A stretch of DNA of 64,000 nucleotides from Pontixanthobacter rizhaonensis (GTDB lineage Bacteria > Pseudomonadota > Alphaproteobacteria > Sphingomonadales > Sphingomonadaceae). The stretch lies in NCBI RefSeq assembly GCF_012972675.1, contig NZ_JABCRE010000002.1:857001-921000 (forward strand), in the 5' to 3' direction. Each line of letters opens with the position of its first letter. The first letter of the stretch is position 1. The notes beneath the pieces were generated by a model. That model did not search any database and was not told where the DNA came from. It worked only from the letters and a program-made list of their open reading frames with translations. Position numbers and translations under genes: made by a program. Of the stretch, positions 1 through 64,000 are shown in pieces.

Positions 1-2
1 AA

Positions 3-1580
3 GGCGGCAGCGATGGACCGCTCCCCTGCGCGATACTCGAAGAAGGCGACGATGCCGCCGCTTTGGAAGCGTCACTCATTGAAAACCTTGTTCGCGAAAA
101 TCCCGACGAGGTTACGCAGTGGGAGCAGTTTACGCAATTGGTTAAGAAGGGCCGAAAGGCCAGCGAGATTGCCGATACATTCGGGATGGATGAAAAGACC
201 GTGGGGCGCATTCTTGCTCTTGGCAATCTGTTGCCGCCCATTCGTAACGCCTATCGCCGTGAAGAAATTGATGCCGCCACCGTGCGCCACCTGACCTTGG
301 CCAGCAAGGCGCAGCAAAAGGCATGGCTGGCTTTGTTCAAAGATGAAGAAGCCTATGCGCCGCGCGGGAGCCAGCTCAAGGCATGGCTGTTTGGCGGCGC
401 GTCGATTTCCACGTCCGCTGCGATCTTTGATATGGCGGAGTTCAAGGGGCAGGTTGTGTCTGACCTGTTTGCCGAAGATGGCTATTTTGCCGATGCCGAC
501 CAGTTTTGGGAAGCGCAGACAGCCGCCATCGAGACGAAGAAAGCGGCATATCTGGAGGATGGCTGGAGCGATGTGCAGGTCATCCCGCAAGACAGCTATT
601 TCCAGACGTGGGACCATGAAAAGACCACCAAGCGCAAAGGAGGCCGCGTCTATATTGATGTCAGCGCCAAGGGCGAGGTGACGTTCCACGAAGGCTATCT
701 GACCGCCAAGGAAGCGCGGGTGCGGGAAACCGGACAGACGGACAGCAAAGCGGATAAACCAGCGCGTCCCGAAATTACCGGACCAATGGCGGAATATGTC
801 GATCTGCACCGCCACGCTGCTGTCCGCTGTGAACTCGCCGCCAGCCCTTACGTCGCGCTGCGCGTCATGGTGGCCCATGCGATTTGCGGTTCGCCATTGT
901 GGAATGTGAAAGCGCAGGAGCAGCGCAGCCGCAAGGAAGCTATCACCGAAAGCATCGAAACCAGTGTGGCGGAAGCGCGTTTTGACGAGCGCCGCCGTGC
1001 GGTGCTGGCGGTGCTTGGCTTTGACGCCGACGAACCCACCGTTACGCTCGGCCACGAGACGCGCAACGGTATGAGCGGCTTGTTGCTTCGCCTGCTCGAT
1101 GTGCCCGATGCTGTCGTGATGGAGATATTGGGTGTGGTCATGGCCGAAACGTTGGCCGCTGGCAGCGAACTGGTCGAAACCTTGGGCGTCCATCTTGATG
1201 TCGAGATGGTGGATTACTGGACAGCCGATGAAGCGTTCTTTGATTTTGTCCGTGACCGTGAAGTCTTGACCGCGCTTTTGGGCGAAGTTGGCGGGGCCAG
1301 CATTGCTGCTGCGAACGCCAGCGAAAAGACCAAGACAGTGAAGGGGATTATCAGTGACCATCTGACCGGCGAGAATGGCCGCGCAAAACAGGAAGCGTGG
1401 GTTCCGCGCTGGATGGCGTTTCCGCCATCGGCCTACACCGAGCGCGGCGGTGTCGGAACGGTGGCCGCTGCTGAAAGAGCCAAGTGGCTGATGGAAGAGG
1501 ACGAGCCATCCGAGCCGGAACCGCAGGATGCCGACGAAACTGCGTCCACAACAGGCGAGGCCGAACGCATTGCGGCTTGA
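3..1580 (+). CDS. ParB-like partition/nucleoid-occlusion family protein, 5' end outside window
   Basis: The reading frame is open back to the first bases of the window, so the start is missing; 525 residues remain. Near the visible N-terminus it reads DDAAALEASLIENLVREN, the end of a ParB/Srx domain. A helix-turn-helix of the KorB/ParB type follows (SEIADTFGMDEKTVGRILAL), then a long C-terminal region without a motif I recognise, ending in an acidic tail. In the family, such proteins bind centromere-like sites on plasmids and integrative elements and act with ParA; large versions near DUF736 are common in sphingomonad and rhizobial mobile elements. No parA is visible here and may lie upstream. 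A TTG at 63 could be called as a start, but homology to the ParB core begins before it. A hairpin terminator lies 48 bp downstream. Confidence 0.85.
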   Translation, partial: GGSDGPLPCAILEEGDDAAALEASLIENLVRENPDEVTQWEQFTQLVKKGRKASEIADTFGMDEKTVGRILALGNLLPPIRNAYRREEIDAATVRHLTLASKAQQKAWLALFKDEEAYAPRGSQLKAWLFGGASISTSAAIFDMAEFKGQVVSDLFAEDGYFADADQFWEAQTAAIETKKAAYLEDGWSDVQVIPQDSYFQTWDHEKTTKRKGGRVYIDVSAKGEVTFHEGYLTAKEARVRETGQTDSKADKPARPEITGPMAEYVDLHRHAAVRCELAASPYVALRVMVAHAICGSPLWNVKAQEQRSRKEAITESIETSVAEARFDERRRAVLAVLGFDADEPTVTLGHETRNGMSGLLLRLLDVPDAVVMEILGVVMAETLAAGSELVETLGVHLDVEMVDYWTADEAFFDFVRDREVLTALLGEVGGASIAAANASEKTKTVKGIISDHLTGENGRAKQEAWVPRWMAFPPSAYTERGGVGTVAAAERAKWLMEEDEPSEPEPQDADETASTTGEAERIAA

Positions 1581-1628
1581 AGCATAGGCGGGCGGCTTTG
1601 CAGTCGCCCGCTCCAAAATCACCGTAAA

Positions 1629-1655
1629 GCCCCGACCGGCAGAGCCGGTTGGGGC
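1629..1655 (+). terminator. Hairpin after parB-like gene
   Basis: A 12-bp stem (GCCCCGACCGGC paired with GCCGGTTGGGGC, one G-U pair) has a 3-base loop AGA. It lacks a long U tract. The same two arms recur at 2614-2640 with a reverse-complemented loop, so it may be a family terminator or attenuator of this element type. Confidence 0.6.
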
Positions 1656-2160
1656 AGCGTTATGGGTGCAGTCGTCGTTGGGCGGGGCTGCGCTTTATCT
1701 GTTGGTGGAAGCGCCATCGCCTCCAACGAACAGGCTGGCAGTATTGGCGCGCTATGAGCGTCCCGATGGCCGAAATGGTCGCGGCTTTGCTGTGGTCATT
1801 GGCAGTTAGCCCGATTGGCCATTTCCATCGTAGCCTAGCGCATCCGTGTGCTTTCATGTGTTCGGTTTGTGTCAGCATGGGGGAAACGCTCCGTTCCGCA
1901 AACAGACCACGCCACATCGACCGGAGTCTATGAGCCAGACATTGAACGCAGTCAGATATTGGCCAAATCTCCTTGGCATTATTGGCCAGCCGCACTCATT
2001 TACGTCCTCGTCAATGGCTTTGATTGGCAGGGGACGGCTGCGCCTCTTGCCCCTAGCTGCAACGGTGCAGCCCAAAGTTTCTTCCCCTGCGCTACGCGCA
2101 TTCCTCGCGGGAACAAGAAACCCCGGTCTGCACCGTCCTCCACTTCGTTTCGGCCCACCA

Positions 2161-2182
2161 CCCATTCGGCAAGCCGAATGGG
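2161..2182. repeat. Perfect 10-bp inverted repeat in DUF736 leader
   Basis: The arms CCCATTCGGC and GCCGAATGGG are separated by two bases, about 95 bp before the DUF736 start. It could be an operator or an RNA hairpin in the leader. No protein partner can be named from sequence. Confidence 0.5.
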
Positions 2183-2276
2183 ACCCTGAGTGCGTGCATC
2201 GGTTCAAGCCCCTGCCTGAAATCAGCCATCGAGGCCGCGAATGAGCGCGGGTTCGACCAAACCAAGGAGAAGTATC

Positions 2277-2600
2277 ATGGCAAATATCGGAACATTCAAA
2301 AAGTCAGGCAACGACTATCGCGGCGAAATCGTCACCGTGATGTTGCAGAAGAAGAACGTCACCATCGTCGCCGAAGAACCAAGCGAGAATGAAAACGCAC
2401 CGACCCACCGGGTGTTCGTGGCAAAGGCAGAAATCGGAGCAGCCTGGGCAAAGACCAGCAAGGAAGATCGCGACTATCTTTCGATCAAACTCGACGATCC
2501 CAGCTTCAACGCTCCAATCTTCGCCAGCCTGTTTGCCGATGAAGATGGCAAGACACACAACCTCATCTGGTCACGCGCCCGCACATCGAACGGCAACTGA
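2277..2600 (+). CDS. DUF736 family protein
   Basis: A 107-residue protein matching the DUF736 family across its length: it begins MANIGTFKKSGNDYRGEI, has a central block on co-opted kinetics-like motifs (EIGAAWAKTSKEDRDYLSIKLDDPSF) and ends NLIWSRARTSNGN. The family's function is unknown; it is typical of alphaproteobacterial plasmids and integrative conjugative elements, usually near parB, antirestriction or transfer genes. The ATG at 2277 is chosen because AAGGAG lies 7 bases before it; the frame is open further upstream, to 2241, but without a ribosome site. It is followed by a strong hairpin at 2614-2640. Confidence 0.9.
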   Translation: MANIGTFKKSGNDYRGEIVTVMLQKKNVTIVAEEPSENENAPTHRVFVAKAEIGAAWAKTSKEDRDYLSIKLDDPSFNAPIFASLFADEDGKTHNLIWSRARTSNGN

Positions 2601-2613
2601 TCTAAACGCTTAC

Positions 2614-2640
2614 GCCCCGACCGGCTCTGCCGGTTGGGGC
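2614..2640 (+). terminator. Hairpin terminator after DUF736 gene
   Basis: A 12-bp stem GCCCCGACCGGC/GCCGGTTGGGGC with loop TCT is followed by a short T run (TTT). The arms are identical to those of the hairpin at 1629-1655, and the loop is its reverse complement. It may also serve the convergent gene that ends at 2718. Confidence 0.7.
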
Positions 2641-2717
2641 TTTGTGACGTTAGCGCAGACTTTAGAAATTCTGCTATTACGTCTCCAATAGGTTCATCAC
2701 AAAGCGCCGTTAATCGC

Positions 2718-4316
2718 TCAGGGATTCGGTAGTTCACCGGTTCGGGTCATTGCGATCGTGCGCGCTGCGAAGTGACTTTGAACTCCAGTTAAGTTGCGCA
2801 CCTTTTCAATGTAACGTGAATATGCTTGGTTTGTCTGCTTGATACGCCCAACATGCCGAAAATTGGGCACCGAACCTGTCCAGACAATTTCGCTTTCTTT
2901 GCAGGTCGCTTTTACTTGAATTTGAACCGCATAGGCAATGGCCCAACTTCCTAATTTGAAGCGGTCGATGTATAGCATCTCATGCACATCACCATCTGAA
3001 GGTCCATCCATCGGTTCAGTCGTGAACGTCAAAGCGCTCAATGATGCTGGATCGCCGATCATGGCGTCAAGAACTTCAAGTGGTTGACACGCCTGAGCTA
3101 TGTCATCGTTACGTAGCTTAAAATTTGGCGAAGCTGTTTTTCGTAATATGGTCTCTGCGATAGAGCTTAAGCGGGCGGGATACTGCCAACGCTGCGCAAA
3201 GCCTTCCTGATGTAGCGAAATGCTCCCCGAAAGGAATTGAGGCATTTTCTTTGGTTGGATTTCTATTTTAAGCGTTCGTTCGCCGAGCGCCGCCATGAAC
3301 CCGTAAAAAGAGGACCATTCCGACGCGCTCGCCTTAACTTTAGAAATCTTCTTAGTATCTGTCTTAAACGTTAGAGTTACTAATGGACGCCCGGATCCAG
3401 AAAAATCAGCATAGAGTACCAGATCGAAAAGATCTGCGCGAACGAGCAGTTTCAAGTGATTCTCAGGTAAAAGTGAATCTGGAACTCCAAATATTTTCGC
3501 TCTAAATAGGAGCGGAGCTTCAAAACCGTCATCTTCGACTAGTATGTTGCAAGTGTCCCTTGGCGAAGGTGAGATATGCATGGTGCCTAAATCGGGAGTA
3601 AAATCGGTATCTGGCAGTTCGATGTCGAACCTTTTCTCAGTTGCGCTGATGTTAGTTACTTCAATTGGACGAAGTCCTAAAAAGGCGTCAATCAAATGTT
3701 CGGCGTTCTCACCTTTGAAGGTTGTGTGCAAAAATTTACCTCCAGTTTCGTAACCTAGATTACTCAACTGCTTCTGTTTGAGGTCCGCGCATTCAACCGT
3801 TGACGGCCCGACGCTCGTTTCAATCCAGGATCGCAGGCTCGCGCCATCGGCACTGAGCGGAATAAACCACTTTTTCAATGAAACTGTAATAAAGACTTCG
3901 TTGGGCTTTTTTCCGTCGGCGCGAGCTTGGCGGAGCTTTTTCAGCACCATAGCTAAGAAGTCGCCGTCCAGATGGACTATCAAAGCATCCCTAAACGTGA
4001 GGTCATCATTAGCGCGCAAAACATAAATAAACGCAGGCTCGTTTTTCTTCGCAATATGCTCGACTGATGAGAGCCGCAGTTTAATCGAAGATGAAGACGT
4101 CCAGACCGTCTTGAGTTGAACAAGGCAAGAAAGTGGGGCTGGACGATTGTCAAAAGCTTTTGAGTTTTTTGGATGCGGCCAATCGAGAATAAAGTCCCAC
4201 CCTTTTCGGTCCCATGTAGCGGCGTTGGGTGTCAAATCAGCATCAATGCAAAGCTCGGGAAACCGGCTTTCGCCCTTTTTACCCAACTGGTCTGAATTTA
4301 GTTTTCTATTCTTCAT
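2718..4316 (-). CDS. Accessory protein with DUF4365-like PD-(D/E)XK nuclease N-terminus
   Basis: A 532-residue protein. The N-terminus has the layout of DUF4365/restriction-endonuclease-like folds: GKKGE (Glu16), then KGWDF (Asp41), then LVQLKT (Gln67-x-Lys69), the E...D...QxK pattern of this nuclease superfamily. It is predicted soluble, with no signal peptide or membrane segment. The remaining 450 residues show no domain I recognise and seem rich in beta strands. The start ATG at 4316 follows AGGGAG. It is alone on its strand between the maintenance and mobilisation genes, and looks more AT-rich than its neighbours, as cargo genes often are. A role in host defence or element competition is plausible but is inference from fold and location only. 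Confidence 0.6.
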   Translation of the reverse strand: MKNRKLNSDQLGKKGESRFPELCIDADLTPNAATWDRKGWDFILDWPHPKNSKAFDNRPAPLSCLVQLKTVWTSSSSIKLRLSSVEHIAKKNEPAFIYVLRANDDLTFRDALIVHLDGDFLAMVLKKLRQARADGKKPNEVFITVSLKKWFIPLSADGASLRSWIETSVGPSTVECADLKQKQLSNLGYETGGKFLHTTFKGENAEHLIDAFLGLRPIEVTNISATEKRFDIELPDTDFTPDLGTMHISPSPRDTCNILVEDDGFEAPLLFRAKIFGVPDSLLPENHLKLLVRADLFDLVLYADFSGSGRPLVTLTFKTDTKKISKVKASASEWSSFYGFMAALGERTLKIEIQPKKMPQFLSGSISLHQEGFAQRWQYPARLSSIAETILRKTASPNFKLRNDDIAQACQPLEVLDAMIGDPASLSALTFTTEPMDGPSDGDVHEMLYIDRFKLGSWAIAYAVQIQVKATCKESEIVWTGSVPNFRHVGRIKQTNQAYSRYIEKVRNLTGVQSHFAARTIAMTRTGELPNP

Positions 4317-4519
4317 TCTCCCTATTTACGAACTGCTCTTCAATTTTGAAACCAATAACTAGTTCGAAGAGCGGCTGTTAACGCCAACACCTTCAGCGGC
4401 TGCGGTCGCACCGTCGCCGAGATCGCCAAATGAAAGCGCGCGACCGCCAGCCGCCAGCACGAAATCGTGCGGCGATCCTCTGCCCGTATGAGAAGCCCCG
4501 CTTCACAGGAGCACTCAAA

Positions 4520-4630
4520 AACCTAACCCCCGAGCGCATCAAAAGCGGCCTTCATCTTTGATAAAGATTGCCGCTTTTGATGCGCTTTTCTTAGGGGGTT
4601 TTAGGGTATTTGTCTTAATTGCAGGATATG
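4520..4630. other. oriT: Candidate origin of transfer (oriT)
   Basis: Just before the mobC-relaxase pair, a perfect 15-bp inverted repeat (GCGCATCAAAAGCGG at 4534-4548, its complement at 4571-4585) has a loop that itself holds ATCTTT/AAAGAT. An outer arm (CCTAACCCCC at 4522-4531 with GGGGGTTTTAGG at 4594-4605) extends the fold. About 35 bp beyond, the bottom strand reads TATCCTGC (4628 to 4621), matching the RP4/T-border-type nic core ATCCTG/C. A nick between 4622 and 4621 would send mobC and the relaxase into the recipient last, the usual polarity. The cut itself is inferred. Confidence 0.6.
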
Positions 4631-4680
4631 CCTAGCGGCGCGTATTGTATTACAATGCCCGTGTTTCACGAGGCAATTTC

Positions 4681-5235
4681 ATGGCGACAAATACCGATCC
4701 GAAACCTGCGATGCTGAGCATTAGGCTAGATGCTGGAGCGCTATCTGCGCTCGACAGCTTTGCAGTGGGGCGGGGCGGTCGAAGCGCGATCTTGCGGCAA
4801 ATGATTGAACAGGTGTTGGAGGAGAATAGTGGCCGCCCTCTGTTAGAACGCCGCGAAGGAATAGCGCATAATCGTGTCTCGCTACGCTTCACCGATGCCG
4901 AGATTTCGGTAATCGAATACCGTGCATCACAGCGCTCGACCAATCGGTCAGGCTGGATCAAGGCACTGGTGCGCCGTCACCTTGCTTTGAAATCTCGCGT
5001 CGATGATGGCCTGCTTAACGAGCTTGCTCCGATCAGAATGCAATTGCTCCGCATTGGCCGCAATCTCAATCAGGCAATGAAGGCTGCCAATCTGAGAATG
5101 ATGGATGACGGCGACAAGAAAATCGAAAACGACCTTCGACGGATTGCCGACATGCGGATGGATATTGCCGAACAGATCGCAGCCGTCGGTGATGCCATGC
5201 ATGGCGATGTAAGCTACTGGAAGGTTGCTGACTAA
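4681..5235 (+). CDS. MobC-like relaxosome accessory protein
   Basis: A 184-residue protein with an N-terminal ribbon-helix-helix-like stretch (MLSIRLDAGALSALDSFA) and a C-terminal MobC-type motif (LLRIGRNLNQAMKAAN). The family binds oriT and helps the relaxase open the nic region. The ATG at 4681 is preferred, with GAGG a few bases before; the frame also opens at an alternative start at 4645. Its stop TAA shares a base with the relaxase ATG (TAATG at 5233-5237), so the two are translationally coupled. The candidate nic site lies about 60 bp upstream, as expected for a relaxosome gene. Confidence 0.8.
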   Translation: MATNTDPKPAMLSIRLDAGALSALDSFAVGRGGRSAILRQMIEQVLEENSGRPLLERREGIAHNRVSLRFTDAEISVIEYRASQRSTNRSGWIKALVRRHLALKSRVDDGLLNELAPIRMQLLRIGRNLNQAMKAANLRMMDDGDKKIENDLRRIADMRMDIAEQIAAVGDAMHGDVSYWKVAD

Positions 5236-6272
5236 TGGGTCTGGAATCGGCTTTATGGGAAGCGACGCGGCCCGCATACCGGGTGCGCTATATTCATGAT
5301 CCGAACGGCTCACTTCATATCCCACTTTATGGAAGTTACGGTGCTGCCACTGGCAAGACAGCCAGGGCGAAGCTCGCGCGGATTGTACGGGGTGCGCCAG
5401 AAGTGTTGGTCAAGGTTACTGGCCGCCAGCGCGGTGGTAGCCATGTAAAAGCCCATCTCGACTATATCGGGCGCAAAGGGATCGTCGACATTGAAAGCCG
5501 CGATGGAGAGATCCTGACCTCAAAGGATGATGTTGCCGAGCGTGCAGCAGAGTGGAGCGACACGCTGCAATGGCGGTCGCGGCCAACCGTATCATCGGTG
5601 TCATTGGTATTTTCGATGCCAGCAGGAACCGACCCCGAAAAGGTGTTGGGAGCTGTCCGTGCGCTTGCCCACAGTGAGCTGAGCGACAATCATGATTATG
5701 TCCTAGCATTGCACACAGATACCCCGCGTCCGCATGTCCATCTGACTGTGCAGGCCGAGGGCCTGGATCGCATTAGATTTAATCCGCGTCCTGCTCAGCT
5801 TAGCCGATTTCGTGAGCGATTTGCCCATGAACTGCGAGCGCGCGGTGTTGCCGCCGAAGCAACGCCAAGACGGGCGCGGGGTCGCGGAATTGCCGGGTCG
5901 AGTATAGCGCTCGTCAAATTGCGCGCCCGATTGGCAAGCGGGGCGAGCCCGGCAATGACAGATGCAGACCGGCGCACTAACGAACAGGCGGTTGCTGTTG
6001 CACGCGGCCAATCAGATCTTCCACCGTTTATCGCCAAAGGGAAAACGCGCTGGCAGAAGATACGCGATGCTTATGGGCAAGCTGCTGCTGCGCTCGGAGC
6101 AACCGGAAAATCCGAGGACCAGACGCTAGCAGAGGATGTTCGCAAATTCCTTGATAAGCATCCCGATATGAATGCCACGCCGGAAATTTTTGCCGCGCAT
6201 CATGCTCGAAATCTGGGCATTGAGCGTAAGAAACCAGAACAGTCGCGTGAGCCTTCACCCAAACGATTTTAA
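5235..6272 (+). CDS. Relaxase/mobilisation nuclease, MobA/VirD2 type
   Basis: A 345-residue relaxase that would cut one strand at oriT and stay bound to the 5' end during transfer. The likely catalytic tyrosine is Tyr77 in HLDYIGRKG. The metal-binding histidine cluster is His160, His167 and His169 in HTDTPRPHVHLTV, the family's motif III. It is shorter than many ICE relaxases and has no helicase or primase domain. An LPD7 domain, fused to some relaxases, is instead encoded by the convergent neighbour, whose end overlaps this gene by 4 bases. The C-terminal 100 residues are basic and may contact the coupling protein, which is inference. Confidence 0.88.
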   Translation: MGLESALWEATRPAYRVRYIHDPNGSLHIPLYGSYGAATGKTARAKLARIVRGAPEVLVKVTGRQRGGSHVKAHLDYIGRKGIVDIESRDGEILTSKDDVAERAAEWSDTLQWRSRPTVSSVSLVFSMPAGTDPEKVLGAVRALAHSELSDNHDYVLALHTDTPRPHVHLTVQAEGLDRIRFNPRPAQLSRFRERFAHELRARGVAAEATPRRARGRGIAGSSIALVKLRARLASGASPAMTDADRRTNEQAVAVARGQSDLPPFIAKGKTRWQKIRDAYGQAAAALGATGKSEDQTLAEDVRKFLDKHPDMNATPEIFAAHHARNLGIERKKPEQSREPSPKRF

Positions 6273-7069
6273 CGCGTTCTGCCGTCTTTTTTCATTGTCT
6301 GATCTTGGGTGATTTCACGCACGCGCTGTGCTTGTTGAGCTCGCACTTGAATGGCTGCGATACTATCTCCGCTGGCGATGCGCCGCGCAATATCCTGACG
6401 TTTCGCTTCAACTTCCTTTGATGCTTTTGCCGGATCATCAGGATATTTTGCTCGTGTGATCGAGATGGTTTGGGCGACAAGGCTCTGGGCGCGTCTTAGC
6501 TCTGGGTCACGCGCGTTTTCCTCATGAGACTGTTTTAAGAAGCGATCAGAAAGGGTTTTGAATGTTATTGTTTCATTCGCGGCTTCTGATGATTTGCTAT
6601 TCGGCTTTTTGCCTTCACGCCGCTTCTCGCGCTCCGCAATACGTGCTTGTAATCGCTCAGCTTCGGCACGAACAATTTTGGACGGTTTGTAATTTTCGAC
6701 CGTCAGCCCTTGCGCTGCAGCGGCAAGGAATGCGGCTTTCTTAAATTTGTCCCCGCCGTTGATCCTTACAGAAGTCCATCCATTAGCTTTGGCAATCCGC
6801 AATATGTCAGGCAGGGCATCAATGTTACTGGTTTTGAGGCGGTCAGGTTCCAATCGAACCAGCGGCCTTTTATCATCCGAAGTTCTGTAAATCTTATTGC
6901 CGACCCGCAGGAATCTTCCTGACAGATCATCGGTGATCGTGGGTTTTTCTGCCTTTCGCTTTGGCTTCTTCGGCGTGGATTTATCGAGCGTTGATTTGGA
7001 TTGGCCGGTTTTCGATCTAGCAGCATGGCCGCTTTCTGACGAGGAGTTACCTTCGAGTTTATCAGCCAT
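6269..7069 (-). CDS. LPD7 domain-containing protein
   Basis: A 266-residue, highly charged protein. The central block (LSGRFLRVGNKIYRTSDDKRPLVRL, then IDALPDILRIAKANGWTSVRINGG) matches LPD7, the large-polyvalent-protein-associated domain 7, often found fused to relaxases or beside them. The N-terminus is a low-complexity Ser/Lys-rich tail and the C-terminus is helical. The ATG at 7069 is chosen because GGAGGGAG precedes it; a TTG at 7087 opens the frame but lies inside that site. The gene overlaps the end of virD4 by 8 bases, so it is the last gene of the transfer operon. Function is unknown, probably in DNA processing. Confidence 0.75.
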   Translation of the reverse strand: MADKLEGNSSSESGHAARSKTGQSKSTLDKSTPKKPKRKAEKPTITDDLSGRFLRVGNKIYRTSDDKRPLVRLEPDRLKTSNIDALPDILRIAKANGWTSVRINGGDKFKKAAFLAAAAQGLTVENYKPSKIVRAEAERLQARIAEREKRREGKKPNSKSSEAANETITFKTLSDRFLKQSHEENARDPELRRAQSLVAQTISITRAKYPDDPAKASKEVEAKRQDIARRIASGDSIAAIQVRAQQAQRVREITQDQTMKKDGRTR

Positions 7070-8897
7070 TTTCGTCTCCCTCCTCAATAATTCCTCTTAC
7101 TTCGCCATCGCGAATGAGCGTCATCGTATCAGCCAAGAAACTGGGATTATCCCTCGTCATAATATCTTCCTGTTTCATTGGACGTGTCTCGTGCCCGGCT
7201 GCTTCCGCTTCGGTCATCTCACGGAACGGTGCCGTGACCTCGGTCCTTCGCACCTGTTTGGGCGTGAGAGGGACTATCGGCGGAGGAAAGGCGCGGCGTT
7301 TGAAGAAGCGGCTACTGAAATAGGCGATCTTCGAGCCGATGATTGGCGGGATGCCGCCGCGCAGCAAAATCAGCTTATCGGCTGAAAATTGCATCAGCTC
7401 TTGCGGTAGCATCAAGGCGCGGCGTTGCTCTGAAATAGATTTTGACCGATTGGCAAGTAATCCGTTGATGGTGAGCGACTTGGTAACGCTGTCCTGTCCC
7501 ACATAGCCAATGCGCTCCGATAGATCGTTGGCGACGCGCAGTTCCTTTGGCGTAAACGCCACTTCGACGCCGCAATTGGCGACGATTTCATCGGCGACAT
7601 GCTCGCCGTAAACACCACGCAGTTGCGAACGCGATTGTATGACCGGAAGGAGCCTGATCCCGTAACCTGCGACATAGGAAAAGGCGCTCGCAATCACCGA
7701 TGCGCGGCCAAGCCGCGCAAATTCATCTAGGATGACCAGCACTGGTATCGGTGTGGCCTCACCCGGTAGTTCTCGCACGTTGAGGTCAATAAGCTGCTGG
7801 AACAGAAGGTTGTAGAGCGGAGCTATGCGGTCCAGTTCATCGGGCGACACGCCGAGATATATTGAAATAGGTTTTTTCCGAAGCTGGCGAAGATCAAAGT
7901 CGCTTGCGGCGGTTGCGGCATCAACCAAGGGATTGAGCCACAGGCCGAGGACGTTTGTGATCGTTTTCTTGACGTCAGCAAAGCTATTGTCGGAACCACC
8001 AGCAAAATCGGCCAGCGCCGTGCGGCATCCGACGGATAGCTTCAGACTGGGATTGTTCAGTTCCTTTTGGAAAAAGCCCCGCGCATCGCCTTGGTTCAAG
8101 TGGCGATAGATTGCGCCCATCGTTAGAGGCTCGTCGCTGGTTTCGGCGATCCATGCACCGACCCCCGCAAATCCGGTCCGTGCGCCGTTAGCCCAGAAGG
8201 CTTCGCCGTGGTCAGGCGCTACAAACAGCATTGTCGCGATCTTTTGCAATTCGATAATTACATCATCGGGATCATCGCGGTTGATGTAGGCCAGCGGGTT
8301 GTAGCGGGCAGTGCGGCCTTCGCGGTCGGACGGGTTGAACAGATAAACGTCCTGACCATAATGGGCGCGAAACCCAGCGCTGGCGTCGTAATTTTCGCGT
8401 TTCACATCGAGGACGACAACTGAGCCTTGCCATGTCAGCAGGTTGGGAATGACAATACCGGTGCCTTTACCCGAGCGGGTTGGAGCTTCGACGATGACAT
8501 GCTCGCTCCCTCCGAAGGTCAGGAAGCGACCACCTTTACGGCCGAGGACGATTCCCGCACTGCTGCGAAAGCCGTGGCGCTTGACCTCGCTTTCACGGGC
8601 GAAGCGCGCAGCTCCATGCAGCGGCGCACCTCGCGCCCAAAGGGCATAGATTAGGCCAATCAGGAGCAAGCCCCCGCCGATCAAACCACCCGCCATCGCC
8701 CGCACAACTTGCGGATCGCCGCGATAATACCAGATGAATTGCGGTACTTTGAGCGGATCATAGGCTTTGACGGGCAGACCTAGAATAAGCCACCCAATCA
8801 TGCTCGCAATGGCGAGTGCAATGAGCAGCCCGAACGGGATTCCGATTAGTAATCTTAACGCCCCGCCGTCAGGCGGCGTGCCTGCCTTCTGGGTCAT
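7062..8897 (-). CDS. virD4: Type IV coupling protein VirD4/TraG
   Basis: A 611-residue ATPase that would link the relaxosome to the secretion channel. Two N-terminal membrane segments lie at about residues 16-40 and 66-86. Walker A is at about 137-145 (EAPTRSGKGTG), and Walker B is PVLVILDEFARLG. An FNPSDREGRTARYNPL stretch is typical of TraG/VirD4. Length is normal for the family. It overlaps the end of virB11 by 29 bases and is followed by the LPD7 gene. The relaxase, coupling protein and full VirB set suggest the element can transfer itself, if the unseen left part supplies excision. Confidence 0.95.
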   Translation of the reverse strand: MTQKAGTPPDGGALRLLIGIPFGLLIALAIASMIGWLILGLPVKAYDPLKVPQFIWYYRGDPQVVRAMAGGLIGGGLLLIGLIYALWARGAPLHGAARFARESEVKRHGFRSSAGIVLGRKGGRFLTFGGSEHVIVEAPTRSGKGTGIVIPNLLTWQGSVVVLDVKRENYDASAGFRAHYGQDVYLFNPSDREGRTARYNPLAYINRDDPDDVIIELQKIATMLFVAPDHGEAFWANGARTGFAGVGAWIAETSDEPLTMGAIYRHLNQGDARGFFQKELNNPSLKLSVGCRTALADFAGGSDNSFADVKKTITNVLGLWLNPLVDAATAASDFDLRQLRKKPISIYLGVSPDELDRIAPLYNLLFQQLIDLNVRELPGEATPIPVLVILDEFARLGRASVIASAFSYVAGYGIRLLPVIQSRSQLRGVYGEHVADEIVANCGVEVAFTPKELRVANDLSERIGYVGQDSVTKSLTINGLLANRSKSISEQRRALMLPQELMQFSADKLILLRGGIPPIIGSKIAYFSSRFFKRRAFPPPIVPLTPKQVRRTEVTAPFREMTEAEAAGHETRPMKQEDIMTRDNPSFLADTMTLIRDGEVRGIIEEGDENG

Positions 8898-9879
8898 AAT
8901 AGATCTCCGTTACCCGAAATTTGCCGTCAGTCTTTTTGATTTGCACGACGCAATCCACGAGCATTTTTAGCAATGCCCGAATATCATCGCGCGCAAGATC
9001 GGAGCCTCCTTCGCTTTCCTTGACCAGCAAAGTCAGCTGCTCGAAGGCCAGTTCGGCGGAATCGGCATGGATGGTGGTGATCGATCCTGGATGCCCTGAA
9101 TTGACGTTGCGCAGGTAAAAGAACGCCGTCCCATCCCGCAGTTCCTGAAGCAAGATGCGATCAGGGCGCATCCTGAGCGCGCTTTCCAGCAAATGCTTGG
9201 CAGTAACATTGGCGGTGCCTTGCCCGTCCTTCGCATAGAGCATGTGCACGACATTCTTTTGGGGAACGATCAATTCGCGCGTGTCTTCGATGGTTAGGAG
9301 CCGTTCTTCAGAAGGGATTAGTTGGATCAATCCTTTGGAAAATGTGGTTTTGCCAGAGCCGGTTGCGCCCGAGATGAGAATGTTCAGCTTTGCTTTGACC
9401 GCAGCATCGAAGAATTCGACATGATGACCTGCGCGCAGCAGTGTGAGTAAGTCTAACTCATGCTGGCTGACCTTTTTTTCAGCAATCCGAGTGTCCTTGA
9501 ACAAGCCCGCTGCCTCGAAATCATCCAGTGTCATGGACACGCTTGATGGTTTGCGAATGGTGATTGAGACCGTTTCATCGGGGACAACCGGCGGGACAAT
9601 GATTTGCACCCGCTCACCGCTTGGAAAGATGGTTGAAACTATCGGATTTTCGCGAGTAATATCCTGCGCTGTATAAGCCGCTGCAGCAGTTGCCAGCGCC
9701 ATCAGCGTCTTGAAATCGAGCGATGGCTCATTTTCCCATGTCCAGCGTCCGCCCCGCTCAATGCCGACCTCACCGGGAAGATTGATAACCAGTTCGGTGA
9801 CGCTCGGATCATCCAGATATTTAGCTAATGGCTGGGTCACGCTATCCAGAACAGCGGTGTTTTTACCCGGCGCGGCCAT
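8869..9879 (-). CDS. virB11: T4SS ATPase VirB11
   Basis: A 336-residue hexameric traffic ATPase on the cytoplasmic face of the channel. Walker A is at residues 170-178 (GATGSGKTT). Before the Walker A lie an Arg-containing strand (VSITIRKPS) and the Asp box; EDTREL and the His box (TTIHADSAELAFEQL) follow. The start ATG at 9879 shares its A with the stop TAA of virB10 (TAATG), which signals coupled translation. Length and domain order are standard. Confidence 0.95.
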   Translation of the reverse strand: MAAPGKNTAVLDSVTQPLAKYLDDPSVTELVINLPGEVGIERGGRWTWENEPSLDFKTLMALATAAAAYTAQDITRENPIVSTIFPSGERVQIIVPPVVPDETVSITIRKPSSVSMTLDDFEAAGLFKDTRIAEKKVSQHELDLLTLLRAGHHVEFFDAAVKAKLNILISGATGSGKTTFSKGLIQLIPSEERLLTIEDTRELIVPQKNVVHMLYAKDGQGTANVTAKHLLESALRMRPDRILLQELRDGTAFFYLRNVNSGHPGSITTIHADSAELAFEQLTLLVKESEGGSDLARDDIRALLKMLVDCVVQIKKTDGKFRVTEIYYDPEGRHAA

Positions 9880-11069
9880 TATTTAAGCGCAAGGCCGTAA
9901 ACGGTCGAGAAATCGAAGTCCTGTGCGACGGTTATTCCAACATCCTCACCCTGATTTTTGCGCAGGACCGGCTTGATGTCGCCATTCTGCTGCAAGACGG
10001 TGGAGGCTGCGTCAGATGGAACACGGGTTGTGTTCGAACCATTGTTGCCGACCGCTTCTGCTCCAACGGTCGCTGCATCCTCGACGAGACTGAAAAGCAA
10101 AGCGGTGCCAAATCGTTTCCAGAAAAAATTCTCGACTTTACCATCTACACCGCCGCGACCAAGTGCGTCGGTTGCCGGCGAACCAACATCAATCGCGATA
10201 CCGCGCGGTGTCACTGCGCGCGTCCAGAGGACAAACAAGCGGTATTGACCCCGATTGAGGCCGCCTTGATATTCGCCAAATATTTTCGTGCCTTTTTCCA
10301 AAAGAACGACCCGGCCATTGTCGGAATATACATTGCGCGGAACAATACAGCTCACATAGCCGGGCTGACTGGAATCCATCGCGGTCTGCAACACGCAAGG
10401 GATAAAACTTCCCGCTGTAATTAGGAAATTCCGGTCGGGAAGCGGGCGTGCCTGAGCTTGCCCGATCACCGACGCGCGCCGGAGCGTATCAAGGTTGGTG
10501 GATTGCCGTGGCGAAGCTTCTCCGGGGCTTGCTCCATTTCCCGCCGCGCCATAGTTGGCTGCACTGCCTCCACCGGCGCGTTCGCCGCCATAGGCAATCA
10601 GCGTGGATCGGCGTGCAGCTTCGCGCAGCGCCTCAGCTGGGGATTGCTGACGCTGTTGCACTGTAGCTGGTGCTTGGCCTTGCGAATATTGTGGTTGCTG
10701 ACCAATGGCAGGAACAACCGGTTCCCCCAATGGAATAGGCGCATTGGGGTCGGTTTCTGCTTCTGCGAGCGTTGGTGCAATGACCATTGCTGGATCATAG
10801 TCTGCGGCTTCGAGAGCCGGTTTTGGTTTTACGGGCGGCAATTCTGAATTGCCGGTCAGTCCGGTTCCAAGTGCCAGCACCGTAAACATAAGCGCCCCAG
10901 CGGCGGCGGCAAAGCCGATCATCTTTTTCGGGTCCATCGTTGTGCCGGGGATAGAGGGCATTTTGCTGCCGCGTTCGCCCGCTGGGCTGCGGTCAATTTC
11001 GTCTGGGTCAGGGGTTTGATCGACTTTAGCGCGTTCAGCGGCTCCGACGTCATTGGCTGTATCGGCCAT
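9879..11069 (-). CDS. virB10: T4SS core protein VirB10
   Basis: A 396-residue protein spanning both membranes: a cytoplasmic N-terminus, one membrane segment (MIGFAAAAGALMFTVLALGTG, near residue 50), a long Pro/Gln-rich periplasmic linker and the C-terminal TrbI/VirB10 barrel with FLITAGSFIPCVLQTAMDSS and YVSCIVPRNVYSDNGRVVLLEKGT. ATG at 11069 is used; a GTG directly before it is an alternative start. It overlaps the stop of virB9 by one base. Confidence 0.95.
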   Translation of the reverse strand: MADTANDVGAAERAKVDQTPDPDEIDRSPAGERGSKMPSIPGTTMDPKKMIGFAAAAGALMFTVLALGTGLTGNSELPPVKPKPALEAADYDPAMVIAPTLAEAETDPNAPIPLGEPVVPAIGQQPQYSQGQAPATVQQRQQSPAEALREAARRSTLIAYGGERAGGGSAANYGAAGNGASPGEASPRQSTNLDTLRRASVIGQAQARPLPDRNFLITAGSFIPCVLQTAMDSSQPGYVSCIVPRNVYSDNGRVVLLEKGTKIFGEYQGGLNRGQYRLFVLWTRAVTPRGIAIDVGSPATDALGRGGVDGKVENFFWKRFGTALLFSLVEDAATVGAEAVGNNGSNTTRVPSDAASTVLQQNGDIKPVLRKNQGEDVGITVAQDFDFSTVYGLALK

Positions 11070-11929
11070 CACCGTGTCTCCCCGTCATCTGTGCGATCGA
11101 CAATGCTTGACGCCGTGCCAGTCTTGGGATCGCGCCCATAAAAATTCGGGGCTTCATTGAAAATGCACAGCACCTTCTTGCCGCGCCTCAAACGAAGCTG
11201 CGCGAACACACCGTGGACAACCACAAATTCATCGCGAACATCAAACGGAACGATACTTTCGCTACCGTCGGGATTAATTGCGAATATAGCTGGAAGTTCG
11301 CGCTGGTTCGGAAAACGCAGAGCGGTAAATTGCCCATTGTCAGTAATTTCGGAAGGTTGGATTTCCGATGATCCTTGCACGCTATATTTTAGATTGCGAG
11401 TGCCTTCGAGAACACCAAGATCAAGCGCCGAACGGATTGCTCCGGATTGGAGCGCTACCGCCTGAGTATATGCTGCCTGCGTTGCAGCAGCTTGCGCCGC
11501 TGCTGCCTCTTCGCGCGGATAGCGGAAGGCTACCTTAAAGAAGGTATCCGGTGTTCGTTCTCGAATGGCTCCCCTGCGTGCGCTCAGCTCGAAAGTATAG
11601 GTGCGGCTACCTGCATTTGAGCGGGTTATGACAATAAGGTTAGTCGGCCCTGCACGCTCGCGAGGTTTGATGAACAGCGAGTTTTCAGCCGGGGCAACTT
11701 CCCAGGATATCGTGTCGCCGAGCGCAACATGCTCGACCCGTTCGCCCAGAGAAAATACGATCTGCGTTGCCGACCGAAAAACTCCAACAATACGGAAGAC
11801 CTGATTTTCGTCATAGATGACTTCGCGGATTCGGTTGTCTTGCGCCGTTGGCTGAGGGGTTTCACCAGCCATTATTGGCGATCCGCTAAACAGCAGCGCC
11901 AATAGGGTGAAGTTTCTTAGATTTTTCAT
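11069..11929 (-). CDS. virB9: T4SS core protein VirB9
   Basis: A 286-residue periplasmic protein with a signal peptide (MKNLRNFTLLALLFSGSPIMAGE). The VirB9/TrbG/CagX pattern is visible: an N-terminal beta domain with RIVGVFRSATQIVFSLGE, GDTISWEVAPAENSLFIKPRE and NLIVITRS, then a C-terminal domain with VFAQLRLRRGKKVLCIFNEA. It forms the outer core ring with VirB10. It overlaps virB8 by ATGA and virB10 by one base. Confidence 0.94.
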   Translation of the reverse strand: MKNLRNFTLLALLFSGSPIMAGETPQPTAQDNRIREVIYDENQVFRIVGVFRSATQIVFSLGERVEHVALGDTISWEVAPAENSLFIKPRERAGPTNLIVITRSNAGSRTYTFELSARRGAIRERTPDTFFKVAFRYPREEAAAAQAAATQAAYTQAVALQSGAIRSALDLGVLEGTRNLKYSVQGSSEIQPSEITDNGQFTALRFPNQRELPAIFAINPDGSESIVPFDVRDEFVVVHGVFAQLRLRRGKKVLCIFNEAPNFYGRDPKTGTASSIVDRTDDGETR

Positions 11930-12612
11930 GGTGTGACCTCCAGATCAGCGCGGTAGGTTTGCACTTCCAGCCCCAGCGGATTTTTGAACCGTTGCTGTTC
12001 GGTAGTTGGCGTGTCCGTGGTGTCGTAGGTCACGGTTGCGATGGCCTGCGTGTCAGTGACGCGCGACCCTTGCTGGAGCGATTTGGTGAAGCGTATTTGC
12101 GCTACGTTCTTGGACACGAATGTGACCGATTTAACCGCGATGAATACCGTATCGAGATCGGTAAAGACGTTCTGCGGTGAGCTTGCATTGTCTTTGCTAT
12201 AGAAGGCGGTCCAGCGTGCCTGTTCCTCGCGTGACGACATTGCCAGCACGCCCTCAAAAAACTCTTTACGTGCTTGCGGTATCCAGCCCTCGCGGTTGCG
12301 GACGTAATCGGCGAGAAAATATTTGGCGACCGCCTCATTATAGGTGATCTGTTTATCGCCAGTCATTTGCGAGGTAATTTCGCTCGCGCCGGTCGCCTTA
12401 TCGACGGTGATGACATAGGGCGCGACGGTCTTAAGCGGCGTCAGCATTGCAACAGCGGCAACGCCGGTAATCGCAAGCCCGCTTGCAATTGCTGCTACCA
12501 TCCAGGCGAACCGCTTTGAACGACTTGCTGCAACAAAGCGGTCGCGGTCCCAGCTTGCGCTTTCCGCAAAATAGGCTTTGAGATCATCTCTATCGGTGAC
12601 GCCGCCAGCCAT
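11926..12612 (-). CDS. virB8: T4SS inner-membrane protein VirB8
   Basis: A 228-residue protein with a short cytoplasmic tail, one membrane helix at about residues 30-56 (FAWMVAAIASGLAITGVAAVAML) and a periplasmic VirB8 domain containing YNEAVAKYFLADYVRNREGW and the conserved late LQQGSRVTDTQAIATVTY and NPLGLEV parts. It is a nucleation factor for the channel. Start ATG at 12612 lies 3 bases after the stop of the upstream gene; its own stop overlaps the virB9 start. Confidence 0.94.
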   Translation of the reverse strand: MAGGVTDRDDLKAYFAESASWDRDRFVAASRSKRFAWMVAAIASGLAITGVAAVAMLTPLKTVAPYVITVDKATGASEITSQMTGDKQITYNEAVAKYFLADYVRNREGWIPQARKEFFEGVLAMSSREEQARWTAFYSKDNASSPQNVFTDLDTVFIAVKSVTFVSKNVAQIRFTKSLQQGSRVTDTQAIATVTYDTTDTPTTEQQRFKNPLGLEVQTYRADLEVTP

Positions 12613-12615
12613 CGC

Positions 12616-12972
12616 TCAGCAACTTTGATGCGCGCGCTTTGACTGCGCGCTGCTGATAGGTGGGACTATGGGTTGGGTTTTGGTGCCGGGCCTTGTTGCG
12701 GGTTTTGGGAGCATGGATGATTTGCTCGGGAATACTTCAACACCTTCACGTTTCGGTTCTTCGCCCGGTTCACTACCAGACGGCTGCCCTGCAGGCGTTG
12801 ACGTGCCAGTCTCGGGATCGACGGTCGGCAATATCGAGCCGTATGGGTTGGCTGGCCTGCGCTTCTTACCGTCGCACTTGGAAAGCTTGGGCGACTTTGG
12901 TGCAGCTACAATAGGGCTGGCAGGTATCGAGATTGCCAGGGCGGCAATCAGAGCCATGATTTGTTTACGCAT
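12616..12972 (-). CDS. Small secreted protein in virB7 position
   Basis: A 118-residue protein with a signal peptide (MRKQIMALIAALAISIPASPIVAA) and a Pro/Ser-rich, unstructured mature part. The ATG at 12972 is chosen because GAGGAG precedes it; the frame extends upstream into virB6 without a site. It lies between virB6 and virB8, where virB7 sits in Agrobacterium, but it has no clear lipobox at the cleavage region; the only nearby Cys is in SKCDGKKRRPANPYG. It may be a distant VirB7 or an accessory periplasmic protein; I do not recognise the family with certainty. Confidence 0.6.
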   Translation of the reverse strand: MRKQIMALIAALAISIPASPIVAAPKSPKLSKCDGKKRRPANPYGSILPTVDPETGTSTPAGQPSGSEPGEEPKREGVEVFPSKSSMLPKPATRPGTKTQPIVPPISSAQSKRAHQSC

Positions 12973-12982
12973 AATTTGCTCC

Positions 12983-13978
12983 TCAATTTGTTCCGCGACT
13001 GACCGAACCTGATGTCCGCATTCTTGCGATGCCGCGCGCGAAACCGCGTTCGATGGCGCGGCTTGTTGCCTGCGCACCGGTTGCTCCGCGTCCGACAACG
13101 AATCCGCCTGCTGCTGCGATTGCCGAGGCAAACTGGTTCGCGAGGGCGGGACCGCCGCCGCCTAGGGATGCTGCCAGCATCGGAATTTGCAGGAAAAAGA
13201 AAAAACCGAGCGCGTAGAAGGCCAAAGCCTTGATTGCGGCCATGCCTATTTCGTCATTTTCAGAAATTGTGGCGATTATCGCTTCGCCGGTCTGGGTCAG
13301 AAAGAGCGTCAGCACGAGCGCGAAGACGATTAGCATCAAATAATTGATGCACGCGCCGAGCCATGCGAAGAAATAGCCGCGCGTGGACTCGAACAGCAAA
13401 GCTGCAACAAAGAGCGGCCCGACTACTGCAAGCAACGCCAGAGCAAACAGGCCAAAAGCGCTGATAACAAAGCCGATGGCGGCACAAAGCAGGGTAGCTA
13501 CGATCACCATAACTATCAGAAACCCTGAAAAGACAGCGTAGCCGATATCAGGAAGCGTGCCTTGGGTTTCCTGATAATTGGCTCCGATCTTGCGCATAGT
13601 GTTGGCAGTTTCAAAGCCAGTGCCTGCCAGCTTGTCATAAAAGCCGCCAAGGCCGCCCACATCTGCACCGCCAAGAGCCGTTGCGAATTGGCTCGGCAGG
13701 CCGCCAAGCGCAAACATGCCTATTTGTGTTCCGTAAAGCGATGTGACGGCAAAATAGAGAAACGCGAGCTGGCAGCCGCGATAGGCATATTCACGGAATG
13801 GATATTGCACAGCGCCGCGCATGATCGCGTAACCCAGCAGCGAAATATAAATCACGATGCCGATGCGCAGCGCAGGCGATACAATGCCGATTATAGCAGC
13901 ATATTTGCCAACGATCGCGCCCAAGGCGGTATTAAGCGCCTCAAACATCGTGGTAAAAACATGATCGCTGAAATCCAT
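12983..13978 (-). CDS. virB6: T4SS polytopic membrane protein VirB6
   Basis: A 331-residue TrbL/VirB6 protein with several hydrophobic segments (for example IVSPALRIGIVIYISLLGYAIM, FLIVMVIVATLLCAAIGFVISAF and YLMLIVFALVLTLFL), a Gly-rich loop GALGGLPSQ/ADVGGLGGF, and a basic tail. It forms the inner-membrane part of the DNA path. It starts 28 bases after eexN and is followed 10 bases later by the small secreted protein. Confidence 0.92.
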   Translation of the reverse strand: MDFSDHVFTTMFEALNTALGAIVGKYAAIIGIVSPALRIGIVIYISLLGYAIMRGAVQYPFREYAYRGCQLAFLYFAVTSLYGTQIGMFALGGLPSQFATALGGADVGGLGGFYDKLAGTGFETANTMRKIGANYQETQGTLPDIGYAVFSGFLIVMVIVATLLCAAIGFVISAFGLFALALLAVVGPLFVAALLFESTRGYFFAWLGACINYLMLIVFALVLTLFLTQTGEAIIATISENDEIGMAAIKALAFYALGFFFFLQIPMLAASLGGGGPALANQFASAIAAAGGFVVGRGATGAQATSRAIERGFARGIARMRTSGSVSRGTN

Positions 13979-14006
13979 ATCGGCACTGAGTCCTTTTGGT
14001 TTGTTA

Positions 14007-14270
14007 CTATCTGGTCAGCTGGAGCTGTGATTTGGCGAATGCCGCTGCGCGGCAGTTGGTCGTGACCACCGCAGGCTGTGCGCTCGCCGGGGCATTCGAA
14101 CCTGCCCACCGGCGGCAAATTTCTTGCATCGGACCAATCTCGGCAGGGTGGGCAGTGTAATATTTCCAACTTCTGGCTGGCATATCGCTGTCCGTCCCGT
14201 CCGAAGTCTCAGACACGCCGCACCCCGCGAGCAATAGCAGGATCGTCAGGGGTGCAGCCCGCATGGTCAT
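14007..14270 (-). CDS. eexN: EexN-type entry exclusion lipoprotein
   Basis: An 87-residue lipoprotein. The lipobox is LLAGC (Cys17), and the mature part has the EexN pattern: WKYYTAHPAEIGPMQEICRRW followed by a late TNCRAAAFAKSQ. EexN proteins stop a cell that already has the element from receiving it again, acting on the incoming channel's VirB6-type protein. Its place directly upstream of virB6 fits. The start ATG overlaps the virB5 stop (ATGA at 14267-14270). Confidence 0.85.
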   Translation of the reverse strand: MTMRAAPLTILLLLAGCGVSETSDGTDSDMPARSWKYYTAHPAEIGPMQEICRRWAGSNAPASAQPAVVTTNCRAAAFAKSQLQLTR

Positions 14271-14971
14271 TGTCCCCGGTAGTAGCGGCTTGCTTCATCA
14301 AGCTTTTGTGCCAAGGCAGCTTGGCCCTCGGCAGCGCGAGCGCGTTCCTGTGCTTGTTGCTGCAAAGCGATGGCCTGCAAGCGCAGCTGGTCATTTTGCA
14401 TGGCGGCAGATTCCAGTTGCAACCGCGCGGTCAGATCAGCAACTTCCTTGGCTGTGGATGCGGTCGCCAAACGTGTGCGCAGTTGGTCGAGCCCTTGAGC
14501 CCGCGAAGTAACGGCGGAGCCGACATTTTCTGCGAGGCCAGCATTGATGCCAATGTTGCGCGCATTGAGATCAAAGGCCGCGCGCGACTGCTCCGAGCCT
14601 GCAAGGCCAAGTCGGTCCAGAAGTCCGCGATAGACTTCATCGGCCTTCGCGCGTCCTGCGCCAACAACATTAAGATCGCCATTTCCGAACCCTTCGAGCG
14701 AAGCGTTTGATGTATCAAGCTCGCGCAGTGCATCGGTTTTGAGCTGCTGGGCTAATGCCGGAATATCGGTGAGCTTGTTCAAATCCTCATAGAGCCTTTG
14801 CGCTTCGGCAATCTGCTCTTTGCCTTGCTTCACCATTTCCAAGGTTTGCCGAACGGTGTTGATCTGTTGGATCAGGCCGGCGCTGTCATGGACGGGCATA
14901 CCTTGGGCAAATGCGGGCAAGGGGGCTGCGAAAAGCAGCGTGGCACTTAGTATCTGTGTCAATTTCTTCAT
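14267..14971 (-). CDS. virB5: T4SS minor pilus protein VirB5
   Basis: A 234-residue secreted, helical protein: signal peptide MKKLTQILSATLLFAAPLPAFAQG, then long amphipathic helices rich in Gln and Ala (LIQQINTVRQTLEMVKQGKEQI) as in VirB5/TrbJ. It would cap the conjugative pilus. The ATG at 14971 follows AAAGGTAAG; an ATG at 14989 adds six residues but lacks a clear site. It is preceded by virB4 and overlaps eexN. Confidence 0.9.
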   Translation of the reverse strand: MKKLTQILSATLLFAAPLPAFAQGMPVHDSAGLIQQINTVRQTLEMVKQGKEQIAEAQRLYEDLNKLTDIPALAQQLKTDALRELDTSNASLEGFGNGDLNVVGAGRAKADEVYRGLLDRLGLAGSEQSRAAFDLNARNIGINAGLAENVGSAVTSRAQGLDQLRTRLATASTAKEVADLTARLQLESAAMQNDQLRLQAIALQQQAQERARAAEGQAALAQKLDEASRYYRGQ

Positions 14972-15010
14972 CGTCTTACCTTTCTTCATGGTTCAGCGTC
15001 GTTGTTGGAT

Positions 15011-17404
15011 TCAGCTGGGACGCCTCCGGCTATGGAAGAGGGGAAGCCAAGCGGCAGGGTCGCTTCCTACCTCGGCTATGATTTCATCGACTTGGGCTGT
15101 GGTTTCGGCGCGGCCCGACAGGACCGCCAGCGCGTCATCGAGACCGCTCAAATCAAGCTCGACCACCACGCTGTCATGGCCCTGCTTGACCAGAAACTTA
15201 TGACTTTCAGGCGAGAGGTCTTCGCGCACGAGCTTGAATTCGGCCTCTGACAGGGCGAATCCATCCACATAATCACGCCGCGCACCAAACGGATTGGGCA
15301 GCATGATCTTGGTGGCGACCTGTTCGAGAATCGAATGGCTTATGTCGCTTTTAAGCGCGTCTGCTGGTGACTGTGTGGCGAACACCATAAGGGCGTTACG
15401 CTTCCGATAAGTTTTTAGGCCGTCCTGGGCGAAGCGCCGGAAGGCTTCATCGCCCAGCGCCTTCCAGAATTCGTCAATGCAGATAATCATCCGCTCGCCG
15501 TTCAGAAGCTGGTCGATCCGGTGGAAGAGATACAGCATGACGGGTGTGCGGATATCGGCGTTGTCGAGGAAGTCGGTCATATCGAAACCGATGAACCGCG
15601 CATCTAGTGTCATGCTGTCATCGGGATTGTCGAACACCCAGCCTAGCGAGCCTTCCGACGTCCATTTTTCCAGTCGTGCGCCAACGCCGCTTGCATCCTT
15701 CATGCCGAGCATTGAGCGCAGCGCGCTTAGCGAACGGTCTGCTACGGGCAGCTTCATGACCGCATTTATGCCGTCCTCAATACGTCGTTCTTCCTGTACC
15801 GAGATAGGCTTGCCGTCAGCGCGGACCAATTGGCGAATGAATAGCGAGAGAAAGCTCTTATCCGGGGCGCAGTCAGTCAGTGCTTTCAGCGGGGAGAAGC
15901 CGGTGGCGATGCCATTATGCAATGCGAGATAAGTTCCGCCGCTTGCCTGCACGAAGATTTGCGCGCCGCGATCCTTATCGATGAATATCTGCCGTGCGCC
16001 GGTCTTTTCCGCTTGTGCCATCAGAAAGTTAAGCAGCACAGTCTTGCCGCCGCCAGAGGGGCCAATGATCAGCGTATGACCCAAATCGCCTTTATGGAAA
16101 TTGAAGAAATAGGGGCTGCGCGCGCTGGTCTTGAGAAGCGCAATGGCTTCTTCCCAATGATTTCCGCTCGCTTGTCCGGCAGGGAAAGTATGAAAGGGCG
16201 AGAAGGCGGCGAAATTTAGCGATGTGATAGGCGCGGGCCGGGCGCGCCACGCGAAATTGCCGACAAGCTGCGACCAATAGGCTGCTTCAAGCGCAGCGCC
16301 CTCGCGCGCCGCCACCATGCCTGTATCGGCAAGCGCCGCTCGCGCCACAGACATATGATCGCGCAAGGCGCGCATACTTGTCCCATAAACGGCAAGCGTG
16401 AAATGGTGATCGCCCAAAACAAAGCGATTTGACATCAGATCGTCGCTTGCATCAATTAACGCATCGGCCTGGCTGACCGCCCGGTCGCCTGAATTTTCCA
16501 TTTGTGTCATACGCAGCCGGAATTTCTCGGTTGCTGCCGCCCGCCCAAGGAAGGTGAAACTCTGCGTCAGTACGAACCCGAAATCGACTGACAGTAAAGC
16601 TTCGAACTGGCGCGGGGTGGTTTGCGCGGGGTATTCGCGGATTCCGAAAATGCCGCCAAAGGCAGATGTGTCAGCACCGCGAACCTCGATGGTTTCCGCG
16701 CCAAAAATCGTGCGCGCGCGATACAGTGCGCCGCCCAGATGGCCGCGCACGACGGGAACGCGGACGTGCCGTCCGGTCATCACCATGTCGGCGACTTCCA
16801 TAGTTTCGGAAAACATCAAGTCGCGATGTGCATATATCCCGCAGCGGCGCGGCTGACAGCGTGCCATGAGCTTTTCAAAGTCGCGAGCCTTGTCGTCGAG
16901 CAATTCGACCAATGCCTCGTCAATCAGCGGACCTTTTTCAGCTTGCGTGGAAACCTTGCGTTTGAAGATCTGGATGATCTTGTCGCTTCCAGTCGCAGCA
17001 GGGCGAATGACAAGGCTGACGAAGAAGCGGTTGATGAACATCCGTTCCCGGTTGATGCGGCTAAAATAGGCGCGGTCGAGATCAGCAGCAAAGCCCGATT
17101 TGAAAGCGCCGCCTGGATATTGATCCACGCGCATCCTGATAAGATGGGTCCACACCGACAACCGCTCATCATGCAGGTTTCTAAGCAATCCATTTAACTT
17201 CGTATGCCAGTCGTTGAGATCACGTACATCGGACGTCTCGAAGGCGCGTCCCTGTAATTCAAAGGTCAACATGATATCGCCGGAATCGAGCGCCACCATT
17301 TCTTCGTTTATATGGCGCGCATAGGGTAAGAATTTTTCAGGCGTTGCTTCGCGCTGCGCTATTTTTAATGCCACAGAAGTATTGGAGGCGAGCAATCTAC
17401 CCAT
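15011..17404 (-). CDS. virB4: T4SS ATPase VirB4
   Basis: A 797-residue CagE/TrbE/VirB4 ATPase that powers channel assembly and transfer. Walker A is GPSGGGKT, near residue 450. Walker B is MIICIDEFWKAL, and a late VFATQSPADAL stretch is family-typical. The N-terminal half carries the VirB4 pattern EVADMVMTGRHVRVPVVRGHLG. Start ATG at 17404 is preferred over a TTG nine bases upstream. It overlaps virB3 by 8 bases. Length is normal, so this is not a split virB3-virB4. Confidence 0.95.
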   Translation of the reverse strand: MGRLLASNTSVALKIAQREATPEKFLPYARHINEEMVALDSGDIMLTFELQGRAFETSDVRDLNDWHTKLNGLLRNLHDERLSVWTHLIRMRVDQYPGGAFKSGFAADLDRAYFSRINRERMFINRFFVSLVIRPAATGSDKIIQIFKRKVSTQAEKGPLIDEALVELLDDKARDFEKLMARCQPRRCGIYAHRDLMFSETMEVADMVMTGRHVRVPVVRGHLGGALYRARTIFGAETIEVRGADTSAFGGIFGIREYPAQTTPRQFEALLSVDFGFVLTQSFTFLGRAAATEKFRLRMTQMENSGDRAVSQADALIDASDDLMSNRFVLGDHHFTLAVYGTSMRALRDHMSVARAALADTGMVAAREGAALEAAYWSQLVGNFAWRARPAPITSLNFAAFSPFHTFPAGQASGNHWEEAIALLKTSARSPYFFNFHKGDLGHTLIIGPSGGGKTVLLNFLMAQAEKTGARQIFIDKDRGAQIFVQASGGTYLALHNGIATGFSPLKALTDCAPDKSFLSLFIRQLVRADGKPISVQEERRIEDGINAVMKLPVADRSLSALRSMLGMKDASGVGARLEKWTSEGSLGWVFDNPDDSMTLDARFIGFDMTDFLDNADIRTPVMLYLFHRIDQLLNGERMIICIDEFWKALGDEAFRRFAQDGLKTYRKRNALMVFATQSPADALKSDISHSILEQVATKIMLPNPFGARRDYVDGFALSEAEFKLVREDLSPESHKFLVKQGHDSVVVELDLSGLDDALAVLSGRAETTAQVDEIIAEVGSDPAAWLPLFHSRRRPS

Positions 17405-17741
17405 GACGACCAAAGCCTTTGCGGCGTAAGCCTATAAGCGGCAGCGGTGAGTAGCTGCTGCCGCCCCAAAACGCTCGGTTTCGGTTGCCCGCTTTCGTCC
17501 GGCCCCAAAGGAACAGTAGGCGAAACGCATTGACATCATGCCGCACGATCAGCCGCGAAATTGAATAACCAAAAGCCGCGATCAATGCGGCATAGACTGG
17601 GCTGTTGCTTTGAATCAGTACCGATGCGCTGGCGATTAACAGTAACACCGCCGCTTCAATTGGAATCCCCGCCCAGAGCGCCGGGCGCGTAACCGCCAGG
17701 AACAGCGTGTTTTTTGTCAGACTTTCGGTTTGCTCGTTCAT
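17397..17741 (-). CDS. virB3: T4SS protein VirB3
   Basis: A 114-residue protein with two adjacent hydrophobic stretches (IPIEAAVLLLIASASVLIQ and PVYAALIAAFGYSISRLIV) and the family signature LFLAVTRPALWAGIP near the N-terminus. VirB3 is a small inner-membrane partner of VirB4. It starts 5 bases after virB2 and overlaps the virB4 start. Confidence 0.9.
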   Translation of the reverse strand: MNEQTESLTKNTLFLAVTRPALWAGIPIEAAVLLLIASASVLIQSNSPVYAALIAAFGYSISRLIVRHDVNAFRLLFLWGRTKAGNRNRAFWGGSSYSPLPLIGLRRKGFGRHG

Positions 17742-17746
17742 CGCCG

Positions 17747-18112
17747 TCAGCCTGCAATGAGACCGACGATGGAATCCGCCGAGAAGACTATGGCGATACC
17801 AATAATGACCGTCACCAGAACTGCGGTCGAGGCGCGGCCTGTAAACCAGAGTAGGCCGGTTACAATTACGGCGATGACTGCCAGTGTTCGAAGGAGGGTC
17901 GATGATAAAAGCCCGCGCACGTTGCTAGCAAAACTCTCTAGGTTTTGTGCATAGGCTGGATCGGGGAGCGCGAGCGAAATGAACATCGCAGACAAGAGGG
18001 CTATGCTCCAGAACACCTTACGTTGGCGCTTGTTTTGAAGCTGGTTAGATTTCGCTGCACGGGATGAGCGCCACAGGTTAGCGCGGCGTGCCAGATTTAG
18101 GATGATGCTCAT
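17747..18112 (-). CDS. virB2: Major pilin VirB2
   Basis: A 121-residue TrbC/VirB2 pilin precursor. A long basic leader (RRANLWRSSRAAKSNQLQNKRQRK) precedes a hydrophobic signal ending PAYAQ. The mature part has two hydrophobic helices, RTLAVIAVIVTGLLWFTG and STAVLVTVIIGIAIVFSADSIV. It overlaps virB1 by ATGA. Confidence 0.9.
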   Translation of the reverse strand: MSIILNLARRANLWRSSRAAKSNQLQNKRQRKVFWSIALLSAMFISLALPDPAYAQNLESFASNVRGLLSSTLLRTLAVIAVIVTGLLWFTGRASTAVLVTVIIGIAIVFSADSIVGLIAG

Positions 18113-18774
18113 ATGCTGCCCCTTTCATTATTTGCGAGAGCTTTGGTTTCGCGTTCGTAAGCCGCACGCTCAAAGAGGTTCCAACGCGGGGGCGGTGCAG
18201 GGCGAGGCGGCGCCTGCTGCGCCGCATTTTCTGCGACAATGATTGTCCGCAGATCGCCGCTTGTTTCAGTGATTGGCTGAGATGGCTTGGCGGTATTGGC
18301 TACGTATCTATCGGCGGTTCCGGCATTGCCGACGACTTTGGCAACGTAACCGTTACGAAATCCACGCGATTGGCTTCCTGTATTATACATTGAGAGGGCA
18401 ATACGAAGGGCGCTTTGTGGGTCGCGCCCCGCTTTTACCGAATTATAATTCTGGGTAAGAACGCGGCCTAATGCTGCAATGTTGGTGCAGGGGTCGAACA
18501 CCGTTTCCCATGTGAGACCAAGCCAGCGCATATTGCGGGAATTGATCTGGCCAAGGCCCAGATCGACTGAATAACCTGCTGCAACATAGCGTTTAGCTGT
18601 GGCAGCAGCTGCTGCAGCGCTGGCCTGGCGGCGCGGTTGCCGTCCTCCGTTGACGTTGAGGGCGAAGACATGGCCGCGGCTCTCAGTATGAACAATCGCG
18701 ACAACCGTTTCCGGCGCTACCGACGGAGCACATTGAAGTGCCAGTGATACAATAGTTGCAGTAGAGTATGCCAT
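18109..18774 (-). CDS. virB1: Lytic transglycosylase VirB1
   Basis: A 221-residue periplasmic muramidase that opens the cell wall for channel assembly. Family parts are HTESRGHVFALNVNGG (catalytic Glu in TES), then YSVDLGLGQINSRNMRWLGL, and FDPCTNIAALGRVLTQNYNS, as in SLT-fold VirB1. A GTG at 18786 opens the frame, but the ATG at 18774 is preferred because it overlaps the stop of an upstream 18-codon reading frame (TAATG). It heads the T4SS operon. Confidence 0.9.
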   Translation of the reverse strand: MAYSTATIVSLALQCAPSVAPETVVAIVHTESRGHVFALNVNGGRQPRRQASAAAAAATAKRYVAAGYSVDLGLGQINSRNMRWLGLTWETVFDPCTNIAALGRVLTQNYNSVKAGRDPQSALRIALSMYNTGSQSRGFRNGYVAKVVGNAGTADRYVANTAKPSQPITETSGDLRTIIVAENAAQQAPPRPAPPPRWNLFERAAYERETKALANNERGSI

Positions 18775-18830
18775 TATTCGGCGCACTCCAGGTTTCTGCC
18801 TATTACATCAAATCTTGTGGTGCTTTGCAT
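18774..18830 (-). CDS. Possible 18-residue leader peptide of virB operon
   Basis: Reading leftward, a GGGAGTGAGG site precedes an ATG at 18830 and 18 codons, giving MQSTTRFDVIGRNLECAE. Its TAA shares a base with the virB1 ATG (TAATG), the same coupling seen at other junctions of this operon. Slightly upstream, a strong GGAGGAG is followed by ATG-TAA (18848-18853), a start-stop pair. These could tune virB1 translation. No homology is known to me. Confidence 0.4.
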   Translation of the reverse strand: MQSTTRFDVIGRNLECAE

Positions 18831-19111
18831 TGCGCCTCACTCCCGATTTACATTTCTCCTCCAAATTATAGATGCTGATTTATTTGTTCAGCCATAGATT
18901 CAGGAAGGCGTTACAGCCGTTTCGACTTGCCAATCGAAACCCATAACGGGCTTTGACCTTCAATTTTGACCTTGCGGACTAGCTGCTTGTCGCTGGGTGT
19001 GTTCGCTCTAAGCCCGATTTCTAGCTCAAACTTAGGATAAAAAAGGCAAAATCGAACATTTGCCTTCGTAATCTCAAGGCCTCGCCGGTGTCATCCAGCT
19101 AGAGGTGAAAT
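18831..19111. promoter_or_regulatory. Intergenic region between virB operon and Lrp regulator
   Basis: About 280 bp separating two divergent transcription units, so both promoters should lie here. Apart from the GGAGGAG-ATG-TAA motif at 18848-18862 and the AGAGGTG ribosome site of the Lrp gene, I see no clear operator or -35/-10 pair. Confidence 0.4.
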
Positions 19112-19573
19112 ATGAATCGAAGCCGCTATGTAACCCGGCCAATTGATGCAACTGATCGAGCTATAATTGCCGCATTGGTCGGCAATGGCCGAATGACAGT
19201 TCGGGAGCTCGCAGAGCAAATTGGAATGTCCAGTCCAAGTGTTACCGAGCGCATTCACAAGCTTGAAGATGCAGGCGCGATCAGCAGCTATACTATCAAT
19301 GTAGATCCCACCGTATTTGGACTGGGTGTCACTGCACATGTGCGATTGTGCGCTTTGCCGGGAGAGGCAAAGAGAGTGGCGCAGATGCTGATCGACACTC
19401 CGGAAATAGTTGAAGCGGATCATGTTACTGGCGAAGACTGCTTTGTGGCAAAAGCCGTGGTTCATGATGTGCAGGAATTGGAAACCGTTATGGACCGCTT
19501 CTTGACATTCTCCTCGGTCGATACCGCAATCATTCAATCATCGACAGTGACTAAGCGCCTTCCAAAATTATAA
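19112..19573 (+). CDS. Lrp/AsnC family transcriptional regulator
   Basis: A 153-residue regulator. An N-terminal winged HTH (DRAIIAALVGNGRMTVRELAEQIGMSSPSVTERIHKLEDAGAI) is followed by a RAM ligand-binding domain (TAHVRLCALPGEAKRVAQML, VVHDVQELETVMDRF). Family members sense amino acids; here it lies at the edge of the metal block, between the virB operon and the MerR gene. Its target is not evident; the divergent virB operon is one candidate. Confidence 0.88.
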   Translation: MNRSRYVTRPIDATDRAIIAALVGNGRMTVRELAEQIGMSSPSVTERIHKLEDAGAISSYTINVDPTVFGLGVTAHVRLCALPGEAKRVAQMLIDTPEIVEADHVTGEDCFVAKAVVHDVQELETVMDRFLTFSSVDTAIIQSSTVTKRLPKL

Positions 19574-19618
19574 AATTGCTTGTTTTTAGATGTGTGAGTG
19601 AGCTCCACGCTCAATCGC

Positions 19619-20017
19619 TCAGGACAATGGTCGAGGTGCCAATGTTTCGATTATCTTGCAATCTCCCACTGTGCCATGTTGGCAAGCGCTGATTACGCGG
19701 TCTAACTCTGAGCGAAGCGTGGTCAGGTCGTCGATTTTCTGGTCAATTTTGGCAAGATGCCGGCTCGCAATATCATCAACGGCTTCACAGGATTGCTCTT
19801 TATCGTCCGACAGGGTGAGCAATTCCGACAGAGCTTTTAATGTGAACCCGAGATCACGGGCGCGGCGAATAAATGATAGTCTCGCCAGATGGTCGCTTCC
19901 ATAGTCGCGATAGTTGGCGGTGGTCCTCGCCGCTCGCGGCAAGAGGCCAATTTTCTCGTAATAGCGGACGGTTTCCACCTTCGTTCCCGTGGCTTTTGCC
20001 AATGCTCCAATTTTCAT
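19619..20017 (-). CDS. MerR family heavy-metal regulator (CadR/PbrR/ZntR type)
   Basis: A 132-residue activator: MerR winged HTH (MKIGALAKATGTKVETVRYYEKIGLLP), a dimerisation helix, and cysteines at 77, 112 and 120 in QSCEAVDD and ACQHGTVGDCKIIE. That set is typical of regulators for divalent Zn, Cd or Pb rather than Cu(I) or Hg. It is divergent from a CDF-like transporter, and a classic MerR operator lies between them (20021-20051). By family mechanism the metal-bound protein twists the 19-bp spacer to activate transcription. Confidence 0.9.
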   Translation of the reverse strand: MKIGALAKATGTKVETVRYYEKIGLLPRAARTTANYRDYGSDHLARLSFIRRARDLGFTLKALSELLTLSDDKEQSCEAVDDIASRHLAKIDQKIDDLTTLRSELDRVISACQHGTVGDCKIIETLAPRPLS

Positions 20018-20020
20018 CGC

Positions 20021-20051
20021 TTGACCCTATAGTTACTACAGGGTGCATAAC
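20021..20051 (+). promoter_or_regulatory. MerR-type promoter and operator
   Basis: TTGACC (-35, 20021-20026) and CATAAC (-10, 20046-20051) are 19 bp apart, the overlong spacer of MerR promoters. A dyad with arms ACCCTATAGT (20024-20033) and ACTACAGGGT (20035-20044), 9 of 10 symmetric, fills the spacer. It faces the CDF-like gene. Confidence 0.85.
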
Positions 20052-20084
20052 TAACTGCGAATCGAAATAAGTCTAGGAAAAACA

Positions 20085-20735
20085 ATGTCTGACAATTGCT
20101 GTGCCGACGCCACCGGGGCTGGAGATGCGCTTAACGATAAGCGTTGGCGGCGTATCCTTTGGATTGCCCTCATCCTCAATGCCGCGATGTTTTTCATCGA
20201 AATGGGTGCTGGCGTTCAAGCGGACTCGCGCGCGCTCCAAGCTGATGCGCTCGATTTTTTCGGTGACGCTGCCAATTATGCGATCAGTCTTGGCGTGGCC
20301 GGTATGGCGCTGGCTTGGCGATCTCGGGCGGCCATGTTCAAGGGAATAACAATATTGCTGTTCGGTCTATTTGTAATGGGATCTGCATTATGGGCCTTTG
20401 CAAATGGCACGGCCCCGGTAGCAGAAACGATGGGCATCGTCGGAACCTTGGCGCTGCTAGTCAATGTGGGTGTGGCGTTTATGCTCTATCGCTACCGGAC
20501 AGGTGACGCGAATATGCGCTCCGTTTGGTTATGTTCGCGCAACGACGCCATCAGCAACGTCGCCGTCATTGCTGCTGCTTTGGGCGTGGCTGGCACAGAC
20601 AGTGCGTGGCCCGATCTCGGTGTGGCTGCAATCATGGCAGGTTTGGCAATTACCAGCGGGATTCAGATAATTTGGCAGGCGCGCGATGAATTGAAATCAG
20701 GCGCGGAACCAAGCGTTTCGGTGGGAGAAGCCTGA
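20085..20735 (+). CDS. CDF-like cation transporter, short form
   Basis: A 216-residue membrane protein with about six hydrophobic segments. Cation-diffusion-facilitator-like motifs are LQADALDFFGDAANYAISLG in the second segment and CSRNDAISNVAVIAAALG in the fifth; both differ from the usual HxxxD pairs. There is no C-terminal cytoplasmic metal domain. The N-terminus carries Cys-Cys (SDNCCADA). It lies directly behind the MerR-type promoter, so induction by a divalent metal such as Zn, Cd or Pb is expected. It overlaps the next gene by one base. Confidence 0.8.
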   Translation: MSDNCCADATGAGDALNDKRWRRILWIALILNAAMFFIEMGAGVQADSRALQADALDFFGDAANYAISLGVAGMALAWRSRAAMFKGITILLFGLFVMGSALWAFANGTAPVAETMGIVGTLALLVNVGVAFMLYRYRTGDANMRSVWLCSRNDAISNVAVIAAALGVAGTDSAWPDLGVAAIMAGLAITSGIQIIWQARDELKSGAEPSVSVGEA

Positions 20736-21298
20736 TGGTTGACGCTATCCCGCTTATTGCATTGGTCGTGATCTTCATTGCATCCTTGTGGCGCGGTCGT
20801 TCTGTATCGCGGTCAAGCGGAGACAATGCTTGGGCATTCGGATCAGCCAAAGGCAGGCAGAGATTAGCGGGTGCTGCCTTTGCAATCAGCATCGTCATTC
20901 TGGCTTTTGCTGCTGCCGAAGCGGCGCTAAGGTCAGAAAGCGCCTACGCACTGATTGGCGCGCTAATCTCCATTGCGGGCGGAGCGATTGTCATTGTCGC
21001 GCAAATCCAGATGGGCCGTGCATGGCGGGTTGGTGTTCGTGAGGGCGATGCTCCGCTTTTCGTCCAGCATGGGCTTTTCCGCTTCAGCCGCAATCCAATA
21101 TTTGTAGGAATGATGCTGATTGGGCTTGGTATCGCCGTGACTGCAAATAGCTGGTGGGCCTGGGCGGCGTTGCTAGCATTTGTTCTTACTTGCCGCGAGC
21201 AAGTAAGGATTGAAGAGGCGCATCTAAACGATAGCTTTGGAGTAGCATATATCAGTTTCAAGAATGATGTTCCGCGCTGGATTGGAATTCCAAAATGA
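20735..21298 (+). CDS. Isoprenylcysteine carboxyl methyltransferase-like membrane protein 1
   Basis: A 187-residue protein of the ICMT/PEMT superfamily. Four or five hydrophobic segments are followed by the C-terminal signature RFSRNPIFVGMMLIGLG and EEAHLNDSFGVAYISFKNDVPR, the SAM-binding half of these methyltransferases. Such proteins often accompany metal efflux genes in alphaproteobacteria, but their substrate is unknown. The start overlaps the CDF-like gene and the end overlaps the next gene (ATGA). Confidence 0.82.
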   Translation: MVDAIPLIALVVIFIASLWRGRSVSRSSGDNAWAFGSAKGRQRLAGAAFAISIVILAFAAAEAALRSESAYALIGALISIAGGAIVIVAQIQMGRAWRVGVREGDAPLFVQHGLFRFSRNPIFVGMMLIGLGIAVTANSWWAWAALLAFVLTCREQVRIEEAHLNDSFGVAYISFKNDVPRWIGIPK

Positions 21299-21861
21299 CC
21301 GCGGAATTTTGGTCAACACTCCTCTTTTCTGTATCGCTGGTCTCAGTAAGCATCATTCTGATCTTGTCGCTCTTTGCCACAATGCGAGAAGGTTTTCAGT
21401 TTTGGCCGCCACCGGAACGGAAAAGCTGGCAGCATCGCAGTTTCCTGATTTTGTTTAGGTGTTTCGTTTATCCGCTTATCGTTTTGTCTGCGTTGGAGTT
21501 TGATATTGGCCACTCAGCGATGCGCTATGCCGCCATTGTGATCGGTATTGTTTTACTTTTTGCCGGTTTTGGTCTGGCAATTCGGATTACACTGCAAATG
21601 GGTTGGCGTAATGCCTTTGGGGAAAAGCGCGGACTGGTAACAGACGGGTATTTCTCCAGAAGCCGCAACCCGGTTTATGTCGCTACTTGGCTCGGGCTTA
21701 TCGGTTGGTCGGTGGTCGCAAATTCTGTTCTGGTTTCGATACTTCTTGGGTTTTGGGCCGCACTCTACCTGTTTGCGCCGCTTTTCGAGGAACCCTGGCT
21801 TGAAAAAATGTATGGCGATGAATTCCGCGAATACACACTTCGCGTGCGCAGGTTTCTGTGA
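21295..21861 (+). CDS. Isoprenylcysteine carboxyl methyltransferase-like membrane protein 2
   Basis: A 188-residue paralogue of its upstream neighbour. It has the same fold and signatures (GYFSRSRNPVYVATWLGLIGW and EEPWLEKMYGDEFREYTLRVRRF), but the first half differs strongly, so the pair is not a recent duplication. Four or more hydrophobic segments are visible. Translation is coupled to the upstream gene by ATGA. The substrate is unknown; a role in modifying lipids or proteins during metal stress is speculation. Confidence 0.82.
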   Translation: MTAEFWSTLLFSVSLVSVSIILILSLFATMREGFQFWPPPERKSWQHRSFLILFRCFVYPLIVLSALEFDIGHSAMRYAAIVIGIVLLFAGFGLAIRITLQMGWRNAFGEKRGLVTDGYFSRSRNPVYVATWLGLIGWSVVANSVLVSILLGFWAALYLFAPLFEEPWLEKMYGDEFREYTLRVRRFL

Positions 21862-21968
21862 AAATGGCACATGCAATCCGCCTGTTTTTGCCGCCGTCCA
21901 CTAAACACGAAAGGGGCCAGGCGGCTTTCGTGTTGCCGTTCCAAAATTCGACTGCTATCTGCTTTAAT

Positions 21969-22304
21969 ATGCTCAGTAGATTTGCATCTTTGCTTGTTAT
22001 ATTTGCACTGTTGTTTGGAACAGTCATTTTACCGTCGGTAGCGCATGCTGCTGCGCCGGAGCATAGTGAAGAATCGTTTGAACGGCACGAGCATGACGCA
22101 GGTGCTAATTCCGACAAGCAAGACGATGAAGGCGATCAGCCATGTCATACTGTCACGCATCATCATTGCAGTTTTGCTTTAAGGGTAGAGTCCAATGCTG
22201 TAAATTCGCAGCTGTCGGCCAAGGGAAGCAAAACCCGTCCTGTGTCCTCCGTCGCCAAGCCTTCTTGGTCGCAGGCTCCGCCAACCCAACCTCCTTCAGC
22301 CTGA
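21969..22304 (+). CDS. Small His-rich secreted protein before czcC
   Basis: A 111-residue protein from the ATG at 21969: a signal peptide (MLSRFASLLVIFALLFGTVILPSVAHA) and an acidic, His-rich mature part with CHTVTHHHCSFAL, a likely metal-binding cluster. The frame is open back to a GTG at 21858 that touches the upstream stop, so a longer 148-residue start is possible, but the signal peptide argues for 21969. It lies between the methyltransferases and czcC; small proteins of this kind are common in czc loci. Confidence 0.6.
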   Translation: MLSRFASLLVIFALLFGTVILPSVAHAAAPEHSEESFERHEHDAGANSDKQDDEGDQPCHTVTHHHCSFALRVESNAVNSQLSAKGSKTRPVSSVAKPSWSQAPPTQPPSA

Positions 22305-22373
22305 ACCCTCGATTTTGCAGGGCGCTATAGCTGCGCCTCGCCAATTTGACTTTGGTTCAGGAGTTTTCTTATC

Positions 22374-23612
22374 ATGTATATGTCATTGCGCGCAGCCTTT
22401 CTGGCAGGCGCATTTGCGGTCGTCGGAACGGCATGTCTGGCCGAACCTATATCGCTTGATCAGGCGGTCGATAAAGCAATAGAAGCCGCGCCAATTCTCA
22501 AGGCAAACGAAGCTGCCATTGCGGCCGCTGAGGCCGGTAAACGGCAAGCTGATGTGCGCCCAAATCCGGTTGTATCTGCTGAAACTGAGAACTTTATCGG
22601 TACTGGGCCGGTTGATATATTTCGCCAGGCTGAGGTGACGTTTACTTATAGTCAACAGATCGAGCGCGGCGGAAAACGCGCAGCCCGCATCGGCTTGGGC
22701 GAAAGTGAAGTAGAACTGGCAAAAGCTCGGGCTCGTGCGGCACGTCTTGATATAGCGGCTAATGTTCAGCGCGCGTATATCGACGCACAGATCGCCGCAA
22801 CGGTTGTTCGGATCGCATCTGAACGGCTAGGCATTGAGCGTGAACTTCAGCGGGAGGCCTTGCGCCGTGTTCGCGGGTATAAAGACCCGCTGTTCGTCGA
22901 AACCCGGTCAGCCGCGCGTGTTGCCGAGGCTGAACTTGGGCTTCGCGAAGCGGAATTCCGTCTGCGAAACGCACAAAATGCTCTTGCAGCCTATTGGGGC
23001 GGGGAAGGGCAAACTGTTGAAGTCGCGCCCGATTTAAATCAACAGGGTTTGGCTACTACAGGTCTAGCGGATGCAGACACTGCTGTGGCCGAGGCCGCAA
23101 TAGATCGCTCCCGCTCTGCCGTCGTCGTCGAACAAACACGGGCAACGCAGGATTACACGATCACCGGCGGATTGCGCTATTTGCGGGATACCGACGATGT
23201 TGCGGCGGTAGCAGGAATTTCAATTCCTATTGGCCGGTTTGACAAAAACCAAGGGAATATTGAGCGCGCACAAGCCGAACGGCGGCAGACGGAATTTTTG
23301 GCTGAGGCTGACCGTCTTGCGCGACTGCGACGTTTGGCTTCGCTTCGCGCCGATTCAGATGCTGCGCTCACACGGGCAAACGGTATCATTACGGATGTTT
23401 ATCCAAAGACCGTGAGGACGCTGGAGCAAGTACGCGAGGGATATAATCGCGGCGGCTTCCGGTTTTCAGATATCGAAGACGCCTCGAACGCTATCATTGC
23501 AGCTCAGGAAAGCTGGCTCGATGCAATGAACCGCTACCGCGACCTGCAACCCGAAATTGACCGCTTGACCGGACGCTTTGACGTTGCCGCAGCGGAGGAG
23601 TCTACCCAATGA
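22374..23612 (+). CDS. czcC: CzcC-like outer-membrane efflux protein
   Basis: A 412-residue TolC/OEP family channel: signal peptide MYMSLRAAFLAGAFAVVGTACLAEP, then the repeated coiled-coil helices of OEP domains (ISLDQAVDKAIEAAPILKANEAAIAAAEAG ... YNRGGFRFSDIEDASNAIIAAQESWLDAMNRYRDLQ). It would form the outer exit of the CzcCBA complex. It ends with ATGA overlap on czcB. Confidence 0.88.
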   Translation: MYMSLRAAFLAGAFAVVGTACLAEPISLDQAVDKAIEAAPILKANEAAIAAAEAGKRQADVRPNPVVSAETENFIGTGPVDIFRQAEVTFTYSQQIERGGKRAARIGLGESEVELAKARARAARLDIAANVQRAYIDAQIAATVVRIASERLGIERELQREALRRVRGYKDPLFVETRSAARVAEAELGLREAEFRLRNAQNALAAYWGGEGQTVEVAPDLNQQGLATTGLADADTAVAEAAIDRSRSAVVVEQTRATQDYTITGGLRYLRDTDDVAAVAGISIPIGRFDKNQGNIERAQAERRQTEFLAEADRLARLRRLASLRADSDAALTRANGIITDVYPKTVRTLEQVREGYNRGGFRFSDIEDASNAIIAAQESWLDAMNRYRDLQPEIDRLTGRFDVAAAEESTQ

Positions 23613-24853
23613 AGAAACTGATCATCACCGCCGTTATGGCACTCGCGCTCCCATTAAGTCTTTCTGCCTGCGGCAGTGGCGATGGCAACGAGCACTCCGA
23701 AGAAGGGCACGACGAAAACGAAGAAGCTGCCAAGGGTCCGAACGGCGGAAGGTTGCTGACGGACGGAGATTTTGCCGTTGAAGTCACCATATTTGAGGAG
23801 GGGCAAAACCCGCAATTCCGGGTCTATGCAAGCCGTGATGGCAAGCCGGTTGATCCCAAAACTGTAAAACTCTCCATCATTCTAAAGCGCTTAGGCGGCG
23901 CAATTGATACATTTGCTTTCAAACCCGAGGGCAAATATCTGTTGGGACTAGGCGTCGTTACAGAACCGCACAGCTTCGATGTAGAGGTGGTTGCTTCCGA
24001 AAATGGCAAGCGGCATGTCTGGAAATATTCCAGTCCCGAAGGACGCACCAGAATAACGCCTGATGCAGCAAAAGCAGGCGGTATCGAAGTTATGACTGCT
24101 GGCCCTGCCACCATCGGCGATACGCGCGAGCTCTATGGCACGGTGGAACTTGCCGTTACCGGACGTTCAGAGATTAGGGGCCAGTTTCCAGGGAGGATCG
24201 TCTCAGTAACGAAAAATGTGGGCGATGCTGTAAAACGCGGTCAATTGATTGCCCGGATCGAATCTAGCGAAAGTCTGCAAACCTACCCTGTTTACGCAAC
24301 GGCCAGCGGTGTCATTGCCGAGCGTAACGGCAATGCCGGGGATGTTACGGGCGACCGCGCGCTTTATGTCATCACCGATCCAGCGCAGACGACAGTGGTG
24401 TTCAACATTTTCCCGAAAGACTTGGGAGCTATCCGTCCCGGCATGAGGATCATGGTTGAAACACAAGATGGAAAGCCCATCGCGCAGACGACGCTTGGTG
24501 ATTACCTTCCGGAAGGAAACCAGCAGGCAGGAACTGCCCTCATGCGAGCGAATATCCCCAATCGCACAGGAGCGCTACGCCCAGGCATGGCGCTGCGGGG
24601 ACGGGTGGTTATCAATGCGGTTAATGTCCCGCTTGCGGTGAAAACCGAAGCCATTCAGCCGTTTCGTGACTTCAAGGTCGTCTTTGCAAATTACGGGCAG
24701 GATTATGAGGTGCGAATGCTCCAGATAGGCCGATCATCATCAGAATGGACGGAAATATTGGGCGGGCTGGAAATCGGCACGCCCTATGTCGCCAAAGGTT
24801 CTTTTCTCGTTCGCGCCGACATCGAAAAGTCCGGCGCGAGCCACGACCATTGA
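23609..24853 (+). CDS. czcB: CzcB-like periplasmic adaptor lipoprotein
   Basis: A 414-residue membrane fusion protein. The N-terminus is a lipoprotein signal (ALPLSLSACGS), then a His/Glu-rich stretch (NEHSEEGHDENEE) that may bind metal. A CzcB-type N-terminal beta domain follows, then the split biotinyl/lipoyl domain (ITKNVG-like VSVTKNVGDAVKRGQLIARIES and VIAERNGNAGDVTGDRALYVITD) and beta barrel. Its tail ends GASHDH. It links CzcA and CzcC. Confidence 0.88.
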   Translation: MKKLIITAVMALALPLSLSACGSGDGNEHSEEGHDENEEAAKGPNGGRLLTDGDFAVEVTIFEEGQNPQFRVYASRDGKPVDPKTVKLSIILKRLGGAIDTFAFKPEGKYLLGLGVVTEPHSFDVEVVASENGKRHVWKYSSPEGRTRITPDAAKAGGIEVMTAGPATIGDTRELYGTVELAVTGRSEIRGQFPGRIVSVTKNVGDAVKRGQLIARIESSESLQTYPVYATASGVIAERNGNAGDVTGDRALYVITDPAQTTVVFNIFPKDLGAIRPGMRIMVETQDGKPIAQTTLGDYLPEGNQQAGTALMRANIPNRTGALRPGMALRGRVVINAVNVPLAVKTEAIQPFRDFKVVFANYGQDYEVRMLQIGRSSSEWTEILGGLEIGTPYVAKGSFLVRADIEKSGASHDH

Positions 24854-28030
<3,177 letters not shown>

Positions 28031-28037
28031 TGATATT

Positions 28038-28064
28038 GAGTGGGTGGCGTACTGCCATCCACTC
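28038..28064 (+). terminator. Hairpin between czcA and copD
   Basis: A 10-bp stem (GAGTGGGTGG with CCATCCACTC, one G-U) and a 7-base loop. There is no U tract, so it may work in both directions or be Rho-aided. It separates the convergent czcCBA and copABCD units. Confidence 0.5.
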
Positions 28065-28153
28065 AACTTCGCTCACTCGGATATTTGATCATCTAACTTA
28101 CCACATGCCTAATCGCTCCCTATATGCTGCGTTCCGGCGATATGTCGGAGACT

Positions 28154-29077
28154 TCAACTCATCGGCGACATCATTCCTGCTATTGCCACAAGTCCGAGGA
28201 CCGCGATTGCCAGAGTGATTTCGATTGTTAAGCTGACGCGCAAAGCCGCCAAACTTGTGGCTGGGTCTGCGTCCAAGCTGGCTTGTGCTGCTGCCCGGCG
28301 TCTGCCGATTAGCGCGTTGCGGCCACCGCACAGCAGCATAAGCGCGACGAGCGCCACCTTTATAGCCAGCAACTGGCCATAGCCGGTCATAAGCACCGTG
28401 CCGCTGTTAAAGAGCCCGAATATCATGTGTGCATTGATAAGCCCGGTGACAACAACCACTGATACCAAAGTAATCCCAAGGGGCGCAAAGCGGTGCATCG
28501 CGATTAAGAGTGACTGGGATTGCACGGCGTCGATGTATCGGTGCGCTCTAATCGTCAAATGCACAAACCATCCGATCGCTCCAAGCCAAAGTCCCGCAGC
28601 AAGCAAATGAAGTGCATCATTAATTCTGTGGAAGAGACCAGCACTGCCCTCAAGCGCCGCAGCATGTCCGCTCCATGCTAGGGTTGCTATTGCAAACCCA
28701 TAACAGACCGCGGCGACAATTAGGGCGAGGCGTGAACGATGTCTGAGCAGTAACGCTATCAAGGCTGCCGATAACAGCGCTATACGCGCGGCAAATGCCC
28801 AGCCGATGCTGGTTGTAGTGACCATCAATTCTACAGTTGCCCAATCGGTCAACCAAACCGGCTGCCCCATCATTGCCGCGATGCTTAGTAACATCAAAGC
28901 GGATGAAACAAGCGGTGCGAATATGGCCAAGCCCAACAGAGCTCCATTAAACCACGGATATTGATTTTCGGAAGAAAGCCAACGCAGACCGATAAGCCGG
29001 TAGGCTGTAAGCCCAAACAACCCAAGTAAGGCGGCATAGTGCAGGAATCGAAGCAGGATTTGCGGCCAATCATCCAT
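28154..29077 (-). CDS. copD: CopD-like copper membrane protein
   Basis: A 307-residue polytopic protein with about eight hydrophobic segments and the CopD signature FHRINDALHLLAAGLWLGAIGWFVHL, with conserved histidines. In Pseudomonas, CopD works with periplasmic CopC to move copper across the inner membrane. It is last in the leftward copA-B-C-D unit, 9 bases after copC. Confidence 0.87.
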   Translation of the reverse strand: MDDWPQILLRFLHYAALLGLFGLTAYRLIGLRWLSSENQYPWFNGALLGLAIFAPLVSSALMLLSIAAMMGQPVWLTDWATVELMVTTTSIGWAFAARIALLSAALIALLLRHRSRLALIVAAVCYGFAIATLAWSGHAAALEGSAGLFHRINDALHLLAAGLWLGAIGWFVHLTIRAHRYIDAVQSQSLLIAMHRFAPLGITLVSVVVVTGLINAHMIFGLFNSGTVLMTGYGQLLAIKVALVALMLLCGGRNALIGRRRAAAQASLDADPATSLAALRVSLTIEITLAIAVLGLVAIAGMMSPMS

Positions 29078-29086
29078 TTGACTGAC

Positions 29087-29482
29087 CTAGCGCACCGTAA
29101 AGTTCACAGTGCCTTTCATCCGGTGGCCATCAGCTCCTGCGGCTTGCCAGCGCACTTCATACGTGCCCGTTTGCAGAGGCTTCCGAAGTGACAAGGTGAT
29201 TGTTTTGTTGTTGTTAGACCAAGCCGAGGTAAAATTCCGGATCACCATCGGTTGGTGATTTTTCATGCCAGGCATGGCGGTCATAACGATGCTGGCTGCA
29301 ACTGTCGGGGGCAACAATGCTTCACTGAAAATCAGGGTCACGCTGCGAGGGCGGGCAACTGCTGAGCCATCTGCTGGTGTTGAGGCTGTGACCCGAGTGT
29401 GGGCCTGCGAAGCTACCGGAATTGACGCAGCCGATATCGCAATCGCAAAAGCTCCGATCTGTAAAATATTTCGAAAGTTCAT
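29087..29482 (-). CDS. copC: CopC periplasmic copper-binding protein
   Basis: A 131-residue protein with a signal peptide ending SQAHTRV, so the mature N-terminus is the His that CopC proteins use for Cu(II). Typical parts are STPADGSAVARPRSVTLIFSEAL, a Met-containing MTAMPGMKNH and the C-terminal GTYEVRWQAAGADGHRMKGTVNFTV. It lies between copB and copD, the classic order. Confidence 0.92.
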   Translation of the reverse strand: MNFRNILQIGAFAIAISAASIPVASQAHTRVTASTPADGSAVARPRSVTLIFSEALLPPTVAASIVMTAMPGMKNHQPMVIRNFTSAWSNNNKTITLSLRKPLQTGTYEVRWQAAGADGHRMKGTVNFTVR

Positions 29483-29511
29483 AAATTTATCCTTCTAAAA
29501 ATTAAGCGCGC

Positions 29512-30627
29512 TCAAAACCAGAAACGGATGCCAACGACATAATTGGTAACGCTGTTGTCTTCGCCGCGCGCGGAAGCATAATCTGCACTACCGCCTACTC
29601 GCCAGCTTTGCTCGACGCCGATATAGGGCGCGAATTCACGCTTTAGTTCGTAGCGCAGTCGGAGCCCAAGTTCGACGTTATCAATCCCTGCGCCGATCCC
29701 GAGTTCGGGAATATCCTGAGCGGACAGGTTAATTTCTGTTCGTGGTTGCAGGATTAGCCGCTGCGTAATTTTTTGGTCGAGTTCAGCCTCGAACCGGGCT
29801 GTGAGGTCGCCGCGATGCGAAAGAAATATCGCTCCATCAATCTCAAACATATAGGGCGCAACGCCCTGAATGCCGATTACCGCATGGGTTGTATCGGGGC
29901 CGGCAATATCTTGGCGTACGCCTGCTTGCAGATCGAAAAAGGGGGCAATCGCGCGTGAGTATAGGGCCTGAATTTCGGCATCCTCTACCGGCTCGCCAAA
30001 GCTGCCTTCGCCTTCGCTCTTGAACCAGAACTTGCTAGTGGTTCCGCCATAATAACCTTGAATATCCCATAGATACCCTTCCGAACCTTGCCGAAACTGC
30101 ACTTCAGCGCGGTCGGCTTGGAACCAAAAAAGCGGATAATCGCCGTGGGATTTCTGCAAATCCTCACGCGATGCACGCATGGCATCCGCGCCCCAGATTG
30201 CATCCGCAGCGCGCGGAGGGCTGGTAGGCGCATCCGCTGGCGGCGGCGTTTCCATTTCTGGACCGGGCGAAGCTGCACCTTTCATCTGATCATGATCCAT
30301 AGCGTCATGATCCATTGTAGAATGGTCCGCCTTGTCCTGCTCCGATGCGTCATGGTTCATCGAGCTATGATCCTTCGAGCCGTGATCCATGGCCGAATGA
30401 TCCATATCTTCCATTCCGGACGGTTGGTCTGGTTCAGCCGGAGCTGGCATGACGTGGCCAGCGTGCGGGTCGATGGGTTTTGCCTGCGGGGCAGATGACG
30501 GGGCGGGCTCGGGTGAAGTCGCTGGGGTCGCGTGGCCCTGATGCGCATCATGATCCTTCGCTTGCGCCGATACAGGTAGCATCGCCGCTGCCAAAGCGGG
30601 CAAAATGATGACTGAACTTCGGCTCAT
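29512..30627 (-). CDS. copB: CopB copper resistance outer-membrane protein
   Basis: A 371-residue protein with a signal peptide (MSRSSVIILPALAAAMLPVSAQA), a Met/His/Asp low-complexity region with MDHSAMDHG and MDHDAMDHDQM repeats, then a C-terminal beta barrel of the CopB family (DIQGYYGGTTSKFWFKSEGEG, LQAGVRQD, PYIGVEQSWRVGG). The ATG at 30627 is chosen because it overlaps the copA stop (ATGA) and begins the signal peptide; the frame is open further upstream. It would store or export copper at the outer membrane. Confidence 0.92.
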   Translation of the reverse strand: MSRSSVIILPALAAAMLPVSAQAKDHDAHQGHATPATSPEPAPSSAPQAKPIDPHAGHVMPAPAEPDQPSGMEDMDHSAMDHGSKDHSSMNHDASEQDKADHSTMDHDAMDHDQMKGAASPGPEMETPPPADAPTSPPRAADAIWGADAMRASREDLQKSHGDYPLFWFQADRAEVQFRQGSEGYLWDIQGYYGGTTSKFWFKSEGEGSFGEPVEDAEIQALYSRAIAPFFDLQAGVRQDIAGPDTTHAVIGIQGVAPYMFEIDGAIFLSHRGDLTARFEAELDQKITQRLILQPRTEINLSAQDIPELGIGAGIDNVELGLRLRYELKREFAPYIGVEQSWRVGGSADYASARGEDNSVTNYVVGIRFWF

Positions 30628-32480
30628 GAGGCCGCTCCAGGTCCAGCGACCGTCACTGTCTGCATCATCCCGCCATGCATATGGTAAAGGAGATGGCAGT
30701 GGAACGCCCAATCGCCCGCCTCGTTTGCTGTCAAATCAAACTGCGCGCTGGCTCCAGGCTGCACGATCATGGTGTTTTTGCGGGGTTGCAATGCAGGTGA
30801 CTGCCCGTTCACCATTTCAAAGAACATTCCGTGCAAATGGATCGGGTGCGCCATCATCGTGTTGTTGATAAGCTTGACACGGACCCGCTCGTTCCAAGCG
30901 AAGCCGATGGGCACGTCACTGACTGCGCTATACATGCGTCCGTCGAACGACCACATATAGCGTTCCATGTTTCCGGTCAGATGCAACTCAAGCAAGCGTG
31001 AGGGCTCACGGGTGTCCGTGTTAGCATCGCGGGCAACCAGCATCCGGTAATTTAGAACGCGGTGATCGACATCGCGCAAGCCAAGCCCCGGATCACCCAT
31101 TTTGTCTACGGGTGCCATTGATACCATATCGACACCCGGACCAATTGCGACATCGGGCGGCAGGAGAGACGTATCCCGCATATTCATGCCATCCATACTC
31201 ATACCTGCCATACTCATACCTGCCATACCGTCGATCTCGGCTGACGCGGCAGGTTTTTTCTTGCCGTGATCCATTTTGCCATGATCCATAGTTTCTTTGG
31301 TCTTTGGTTCATGATTCATGCCGTCCATTTTATCGCCGCTGCCATGATCCATTTCACCATGATTCATGCCCATATCGGCCATCGTCAGCAGAGGTGGGTC
31401 GCGCAATGCCGGAACTGCGGCGCGGGCGCCGGGGCGGCTTGCCAGAGTAGCGAGTGCCATTCCGGAGCGGTCCATAGATTCAGCAACGATGCTGTAAGCT
31501 TCTGCGCCGCTTGGTTCGACAATCACGTCATAGGTCTCGGCAGTGCCGATCTGAAACTCATCAACCTCAACCGGGCGCACGGCCTGACCATCAGTGGCGA
31601 CAACGCTCATGGAGAGACCCGGAATGCGGACATTGAAGAAAGACTGAGCCGAACCGTTGATTACGCGTAGTCGCACCCGTTCACCCGCGCGGAATAGATA
31701 TTCCAATCCTTCGGATGGTCCGCGACCATTGGCTAGGAAGGTGTAAGTGGGCGCGCCAATATCGGCAATGTCGGTTGGCATCATCCGCATTTTCGCCCAC
31801 ATACGCCGCTCCTCTGCGGTCATCGGGTAATCATCGGTCATCGTATTTTGCTGGCGGTTGAAATAGCCTTCGCCAGTACGAAGCCGGTTCATAACAAAAT
31901 GAGGATCGAGCGTCGTAAAATCGCTCAGTAGCAATATATAATCACGATCGGCTTTAATCGGGTCGCCGCCGCGCGGCTCAATGATCATCGGCCCGTAATG
32001 GCCAGACTGTTCCTGCAGTCCCGAATGGCTATGATACCAGTAAGTGCCCGATTGCCGGATCGGAAATTCATAAACGAAGGTTTCTTTCGGCTTTATGCCT
32101 GGAAAGCTAATGCCGGGAACGCCATCAAACTGAAATGGCAACAATAGGCCGTGCCAGTGGATGGAGCTGTCGACACCAAGATTATTGGTGACATTGAGAC
32201 GGACATTCTGTCCCTCTTTCAGCCGAATAAGTGGTCCGGGAACACTACCATTGACAGCAATCCCAGGGCCTCGTCGCCCTTCGACAATCCGGTGACCGCT
32301 CCCAATCGAAAGATCAATAATTTCGCCGTTAACCTCGTCAAAACCGGCCGGGATAAGAGTGTCACCGCCGCCATGCACGCTGTGCCCTTGCGCCCATGCC
32401 GGAATAGCGGCTGCCATGTAGCCAAAGCCCGCTGCGCCAGCGCCTACGGTCAAAAAATTTCTTCGATTAAGTTTAGTCAT
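30624..32480 (-). CDS. copA: CopA multicopper oxidase
   Basis: A 618-residue periplasmic oxidase that turns Cu(I) to the less toxic Cu(II). A twin-arginine signal (NRRNFLTVGAGAAGFG) leads. Copper-site motifs are HWHG (SSIHWHGLLLPF), YHSHSG, HPIHLHG, and HCHLLYHMHGGMM. A central Met/His/Gly-rich insert (MNHGEMDHG..., MAGMSMAGMSMDGMNM) is typical of CopA of copper-resistant bacteria. The ATG at 32480 is used because it starts the Tat signal. The 55 residues that the open frame could add upstream have no signal and run into the sigma gene. An ECF-like promoter ends about 32 bases before this start. Confidence 0.94.
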   Translation of the reverse strand: MTKLNRRNFLTVGAGAAGFGYMAAAIPAWAQGHSVHGGGDTLIPAGFDEVNGEIIDLSIGSGHRIVEGRRGPGIAVNGSVPGPLIRLKEGQNVRLNVTNNLGVDSSIHWHGLLLPFQFDGVPGISFPGIKPKETFVYEFPIRQSGTYWYHSHSGLQEQSGHYGPMIIEPRGGDPIKADRDYILLLSDFTTLDPHFVMNRLRTGEGYFNRQQNTMTDDYPMTAEERRMWAKMRMMPTDIADIGAPTYTFLANGRGPSEGLEYLFRAGERVRLRVINGSAQSFFNVRIPGLSMSVVATDGQAVRPVEVDEFQIGTAETYDVIVEPSGAEAYSIVAESMDRSGMALATLASRPGARAAVPALRDPPLLTMADMGMNHGEMDHGSGDKMDGMNHEPKTKETMDHGKMDHGKKKPAASAEIDGMAGMSMAGMSMDGMNMRDTSLLPPDVAIGPGVDMVSMAPVDKMGDPGLGLRDVDHRVLNYRMLVARDANTDTREPSRLLELHLTGNMERYMWSFDGRMYSAVSDVPIGFAWNERVRVKLINNTMMAHPIHLHGMFFEMVNGQSPALQPRKNTMIVQPGASAQFDLTANEAGDWAFHCHLLYHMHGGMMQTVTVAGPGAAS

Positions 32481-32511
32481 TTCTATCTTTCGGATAAGGG
32501 CTATTATATCT

Positions 32512-32538
32512 GTTACGTGAGCAGCAGCCTTTGCCCTC
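32512..32538 (-). promoter_or_regulatory. ECF-like promoter of copABCD
   Basis: On the minus strand GAGGG (32538-32534), 16 bp, then CGTAAC (32517-32512). The same elements precede the DUF411 gene and, with 17 bp, cnrY. It lies between the sigma gene end and the copA start. Confidence 0.65.
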
Positions 32539-32598
32539 AAAATAAAATCGGGTTTTTGCCGACAATTCAGATAGCTTGGGCCATCAATAAAAGCATGA

Positions 32599-33177
32599 TT
32601 AGCCTTCGAACTTTTCCAATTTTTCTCGAAGCCGATTTCTCGCACGGTAAATTCGCGTCTCTATCGCTTTTTCTGTGGTGCCCAGAATTGTCGCGGCTTC
32701 TGCGTGGCTTTGGCCATCGAAAGTGACGAGTAGCAAGGCTTCCCGGAGCCGAGCGGGTAGGTTGGAGATCTCTTTTTGTACAAATTGCAGGGACTGAACT
32801 GCCTCTGCGCTTTCGTGCTGATCCGGGCTATCCAAAGCGACTTGTTCGACCTCATTGCCCTGCCCGAAATCAAAAAGCTTCATGACTTTTCGTTTGCGAA
32901 GCTGATCCCTGCATTTGTTTAAAACAATGCGCGTTATCCACGGACCAAAGGGAAGCGATTGATCAAACTGGCCAAGTTTAAACCAGGCCGCCGCCATTGC
33001 TTCTTGAACCGCATCTTCAGCGTCGGAATTGTTACCCATTGTTCTGCGGGCAAGATTGGTCATTCTTGGCTCATGTCGGCGCATCAGCACATCAAATGCC
33101 TGCCGCTTCCCCGAATGTGCCAGCGCTATCAGCGCGCCATCTGGTTGTTGCGCGTCATCATGCGCTGATAGCGTCAT
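32599..33177 (-). CDS. cnrH: ECF sigma factor, CnrH-like
   Basis: A 192-residue sigma-70 family factor with region 2 (FDVLMRRHEPRMTNLARRTMGNNSDAEDAVQEAMAAAWFKLGQF) and region 4 (LPARLREALLLVTFDGQSHAEAATILGTTEKAIETRIYRARNRLREKL). The gene order Y-X-H upstream, the size and the neighbours match the cnr/ncc regulatory set of Cupriavidus. It would direct RNA polymerase to the GAGGG-16/17-CGTA promoters nearby when released from the anti-sigma protein. The start overlaps the sensor gene by ATGA. Confidence 0.85.
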   Translation of the reverse strand: MTLSAHDDAQQPDGALIALAHSGKRQAFDVLMRRHEPRMTNLARRTMGNNSDAEDAVQEAMAAAWFKLGQFDQSLPFGPWITRIVLNKCRDQLRKRKVMKLFDFGQGNEVEQVALDSPDQHESAEAVQSLQFVQKEISNLPARLREALLLVTFDGQSHAEAATILGTTEKAIETRIYRARNRLREKLEKFEG

Positions 33178-33614
33178 TCCTGATTGGCGGTCAGCGCATT
33201 GCCGACACGGGCATCAAATGCTTTTTGTTGCTCATCAGTAAGCAGACGGCGCATGTTGAAAATATGCTCGACAGTTGCTTTTTGCAGAGCGCCCATTTTC
33301 TCATGCACCGCTTCAATAGCCAAGCTGACTTTGGGACCATATTCATGCTCAGCTTCCATCGCAGCCGCAAGGTCAGCATTCGCCGCCCGGAGCGATAATT
33401 CCAGCGATTTCTGTTTTACCGCAAAATTCGCTTCAAGCGCCTCAAGCTGTTTCAGCTGACTATCGGTCAGATCAAGTTCGTCATGTACGAAACTGTGAAT
33501 GCCTTGCGTTTCGACATCCCGCTGCGACCAGTAATTGGCGCAATAAGAACCTAGCCAACCCGCCGCAAGCGCGAGGGCCAGCAAAATTATGATACGAACT
33601 GGCCCGATTTTCAT
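33174..33614 (-). CDS. cnrX: CnrX-like periplasmic metal sensor
   Basis: A 146-residue protein anchored by an N-terminal helix (IIILLALALAAGWLG) with a helical periplasmic domain of the heavy-metal sensor family. Its candidate ligands are His40, His44, Glu61, His117 and Met121 (HSFVH, ALE, HIFNM), the same residues at the same spacing as the Ni/Co ligands of Cupriavidus CnrX (His42, His46, Glu63, His119, Met123). So the metal site appears complete, though the neighbours are copper genes. It overlaps the genes before and after by ATGA. Confidence 0.85.
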   Translation of the reverse strand: MKIGPVRIIILLALALAAGWLGSYCANYWSQRDVETQGIHSFVHDELDLTDSQLKQLEALEANFAVKQKSLELSLRAANADLAAAMEAEHEYGPKVSLAIEAVHEKMGALQKATVEHIFNMRRLLTDEQQKAFDARVGNALTANQE

Positions 33615-33889
33615 TGCGATATACTCAACAAGCCAGCGGGTGAGTAATCTGGTCCATCAGTGAGGGAGCTAAAGCCTGTCTGCGCCATAACTGGTTGTTC
33701 AGCGGTGCCAAAGCCTGCTCCGATTGCGACCAGAAACATGACTCCAGCAAGAGCGTTGCTTTTATAAGCGCTACGTCGTTCTTGGATTTCGCCGATGCGG
33801 GACCAAACTGAGCTACTAAAATCCGCTGGCAACGGCTCAATGCCATCTGCCTTCAGTGTGTTCAAAATATTGTCCAGATTGCTGGTCAT
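33611..33889 (-). CDS. cnrY: CnrY-like anti-sigma protein
   Basis: A 92-residue protein with a short cytoplasmic part (DNILNTLKADGIEPLPADFSSSVWSRIGEIQERR), one membrane helix at about residues 45-61 (NALAGVMFLVAIGAGFG) and a short periplasmic tail. Size and layout fit CnrY, which holds CnrH at the membrane until CnrX binds metal. Sequence identity to CnrY is not obvious by eye; the call rests on order, size and topology. It is the first gene of the Y-X-H unit. Confidence 0.72.
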   Translation of the reverse strand: MTSNLDNILNTLKADGIEPLPADFSSSVWSRIGEIQERRSAYKSNALAGVMFLVAIGAGFGTAEQPVMAQTGFSSLTDGPDYSPAGLLSISQ

Positions 33890-33920
33890 ATCGGCCTCAT
33901 GAGAAAAATTTCTTACCGCT

Positions 33921-33948
33921 AATACGCGGCGGAAGTCATCTACCCCTC
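33921..33948 (-). promoter_or_regulatory. ECF-like promoter of cnrYXH
   Basis: On the minus strand GAGGG (33948-33944), 17 bp, then CGTATT (33926-33921), 31 bases before the cnrY start. It is back to back with the DUF411 promoter, and the two GAGGGG elements form an inverted pair. Confidence 0.62.
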
Positions 33949-33970
33949 GAAAATAATTTCAAATTACGTT

Positions 33971-33997
33971 GAGGGGTCAATGCAATTAGCCCGTAAC
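33971..33997 (+). promoter_or_regulatory. ECF-like promoter of the DUF411 unit
   Basis: TTGAGGG (GAGGG at 33971-33975), 16 bp, then CGTAAC (33992-33997). The two elements and spacing equal those before copA on the other strand. Confidence 0.65.
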
Positions 33998-34123
33998 AAT
34001 AGCAATGGAAGAAAATACTCGGGAGTATTGCTAGCTCTCATCGCGATCATAACCCCGCTGGAGGTCAGTGGAACGGGCGCATTACCATCGAGAAAAATCA
34101 ACGTGAATATGAAGGATAACACC

Positions 34124-34591
34124 ATGCTGACTAAAATGAGGAAAGTAATTACGCATCGAACAGCGGGCACGGCTTTGCTTCTCTCGCTTGCAGCCTGCAC
34201 GACTGCGGCGCAGGCTGCTCCGCTTGTCATGTTCCGTGATCCGGGCTGCGGTTGCTGCGAGAAATGGGCCGAGCATATTGAAACGAATATGAAGCAGGAC
34301 GTCGAAACACGGAACAGCAATGATATGGCCGCTGTTAAAGACGCAAATGGTGTGCCGGGGGCGCTCCGATCCTGTCATACCATGATTGTCGAGGGATATG
34401 TTATTGAGGGGCACGTGCCCGCTGAAGCTATTGCCAAATTGCTGCGGGAAAAGCCTGCCGGAGTGAAAGGCCTTGCCGTTGCAGGAATGCCAGTCGGTTC
34501 ACCCGGTATGGAGTACCAGAATCAAACACAGCCTTATCAAGTGATCGCTTTTGGCGAGAGCGGCCAGCGCGTTTTCGCCAGTTACAATTAA
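34124..34591 (+). CDS. DUF411 periplasmic metal-binding protein
   Basis: A 155-residue protein with a signal peptide (RTAGTALLLSLAACTTAAQAA) and the DUF411 core: VMFRDPGCGCCEKWAEHI, CHTMIVEGYVIEGHVPAEAI and GLAVAGMPVGSPGME. The CGCC and later Cys are likely Cu ligands. The family is found in copper and silver resistance clusters. The ATG at 34124 follows AAGGAT; the frame is open from 33980, and ATGs at 34109 and 34136 are alternatives. A lipobox-like LAAC in the signal leaves lipidation open. The next gene follows 27 bases later. Confidence 0.82.
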   Translation: MLTKMRKVITHRTAGTALLLSLAACTTAAQAAPLVMFRDPGCGCCEKWAEHIETNMKQDVETRNSNDMAAVKDANGVPGALRSCHTMIVEGYVIEGHVPAEAIAKLLREKPAGVKGLAVAGMPVGSPGMEYQNQTQPYQVIAFGESGQRVFASYN

Positions 34592-34618
34592 TCACTCCAG
34601 CCCCCGAAAGGAAATACG

Positions 34619-34954
34619 ATGACTAAATTTGCAATTTTAATGAGTAGCTTTGCATTGATCACAGCGGGACCACTGTTGGCCCATGAACATGGAGCCGATA
34701 AGTCTGGCGAGCATAAATGTGAAATGATGAAAGACGGCAAGAAAATGTCCGGCATGATGATGAAGGATACCGAGGGCAAAATGTCATGCAAGATGATGGA
34801 TCACTCGAAGATGGACCACAGCAAGATGGATCACTCTAAAATGCCAGCGCCTGAAGCGAATGACCAAGCGCAACCACCCATAGATCATTCAACGATGGAC
34901 CATTCGAAGATGGATCATAGCAAGATGGAACCCAAGAAAGACACACCCGAATAA
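34619..34954 (+). CDS. Met/His-repeat periplasmic copper-binding protein
   Basis: A 111-residue protein with a signal peptide (MTKFAILMSSFALITAGPLLA) and a mature part made almost only of metal ligands: HEHGADKSGEHKCEMM, then MDHSKM units in two runs (34796-34843 and 34883-34926). The same MDHS/MDHG motif is in CopA and CopB of this cluster. It probably buffers copper in the periplasm. It shares the DUF411 operon and the ECF-like promoter. Confidence 0.8.
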   Translation: MTKFAILMSSFALITAGPLLAHEHGADKSGEHKCEMMKDGKKMSGMMMKDTEGKMSCKMMDHSKMDHSKMDHSKMPAPEANDQAQPPIDHSTMDHSKMDHSKMEPKKDTPE

Positions 34955-34999
34955 GCAGATAATCGGCTCGGGGCTTCACTTTGCGAGGCTCCGACCCGC

Positions 35000-35272
35000 C
35001 TATTTTCCCATCTTGCCGAACAAGTTCACCAACTCGGCAATTTTCTCTTTCTGGTCAGCCTTGCTACCGGAAGTCAGAGCTTCCTCGACGCAATGATTGG
35101 TGTGGATCTCCAGAATTTTCATTTTGGTAGAGCGCAGGGCGGCTTCCATTGCGGAAAATTGCTGGAGGATATCGATACAATAGCGATCATCTTCCATCAT
35201 TTTAGCTATTCCGCGCGCCTGACCTTCGATCTTTCGCATCCGCACGATTTCTTTGGTGAATTTGTCTGTCAT
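35000..35272 (-). CDS. csoR: CsoR-like copper-sensing repressor
   Basis: A 90-residue all-helical repressor of the CsoR/RcnR family: RMRKIEGQARGIAKMMEDDRYCIDILQQFSAMEAALRSTKMKILEIHTNHC. Cys32, His57 and Cys61 have the spacing of the Cu(I) ligands Cys36, His61 and Cys65 of Mycobacterium CsoR, so copper is the likely signal. It is divergent from the DUF5676-ATPase unit and a CsoR-type operator overlaps that unit's promoter. Confidence 0.88.
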   Translation of the reverse strand: MTDKFTKEIVRMRKIEGQARGIAKMMEDDRYCIDILQQFSAMEAALRSTKMKILEIHTNHCVEEALTSGSKADQKEKIAELVNLFGKMGK

Positions 35273-35330
35273 GTTGTCCTTATGCCAAATTTTTGAGCGT
35301 GATCAATCGAAAGAGATGGCCGCATCAACC

Positions 35331-35370
35331 TTGACACTAAACCATCATGCTACTATACCCCCCTATAGTA
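35331..35370 (+). promoter_or_regulatory. Sigma-70 promoter with CsoR-type operator
   Basis: TTGACA (35331-35336), 17 bp, TATACC (35354-35359). Over the -10 lies a perfect dyad with arms TACTATA (35351-35357) and TATAGTA (35364-35370) around CCCCCC, the AT-flanked C-tract form of CsoR/RcnR operators. Repression until copper binds CsoR is expected. Confidence 0.82.
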
Positions 35371-35400
35371 TATATCGCTGATGATCAAGAGGAGCTAGAA

Positions 35401-35694
35401 ATGGCGCATGTTTCAAACCGCACTCAAATCCTTGTCTGGGGCTGGACGCTGAGCCTGTTTTTGCTTCTCAGCTACCTCATCTGCATTGGCTTCGGTCTTT
35501 TGGCACCGCAATCTATGCACATGCATGAAGCTTGGGCACCTTGGTTGCCGGGTTTCGAATGGCTGACTTTGCAGGGATTTCTTGCAGGGGCGGTTGGTAG
35601 CTTTCTCTATGGTTGGTATATTGCATTGTTGGTTATCCCGCTGCGCTCGTGGATAAGCCGCAAGGTTGCAGGTGCTGATCATGTCGAAGCATGA
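35401..35694 (+). CDS. DUF5676 family membrane protein
   Basis: A 97-residue protein with two membrane segments ([20 protein letters not shown] and [22 protein letters not shown]) and the DUF5676 middle block [17 protein letters not shown]. The family is of unknown function and is frequent in copper clusters. The ATG at 35401 follows AGGAGC; a start at 35347 would lie inside the operator. It overlaps the ATPase gene by 14 bases. Confidence 0.82.
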
Positions 35695-38041
35695 TGCCGG
35701 GACTGACAAATCGTGCTGTTGTAAAGATAAAGAGGCTTCTGCCGGGATCGTAAAAGATCCCGTGTGCGGCATGGATGTCGATCCGAGCAAGAGCGAGCAT
35801 CATGCACAGCATGACGGGCATGATTATCATTTCTGTTCAGCCGGATGCAAAACCAAATTTGTCGCCGACCCCGAACATTATCTCACCGGAAAGCGTCAAG
35901 ACGTAGCAGATAATCTGCCAGCTGGCACGATCTACACCTGTCCAATGCATCCGGAAATCCGTCAAGAAGGGCCGGGTTCCTGTCCGATCTGTGGGATGGC
36001 ACTCGAACCCGAGACGTTTAGTCTCGATACCGGCCCCGATCCCGAATATCTGGATATGCTCAAGCGTTTCTGGGTCAGCGCGGTGTTCTCCATCCCACTG
36101 TTTATTTATGCAATGGGCGACCTTATTCCGGGCAAGCCGTTTGAAGATTTATTTGAGCCGGGAGTATCGCAATGGTTGCAGCTCTTGCTGGCATCACCGG
36201 TAGTTCTGTGGGGCGCATGGCCGTTTTTTGTGCGCGGCGTGAACTCGCTCAAAACCATGAACCTCAATATGTTCACGCTCATTGGGCTTGGCGTGGCGGT
36301 TGCCTATGGCTTCAGTCTGGTCGCAACACTCTTTCCAAGCATTTTTCCGGAAGCATTTCGCGGCCATGATGGCGGTGTGGCTGTCTATTACGAAGCAGCG
36401 GCTGTCATTACGACCCTGGTATTATTGGGCCAAGTGCTGGAACTGAAAGCACGCGGACAGACATCAAGTGCGTTGCGCGCACTGCTCGAACTAGCACCGC
36501 CAGTCGCATTGCGCGTCGGTGCGGATGGATCGGAAGAGGAAATATCGCTCGATCAAGTGCAGAGCGGTGACCGCCTGCGTGTTCGTCCAGGCGACAAGGT
36601 TCCTGTTGATGGCACTATCGCCAAGGGCTCCAGTACGATTGATCAAGCAATGATCACGGGCGAACCAATACCGGTTGCTAAAGCCGAAGGTCATGGTGTC
36701 ACTGGCGGAACGGTCAACCAGACTGGCAGCTTTATCATGACCGCCGAACGCGTGGGTAAAGACACGCTTCTCGCCAAAATCGTCCAGATGGTCGCCGAAG
36801 CGCAGCGCAGCCGTGCGCCTATCCAGAAACTTGCTGATACGGTTGCGGGCCTTTTTGTGCCTGCTGTGGTTCTGATCGCTATTGCGACATTCATTATATG
36901 GTCGATTTGGGGTCCAGAACCGGCGCTGGCCTATGGTTTGGTCAACGCAGTCGCAGTCCTCATCATCGCCTGTCCTTGTGCGCTTGGCCTTGCCACTCCG
37001 ATGTCTATCATGGTTGGCACCGGCAAGGGCGCGCAAAACGGTATCTTGATCAAGAACGCCGAGGCGCTCGAAACTCTGGAAAAGATCGATACCATCGTCG
37101 TCGACAAAACCGGGACATTGACAGAGGGCAAGCCCAAGCTGGTTTCGGTCGAACCTGAAAATGGTTTTGATGGCGACGAAATGCTGGCGCTGGTTGCCGC
37201 TATTGAAATGGCGAGCGAACATCCGCTGGCAGCCGCAATTGTGACCGGCGCAAAGGACAAGGGACTTTCATTCGAAGCAGCAACAGACTTCCAGTCGGTC
37301 ACCGGCGAAGGGGTTGAAGCCAGCGCAGGCGGTAAGCGCGTCGCCATCGGCAATGAAAAAATGATGGACCGGCTTGGTGCCACCAGTGCGGAGCTGATTG
37401 CCAAGGCGCAGGATGGCCGATCGCAGGGACAAACGGTGATGTTTGTGGCTGTCGATGGTAAACCTGCTGGTCTGATTGGTGTCGCCGATCCGATCAAACC
37501 GACCACAAAAGAAGCGATCAAGGCGCTGCACAAAGCCAATATCCGAGTAGTTATGCTTACTGGCGATGCAGAAGCTACCGCGCAAGCTGTTGGCAAGATG
37601 ATTGGCATTGATGAAATCCACGCCAATGTGTCACCCGAAGACAAGCACCGGGTCATCAGCGAGCTACAAGCGGCGGGTAAGATGGTTGCAATGGCAGGAG
37701 ATGGCATCAATGACGCTCCCGCTCTCGCCAAAGCCGATGTTGGAATTGCGATGGGCACTGGCACCGACGTGGCAATGGAAAGCGCAGGGATCACGCTGGT
37801 AAAAGGTGATCTTGGCGGCATCGCCAAAGCCCGCCACCTCAGTCAACTAACAATGGGTAATATCCGGCAGAACCTGTTCTTTGCGTTCATCTATAACGGG
37901 CTTGGCGTGCCGGTTGCGGCAGGCATTCTCTATCCGTGGTTCGGCATCTTGCTCAGCCCGATGATAGCAGCGGCAGCAATGAGCCTGTCGTCTGTCTCTG
38001 TAATCGCCAACGCCTTGCGCTTGCGCCGCAAAGCGCTGTGA
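35681..38041 (+). CDS. Copper-translocating P1B-type ATPase with YHS domain
   Basis: A 786-residue exporter. The N-terminus has no classic CxxC HMA domain; instead it carries Cys-rich CCCKD, a YHS domain ([31 protein letters not shown]) and a heavy-metal-binding domain ([26 protein letters not shown]). Then come the TGEP loop, membrane [10 protein letters not shown], phosphorylation DKTGTLT, SEHPLA (HP motif) and [23 protein letters not shown] and these domains fit Cu(I)/Ag(I) pumps (CopA/SilP). The ATG at 35681 is preferred over a TTG upstream. It is under the CsoR-type promoter. Confidence 0.93.
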
Positions 38042-38094
38042 TCTGCGCGAACGAAATGAAGCGATCCAACAACTAATGAAAACAGGAGCATGGC

Positions 38095-38445
38095 ATGGCG
38101 AAAAATGATGACTCAAAGCGATCGAATAATCTGCCGTTGGCGCTTTCTCGTTGGGATAATGAGGGAGGGCACCAACCAAAAATAGACAAACGCGGCTCCA
38201 ATGATCCCGAAATGACCAACACTGAACTCGTCCAGCTTCGTGTCCGTGTCATTGCGCTGGAAAATATTGTCCTTGCCTTGCTCGCGGATCAACCAGCCGA
38301 GACCTATGACAAGGTCCGTGAAATGGCAGAGATCATTTCGCCCAGAGAGGACGCGACACAGCATCCTTTGACGATTGAAGCAGCATTGCACATGAACCAG
38401 TTTGCAGACCGAGCGGCGCGATTTGGTCCGATTGACGATAAGTGA
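38095..38445 (+). CDS. Unknown soluble protein behind the Cu ATPase
   Basis: A 116-residue protein without signal or membrane segment. The first 40 residues are charged and variable; the rest (LVQLRVRVIALENIVLALLADQPAETYDKVREMAEII) suggests a helical, possibly coiled-coil region, with His residues near the end. GGAG precedes the ATG. It overlaps the next gene by 4 bases. I do not recognise the family; position suggests a copper-related role. Confidence 0.6.
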   Translation: MAKNDDSKRSNNLPLALSRWDNEGGHQPKIDKRGSNDPEMTNTELVQLRVRVIALENIVLALLADQPAETYDKVREMAEIISPREDATQHPLTIEAALHMNQFADRAARFGPIDDK

Positions 38446-38888
38446 AAATTGATAAAGCACCCGAAGTCCATATCGCTACGTTTGGCTTCTTTACGTCCTT
38501 CATCTGGGAAATGCTCCAAATGCCTTTCTTCGATGTCGGGGCGGCAACTTCCTGGGAAAGCACGCTAGGCTGCACGCGAGCAACATTTGGAGATGCCGGG
38601 ATATTGGTGCTGGCATACACGGTGGTCTCGATATTGAATCGAGACAGGCATTGGATGCATCGCCCAAATTTTGGAAAGATCGGCACCTATCTGCTGACCG
38701 GTCTTGGAATTACGGTAATCATCGAAAAGATTGCCACCAACGTACCATCTGAATCGGGTTGGGGCTGGCGATACAGCGAGCTCATGCCCTTACTCCCGGG
38801 CACAAATATTGGACTCGTTCCCATCCTAATGTGGATCGTCGTCCCGCTGATAACCCTCTGGTTTGCAAGGCGCCAGCCACAATCCTGA
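38442..38888 (+). CDS. Unknown four-segment membrane protein
   Basis: A 148-residue protein with GTG start coupled to the upstream stop (GTGA). Four hydrophobic segments are visible: around FGFFTSFIWEMLQMPFF, AGILVLAYTVVSIL, GTYLLTGLGITVIIEK and GLVPILMWIVVPLITLWF. The WEMLQMPFFD start of the first segment is distinctive. I do not recognise a function; it lies between the copper ATPase block and an APC permease. Confidence 0.65.
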   Translation: MKIDKAPEVHIATFGFFTSFIWEMLQMPFFDVGAATSWESTLGCTRATFGDAGILVLAYTVVSILNRDRHWMHRPNFGKIGTYLLTGLGITVIIEKIATNVPSESGWGWRYSELMPLLPGTNIGLVPILMWIVVPLITLWFARRQPQS

Positions 38889-38896
38889 CCCTCGAA

Positions 38897-40252
38897 ATGC
38901 CAAAGGCAAAGCAGATGCAAAGCAGCTCATATAACAAGAACACTCTCACGCTAGCGGGAACCGTAGCGATGGGGACCGGTGTGATGATCGGTGCGGGCAT
39001 ATTTGCGTTAACGGGTCAGATCGCCGAATTATCAGGACCGCTATTTCCTCTAGCGTTCCTTATCGGGGCCGTGATCAGCGGGTTCAGCGCCTACACTTAT
39101 ATCAAGGTTTCCAATAAATATCCGTCAGCTGGCGGCATCGCTATGATCCTCAAAAAATCATATGGGCCGTCTACTATTACCGGCGCAGCCGCCTTGATGA
39201 TGGCCTTTTCGATGATCATCAACGAAAGCTTGGTTGCGAGAACTTTCGGAACCTACACGCTTCAATTGTTCGATATAGGCCGCGATTCCGTGCTGGTTCC
39301 GATATTGGCGATTGGTTTGATCGTCTTCGCGTTTATCGTGAACATAGCGGGCAACAAGATTATCGGCGCGATATCCTCAATCACCGCAATCCTGAAAATC
39401 GGTGGGATACTGATTTTTTCCCTCACAATTCTCTGGGCATCCGGGTTCACGTTCGAGTTTACGCAAACCGCCCCAAGCGAAACAGCTTCTCCGACTGGCT
39501 TTGTTGCCGGGATTGCGCTTGCCATACTAGCATTCAAGGGATTTACCACGATCACCAATAGCGGCGGTGAAGTTGTTGAGCCTGAGAAAAATGTCGGGCG
39601 CGCAATCATGATATCTCTGGGGATATGCTTGATCGTCTATATGACAGTGGCGCTTGCCGTCGGATCAACGCTGAGCATCAATGAAATCGCCGCTGCCAAA
39701 GATTATGCGCTGGCAGAGGCGGCCCGTCCTGCCTTCGGTGAATATGGCGTATGGTTCACGGTTGGCGTCGCCATTGTCGCAACCGCGTCGGGGCTTCTTG
39801 CCAGTGTTTTTGCAGTATCGCGCATGCTGGCGATGCTTACGGACATGAACCTCATTCCGCACCGCCATTTTGGAATGCCTGGGGGCATTCAAAAGCACAC
39901 GCTGGTTTTCACCGTAATTGCCGCAGGCCTTTTGGCTGCGTTCTTTGACTTGAGCCGGATAGCATCATTGGGGGCGATATTTTATCTGGTGATGGACATG
40001 ATCATCCATTGGGGCGTTTATCGTCATCTTAAAGACGATGTCGGAGCTAAAAGCTGGATTTTGCTAAGCGCGATCATTCTGGATTTGATTGTTCTTGGAG
40101 CATTCCTGACCATGAAGGCAGCGAGCGATCCAATGATCATAGCAATCTCCTTTGCCGGGATTGCCGGATTTTTTGCGTTCGAGAAATACTATCTGTCGCA
40201 TCGGCGAAGTGACGAGCACTCTAAGCCATCGCAGTCAGATCACGCGCATTGA
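38897..40252 (+). CDS. APC superfamily permease
   Basis: A 451-residue transporter with about 12 hydrophobic segments. APC motifs are TLAGTVAMGTGVMIGAGIFALTGQ in TM1 and FKGFTTITNSGGEVVEPEKNVGRAI after TM6. Substrate, probably an amino acid or amine, is not deducible. The start is uncertain: ATG at 38897 or 38915; the frame is open upstream from 38759, overlapping the previous gene. It is the last gene before the attachment-like region. Confidence 0.82.
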   Translation: MPKAKQMQSSSYNKNTLTLAGTVAMGTGVMIGAGIFALTGQIAELSGPLFPLAFLIGAVISGFSAYTYIKVSNKYPSAGGIAMILKKSYGPSTITGAAALMMAFSMIINESLVARTFGTYTLQLFDIGRDSVLVPILAIGLIVFAFIVNIAGNKIIGAISSITAILKIGGILIFSLTILWASGFTFEFTQTAPSETASPTGFVAGIALAILAFKGFTTITNSGGEVVEPEKNVGRAIMISLGICLIVYMTVALAVGSTLSINEIAAAKDYALAEAARPAFGEYGVWFTVGVAIVATASGLLASVFAVSRMLAMLTDMNLIPHRHFGMPGGIQKHTLVFTVIAAGLLAAFFDLSRIASLGAIFYLVMDMIIHWGVYRHLKDDVGAKSWILLSAIILDLIVLGAFLTMKAASDPMIIAISFAGIAGFFAFEKYYLSHRRSDEHSKPSQSDHAH

Positions 40253-40467
40253 TAGGGTAGGGCGGTGATGCCTTTGTCTGACAGGTGAATTCTCGTTGGT
40301 CAGGGCGAATCGAATTCAATGCTGCATCGGTTCGATCTGACTGGATCAACATACAGCCAAACGCCATTCAGTTTAGACAATTCAACGGAAGCTTCAGAAC
40401 AGCAGGATGCGGACCAGTGAGAGATGGGGGTATAGCATTAGTCGCGCCCCACTTTTTGTGGGATTCC
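40253..40467. other. Gene-free stretch before the inner attachment-like site
   Basis: About 215 bp between the permease and the CTTACACA iterons. A small hairpin CCCAC-TTTTT-GTGGG lies at 40449-40463. No gene is convincing; a 77-codon frame at 40285-40518 runs into the iterons and is not supported. Confidence 0.5.
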
Positions 40468-40573
40468 CTTACACATGTCTTACACACTTACACAAAACCT
40501 TACACAAAAATGGCTTGACCGAAAAATTATAACTTGTTATCAGAAGCTTACGGTTGTCTCGTCCCACTCAAAA
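40468..40573. other. Inner attachment-like site (iterons plus core)
   Basis: Four copies of CTTACACA (40468, 40479, 40487, 40499) are followed by an AT-rich stretch and GTCCCACTCAAAA (40561-40573). The last iteron pair, the TGGCTTG after it, parts of the AT stretch and the 13-mer recur at 46867-46953. Iterons of this sort act as arm or Xis sites of tyrosine recombinases. No integrase is in the window, so the role is inferred. Confidence 0.6.
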
Positions 40574-40726
40574 GGTTGAGTATATAAGGAGAAACGAGAC
40601 TAAAGTAATTCCGGATTGCATTTAAAAACAACAACTTCGTAAATCATGCAGGGCGTTTTGACATAGGCGCGCCCAACAATGTGTAAACCGAAGTCGGGCG
40701 CGTCTAAGACGGTCGCGTCGAGATGC

Positions 40727-40810
40727 GCGGGCCTGGTGGAATTGGTAGACGCGCGGGATTCAAAATCCCGTTCCGAGAGGAGTGCGGGTTCGATTCCCGC
40801 CGCCGCACCA
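40727..40810 (+). tRNA. tRNA-Leu(CAA)-like gene
   Basis: A leucine-type tRNA with anticodon loop TTCAAAA (anticodon CAA), perfectly paired anticodon stem CGGGA/TCCCG, a 13-base variable arm, T arm GCGGG-TTCGATT-CCCGC and encoded CCA at 40808-40810. The acceptor stem is odd: the 5' strand GCGGGCC faces only CGCCGC before the discriminator A, so four pairs form and the rest mismatch, as if one base were lost. It may be an eroded or island-borne copy. It lies 154 bp after the inner attachment-like core. Confidence 0.75.
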
Positions 40811-40974
40811 TCAAATAGCGATGACTTTTTTGGTCGATTGTGAACAGCCTGTTCTTGGTGTGTTAGGTGCTCAATACTGCCCTTTCAGCAGCCGACCCAT
40901 AGTGGCGCTTCGTTAACGCTTCGAGTTGCTGGAACATGCCGGTAGCCGAAACAGGACGAAGTGATAAAAGCACA

Positions 40975-41448
40975 TTACGAGCTACCTAAGTTTTGGGCGA
41001 TCTTGGTCATCGCTGCTCGGGTAGTCGAAATGTCTTTGTCGGATAGACCATTGAGCATCTCCCCATAAACCGCGTCGGCTTTGGCACGAAGTTCAGGGAT
41101 GATCTTGCGCGCTGCTGGCTTTAGAAAAATCCGCCAAGATCGTCGATCTCCTTCTACGCTGCGGCGTTCAACGAAATCTAGCTTCTCAAGAGAATCGATA
41201 GTTTTCCCAACACTTGCTCGTTCTAGTTCAAGGCAGGCTGCTAACTCGGTTTGCGTCTGACCCTCTGCTTTCGTCAAATATGCCAAGGCTCGCCATTGTG
41301 TGCGTGACAACCCAAATTCTGCGATTGATGCCTCGAATTCCCGGCGCAACAAACGGGGTACTTCCTCTAGAAGAAACGCAAATTCATCCGATTCACTGAT
41401 AAAATTTTCCGCAGGCGCGATGCTTTCGGATTTGGTGCTGTTCGTCAT
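40975..41448 (-). CDS. MarR family transcriptional regulator
   Basis: A 157-residue winged-helix repressor: LSRTQWRALAYLTKAEGQTQTELAACLELERASVGKTIDSLEKLDFVERRSVEGDRRSWRIFLKPAAR. It is divergent from the hydrolase and efflux genes; a TGTAA-N6-TTACA dyad lies between them. MarR proteins near EmrAB-type pumps usually repress them until a drug or phenolic ligand binds. Confidence 0.92.
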   Translation of the reverse strand: MTNSTKSESIAPAENFISESDEFAFLLEEVPRLLRREFEASIAEFGLSRTQWRALAYLTKAEGQTQTELAACLELERASVGKTIDSLEKLDFVERRSVEGDRRSWRIFLKPAARKIIPELRAKADAVYGEMLNGLSDKDISTTRAAMTKIAQNLGSS

Positions 41449-41493
41449 GGCAGGCGGGGTAACTCAGAGAGTAGATTAATTAAAGGACTTTAC

Positions 41494-41509
41494 TGTAAGG
41501 TGCATTACA
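41494..41509. promoter_or_regulatory. Probable MarR operator
   Basis: TGTAA (41494-41498), 6 bases, TTACA (41505-41509), in the 76-bp divergent gap between marR and the hydrolase gene, and 16 bases before the hydrolase start at 41525. Confidence 0.6.
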
Positions 41510-41524
41510 ATATACTGACTCACA

Positions 41525-42409
41525 ATGCTCCCGAAAACGATCACATACAAGGGCTATAACGGCCTTCAAATCAGCGCCACTGCACAGGGCCCAGCGGACG
41601 GTTTTCCTGTCCTACTCGCACATGGTGGGGGGCAGACACGTCATGCTTGGGCAAAAACGCTTGATGAACTTGCGGATGCCGGATTTAGGGCAACTGCCAT
41701 CGACATGCGCGGCCACGGTGAGAGCGAATGGGCGTCTGAAGGCGGCTATGACATGAGCGATTTTGCGGGCGACCTAGCATCTGTCGCAGGTAAGCTGTCA
41801 CGTCCGCCGGCCTTAATCGGTGCATCGCTTGGAGGGCTAGCCGGCTTGATCGCTGCTGGTGAACTGGCCCCACAAAAGTTCGCTTCTCTAACGCTCGTTG
41901 ATATCGCTCCAAAAATGGAAGTGGCCGGAGTGTCGCGGGTTGTGGAGTTCATGCAAGCCTACGCGGATGATGGGTTTTCTTCGCATGAAGAGGCATCCCA
42001 AGTCATATCAAAATATATGCCTGACCGTAAGAAGAAGGACGCGCCGCGCAATCTGGCTAGGTATCTTCGCGCAAGAGACAATGGGAGGTTCTATTGGCAC
42101 TGGGACCCGCAGTTTATTCGGCAGGTTTCGGAGGCTCGCGAGCGTTCTGAACAGAGCTACGAGGAGGCTTCTGAAAAGTTTTCCGTAGCAGCAGAGAAAC
42201 TGACATTGCCCGTTCATTTGGTTCGAGGCGGCACGAGTGATATGGTGTCGCAGGACGCAGTTCGGCATTTCCAAACACTGGTTCCCAAAGCAGCCTTCAC
42301 CGATATCGCTGACGCCGGTCACATGGTCGTCGGTGACCGCAATGATGTCTTTTGCGAGGCGATCATCGGATTTCTAAATCTCACCCACAAACGTCATTTC
42401 AATCCATGA
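41525..42409 (+). CDS. Alpha/beta hydrolase
   Basis: A 294-residue cytoplasmic hydrolase. Features: HGGGQTRHAW oxyanion region, DMRGHGES, nucleophile elbow GASLGG (Ser near residue 100), late Asp and His (GHMV). The family includes esterases and epoxide or haloalkane hydrolases; substrate is unknown. It is the first gene of the MarR-linked set, so it may degrade the pump's substrate, which is inference. Confidence 0.88.
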   Translation: MLPKTITYKGYNGLQISATAQGPADGFPVLLAHGGGQTRHAWAKTLDELADAGFRATAIDMRGHGESEWASEGGYDMSDFAGDLASVAGKLSRPPALIGASLGGLAGLIAAGELAPQKFASLTLVDIAPKMEVAGVSRVVEFMQAYADDGFSSHEEASQVISKYMPDRKKKDAPRNLARYLRARDNGRFYWHWDPQFIRQVSEARERSEQSYEEASEKFSVAAEKLTLPVHLVRGGTSDMVSQDAVRHFQTLVPKAAFTDIADAGHMVVGDRNDVFCEAIIGFLNLTHKRHFNP

Positions 42410-42449
42410 CACACACGCGGTGTCCCCAGCAAAAGGCAGCTTTGGTTGC

Positions 42450-43595
42450 ATGACAGATCAGACTGATGACACCTCGCAGGAGTCTCCGCCTGCCAAATCA
42501 ACTCGGCCAAGGCTACGAATTGCGCTGCTCATCGCAGTCTGCCTTGGCCTGATTGCGGCAGTATATTGGGGCTACGGCTACATTACTGTGGGCCGGTTTC
42601 AGGAAGAGACCAACAACGCTTACGTCCAAGCCGATTCTGTCCCAGTCGCGCCGAAGGTCACAGGTTATGTCCGCGAAGTCCTAGTAAGCGACAACGAGTT
42701 CGTTGAAATTGGGCAGCCACTCGCCAGAATTGATGCGAGTGATTATCAATCAACTGTTGACGCCTTTCGCGCTCAATTAGCGGCAGCCAATGCACAAATT
42801 GTGGCAGCTCGCGCAGCCGTTGACGAACAATCTAGTTCGGTCGCACAAGCACGTGCCCAAGTCCAAGCGGCAACTGTCGGGGTTGAATATGCCAAAGGAA
42901 GCGCGAGACGTTACGCTGTACTTTCGGAAGCCGGTGCCGAAACAGTCGAGCGATATGATAATTCCCGCTACGATGTAGATCGCGCCAAAGCTGAGAGAAA
43001 TGTCCGCCAAAAAGCGTTGGCATCGGCACAGGGGCGTTTTCCAGCGCTACGCGGGCAGATTGGCGTAGCCCTTGCCCAGCGTGATGTCATCGCGGCACAA
43101 TTGGCTCAGGCGGTGGAAACGCAAGAAGACACAATTATTCGCGCAACAGTCGCTGGCACAGTCGGCAGCAAGACGGTTCGTGTCGGTCAATTCGTCCAGC
43201 CGGGACAAAGGTTGATGACCATCGTGCCCTCGCGTGAGCTCTATATCATCGCAAATTTCAAGGAGACGCAGCTCGCACGAATCCGTGTCGGGCAGCCTGT
43301 CAGTATAGAGATCGATTCACTGAGCGGAGCCACATTAAGCGGTGAAGTGGAGAGCCTTGCCCCGGCCACTGGAGCCGAATTTTCCCTCATAAAACCCGAA
43401 AATGCCACGGGGAATTTCACCAAGATCGTCCAGCGTATTCCAGTCAGAATCCGTATCTTCGCTGGTCCCACCGCTGAAAAGTTCTTGAGGGCGGGACTGT
43501 CGGCGACTGTATCCGTAAACACCAAAGGAACGGATGAAGACTTAGAAAATCTCGAAGATGAATCACGCAAGATGGCGACCAGCTCAAGGCGATGA
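42450..43595 (+). CDS. HlyD/EmrA-type efflux adaptor
   Basis: A 381-residue membrane fusion protein: one N-terminal helix (LRIALLIAVCLGLIAAVYWGYGYITV), the EmrA-type NNAYVQADSVPVAPKVTGYVREVLVSDNEFV lipoyl half, a long coiled coil and the beta-barrel part TVGSKTVRVGQFVQPGQRLMTIVP. It would couple the MFS pump to the outer-membrane channel. The ATG at 42450 is preferred; a GTG at 42420 is possible. It ends overlapping the MFS gene by 4 bases. Confidence 0.87.
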   Translation: MTDQTDDTSQESPPAKSTRPRLRIALLIAVCLGLIAAVYWGYGYITVGRFQEETNNAYVQADSVPVAPKVTGYVREVLVSDNEFVEIGQPLARIDASDYQSTVDAFRAQLAAANAQIVAARAAVDEQSSSVAQARAQVQAATVGVEYAKGSARRYAVLSEAGAETVERYDNSRYDVDRAKAERNVRQKALASAQGRFPALRGQIGVALAQRDVIAAQLAQAVETQEDTIIRATVAGTVGSKTVRVGQFVQPGQRLMTIVPSRELYIIANFKETQLARIRVGQPVSIEIDSLSGATLSGEVESLAPATGAEFSLIKPENATGNFTKIVQRIPVRIRIFAGPTAEKFLRAGLSATVSVNTKGTDEDLENLEDESRKMATSSRR

Positions 43596-45160
43596 CCGCC
43601 GCAGCCATTCCTGACCAACCGACCGAAGAGCGCCGTGCAAGCCTGCAGGATTGGCTTGCGGTGTTTGCAGGAACAATCGGGGCAATGATGGCCACGCTCG
43701 ACATTTCGATCGTGAATGCATCTCTGCCAACAATTCAGGGGGAAGTCGGGGCCAGCAGTGCCGAGGCGACATGGGTCGCAACATCCTTTCTGGTTGCCGA
43801 AGTTATCATCATTCCTTTGAGCGCGTGGCTGACACGGCTGGTTGGCTTGCGCAATTTGCTTCTGACTGCAGCATCTTTCTTCACTCTATTTTCTGTGATT
43901 TGCGGTCTTTCAGCCGATCTTACAACTTTGATCATCGGCAGAACGGGCCAAGGTTTGGCAGGAGGGCTACTGATACCGACGGCCTTCACCATCATAGCCA
44001 CACGCTTACCGCCGTCACAGCAAGCGATTGGGACCGCTGCCTTCGGTGCGACTGCAATCCTAGGTCCGATCATGGGACCAATTCTGGGTGGGTGGCTGAC
44101 CGAAACTTGGAGCTGGCATTACGCTTTCTATATCAATGTTCCGATTTGCGCCCTGCTTCTGACACTAATTGCTACGGCCTTTCCCAGTGACAAAAAGGGG
44201 GATGCTCAATTGGCGGATGCCGACTGGTTCGGGATCGCAGGGCTGGTGATAGGTTTGGGCTGCATGACCGTAGTTCTTGAAGAGGGGCACCGTGAGTTAT
44301 GGTTTGAATCGAAATTCATCGTTGGATTGACCATACTTTCTGTGGTTGGATTTGTTTCGCTGGCAATCGGTCAACGCTATGCGAACCAACCGGTGCTCAA
44401 ACTGTCTCTCATCAGGGACAGAGCGTTTGGTAGTGTGTTTTTGATCTCGTTGGTTTTTGGCGTGGTGCTCTACAGCGTCATCTATCTGATCCCGCAATTT
44501 TTGGCGCTGATCACCGGATACAATGCCCTTCAAGCTGGCCAGGTCCTTGTCCTCTCTGGCATCCCGATGCTCTTGCTAATGCCTTTTATTCCGTGGCTGT
44601 TTCGGACCGTAGACGTGCGGATCGCAGTAGTTGTCGGACTTTCGATGCTTTGTTTAAGCGCGCTGTTGGACACTGAATTGACGGCGGACACTGTCGGCGG
44701 AGCTTTTACAGCTTCGCAAATCCTACGTGGCCTCGCTCAGGCATTGTTGTTTCTTTATCTGAACCAAGCCGCAATCTCGGCAGTAAGCGAACTAGACGCC
44801 CCCGATGCTGCGAGCCTGTTCAATGTGTCCAGAAACCTAGGCGGATCGATTGGCCTTGCAGCGATGGCCACGCTCCAAGAACAGCGCATAGGATTTCATC
44901 AGCTTCGCATAAGTGAAGCCATTTCCGCGAACAATCCGGTCACACAAGAGTGGTTGGCGAGAATGTCCAAGCAATTCGATCTGGGAACGGGAGAAGGGCT
45001 TGAGAGAGCCTATGCTGTGCTCCACGCACAGATTTCCGAACAAGCCTTCGTCATGGCCTATAACGACCTATTCCTTGCGCTCGGATTCGTTGTGGCACTT
45101 ACCATTCCGTTGGCGCTGATCTTACGTCCACTGCGGCAAGGTTCTGGGATGATGCATTGA
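43592..45160 (+). CDS. DHA2 family (EmrB/QacA) multidrug MFS transporter
   Basis: A 522-residue proton antiporter with about 14 hydrophobic segments. Family motifs: LDISIVNASLPTIQGEVGASSAEATWV (TM1), WLTRLVGLRNLL, GRTGQGLAGGLLIPTAFTII and LGPIMGPILGGWLTETWSWHYAFYINVP (motif C). It would pump hydrophobic drugs or phenolics through the adaptor and NodT partners. ATGA overlap with the adaptor gene. Confidence 0.92.
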   Translation: MTAAAIPDQPTEERRASLQDWLAVFAGTIGAMMATLDISIVNASLPTIQGEVGASSAEATWVATSFLVAEVIIIPLSAWLTRLVGLRNLLLTAASFFTLFSVICGLSADLTTLIIGRTGQGLAGGLLIPTAFTIIATRLPPSQQAIGTAAFGATAILGPIMGPILGGWLTETWSWHYAFYINVPICALLLTLIATAFPSDKKGDAQLADADWFGIAGLVIGLGCMTVVLEEGHRELWFESKFIVGLTILSVVGFVSLAIGQRYANQPVLKLSLIRDRAFGSVFLISLVFGVVLYSVIYLIPQFLALITGYNALQAGQVLVLSGIPMLLLMPFIPWLFRTVDVRIAVVVGLSMLCLSALLDTELTADTVGGAFTASQILRGLAQALLFLYLNQAAISAVSELDAPDAASLFNVSRNLGGSIGLAAMATLQEQRIGFHQLRISEAISANNPVTQEWLARMSKQFDLGTGEGLERAYAVLHAQISEQAFVMAYNDLFLALGFVVALTIPLALILRPLRQGSGMMH

Positions 45161-45168
45161 GAGACAGT

Positions 45169-46626
45169 ATGAACCGAAATAGATTTTGCTCGCATTTATT
45201 GCTGGCCATCGCCGCCCCGCTGACAGCGTCCTGCGCTTCGACGGCAAGCGATGCAGTCCCGCGAAGTGCCGGAATCGCTGATGAATATAGCCCATCGTTT
45301 CAAAGGTCATTTGCGACTGTTGTTCCAGCGCCTCCTGTCAACCGTTGGTGGGCCACGTTGGACGACCCAACCCTGACGAGTTTGATCGATGCAGGTCTCG
45401 CGAACAGTCCGGAGGTGTCGATAGCATTGGCACGAGTGGACCGTTCGCTTGCATTCGCGGCTGAGCAGCGGGCAAACCGTATGCCAACGGTTTCTGGCTC
45501 TGCGATAGCAATCGAGTCTCCGATTTCCAGAGACCGCCCCTTTGCAGGCAATCAGCAAGGCGTCGAAACAACCGGTTCGGACAACGATTATTATAATCTT
45601 GGCATCAACACATCATGGGAAGTGGATTTATTCGGAGCCCGAGCAAACAATGCCCGCGCTGCGCTTGCCGAAACCGAGGTAGCGCGAGCGGAGCTGGCGG
45701 ATGTCCACGTGTCACTCGCGGCCCAAATAGCGACGGCATATGTTGCATATCGGCGCGTGCAGAATGAAACCGCAACGCTTCAACTGGTATTGGATCTACA
45801 ACAAGAAAAACTCTCTTTGCAGCGCACTCGGGTCCAATACGGCACCGCGTCTGACGCTATCCTGCACCAGATGAATGGTGAAATAGCACAGGTCAAAGCG
45901 ACCCTCAGTGCCGCCGAAGCTGAAAAGATAGCCACTGCCGACCAAATCGCCTTGTTGACTGGCAATGTTCCCGGTTCGCTAGATGTCGACCTGATGCCTG
46001 TCCGATCAATCCCTCTGCCGCCCATTGAAGTCTCGGTCGGCAACCCCGCATCGCTCCTTCAGCGTCGCCCAGACATTCGCAGCGCTGAAAGCGCGTTGCA
46101 GGCAGCCAATGCCCGGATCGGGGTTGCGAATGCACAGCGTTTCCCATCGGTCAGCTTCTTTGGAGTTCTAGGGCTTGGTGGGTCGGAAATCGGCGATACT
46201 CTTGATACCGGAAACCTCTCGGCCTTGCTTCTCCCACGCATCAATTGGAGCTTTCTCGACTTTGGCCGTGTCAACGCACGGATCGCTCAAGCTGATTCCG
46301 GAGCTGTTGAAGCGGCGGCCAATTACGACCGGGCCGTTTTGAACGCATTGTCCGAAGCGGAACAGTCACTGACACGATTTGGAGGGCAACGGCAGAGAGT
46401 TTTAGAACTGGCAGTTTCCAGCAAAGCCGCAAGGGATGCCGAGGAACTTGTTGCTGTGCGGTTACGCGGAGGCACAGCAACACGCATTTCAGTAATCGAT
46501 TCAACCTTGCAAAGATTAGAAGCGCAGACGGCACAGCTTACTGCGACCGCTGATATGGTGACCTCATTTGTCTCCGTTCAAAAGAGCTTAGGCTTAGGGT
46601 GGTCTGAGCCGGATGAGGGCGGTTGA
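45169..46626 (+). CDS. NodT-family outer-membrane efflux lipoprotein
   Basis: A 485-residue OEP channel. Lipobox LTASC (signal MNRNRFCSHLLLAIAAPLTASC), then NodT-type RWWATLDDPTLTSLIDAGLANSPEVSIALARV, LQRRPDIRSAESALQAANARIGVANAQRFPSVS and two OEP repeats. It completes a tripartite efflux set with the two upstream genes. The ATG at 45169 follows GAGAGAC; a TTG at 45157 is less likely. Confidence 0.9.
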   Translation: MNRNRFCSHLLLAIAAPLTASCASTASDAVPRSAGIADEYSPSFQRSFATVVPAPPVNRWWATLDDPTLTSLIDAGLANSPEVSIALARVDRSLAFAAEQRANRMPTVSGSAIAIESPISRDRPFAGNQQGVETTGSDNDYYNLGINTSWEVDLFGARANNARAALAETEVARAELADVHVSLAAQIATAYVAYRRVQNETATLQLVLDLQQEKLSLQRTRVQYGTASDAILHQMNGEIAQVKATLSAAEAEKIATADQIALLTGNVPGSLDVDLMPVRSIPLPPIEVSVGNPASLLQRRPDIRSAESALQAANARIGVANAQRFPSVSFFGVLGLGGSEIGDTLDTGNLSALLLPRINWSFLDFGRVNARIAQADSGAVEAAANYDRAVLNALSEAEQSLTRFGGQRQRVLELAVSSKAARDAEELVAVRLRGGTATRISVIDSTLQRLEAQTAQLTATADMVTSFVSVQKSLGLGWSEPDEGG

Positions 46627-46866
46627 GTAGAATGGATTGTACTCGCAATGTGCGACCTTGATTACGAGACATTCTTACATAAATTTCTTGCCAATGCTAA
46701 GGGCATCTCTCGGTTAAGCACTTGCTTGTGTCCCTGCAGAAGCCCCAAACGACGCACGCCAAGACGACAGACCTCCGGGGGCTGAGCCTGAAGGCGCCGG
46801 TGGTCCGCTCTGATGCCACCGACCAATTTTCATATACCCTCTGTCAGCGCTCTTTTGGGCGAAAGA
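46627..46866. other. Gene-free stretch before the outer attachment-like site
   Basis: About 240 bp after the NodT gene. A frame on the minus strand (46714-46923) and one on the plus strand cross it, but both run into iterons and show no domain. No integrase remnant is convincing. Confidence 0.5.
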
Positions 46867-46953
46867 CTTACACAAAACCTTACACACTTTTGGCTTGCGC
46901 AAATAATTATTATTTACTATCAATAATATACGTTAGTCTTGTCCCACTCAAAA
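46867..46953. other. Outer attachment-like site, probable island end (attR)
   Basis: Two CTTACACA iterons (46867 and 46879, 12 bp apart like the last pair of the inner site), TGGCTTG, an AT-rich stretch and GTCCCACTCAAAA at 46941-46953. The 13-mer runs into the 3' half of a tRNA-Leu, so this is the probable right boundary of the island. Confidence 0.7.
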
Positions 46954-46999
46954 TGCGGTTCTTAACGGAGTGCCCGTTCGAGTCGGGCCAGGGGCACCA
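46947..46999 (+). pseudogene. 3' half of tRNA-Leu(CAA), remnant at island boundary
   Basis: Begins inside the anticodon loop (CTCAAAA, anticodon CAA), then TGCGG anticodon-stem strand, a 13-base variable arm, T arm GCCCG-TTCGAGT-CGGGC, acceptor strand CAGGGGC, A and CCA. The 5' half is missing; the sequence before the loop (GTCCCA) cannot pair with it. It is what is expected when a tyrosine recombinase integrates at the anticodon loop of a tRNA-Leu. Its acceptor differs from that of the tRNA at 40727, so the two come from different tRNA-Leu genes. Confidence 0.78.
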
Positions 47000-47014
47000 T
47001 CTTCTTTTTTCCAG

Positions 47015-48154
47015 CTACCCGATTGCTTGCATCGATGCGTACATCGCGCCGGCGAGGCCGAAGCCACGCGGATCTCCTAATAGGCCAGACTCCATCCGGT
47101 TCATGACGTAGGAAAAGCAAAGCCCCGCGTCCTGATCTACAATAACGGACGAGCCACCATAGCCGCCCCAGAAACACGCTTTCGCATTGGGGCTCATGGG
47201 GGTTGCTTCGCTATTTAGCCCGTAACCAAGCCCAAACTTCACCGGAATTCCCAGAACAAGATCTGTTCCATCTGTTTGTTGTTCAAAAATGCGCTTCGTA
47301 CCTGCTTCTGACAGAATGGTTTTTCCAAACGCGCGGCCGCCATTGGCCATTGCAGTTTGAGCCCGGACAATGCTGCGCGCATTGCCTTGACCGTTTGCTG
47401 CTGGAATTTCGGCAGCGCGCCATCCCCGCTCGCGCGGCAGGGTAGCGTCAACTTTAGGATTGGTGAAAGTTCGTGCGGCGATGGAATCGCTGTCTGCGAT
47501 CATCGGCGGTGCAGTAGGAGGAATAAGGTTGCCGATTCGGGTATCCAATTCGGGACCCGCGCCGATATGGAAATCTGCACCCGTAGGTTCCGCGATCTCT
47601 TGCCGGAAGAAAGTACCGATCGACTGGCCTGTTATCCGCCTCACAATCTCGCCAATCAGATGGCCCTGTGTCAGCGCGTGATAGCCAGATTGCGTGCCCG
47701 GTTCCCACCATGGAGCTTGCTTGGCGAGAGACTGGACCATCCAATCCCAGTCATACAGCGCGTCGCCTTCAACCGTCTCATCCATACCGGCAAGGCCGGC
47801 TGAGTGACTGAGAAAATGCCGCACCTTCACCGCATCTTTGCCGTTCTGGGAAAATTCGGGCCAATAGCGTGAGGCGGGCGCGTCCAGATCTACCTCGTTT
47901 CGGTCGGCAAGCACCAATAGAGCCATCGCAGCCATAGTTTTGGTGCTGGACCATACATTGACCAAAGTATCTTCTTGCCAAGGCTGAGAGCGTTCCTCGT
48001 CAAGATGGCCGCCCCACAGGTCGACCACGAATTCACCGTTGAGCGTTATCGCCACGGACGCACCAACATCACCGTGCTCTGCGAAATTTGTTTCAAACGC
48101 GCGTTTCACCAGCGCGAAGCGGGGGTCGCAATGTCCGTGAATAGGGTGGGTCAT
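47015..48154 (-). CDS. Serine hydrolase, beta-lactamase/EstB type
   Basis: A 379-residue class-C-like serine hydrolase without signal peptide. The SxxK motif is in NVWSSTKTMAAMALLVL; a Tyr motif lies in SGYHALTQGHLIGEIV; the C-terminal CFWGGYGGSSVIVD resembles the HGG/WGG strand of this fold. Likely an esterase rather than a true beta-lactamase. It is the first gene after the tRNA remnant and reads toward it. Confidence 0.88.
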   Translation of the reverse strand: MTHPIHGHCDPRFALVKRAFETNFAEHGDVGASVAITLNGEFVVDLWGGHLDEERSQPWQEDTLVNVWSSTKTMAAMALLVLADRNEVDLDAPASRYWPEFSQNGKDAVKVRHFLSHSAGLAGMDETVEGDALYDWDWMVQSLAKQAPWWEPGTQSGYHALTQGHLIGEIVRRITGQSIGTFFRQEIAEPTGADFHIGAGPELDTRIGNLIPPTAPPMIADSDSIAARTFTNPKVDATLPRERGWRAAEIPAANGQGNARSIVRAQTAMANGGRAFGKTILSEAGTKRIFEQQTDGTDLVLGIPVKFGLGYGLNSEATPMSPNAKACFWGGYGGSSVIVDQDAGLCFSYVMNRMESGLLGDPRGFGLAGAMYASMQAIG

Positions 48155-48193
48155 GGAAATCCTGTTGTTTGATGTTCTGACGCTGTTTGGATC

Positions 48194-49246
48194 TTAATCC
48201 ACTTCAATTGTAATCTTGATCACCCCGTCATCCCGGCTGTCGAACAACCGATAAGCCTCTGCGCCTTCCGAAAGTTTGAACGTATGGGAGAACATATCCG
48301 GCGCTTTTATCCGTCCCTGCTGGACCAGCGGCACCAAATGCGGCCAAGTTTCCTGCACTTGGCAGATACCGCCGCGGATTGTGATATTCTTGAACATAAT
48401 GAGCGGCATGGAGAGCGTATCGTGGGGCTGTGGTATGCCGATGAAGGACACGGTCCCGTTTCTTGCCGCCAGTGGTAAGCACGCAGCAATCGCCATTGAT
48501 GCACCCGATGCCTCAAACACCGATTGGACGCCTGCGCCTTTGGTGTGTTCCATCACCTTGGCTACAGCATCATCGGCAGGATCAAGCGCGATCGCGCCAA
48601 GCTTTGCCGCCATGTCGCGCCGTGAAGCTACCGGATCAATGGCAAACACCCGCGACGCCCCAAGGATGAAAGCCAATTCCACACCGATCAATCCGATTGG
48701 CCCCAAGCCGACAACTGCAACCGTTCCGCCGGGCTGTACGTCTGATCGAGTGATCCCGAAATACGCGGTGGTCATTGCATCGGTCAGCAACAATGCGTGC
48801 TCGTCACTCATCGAGTCTTCAGTCGCGAGTAAAGTGGTGTCGGCATTGGGGATGCAAACATATTCTGCCTGCCCGCCGTTCAATTCCGGGCTCAGGCCAA
48901 AGGCGGTCGATTTCCTGCATTGGAGCGGTTTCCCGACCAAACATTGGGGGCAATCCCCGCAACCCGTGCCGCCTGCAGAAAGCACTTTCTGGCCCACCTT
49001 GAAATTATGGACATCTTTGCCGGTTTCGACCACTTCGCCGATAAATTCATGGCCGACACAAAAGTGGGGTGTTTCCGAAGTGTAAGCCGCGTTTCCGATA
49101 TTGTCGCCGTGGTACATATGCAGATCCGATCCGCAGATTGAACACTTGCTGACTTTAAGAATGGCGCTGTTCGCGGTTCGCAGCTCCGGATCGGCGAAAC
49201 TTTCGTACCGGATATCACGCGGCCCATTGAATACGAGTGCTTTCAT
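48194..49246 (-). CDS. Zinc-dependent alcohol dehydrogenase family protein
   Basis: A 350-residue medium-chain dehydrogenase. Catalytic zinc site: CSICGSDLHMYHGDN and GHEFIGEVVETG. Structural zinc: four Cys in CGDCPQCLVGKPLQC. NAD(P) site: AVVGLGPIGLIGVELAFILGA. Substrate unknown; the form resembles formaldehyde- or glutathione-independent dehydrogenases and threonine dehydrogenase-like enzymes. It lies 39 bases beyond the serine hydrolase on the same strand, so both may form one unit. Confidence 0.9.
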   Translation of the reverse strand: MKALVFNGPRDIRYESFADPELRTANSAILKVSKCSICGSDLHMYHGDNIGNAAYTSETPHFCVGHEFIGEVVETGKDVHNFKVGQKVLSAGGTGCGDCPQCLVGKPLQCRKSTAFGLSPELNGGQAEYVCIPNADTTLLATEDSMSDEHALLLTDAMTTAYFGITRSDVQPGGTVAVVGLGPIGLIGVELAFILGASRVFAIDPVASRRDMAAKLGAIALDPADDAVAKVMEHTKGAGVQSVFEASGASMAIAACLPLAARNGTVSFIGIPQPHDTLSMPLIMFKNITIRGGICQVQETWPHLVPLVQQGRIKAPDMFSHTFKLSEGAEAYRLFDSRDDGVIKITIEVD

Positions 49247-49364
49247 ACCGCGATTTCCCCAATCCTTGTAAAATTATGCCCCTGCATCGCTGGCAACTGT
49301 GTCAATCGCAATGATAATCTACGAAAAGACTTGTGTTTCTGTCACAGCTTTGAGACTTCCGGCT

Positions 49365-51170
49365 ATGATGATCCCAGACGCTCCTTCATATCACGCCTTG
49401 GCCGCTATAGCCGTTACGATTGCGATGTTCGTTGCGTTTGCGCGGGGCCGTTTGTCGATTGAAATTGTCTCCCTGATGACCATCGCGGTCATCGCGGTAG
49501 GTCTGTATTTCTTTCCTTTGGAAGGTACCAAACCCACCGATGGGCTTTCCATCGCGTTTTCCGGCTTTGGCCATTACGCGCTTATCACTATTTGTGCCTT
49601 GATGATTATGGGGCGGGGACTTGTCGTTACCGGCGCATTGGACCCTGCCGCGCGATTGTTGGAAGGGGTGTTCAAGATCAACTTGCAGCTGGGCCTGCTG
49701 GTGTCGCTGCTCATTGCCTTTTTCTTGTCGATGGCGGTGAATGATACGCCGGTCTTGGTACTGCTGTTGCCGATCTTTGTGGCGCTGGCGAACCGGGGGG
49801 CTCTGCCTGCATCCAAGACGTTGATACCGCTTAATGCGGCAGTTTTGATCGGCGGCATGGCCACCACTATCGGCACCTCTACTAACATTCTGGTGGTCTC
49901 TATTGCGGTTGATCTCGGCATGCCGACGATGAGCGTATTCCATTACACCCCGATTGTGTTGATCGCAGCGCTGGTGGCGCTGCCTTATCTGTGGCTGGTG
50001 ATGCCGCGCCTGCTGGGTGACAATCGTGTCGAATCCGAAGATACCGTCCGCCGGTTTGAAGCACGGCTGAGAATAGGCGCAGACAGCGTATTAGCGGGAC
50101 AGGAAATTGCCACTATTCTCCCCAAGCTTCCTGCCAATTTGAAGTTCATTGATAATCCCCAAGGCGCTATTCACGAAGATCAACGCCTTCGCATATCCGG
50201 CACGCATGAGGCGCTTGAAGACGCGATGCGAACTTTGAAGGGAGAAGTTGCCCCGACTTGGGTGCTGGATCGGATCAAACGTAAATCGACTGACAAGCGC
50301 CAAGATATTACGGTGGTGGAAATGACCGTCACCGCGGATTCCCGGCTTGTTTCGCGCACATTGTCGACTTCGGGAATTGCAGACCTTTACGGTGTCGCGG
50401 TGCTGGGCATTCATCGCCCGGAACGCATTATCGGTCAACGCGACCAATTTGATGATGGCGGCGATTTGCGGATCGCAGAAGGCGATGTCTTGCTGGTCAT
50501 GGGGTTGATAGATGATCTCCATGACTTTGCCCGCAATGATAGCTTGCTCATTCTGGACGGCGCACGCGAGTTACCGCGGCGTTCAAAGGCATTACTCGCT
50601 GCGGCCATTATGTTCGGGTCGGTGTTTACAGCGTCTATCGGACTGTTCCCGATTGCGATTTCCGCCTTGGGTGGTTCGATCCTGATGTTTGTGACCGGTT
50701 GCGTGAAATTTGACCGGGTAGGGCGCGCTCTATCTGGCAAAGTGATCGTCCTGGTGGCGGCGAGCATCGCGATTGGCCGGATTGTGCTGGAAAGCGGGGC
50801 AGCAGCATGGCTTGGTGAATGGATGTCGCTCGGTTTGCAGCATTTGCCGGCAGCCGCAGTTCTTGCGGTTATTATGCTGTTTGTGACTGTGCTCACCAAT
50901 TTTGCATCCAACGCAACTGCCGCCACTGTGGGAACGCCCATTGCTTTCAACATCGCGTCGCAGCTTGGATTGCCGCCAGAGCCGCTAATTCTAGCCGTCT
51001 TGTTCGGCTGTAACCTGTGTTATGCAACGCCGATCGCCTATCAGACCAACATGCTGATTATGTCGGAAGGCAGTTATGAGTTTAAAGATTACATCAGGAC
51101 CGGTGTTCCGCTGGTTATATTGATGGTCACAACCTTGTCGATCCTGTTGGTGATGACATACGGTATGTGA
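49365..51170 (+). CDS. SLC13-type permease with two TrkA-C domains
   Basis: A 601-residue transporter. N-terminal and C-terminal hydrophobic halves carry SLC13/DASS-like motifs (MAVNDTPVLVLLLPIFVALA, GGMATTIGTSTNILVVSIAV, NFASNATAATVGTPIAFNIA and TPIAYQTNMLIM). Between them lie two regulatory TrkA-C-like parts (DNPQGAIHEDQRLRISGTHEALEDAMR and HRPERIIGQRDQFDDGGDLRIAEGDVLLVMG). Substrate may be a dicarboxylate, sulfate or another anion. Start uncertain: ATG at 49365 chosen; the frame is open from a GTG at 49299. Confidence 0.87.
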   Translation: MMIPDAPSYHALAAIAVTIAMFVAFARGRLSIEIVSLMTIAVIAVGLYFFPLEGTKPTDGLSIAFSGFGHYALITICALMIMGRGLVVTGALDPAARLLEGVFKINLQLGLLVSLLIAFFLSMAVNDTPVLVLLLPIFVALANRGALPASKTLIPLNAAVLIGGMATTIGTSTNILVVSIAVDLGMPTMSVFHYTPIVLIAALVALPYLWLVMPRLLGDNRVESEDTVRRFEARLRIGADSVLAGQEIATILPKLPANLKFIDNPQGAIHEDQRLRISGTHEALEDAMRTLKGEVAPTWVLDRIKRKSTDKRQDITVVEMTVTADSRLVSRTLSTSGIADLYGVAVLGIHRPERIIGQRDQFDDGGDLRIAEGDVLLVMGLIDDLHDFARNDSLLILDGARELPRRSKALLAAAIMFGSVFTASIGLFPIAISALGGSILMFVTGCVKFDRVGRALSGKVIVLVAASIAIGRIVLESGAAAWLGEWMSLGLQHLPAAAVLAVIMLFVTVLTNFASNATAATVGTPIAFNIASQLGLPPEPLILAVLFGCNLCYATPIAYQTNMLIMSEGSYEFKDYIRTGVPLVILMVTTLSILLVMTYGM

Positions 51171-51210
51171 CACTCACAGACCGACATAGATGAATACTGA
51201 GGGGATGGGC

Positions 51211-52536
51211 ATGTTGAGGACGATTTTGGCAGCAGGTTGCGCGGTAGCGGCGTTGGCAACACCAGTTCAGGCGAATGAACTGCGTGATGCGCTTGCAGAG
51301 GACATGCCCGGCTTGATGGAGCTCTACCGTGATCTCCATGCCAACCCAGAGCTAAGCTTTCAGGAAGTAGAAACCGCTGCCAAACTCGCCGAACGTGCCA
51401 GAGCGTTGGGTTTTGAGGTTACCGAGAAGGTGGGCAAGACGGGCGTGGTCGCAGTTATGCGCAATGGCGCTGGTCCAACCGTAATGTTGCGGGCGGATAT
51501 GGATGGCCTTCCTTTGGAAGAGAAGACAGGTTTACCCTACGCGTCGAAACGTACTGCTGTCCCCGCATCAGGCGTGGAAACAGGTGTCATGCACGCCTGC
51601 GGCCATGATACGCACATGGCTGCGTGGGTTGGCGCGGCACAGCTGCTTTCCGAACGCAAGCAGGAATGGTCGGGCACGCTGGTCATGATCTTGCAACCGG
51701 CAGAAGAGCTTGGCGAAGGCGCGCTCGCTATGTTGGAAGACGGGCTCTACACTCGCTTCCCGAAGCCTGACTATGTCCTGGGCTTTCATGATGCGGCACA
51801 ATTTCCCGCCGGCATGATAGGGTATTCCCCGGGCTATGCGCTCGCCAATGTGGATAGCGTAGATATTACGGTGCCTGGCGTTGGTGGGCATGGTGCTTAC
51901 CCGCACACCACGAAAGATCCAGTCGTGCTCGCCAGCGCGATCGTGATGAAGCTTCAAACCCTTGTCAGCCGCGAAAGCAGCCCGTTGGATCCAGCAGTGG
52001 TGACTGTGGGCAGTTTTCACGCCGGCCATAAGCATAACATCATTTCTGATGAGGCAAGGCTGCAGCTTACCGTGCGGTCTTACAGCGACGAGTCGCGGGC
52101 TTTGTTGCTGGACGGGATTGCGCGCGTGGCCAAGGGGGAGGCAATTGCCGCCGGTATGCCAGAAGATCGAATGCCAACTGTAACGGTGCAGGATCCCTAC
52201 ACCCCGTCCACTTTCAACACGCCCGAATTCACCGAAACCGTGATGGCAGGATATCGCAGTCGTTTTGGTGAAGGCCGTGTGATGCAGGTCCCGTCTGTCA
52301 TGGGCGGAGAGGATTTCGGGCAGTTCTTACGCGCCAGCCCGGATGATATTCAGTCACTTATCTTTTGGGTCGGCGGTGTGCCTGCTGATGAGTTTGCAAA
52401 AGCACAAGCGGGTGAGGCCGATCTGCCTTCGCTTCACAGCCCTTATTGGGCTCCGGATGCGGAGAAAGTGATTGGCACTGCAGCAGAAGCAATGAGCAGT
52501 ACCGTGCTCGACTTGCTGAAGCCTGCCGGGTCCTGA
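51211..52536 (+). CDS. Secreted M20 family amidohydrolase
   Basis: A 441-residue metallohydrolase with a signal peptide (MLRTILAAGCAVAALATPVQA). M20D motifs: LHANPELSFQE, MLRADMDGLPLEE, GVMHACGHDTHMAAWVG (Cys and His metal ligands), LQPAEELGEGA and the late VMGGEDFGQFL. Homologues hydrolyse hippurate, acyl-amino acids or IAA conjugates; here the periplasm is the site. GAGGGG lies 6 bases before ATG 51211; earlier ATGs at 51190 and 51205 fit less well. Confidence 0.9.
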   Translation: MLRTILAAGCAVAALATPVQANELRDALAEDMPGLMELYRDLHANPELSFQEVETAAKLAERARALGFEVTEKVGKTGVVAVMRNGAGPTVMLRADMDGLPLEEKTGLPYASKRTAVPASGVETGVMHACGHDTHMAAWVGAAQLLSERKQEWSGTLVMILQPAEELGEGALAMLEDGLYTRFPKPDYVLGFHDAAQFPAGMIGYSPGYALANVDSVDITVPGVGGHGAYPHTTKDPVVLASAIVMKLQTLVSRESSPLDPAVVTVGSFHAGHKHNIISDEARLQLTVRSYSDESRALLLDGIARVAKGEAIAAGMPEDRMPTVTVQDPYTPSTFNTPEFTETVMAGYRSRFGEGRVMQVPSVMGGEDFGQFLRASPDDIQSLIFWVGGVPADEFAKAQAGEADLPSLHSPYWAPDAEKVIGTAAEAMSSTVLDLLKPAGS

Positions 52537-52540
52537 TTTT

Positions 52541-53065
52541 CTAGAAGTCTGCGCTGCCACCTTGACGGCCAGAACGTTGCAGAGACCGGTTGCTGACTTG
52601 TTCCACGCGTTCAAGGCTTGTGACTGGGCTTTTGCCGCCATTCAGGCGCGCCAGCAGGGCTTCTTGGTCTTTGCTCGCCATCGCCATGAACTTCTCGCGT
52701 GAGATGCCTAACCGCGCCAAGTCCGCATCTGTTACTGCTGCAACAAGGTTGCGGAGAAGCCGCGGATTGCCACCTTGGCTGCTGTCAAACCCTCCATCGG
52801 GCGTCAGGATACCCGGTGCGCCACCGCTGTAAAATCCGCCTAGATTGTTCGAATTGGTAACAGAGCTATTTTTGATAACCAGAGTTGGCTTGTTGTTCTT
52901 CGGCCTTTCAGCATAGGCTTGGACTTCGGCAGCCTGTTCCGCAATTGCATCGCGCTTCTCACCATCAGCCATCAGCGCAATGAACAATGTCAATGCAACC
53001 GTCACGATCGCAAAGTGCTTATACATTTTTGCATTAATAACGATGAGGGACTGTTTTGCGGCCAT
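52541..53065 (-). CDS. Unknown single-span or secreted protein
   Basis: A 174-residue protein with an N-terminal hydrophobic helix (HFAIVTVALTLFIALMADG), a Gly/Asn-rich linker and a C-terminal helix (LARLGISREKFMAMASKDQEALLARLNGG). ATG at 53026 would give a shorter form starting at the hydrophobic helix. I do not recognise the family. Its stop lies 4 bases after the amidohydrolase stop, in convergent orientation. Confidence 0.6.
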   Translation of the reverse strand: MAAKQSLIVINAKMYKHFAIVTVALTLFIALMADGEKRDAIAEQAAEVQAYAERPKNNKPTLVIKNSSVTNSNNLGGFYSGGAPGILTPDGGFDSSQGGNPRLLRNLVAAVTDADLARLGISREKFMAMASKDQEALLARLNGGKSPVTSLERVEQVSNRSLQRSGRQGGSADF

Positions 53066-53149
53066 GCGAGGGCCATAGCGTCACGGTGTTAAGCATGATC
53101 TCGCTTTTATGGTTAACCGGGTCCTAAAATGCGGAATTCGGATAAAATT

Positions 53150-53183
53150 ACGGCCGCCGAGGTTAGGGAACCCCGACGGCCGT
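53150..53183 (-). terminator. Rho-independent terminator of the 57-residue gene
   Basis: On the minus strand a 15-bp stem (13 Watson-Crick pairs and two G-U) with a 4-base loop is followed by AATTTTAT. It ends the unit that contains the small gene at 53211-53384 and perhaps aceA. Confidence 0.78.
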
Positions 53184-53210
53184 GTCTCCTCCCCAGGAGA
53201 TCAGAAAGTC

Positions 53211-53384
53211 TTAGCTGTATGTGCCCAGGCGGTGATGCAACGCATTGATTTTCGCAAGTTCTTCGCGATCATCAGTCGTCTTCGCATGGCTCGCCAGAGC
53301 GGTACGCAGCAACTTAAAATCTGCTGTCGAAAGCAGGGCGCGTGCGCGGCCTGGTTCACTTGGCTTTTTTTCTGGATCAGTCAT
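53211..53384 (-). CDS. Small conserved-looking soluble protein, 57 residues
   Basis: A 57-residue reading frame too short for usual gene lists. ATG at 53384 follows AAAAGGAT; the product starts MTDPEKKPSEPGRARALL and is helical and charged, ending HHRLGTYS. It lies 55 bases downstream of isocitrate lyase on the same strand, with a strong terminator directly after, so it is probably co-transcribed. I do not recognise it; the site, stop and terminator support it as a real gene. Confidence 0.68.
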   Translation of the reverse strand: MTDPEKKPSEPGRARALLSTADFKLLRTALASHAKTTDDREELAKINALHHRLGTYS

Positions 53385-53439
53385 TGTTCATCCTTTTCCC
53401 GGCCGGTGGCAAATGCCAGCGGCCGTATGTTCAAGTTGG

Positions 53440-55038
53440 TTAGGCTGCTGCAAACTGGTTCATGGTGTTATTGGCACCCCCCGCTTTCAGCGCGGCTTCA
53501 CCAGCAAATGCTTCCTTGTGATCATCACCAATGTCACTGCCGGACATATTTTGGTGCTTAACACAGGCGATGCCTTCACGAATTTCCTTCCGTTGGACGC
53601 CCTTCACGTAACCAAGCATACCTTCGTCACCGAAGTATTCTTTAGCGAGGTTATCCGTGCTCAGCGCAGCGGTGTGATAGGTTGGCAGGGTGATCAGGTG
53701 GTGGAAAATACCGGCTTGAGCGGCTGCGTCGCGTTGGAAGGTACGGATCTTCTCATCTGCTTCGGCAGCCAAGTCGGTCGCGTCATAATCCACGCTCATC
53801 AAGCCTTCGCGGTTATATGCCGAAACGTCTTTGCCAGCCTCAGACCATGCATCATAGACTTGCTGACGGAAGTTCAGAGTCCAGTTGAAGCTCGGTGAAT
53901 TGTTGTACACCAGTTTTGCATTGGGGATCACTTCGCGGATACGGTCAACCATTCCGCCGATCTGGCCGATATGCGGCTTTTCGGTTTCGATCCACAGCAG
54001 GTCAGCACCGTTTTGCAGTGATGTGATACTATCCAAAACACAGCGGTCTTCACCGGTGCCAGCGCGGAACTGGAACAGGTTAGACGGCAGGCGCTTCGGG
54101 CGCAGAAGCTTACCTTCACGGCTCAGAAATACATCACCGTTCTGGATCGCAGCTGGGTCAATTTCTTCGCAATCAAGGAAGCTGTTATACTGGTCGCCCA
54201 GATCGCCTTCTTCTTTGGTGACTGCAATTTGCTTTGTGAGGCCAGCGCCAAGCGAATCGGTGCGGGCGACGATGATGCCATCTTCCACGCCGAGCTCAAG
54301 GAAGGCGTAACGGATCGCACGGATCTTCTGAAGGAAGTCTTCGTGCGGTACGGTAACTTTACCGTCTTGGTGGCCACACTGCTTTTCATCAGAGACCTGA
54401 TTTTCGATTTGCAGAGCGCACGCTCCAGCTTCGATCATCTTCTTTGCCAGAAGGTAAGTTGCTTCCGCGTTACCGAAGCCGGCATCGATGTCTGCAATGA
54501 TCGGAACTACGTGTGTCTCATAATTATCGATCGCGTGTTCAAGGCGCTTGGCTTCTACTTCATCACCAGCGTCCCGGGCAGCATCCAGTTCACGGAACAT
54601 ACCGCCCAATTCGCGTGCATCCGCCTGTTTCAAAAAGGTGTAAAGCTCTTCGATAACGTCAGAAACGCTGGTCTTCTCGTGCATGGATTGGTCAGGCAAA
54701 GGGCCAAATTCGCTTCGCAGCGCGGCAACCATCCAGCCTGACAAATAGAGGTAACGCTGCTTCGTTCCACCGAAGTGCTTCTTGATAGAAATCATCTTCT
54801 GTTGGGCAATAAAACCGTGCCAGCAGCCCAGTGATTGGGTGTAGTTGGCCGGATCAGCATCATACGCATTCATATCATCGCGCATAATCTTCGCGGTGTA
54901 TTTTGCGATATCGATGCCGGTGTTAAAACGGTTTTGCAGTTTCATCCGAGCAGCGGTTTCCGCGTCAATCGCGTTCCAAGGTGAGCCTTGACCGTTGATC
55001 GTTTCGCTTAGCGCGCTGATTGTGTCTTGATACGTCAT
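53440..55038 (-). CDS. aceA: Isocitrate lyase
   Basis: A 532-residue glyoxylate-cycle enzyme (isocitrate to glyoxylate and succinate), of the longer isocitrate lyase subgroup. The catalytic Cys lies in DEKQCGHQDGKVTVP; metal and substrate parts include IADIDAGFGNAEATYLLAKKMIEAGA, IVARTDSLGAGL and YNNSPSFNWTLNF. ATG at 55038 follows GGAGAC; a longer start at 55065 lacks a site. It is divergent from an ScfR-type regulator, which probably controls it. Confidence 0.95.
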   Translation of the reverse strand: MTYQDTISALSETINGQGSPWNAIDAETAARMKLQNRFNTGIDIAKYTAKIMRDDMNAYDADPANYTQSLGCWHGFIAQQKMISIKKHFGGTKQRYLYLSGWMVAALRSEFGPLPDQSMHEKTSVSDVIEELYTFLKQADARELGGMFRELDAARDAGDEVEAKRLEHAIDNYETHVVPIIADIDAGFGNAEATYLLAKKMIEAGACALQIENQVSDEKQCGHQDGKVTVPHEDFLQKIRAIRYAFLELGVEDGIIVARTDSLGAGLTKQIAVTKEEGDLGDQYNSFLDCEEIDPAAIQNGDVFLSREGKLLRPKRLPSNLFQFRAGTGEDRCVLDSITSLQNGADLLWIETEKPHIGQIGGMVDRIREVIPNAKLVYNNSPSFNWTLNFRQQVYDAWSEAGKDVSAYNREGLMSVDYDATDLAAEADEKIRTFQRDAAAQAGIFHHLITLPTYHTAALSTDNLAKEYFGDEGMLGYVKGVQRKEIREGIACVKHQNMSGSDIGDDHKEAFAGEAALKAGGANNTMNQFAAA

Positions 55039-55188
55039 TGAATGTCTCCAAAGGGGGTATGGCATCTCTGCCTTGCCCCACCTTTATGGACGGGCAACTG
55101 CTAGTTAGATATAAAAACTTACATACTTTGTTGTCTTTTTGCGCTATATTCGCCTATTCACCGTGTAATATTGTAAAGAAAGTGACAA

Positions 55189-56571
55189 ATGTCTGACCAA
55201 GCCATCTTTGCCGGTGCTGCCATCCGCAGACTGCGCAAGCGAGAAGGGCTTACCCAAGCGGCTATGGCGTCGCGCCTGTCGATATCCGCAAGCTATCTCA
55301 ACCTTATTGAGCGCAACCAGCGGCCCTTATCCGCCCGGGTGATTGTGCAAATTGTGGACGCATTTGACTTTGATCCCCGGAGCCTGCGTGAGGATGAATC
55401 AATTGGCGGGGTAGACGGGCTGGCTCGCCGGTTTGCAGATGAACGGTTTGCAGAATTCGATATTGACCGGGATGAAATCGCAGAATTCTTAGGGGCTGCA
55501 CCGCAAGCTGCGGCAGCATTCGCTTATCTTTATGACAATGCAGGTTTGGGTGTTCGGCCGAGTGACGATCCCTTGGTCCAGTCGCGCTTGGAAATCGAGA
55601 AATGGCGCAATCACTTTCCCGATTTGGACACGGCGGCGGAGACACTTGCGGATGAACTGCGCTTGTCGCGGAGCGATTTGGGTGTCGCTTTGGCTGAGCG
55701 ATTGCAGAAGAAGCATCAGCTCGCGATCCGAATTCTGCCCAGAGATGTTATGCCAACGGCGCTGCGCCGGCTTGATCTGCATGCCCGCCAATTGCAATTG
55801 TCTGAAATGCTGACGCCAGCTTCTCGCAATTTCCAGATCGCGGTCCAGATCGCCCAATTGGAACAACGTGATGCTATCGTGGAATTGGCCTCCGGCTCCA
55901 AATTTGCCGATGAGGCTTCGCGAACCTTGTTTGAACGTCACCTCTACGGCTATTTCGGGGCGGCATTGTTAATGCCTTACAGCCGGTTCCTGCGCGCATG
56001 TGAGAGTACGAATTTTGATCTGCAGGTTCTTCAAATGCGTTTTGGTGTTAGTTTGGAGCAATTGGCCCACAGATTGACGACGCTACAACGGGTTGGGCAG
56101 CGCGGATTGCCGTTCTTCATGGCAAGGATCGACCGGGCAGGGCAGTTCTCCAAACGATTTGCAGGGGGGAGCGGTGCCACGATGCTGGAAAGCGAGAACA
56201 GCTGTCCGTTGTGGATAGCTCACAAGGCGTTTGAGCGTCCGGGGCAGTTATGCACCCAGTCCGTAGTAGTGGACGGGGTAGATGCGGGTCCCGATAGCTG
56301 GTTCACAATGGCGCAGACCGTTGATGGTAGCGGCGCCGTGGGGGAAGCTCAATTTGTAGTCGTCCTTGGGGTGGAAGCACGGTTCGCCTTACATTTGGCG
56401 CCAGCCAAAACGGCCGAAACGATGATGATGCCTGCCCAACGGATTGGCTTGGGTTGCGAACGCTGCCATTTGCAGGAGTGCCGCCAAAGGTCCCTTCCGC
56501 CAGCTAGGGCCACGCTCCAGTTTGACACAATCACGAAAGGGGTAACACCGTTCAGCTTCGGTGATGGCTGA
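55189..56571 (+). CDS. ScfR/RamB-type short-chain fatty acyl transcriptional regulator
   Basis: A 460-residue regulator: N-terminal XRE HTH (IRRLRKREGLTQAAMASRLSISASYLNLIERNQRPLS), a central IrrE/ImmA-like region (FADEASRTLFERHLYGYFGAALLMPYSRF) without an intact HExxH, and a C-terminal ScfR domain with GLGCERCHLQECRQRSLPPA. Relatives such as RamB, PrpC-type and ScfR regulators control acetate, propionate and glyoxylate genes. Its divergence from aceA, across a 150-bp gap, fits control of aceA. Confidence 0.87.
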   Translation: MSDQAIFAGAAIRRLRKREGLTQAAMASRLSISASYLNLIERNQRPLSARVIVQIVDAFDFDPRSLREDESIGGVDGLARRFADERFAEFDIDRDEIAEFLGAAPQAAAAFAYLYDNAGLGVRPSDDPLVQSRLEIEKWRNHFPDLDTAAETLADELRLSRSDLGVALAERLQKKHQLAIRILPRDVMPTALRRLDLHARQLQLSEMLTPASRNFQIAVQIAQLEQRDAIVELASGSKFADEASRTLFERHLYGYFGAALLMPYSRFLRACESTNFDLQVLQMRFGVSLEQLAHRLTTLQRVGQRGLPFFMARIDRAGQFSKRFAGGSGATMLESENSCPLWIAHKAFERPGQLCTQSVVVDGVDAGPDSWFTMAQTVDGSGAVGEAQFVVVLGVEARFALHLAPAKTAETMMMPAQRIGLGCERCHLQECRQRSLPPARATLQFDTITKGVTPFSFGDG

Positions 56572-56708
56572 TCCCGTATATTAGCCATCCATTAAGTGCC
56601 TTTACGCCCAGAAACGCGCCGGTTCGACTTTTTGTGTAAAGTTTACCGACATTTCACTTCTCTGCCGTATCCGCTGCCAATCACCTTGGATTTCTGGACC
56701 GGCAGCAC

Positions 56709-58094
56709 ATGATCCGTTTGTTTAAACACTATATTCCTAACGCAGTGGTCTTGTTGGCCCTGTTCGACATCGCCTTGCTGCTTCTCGCGGGCGAACTGGG
56801 CTGGCATTTGCGCGCCTCGCAAATTGCCATGAACCCGGGGCCCTTGGCTGAACGTGCATGGCCCCTGGTCGGTTTTGTGGGCACAGTTTGGATCGCGATG
56901 GTATCGGTCGGCCTCTATGGCGGTGATGCTCTCCGCTCGCTGAGGTTTGCCTGCGCACGTTTATTGGTCGCGGTAAGCTTAGGGATCATCGCCGTATCGG
57001 TGATCGATTTCGTATTGCCCGGGTCGACCTTGTGGCGCTCCACCTTACTCTACGCGATGGCATTTGCCGTTGCGTGCCTGATCCTGAACCGGCTGATCAT
57101 AGGTAAGTTTCTGGGCGCGTCCGCTTTCCGGCGCCGGGTGATGGTGTTGGGTGCTGGCAACCGCGCGATGCGCCTTAAGAGGCTTGCTGAAAAAGAAGGC
57201 TCCGGCTTCTCTATCGTATCGTTTGTCGGGATGAACGAGGGTGAGCAGGTGGTCAAAGAAGCGATTGCCCGTTCTGCCGTCCATGATCTCGGCCAATTTG
57301 CTGATAATCTCGGGGCAAGCGAAGTCGTGCTGGCGTTGGAAGAGCGGCGTAATTCGCTGCCGCTTAAAGACTTATTGCGGATGAAGACCACTGGCATTCA
57401 CATCAACGACTTTAGTAGTTTTGTTGAACGGGAAACCGGGCGGGTAGATTTGGACTCGGTCAATCCCAGTTGGTTGATCTTTTCCGATGGGTTTTCGTCA
57501 GGCCGGCTGTTTTCAAGCGCCGCAAAGCGCATGTTTGACATTGTGGCAAGCAGCATACTTTTGATTTTATCGCTGCCGATCATCGTTCTGTTCGCCATTC
57601 TGGTGAAGATCGATAGCAAAGGGCCTGCATTCTTCCGGCAGCCGCGTATCGGCTTGTTCGGGCAGACCTTCGATGTGATCAAGCTACGCTCCATGCGTAC
57701 CGACGCTGAGAAAGACGGGGTCAAATGGGCGGAAAAGAACGATCCCCGCATCACGCGTTTGGGAAGTTTTATCCGGAAGGTTCGGATTGATGAACTGCCG
57801 CAAACGTGGAGCGTTCTCAAAGGCGAAATGAGCTTTGTCGGCCCGCGTCCGGAAGTTCCAAAGTTCGTAACTGATCTGGAAGAGCAACTGCCATATTACG
57901 CTGAACGTCATATGGTGAAGCCCGGCATTACCGGGTGGGCGCAAATTAACTACCCCTATGGTGCCTCCATCGAAGATGCTCGCCACAAGCTGGAATATGA
58001 TCTGTATTACGCCAAGAACTATACTCCGTTCTTGGACTTGCTGATATTGCTACAGACGTTGCGGGTCGTGCTGTGGCCTGAAGGTGCACGCTAG
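56709..58094 (+). CDS. XrtA/PEP-CTERM-associated sugar transferase (TIGR03013 type)
   Basis: A 461-residue polyprenyl-phosphate sugar transferase. An N-terminal membrane domain of about four segments is followed by a nucleotide-like fold (RRRVMVLGAGNRAMRLKRLAEK), a fifth membrane helix (MFDIVASSILLILSLPIIVLF) and the catalytic block KIDSKGPAFFRQPRIG, KLRSMRTDAEKDG, RIDELPQTWSVLKGEMSFVGPRPE. It starts exopolysaccharide repeat units on the lipid carrier. It overlaps prsK by one base. Confidence 0.9.
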   Translation: MIRLFKHYIPNAVVLLALFDIALLLLAGELGWHLRASQIAMNPGPLAERAWPLVGFVGTVWIAMVSVGLYGGDALRSLRFACARLLVAVSLGIIAVSVIDFVLPGSTLWRSTLLYAMAFAVACLILNRLIIGKFLGASAFRRRVMVLGAGNRAMRLKRLAEKEGSGFSIVSFVGMNEGEQVVKEAIARSAVHDLGQFADNLGASEVVLALEERRNSLPLKDLLRMKTTGIHINDFSSFVERETGRVDLDSVNPSWLIFSDGFSSGRLFSSAAKRMFDIVASSILLILSLPIIVLFAILVKIDSKGPAFFRQPRIGLFGQTFDVIKLRSMRTDAEKDGVKWAEKNDPRITRLGSFIRKVRIDELPQTWSVLKGEMSFVGPRPEVPKFVTDLEEQLPYYAERHMVKPGITGWAQINYPYGASIEDARHKLEYDLYYAKNYTPFLDLLILLQTLRVVLWPEGAR

Positions 58095-60217
58095 TGGAAA
58101 GTTGGGTAGAAGCATGGATTATCGCGGGCTTCGCGATGTATCTTGGTGGCGCCGCCACCTGTGCCGTTGGTGCAGGGTGGATCTGGCGCAAGGGCGATAA
58201 AGACCGCCCTGACCGGACTGCCATTTTAGCAGCATTGGTAATAACCGCGGGCTGGTGCGTGATGGTTGCCGCCTTTGGTGCCAATTCACCTTTGGCGTCG
58301 CTTGCAGAAGTGGCGCGAAACCTGGCTTGGCTGTTGGTATTGTACCGGCTGTTTGCCAATGATGGACGGCACGAAACGCTGCGGCCGATCCGGCCTGTCC
58401 TGATCGCCCTGGCATTCGTAGAATGCTTGCAACTTGTGCTGATTGTGGTGGAAGCGCGGTTCGCGATCACGCCGGAACTAAAACTGCTGACATTCCAAAT
58501 GTGTGCAATGTTCCACCTGATGGTATCCGTCGGTGCGCTGGTCTTGCTCCACAATCTTTACGTCGGAGCAACGCAGAGCGTCCGTTCCGTGCTGCGATGG
58601 ACCGCCGCTGCTTTGGCGGCGATGTGGTCGTTTGATCTGAATTTCTACACTGTTGCCTATCTGGGTGGAAGCTTGCCGCTTGAACTGGCGGCAATCCGCG
58701 GTCTGGTTGTTGCATCGATGACGATACCGCTGGCTATTGGCTCAACCCGTAGCGCCGCCACCATCCGTCTTAGACCTTCGCGCAAAGTGGCGTTCCAAAC
58801 ACTTTCGTTGCTAGTGATCGGCGCGTATCTGATGGTGATGGTTGGCATTGCCCAGTCGCTGGCGATGCTGGGCGGTGACCTTGGGCGATTGACGCAGGTC
58901 GGCTTCACCTTTGCTGCAACCGTTGTCGCCTTGTTGTGGCTCCCTTCGCACAGATTGCGGGGATGGGTACGGGTGACGGCGATCAAGCATTTGTTTCAGC
59001 ACCGGTATGATTATCGGGCCGAATGGCTGCGGTTCACCCAGACTATCGGCAAAAGCGATGGATCCAGCCAATCACTGCAAGAGCGGATCGTCAAAAGCAT
59101 GGCGGATATTACCGATAGCCCCTCCGGGCTGTTGTTGCTGACTGGCGAGAGCGGAAGCCTAGAGCTAGCGTCCCGTTGGAACTGGAAGGACATTTCCGTA
59201 CCAGCCGCAGATCCCGTACCGGCGGACTTGGCAAACCTGTTTGAAAGCAGGGGGTTTATCCTCGACCTTGACGATATCCGGGCGGGTAAAGACTGGCACG
59301 GGGAAGCAGTGTTTTTGCCTGACTGGCTACGCGAGGAACAGCAGGCGTGGGCACTGGTTCCGCTGCAACATTTTGACCGTTTGATTGGTGTCATTATCCT
59401 ATCCCGCCCGGCAGAACCGCGCCGTCTGGACTGGGAAGATTTCGACCTGCTGCGCGTAGTCGGGCAGCAATTGGCAAGCTACCTGGCGGAACAAGCGGGG
59501 CAGGCGGCTCTGATGGAATCCGCCCGGTTTGACGAGTTTAACCGCCGGATCGCGTTTGTGATGCATGACATCAAGAATCTGGCAAGCCAATTGGCCTTGC
59601 TGTCGCGCAATGCAGAGCGCCATGCGGATAATCCAGAATTTCGCGCGGATATGTTGGTCACTCTGAAGAACAGCGCGGAAAAGCTAAACGGCTTGCTGGC
59701 CCGGCTCAACCGGTACGGAGCTAGCGGTTCTGAAAAGCGTGAGCCAGTCGAACTCTTGCGCGTCGTGCGCCAAGTGACTGATCAGTACGAGGCGGTTCAT
59801 CCCATTTCCATCTTGCGGACCGAAAATAGCAAAGTGCTCGCAGATGCTGAGGGGCTGGAACAGGCTTTGGTCCATTTGGTACAGAACGCGGTTGATGCCA
59901 GCGACGCTGCAAGCCCGGTCTCTTTCGACATTACATGTGACGGGGTACGCGGTGCGGTCGAGATTGCTGACGTCGGTCATGGCATGACGGCGGAATTTAT
60001 CCGGGATGGTTTGTTCAAACCGTTTGTATCATCCAAAAATTCTGGTTTCGGCATTGGAGCTTTTGAGGCTCGAGAAATGATCCGCGCGATGGGGGGAAGG
60101 CTTGATGTCGACTCCCGAGAGGGTCTCGGGACGCGGTTCACCGTCTCTTTCCCGCTCGCTGCTGCTGCCGAACACCTTAGTTCACATACATCGCCCCAAC
60201 ATAGTGAGGCTGCATAA
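58094..60217 (+). CDS. prsK: PrsK sensor histidine kinase of the XrtA/PEP-CTERM system
   Basis: A 707-residue kinase with about eight N-terminal membrane segments (to about residue 290), a GAF domain and a C-terminal kinase core: phospho-acceptor VMHDIKNLASQLALLSRN (His near residue 490), N box LVQNAVDASD, and GFGIGAFEAREMIRAMGG. The stimulus is unknown. GTG start at 58094, coupled to the upstream gene. It should phosphorylate PrsR, next in the operon. Confidence 0.92.
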   Translation: MESWVEAWIIAGFAMYLGGAATCAVGAGWIWRKGDKDRPDRTAILAALVITAGWCVMVAAFGANSPLASLAEVARNLAWLLVLYRLFANDGRHETLRPIRPVLIALAFVECLQLVLIVVEARFAITPELKLLTFQMCAMFHLMVSVGALVLLHNLYVGATQSVRSVLRWTAAALAAMWSFDLNFYTVAYLGGSLPLELAAIRGLVVASMTIPLAIGSTRSAATIRLRPSRKVAFQTLSLLVIGAYLMVMVGIAQSLAMLGGDLGRLTQVGFTFAATVVALLWLPSHRLRGWVRVTAIKHLFQHRYDYRAEWLRFTQTIGKSDGSSQSLQERIVKSMADITDSPSGLLLLTGESGSLELASRWNWKDISVPAADPVPADLANLFESRGFILDLDDIRAGKDWHGEAVFLPDWLREEQQAWALVPLQHFDRLIGVIILSRPAEPRRLDWEDFDLLRVVGQQLASYLAEQAGQAALMESARFDEFNRRIAFVMHDIKNLASQLALLSRNAERHADNPEFRADMLVTLKNSAEKLNGLLARLNRYGASGSEKREPVELLRVVRQVTDQYEAVHPISILRTENSKVLADAEGLEQALVHLVQNAVDASDAASPVSFDITCDGVRGAVEIADVGHGMTAEFIRDGLFKPFVSSKNSGFGIGAFEAREMIRAMGGRLDVDSREGLGTRFTVSFPLAAAAEHLSSHTSPQHSEAA

Positions 60218-61593
60218 TGGCTAACCCAAAACAAGGCGCGTTGCCGAAATTGCTGATTGTGGAGGATGACGCCGGTCTGCAAGCTCAGCTGAAATGGGCG
60301 TATGAAGATTTTGACGTCACCATTGTTGGCGACCGCGAAAGTGCGCTTGCCGCTCTGCGGGCGGAAGAACCGCCTGTCGTGACATTGGATCTCGGCTTGC
60401 CGCCAGACCCTGATGGCACAACCGAAGGGTTCGCCATTCTTGATGCTATCATGGCGTTGAAACCGGATACCAAAGTGATTGTTGCATCCGGCCACGGCGC
60501 GCGTGAAAGCGCATTGCGTGCGATCGAACACGGCGCCTATGATTTCTACCAAAAGCCCGTGGATATTGAAGCGCTAGGCCTGATTGTCCGGCGCGCGCTT
60601 AAATTGCACCAGATTGAGGAAGAGAACCGTCGCCTCGCCGAACAGGTTGGTGACGAGAAGACGGTGCTTGGCGGGCTGATCACTGCAGCGCCTGAAATGG
60701 TCAAGGTTGCGCGTACAATTGAGCGTGTAGCCAATGCCAATGTTTCAGTGATGCTGTTGGGCGCAAGCGGCACAGGTAAAGAGCTGCTTGCCAAGGGCGT
60801 GCACGATTCCAGCGACCGCAAGAGCGGCGCCTTTGTCGCTATCAACTGCGCAGCTATTCCGGAGAACCTGCTGGAAAGCGAACTGTTCGGGCATGAGAAG
60901 GGTGCGTTCACCGGTGCGGTTAAGACGACCGAAGGCAAGATTGAGCAAGCGCATGGCGGGACCCTGTTTTTGGACGAGGTCGGCGATATTCCGTTACCTT
61001 TACAAGTAAAGCTTCTGCGCTTTTTGCAAGAACGAACGATCGAGCGGATTGGTGGCCGAAAACAAATCGCCGTGGATACACGGATCGTCTGTGCAACCCA
61101 TCAGAATCTGGAAAGCATGATAAGTGGCGGCCAGTTCCGGGAAGATCTGTTTTACCGGCTTGCAGAGATCGTGGTCAAAATTCCGGCTCTGGCAGAACGA
61201 CCCGGTGATGCGCCGCTGCTGGCAAAAGCTTTCCTCAATCGCTTTGCTGCGGAGATGAATCCGCAAGTGAAAGGCTTTGCCGCAGATGCTTTGGCGGCGA
61301 TTGATGGATGGTCTTGGCCGGGCAATGTTCGCGAACTTGAAAACCGGGTTAAACGCGCTGTGATTATGGCCGATGGTAAACTGGTTGGCGCGGCCGATTT
61401 GGACTTGGATGCCGACGGGGAAGAAGCCGCAGACGCGCTTAGTCTCAAAAGCGCACGCGAACAGTCCGATCGCAAGGTGATCCGTCATGCACTGTCGAGA
61501 ACAGAGGGTAATATTTCCAACACTGCAAAATTGCTCGGTGTCAGCCGTCCCACACTTTATGACTTGCTAAAGCAGTATGATCTGCAGGCCTAA
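60217..61593 (+). CDS. prsR: PrsR sigma-54-dependent response regulator
   Basis: A 458-residue regulator: receiver domain (Asp near 55 in TLDLGLPPDPDG), AAA+ domain with Walker A GASGTGKELLAKGVH, GAFTGA (residues 229-234), LFLDEVGDIPLPLQVKLLRFLQE and a C-terminal Fis-type HTH (NISNTAKLLGVSRPTLYDLLKQY). It would activate sigma-54 promoters of exopolysaccharide and PEP-CTERM genes. It overlaps prsT by 17 bases. Confidence 0.94.
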   Translation: MANPKQGALPKLLIVEDDAGLQAQLKWAYEDFDVTIVGDRESALAALRAEEPPVVTLDLGLPPDPDGTTEGFAILDAIMALKPDTKVIVASGHGARESALRAIEHGAYDFYQKPVDIEALGLIVRRALKLHQIEEENRRLAEQVGDEKTVLGGLITAAPEMVKVARTIERVANANVSVMLLGASGTGKELLAKGVHDSSDRKSGAFVAINCAAIPENLLESELFGHEKGAFTGAVKTTEGKIEQAHGGTLFLDEVGDIPLPLQVKLLRFLQERTIERIGGRKQIAVDTRIVCATHQNLESMISGGQFREDLFYRLAEIVVKIPALAERPGDAPLLAKAFLNRFAAEMNPQVKGFAADALAAIDGWSWPGNVRELENRVKRAVIMADGKLVGAADLDLDADGEEAADALSLKSAREQSDRKVIRHALSRTEGNISNTAKLLGVSRPTLYDLLKQYDLQA

Positions 61594-63355
61594 ACATCTT
61601 GCTCTAAAGCCGGCTTTTCTGGCGCTGTTGATCACTGTTGCTGGCTGTAGCGACAGTGGGCCTGTTCTGACGCCTCTAGAGCAGGCTCAGGCATCTCTAG
61701 CGGCAGGCCAAGGGCTGGCGGCCGAAGTGACCTTGAAAGACATCTTGGCGTCAGGAACCGATGCCACCGAAGTCGCTGCGTACATTGGTGAGGCCGAGTT
61801 GCAGCAAGGTGAAGTGGCTGAGGCCCGGCAATGGCTTGGCGAAGGGGCGTTTTCAGAAGAAACGCGCGGGCATGGTTTTCATATGCTTGCACGATTGGAA
61901 ATGCAGGTCGGGAATCTGCCTGCGGCGGGCGCTGCATTTGACCAGGCCTTGAAATTCAAGCCGGATAGCGCGGAACTGTGGGTCGATATCGGGCGCCTGC
62001 GATATCGCGGCGGTGAGCAGTCTCAGGCTGTCGATGCCAGCGTCTATGCCGTCGAACTCGATCCGGAAAATCCGGAGGCTTTGCGGTTTCGTGCCCAGTT
62101 GGTGCGCGATGCAGAAGGTATGCGGGAAGCCATTCCGTGGTTCGAACGTGCCTTAGAGCGTAATCCTGACAATGCTGATTTGCTACTCGACTACGCAGCG
62201 ACGCTTGGCGAGCTTGGGCGCGCACGGGATATGCTGAGTGTCATTCGCGAGGTGGCCAAAATCGCCCCTGAAAACAAGCGAATATACTTCTTGCAATCGG
62301 TACTGGCTGCGCGGGCGGGCAATTATGATCTGGCAGGATTGTTGCTATTGAGGAGCAGCAGGGAAGATCAGGAAAAGCCTGCAGCATTGTTGCTATCGGG
62401 TATTATCGATCTGGAGAATGGCAATTATGCCAGTGCCGCGCAAACTCTGGAACGGCTCGCTGCAAGGCAGCCGGACAATCGACGCGTACGGCAGCTATTG
62501 GCGCGTGCTTTATCACTTGGCCAGAATGATCGTGAGCTAATCTACCGCTATGGTGAAAAGGCAGCATCGCCCAGCGCATCGCCTTATTTAAGGCATCTTG
62601 TGGCGCGATCTCATGAGGCGCTTGAGGACCGGGAAGAAGCAGGGCGTTTGTTTGACCTCGCGGCCCGTCCGCGCGGAGATCGGCTTGTCGCTGTGCCAAG
62701 TAGCGCAGAATTGGGCGTTGCGGAGGCGCGCGGCGCGGTTGATGGCGCCGCTGCACTCGCGTTGATACGGGCCCGTATGACCGCAGGGCAGGCGGGCGGT
62801 GCTAGAGCCGTCGCAGAACAGTTGCTATCGCGCTTCTCTGGTTCTGCAGACACGCTGGCGCTGGCGGGTGATGCCAATTTGGCTGCAGGAAATTACGGAC
62901 GCGCTGCACGGTTGTATTTTGATGCCGGTGCTATCCGGAAACCTTGGCTAGTCACTCGAAAGCAGATCAAAGCACTTGAGGCTGCCGGGCAAAGTGATGC
63001 TGCACTGGCAATATTGGCCCGGTATTTCGTGGGCGATCCCGGCAATACGGAAGCGGCTGTGATGTTAGCGCGGGAAGCCTACCGGGGTAACGATTTTGGG
63101 AGCGCTGCGATTTTCGCCGATCATGCACTGATCAATGGGGGATCGCGTGATCCTGTATTGCATGCCATGCGCGCCGAGATTGCAATGCAGTTGGGCGATG
63201 ATGAGCTTGGGTTGGCGATGGCCCGGCGTGGTTATGATTTACAGCCAATGAGCAATGTCACCACGACGGTATTGGCAAACGTTCTGCGCGAAGCAGGCGG
63301 CTTTGAACCGCAGGTTCAAGTTATAGAGCGTAAGATAAGTCGCTTACCACGATAG
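61577..63355 (+). CDS. prsT: PrsT-like TPR lipoprotein
   Basis: A 592-residue lipoprotein (lipobox ITVAGC) with many tetratricopeptide repeats, for example FDQALKFKPDSAELWVDIGRLRYRGGEQ, SVYAVELDPENPEALRFRAQLVRDAEG and WFERALERNPDNADLLLDYAATLGELG. In XrtA loci such a protein follows prsR and is thought to act in export or assembly. ATG at 61577 lies inside the prsR end. The exosortase itself is not in this window. Confidence 0.84.
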   Translation: MICRPKHLALKPAFLALLITVAGCSDSGPVLTPLEQAQASLAAGQGLAAEVTLKDILASGTDATEVAAYIGEAELQQGEVAEARQWLGEGAFSEETRGHGFHMLARLEMQVGNLPAAGAAFDQALKFKPDSAELWVDIGRLRYRGGEQSQAVDASVYAVELDPENPEALRFRAQLVRDAEGMREAIPWFERALERNPDNADLLLDYAATLGELGRARDMLSVIREVAKIAPENKRIYFLQSVLAARAGNYDLAGLLLLRSSREDQEKPAALLLSGIIDLENGNYASAAQTLERLAARQPDNRRVRQLLARALSLGQNDRELIYRYGEKAASPSASPYLRHLVARSHEALEDREEAGRLFDLAARPRGDRLVAVPSSAELGVAEARGAVDGAAALALIRARMTAGQAGGARAVAEQLLSRFSGSADTLALAGDANLAAGNYGRAARLYFDAGAIRKPWLVTRKQIKALEAAGQSDAALAILARYFVGDPGNTEAAVMLAREAYRGNDFGSAAIFADHALINGGSRDPVLHAMRAEIAMQLGDDELGLAMARRGYDLQPMSNVTTTVLANVLREAGGFEPQVQVIERKISRLPR

Positions 63356-63402
63356 CTGATAAATCTATCGACATTGGCTGTGTCAAAGGGCAGTGCGCCG
63401 CG

Positions 63403-64000
63403 ATGTTTGCATGGCTCTCGCGTATTGATGTTATGATCCGGATGTTGATTGCCGCGATCCTGTTGGCAAGCTTCCTCCCGGTTAAGGGGGTCGCTCTCGA
63501 AGTGGCCTATGGGGTTTCCAACTTTGCCGTATTCGTGCTGTTCTTCCTAAACGGCATACGGTTGTCACGCAATGATGTGGCGCGCGGGATACGGAATGTG
63601 ACGCTTTTGGTTCCGCTGGCCCTATGGTGTTTTGGCGCGATGGCGGCAGCGGGCTTCACTCTGTCTATTGCCGCAGCCGGATTGGTTCCGCCGCTGATCG
63701 CTTTGGGATTGCTGTATCTGGGGGCTTTGCCGTCGACAGTCCAATCGGCCACCGCATATACATCGATGGCTGGTGGAAATGTTGCGAGCTCAGTCGTGTC
63801 AGCGGCCTTGCTCAACATTCTTGGAGTGTTTGTATCGGCTCCAATCTTCGCATGGCTCAGCGGCGGAGCCTATGTCGATATGGGCTTGGACGGACTGGTT
63901 AAGCTGTTTCTGATTTTGCTTCTGCCATTTGGATTGGGGCAGCTGTTCCAGTCGCGGTTCTCACCTTGGCTCAAATCGCATCCTGCGCTGGTGGGATGGA
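63403..64000 (+). CDS. Bile acid:sodium symporter family protein, 3' end outside window
   Basis: The reading frame from ATG 63403 stays open to the window end, 199 codons. It is hydrophobic throughout and matches SBF-like transporters: FAVFVLFFLNGIRLSRNDVARGI and GALPSTVQSATAYTSMAGGNVASSVVSAALLNILGVFVSAPIFAW. Family members are bile acid:sodium symporters and YfeH-like proteins of uncertain substrate. A frame at 63624-63902 is a shadow of it. Confidence 0.85.
   Translation, partial: MFAWLSRIDVMIRMLIAAILLASFLPVKGVALEVAYGVSNFAVFVLFFLNGIRLSRNDVARGIRNVTLLVPLALWCFGAMAAAGFTLSIAAAGLVPPLIALGLLYLGALPSTVQSATAYTSMAGGNVASSVVSAALLNILGVFVSAPIFAWLSGGAYVDMGLDGLVKLFLILLLPFGLGQLFQSRFSPWLKSHPALVGW

Follow-up and report, generated by a model that had tools for sequence, protein, structure and literature searches.

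The window analysed here is a stretch of 64,000 nt of Pontixanthobacter rizhaonensis (NZ_JABCRE010000002.1, positions 857,001–921,000, forward strand). Its minus strand carries, in this order, an anti-sigma-like gene, a gene for a CnrX-like sensor, an ECF sigma factor gene, copA, copB, copC and copD. The genes and predicted promoters of this locus and its surroundings are the following, in window coordinates:

22374–28030, plus strand: CzcCBA/CnrCBA-type RND system, convergent with copD
28154–29077, minus strand: copD, by family match (Pfam, NCBIfam or both)
29087–29482, minus strand: copC, by family match (Pfam, NCBIfam or both)
29512–30711, minus strand: copB (PF05275); the listed TTG start overlaps copA, and the true start is probably further on
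30624–32480, minus strand: copA, multicopper oxidase (TIGR01480), with its ATG at 32480
32514–32538, minus strand: predicted ECF promoter between the sigma factor gene and copA; 34 nt separate the end of its CGTA from the copA ATG
32599–33177, minus strand: CnrH-like ECF sigma factor of 192 aa; best PDB match CnrH (4cxf, E 3e-25)
33174–33614, minus strand: CnrX-like periplasmic metal sensor of 146 aa with an ATG start, identified by Pfam, phmmer, alignment and an AlphaFold2 model
33611–33889, minus strand: CnrY-like small anti-sigma protein of 92 aa, so named for its position and size and for a hydrophobic stretch in its sequence
33923–33948, minus strand: predicted ECF promoter in front of the operon of anti-sigma, sensor and sigma genes; 34 nt separate the end of its CGTA from the anti-sigma ATG
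33971–33995, plus strand: predicted ECF promoter facing the divergent DUF411 gene, by motif match
34124–34591, plus strand: divergent gene for a DUF411 protein, by family match; the start is perhaps 34109 or 34124
34619–34954, plus strand: Met/His-rich, apparently exported protein with a repeated DHSKM, downstream of the DUF411 gene, read from the sequence
35000–35272, minus strand: CsoR/RcnR-family repressor, by family match, a neighbour located between the Met/His-rich protein gene and the ATPase gene
35666–38041, plus strand: copper-type P-type ATPase, a neighbour of the locus

The preliminary description of this DNA had named copA-copB-copC-copD and a DUF411 protein as neighbours of the sensor, and these assignments were borne out by Pfam, NCBIfam or both. 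The sigma factor is 38% identical to CnrH over 181 aa. The anti-sigma ORF, which overlaps the start of the sensor gene by 4 bases, matched no Pfam or NCBIfam family; its size and place fit a CnrY, with little similarity to CnrY in the alignment.

The product of the sensor gene scored 50.6 bits against Pfam Metal_resist (PF13801, curated cut-off 29.2), and it was also above the cut-off for LTXXQ (PF07813, 38.5 bits vs. 24.3). When it was compared with the PDB by phmmer, only CnrX and NccX of Cupriavidus were found below an E value of 0.01 (from 3e-14 to 1e-12, with best values of 3e-14 for CnrX and 2e-13 for NccX), the best match to any other protein having an E value of 0.06. An AlphaFold2 model of the sensor (mean pLDDT 91.5), built on 42 window and locus proteins, was compared with the PDB by VIA-align. 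The nine best structural matches were all CnrX or NccX entries (Z 11.5–13.2, rmsd 1.9–2.6 over 105–110 residues; 1.9 over 108 for 2y3d), followed by a Z of 9.6 at rank 10, in a list from which the absence of a family is no evidence against that family. The LTXXQ match, a weak match to the Spy model and the presence of Spy and CpxP lower in the fold list would all fit a sensor of periplasmic stress (misfolding) of the Spy/CpxP kind instead of a metal sensor. However, CnrX and NccX outrank the other matches by a wide margin in sequence and clearly so in fold, and all five CnrX ligands are retained in 132 of the 135 aligned rows without pump linkage (the window sequence being counted twice), so that such a stress sensor appears very improbable.

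In the alignment with CnrX and NccX, residues H40, H44, E61, H117 and M121 of the sensor correspond to positions 42, 46, 63, 119 and 123 of CnrX, with a constant offset of 2, and the five are invariant across the three proteins. The coincidence in position and spacing that had been claimed for them at the outset therefore holds, and the product of 33174–33614 is confirmed as a CnrX homologue with the five site residues aligned; chance is not an issue, since the match is one of homology. Apart from Met123, these are positions that we take to be ligands in CnrX. They form the known Ni/Co set, and sequence alone does not tell whether copper is preferred. With respect to Met123, the excerpted text of PMC7689651 states that CnrX signalling requires it, and a title cited there calls it the sole methionine of CnrX. 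The PDB entries of CnrX contain Ni, Co, Zn and, by the title of 3epv (apo- and copper-bound), copper; this last entry, which is among the nine best matches of the sensor model, indicates that the CnrX fold is able to take copper.

For the analysis of gene neighbourhoods, we gathered 199 loci chosen for holding a sensor relative, closest first, which partly overlap (same genomes drawn from two collections, some stretches near-identical) and which contained 199 sensor-like ORFs, two of them in L120 and none in L131. For 179 of the 199 ORFs, a sigma factor gene and a copA in the same orientation were present, the mid-points lying no more than 4.5 kb apart. Four had a CnrCBA-like pump set downstream, and 16, three of them weak homologues, belonged to neither class; where copA and a pump were both downstream, the cop class had priority. 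The copA-linked form is the common form among the loci gathered, a family trait and not an oddity of a single host. Locus L120 (235–1758, genome G729) showed two divergent sensor copies at the start of the contig, both of neither class.

A motif, GAGGG-N15..18-CGTA, was first spotted by eye before the anti-sigma genes, and it was then counted in 86 representatives at 80% identity (73 cop-linked, 2 pump-linked and 11 of neither class). Within a fixed interval before the sensor, it was present on the operon strand in 72 of the 86, on the opposite, divergent strand in 62 and on both in 53, the forward and divergent counts not being independent of the way in which the motif was found; dinucleotide-preserving shuffles gave means of 0.45 and 0.15 for the operon and divergent strands, respectively. 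It was missing on the operon strand in 14 representatives and on both strands in five. The gap between the sigma factor gene and copA played no part in finding the motif, nor did cnrC of Cupriavidus metallidurans CH34. Such gaps, including those before a pump, contained it in 63 of 75 cases (62 of 73 cop-linked and one of two pump-linked; plain-shuffle mean 0.4), and in CH34 the same motif was found before cnrC (L195:9916), with 34 nt between CGTA and the cnrC ATG. Upstream of the CH34 cnrY, the exact motif was absent and a looser form was found, and another match, inside cnrB (L195:12149), was taken as chance. The excerpt of PMC9045368 places CnrH-dependent starts at distances of 24 and 25 nt upstream of cnrY and cnrC. 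In addition, a near-palindromic layout, TACGC...CCCTC...GAGGG...GCGTA, is common to many of the sequences ahead of the anti-sigma gene and reads as two predicted ECF promoters placed back to back.

Four motif sites were seen in the window, where 0.51 were expected, and none of 100 shuffles reached four; the match at 12291(−) was taken as chance. The site at 32538(−), before copA, is a weaker match than those at 33948(−) and 33971(+) and is missed by the strict pattern, so that weaker targets would also escape a genome scan made with it. In the 2.79 Mb of the own genome, this strict pattern matched at four places, two of them at the locus and the others in or beside unrelated ORFs. As a reversed control pattern gave five matches, a large motif regulon in this genome was rejected, and the two strict matches outside the locus look like chance. 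No site with up to one mismatch was found in 34500–35700, by the copper-type P-type ATPase. Overall, the motif is good evidence that the sigma factor would be CnrH-like in its choice of promoters, with its own operon, the genes from copA onwards and the divergent copper genes as predicted targets.

The sensor ORFs of neither class were inspected individually. Six of the 13 confident ones have a copA elsewhere in the stretch (L117, L132, L162, L163, L182 and L184). In L162, L163, L182 and L184, the copA frame is preceded by a motif site at up to about 400 bases; in L117 the site falls inside the stop-to-stop frame of copA and is less sure, and in L132 no site was found ahead of copA. As for the others, the sensor of L050 is at the contig end, L183 has copB directly after the sigma factor gene, and L164 and L179 have divergent copCD, with copA not found. 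In Erythrobacter longus (L042, 8724–20402), copA is absent from the fetched stretch and the sensor-sigma pair is followed by ORFs that, by their look, we take to be conjugation genes, with motif sites remaining on the divergent side. This locus was initially read as a sensor without copper genes, a reading that was set aside because the conjugation-like ORFs suggest that it was cut by a mobile element.

The intact Ni/Co ligand set could also belong to a true Ni/Co alarm that turns on copper defence, the metals co-occurring at contaminated sites. The preliminary description had left the choice between such an alarm and a site that reads copper. Our data favour the copper reading, given the linkage to copA in 179 of 199 ORFs and the motif before the copper genes, while only the four ORFs with a CnrCBA-like set, all of them with Glu and Ala at the two positions described below, are classed with a pump of that kind. 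Moreover, we know of no Ni/Co role for CopA or CopB. The alarm is, on these grounds, distinctly unlikely.

The same description had held that there is no Ni/Co pump nearby, which needs correction, because the RND protein of the system at 22374–28030 (plus strand) shares 47% identity with CnrA over 1073 residues, as well as the motif DFGLI[VI]DGAVIIVEN. What stands of that statement is that copABCD, and not a pump, is downstream of the sensor, the pump forming a separate convergent unit. No motif site with up to one mismatch was found in 19500–22400, ahead of this Czc/Cnr-like pump, and the idea that the sensor serves it was rejected for this reason. Of the 179 cop-linked sensor ORFs, 19 also have a CzcA/CnrA-like gene at a distance of up to about 9.5 kb; copper resistance is, consequently, not always the sole resistance nearby. 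Within 20085–28030 (plus strand), a CDF-like gene and two PEMT-family genes precede the czcCBA-type RND set.

Regarding distribution, a sensor match (E ≤ 0.001) was found in 152 of 396 genomes of the order of the window, its own genome included, and in 28 of 84 genera. Four other listed genomes of the same genus (G182, G252, G307 and G336) yielded no sensor homologue at this threshold, which suggests an accessory copper island. At E ≤ 1e-4, the sensor profile matched 17 of 398 genomes drawn from the phylum and nine of 385 drawn from the class; some relatives recur in these draws, and of the nine class matches four are weak (E above 1e-6). Sensors were present in 78 plasmid records, including 27 of Sphingobium, 19 of Sphingomonas, 10 of Novosphingobium and six of Cupriavidus. 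The pairing of sensor and copper genes appears to recur in sphingomonads and some other alphaproteobacteria. An exception is the order of G640, with a single match, pump-linked. Among 349 genomes of that order only G640 matched, and the pump-linked control group consequently stayed at four loci.

Residue conservation was analysed in 139 aligned rows, four of them pump-linked and two of them the window sequence (WINDOW and L001), after removal of the weak homologues L128, L129 and L130 (E about 1e-6 to 1e-5). The window sensor has His only at 40, 44, 90, 104 and 117 and, beyond residue 1, Met at 86, 107 and 121. In the part of the alignment examined, 14 columns are invariant, and the four pump-linked rows all depart from five of them (Q53, H104, M107, Q129 and F133). 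Every one of the 135 rows without pump linkage has H104 and M107, whereas Glu and Ala replace them in the four pump-linked rows and likewise in NccX (PDB sequence), which together make up the comparison group. H90 is conserved in 123 of the 135. F133 occupies the position of Tyr135 of CnrX, a residue that others mutated to Phe, by the title of 4wwb. The contrast is maintained within a single genome, G729, where the cop-linked paralogues L118 and L119 have His/Met and the pump-linked L121 has Glu/Ala.

In the tree, both pump-linked representatives fall into the same clade (100/100); the His/Met difference is, therefore, a single evolutionary split and not a repeated one, and it could be the consequence of lineage drift. 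In addition, other positions of the sensor are as invariant without being ligands, as the 14 columns show. In the AlphaFold2 model, H104 and M107 lie in the same long helix (94–123) as H117 and M121, about three to five helical turns away by helix register, and for this reason they may not touch the main site; by the same register, they should face the region of N79 and R76 of the preceding helix. The pair may form a second site, tune the first one or be structural.

Three of the sensors without pump linkage depart from the main site, and all of them retain H104 and M107. In Croceicoccus mobilis (L043, 10001–10438), Gln replaces the second His ligand (Q44) and His the Glu ligand (H61), which makes this natural variant a ready-made specificity variant. 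The cop-linked sensors L126 (9661–10101) and L127 (5283–5717) have Asp for the first His ligand (D40), and L126 also has Ile for the Met ligand (I121).

An alternative that bears on these residues is a broad divalent sensor, binding Cu(II), Ni(II) and Co(II) as CnrX would, with any of them triggering copper defence and H104/M107 being structural. The five ligands kept in nearly every row (132 of 135), the several metals present in CnrX entries (copper by the 3epv title) and the closeness of Czc/Cnr-like genes, both in the window and around the 19 cop-linked ORFs, are consistent with it. On the other side, CnrX discriminates between metals, as Zn binds without Met123 and gives no signal (excerpt of PMC7689651), the search around the Czc genes of the window yielded no motif site, and H104/M107 persist in the sensors with a changed main site (L043, L126 and L127). 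We regard a broad sensor as rather unlikely. Our estimates for the different explanations overlap, because this one also has a copper input.

We consider it probable that the locus encodes a CnrYXH-type transmembrane switch with copper as its output and, most probably, also as its input, the linkage to copA and the H104/M107 pair both suggesting a sensor that would prefer copper. According to this model, the sensor would be anchored in the inner membrane, its helical-hairpin domain reaching into the periplasm, and, together with the small anti-sigma protein, would hold the ECF sigma factor at the membrane. Metal would enter the H40/H44/E61/H117/M121 site, helped by the group-specific H104/M107, and the metal-bound complex would release the sigma factor, which would then drive three GAGGG-N15..18-CGTA promoters, those of its own operon, of copA-copB-copC-copD and of the divergent DUF411 and Met/His genes. 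Metal binding to CnrX loosens the hold of CnrY on CnrH, according to the excerpts of PMC7689651 and PMC4803752, and by analogy with CnrYXH the same release may take place here with copper as the signal. A more specific proposal, which we put forward as tentative, is that of an undescribed and widespread copper ECF pathway in which the CnrX site would be combined with an additional element specific for copper (H104/M107, possibly joined by H90 or M86), a Ni/Co fold retuned by two residues and governing a copper regulon of three promoters. Among the open-access literature matches listed, no title or abstract opening described a copper-linked CnrYXH system, and a search for homologues under the CnrX name gave one paper, which concerns cobalt and vitamin B12.

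If the copper reading is true, it would extend the CnrYXH mechanism to copper and suggest how many sphingomonads turn on copAB. It would also offer a natural comparison between two proteins that use one ligand set, the first for nickel and the second, probably, for copper. The motif permits regulon prediction across the order, and together with the two residues it makes the reading directly testable.

Compared with CnrYXH of Cupriavidus metallidurans CH34 (pMOL28), the window system shares the Y-X-H order before resistance genes, the five-ligand site of the sensor, a CnrH-like sigma factor beside it and, between the H gene and the resistance genes that follow it, the motif, at a CGTA-to-ATG distance of 34 nt for both cnrC and the window copA. 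In contrast, the CH34 system controls CnrCBA-T Ni/Co efflux and the downstream genes of the window are copABCD. CnrX has Glu106/Ala109, Tyr135 and Pro where the window family has His104/Met107, Phe133 and H90, and no divergent motif was found before the CH34 cnrY, whereas the window has one at 33971(+). The window system is thus a variant of CnrYXH but not a Cnr system in its output, as the pump is not its downstream operon. NccX of C. metallidurans 31A is alike in fold and ligands and differs in being, by its PDB name, a nickel-cobalt-cadmium resistance protein and in its Glu and Ala at the extra positions.

Other regulators of copper genes show more distant likenesses. CorE of Myxococcus is also an ECF sigma factor for copper genes, but it senses copper itself via Cys-rich parts (excerpt of PMC10141476), whereas the window sigma factor works with a separate periplasmic sensor; its 192 aa, read by eye, contain a single Cys and no Cys-rich extension, unlike the CxC linker and Cys-rich C-terminal extension of CorE. 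Copper induces SigAb of Acinetobacter, which has two anti-sigma proteins; for one of them, AabA, binding to SigAb in the manner of CnrY-CnrH is predicted, by the excerpt of PMC12153292, a paper in which the word CnrX is absent. CopRS two-component control is alike in using a copper signal for copABCD, an input that on the window side would be the likely one, and differs in the type of switch, which in the window is a complex of an ECF sigma factor with its anti-sigma protein. The CopRS genes of C. metallidurans lie next to copABCD (excerpt of PMC10304878). Five annotated cop-linked plasmid loci were viewed in this respect; in four of them (L031, L032, L034 and L199) no two-component pair was found beside copAB, and in the fifth, L033 of Sphingobium chlorophenolicum L-1, response-regulator genes were detected within about 5 kb.
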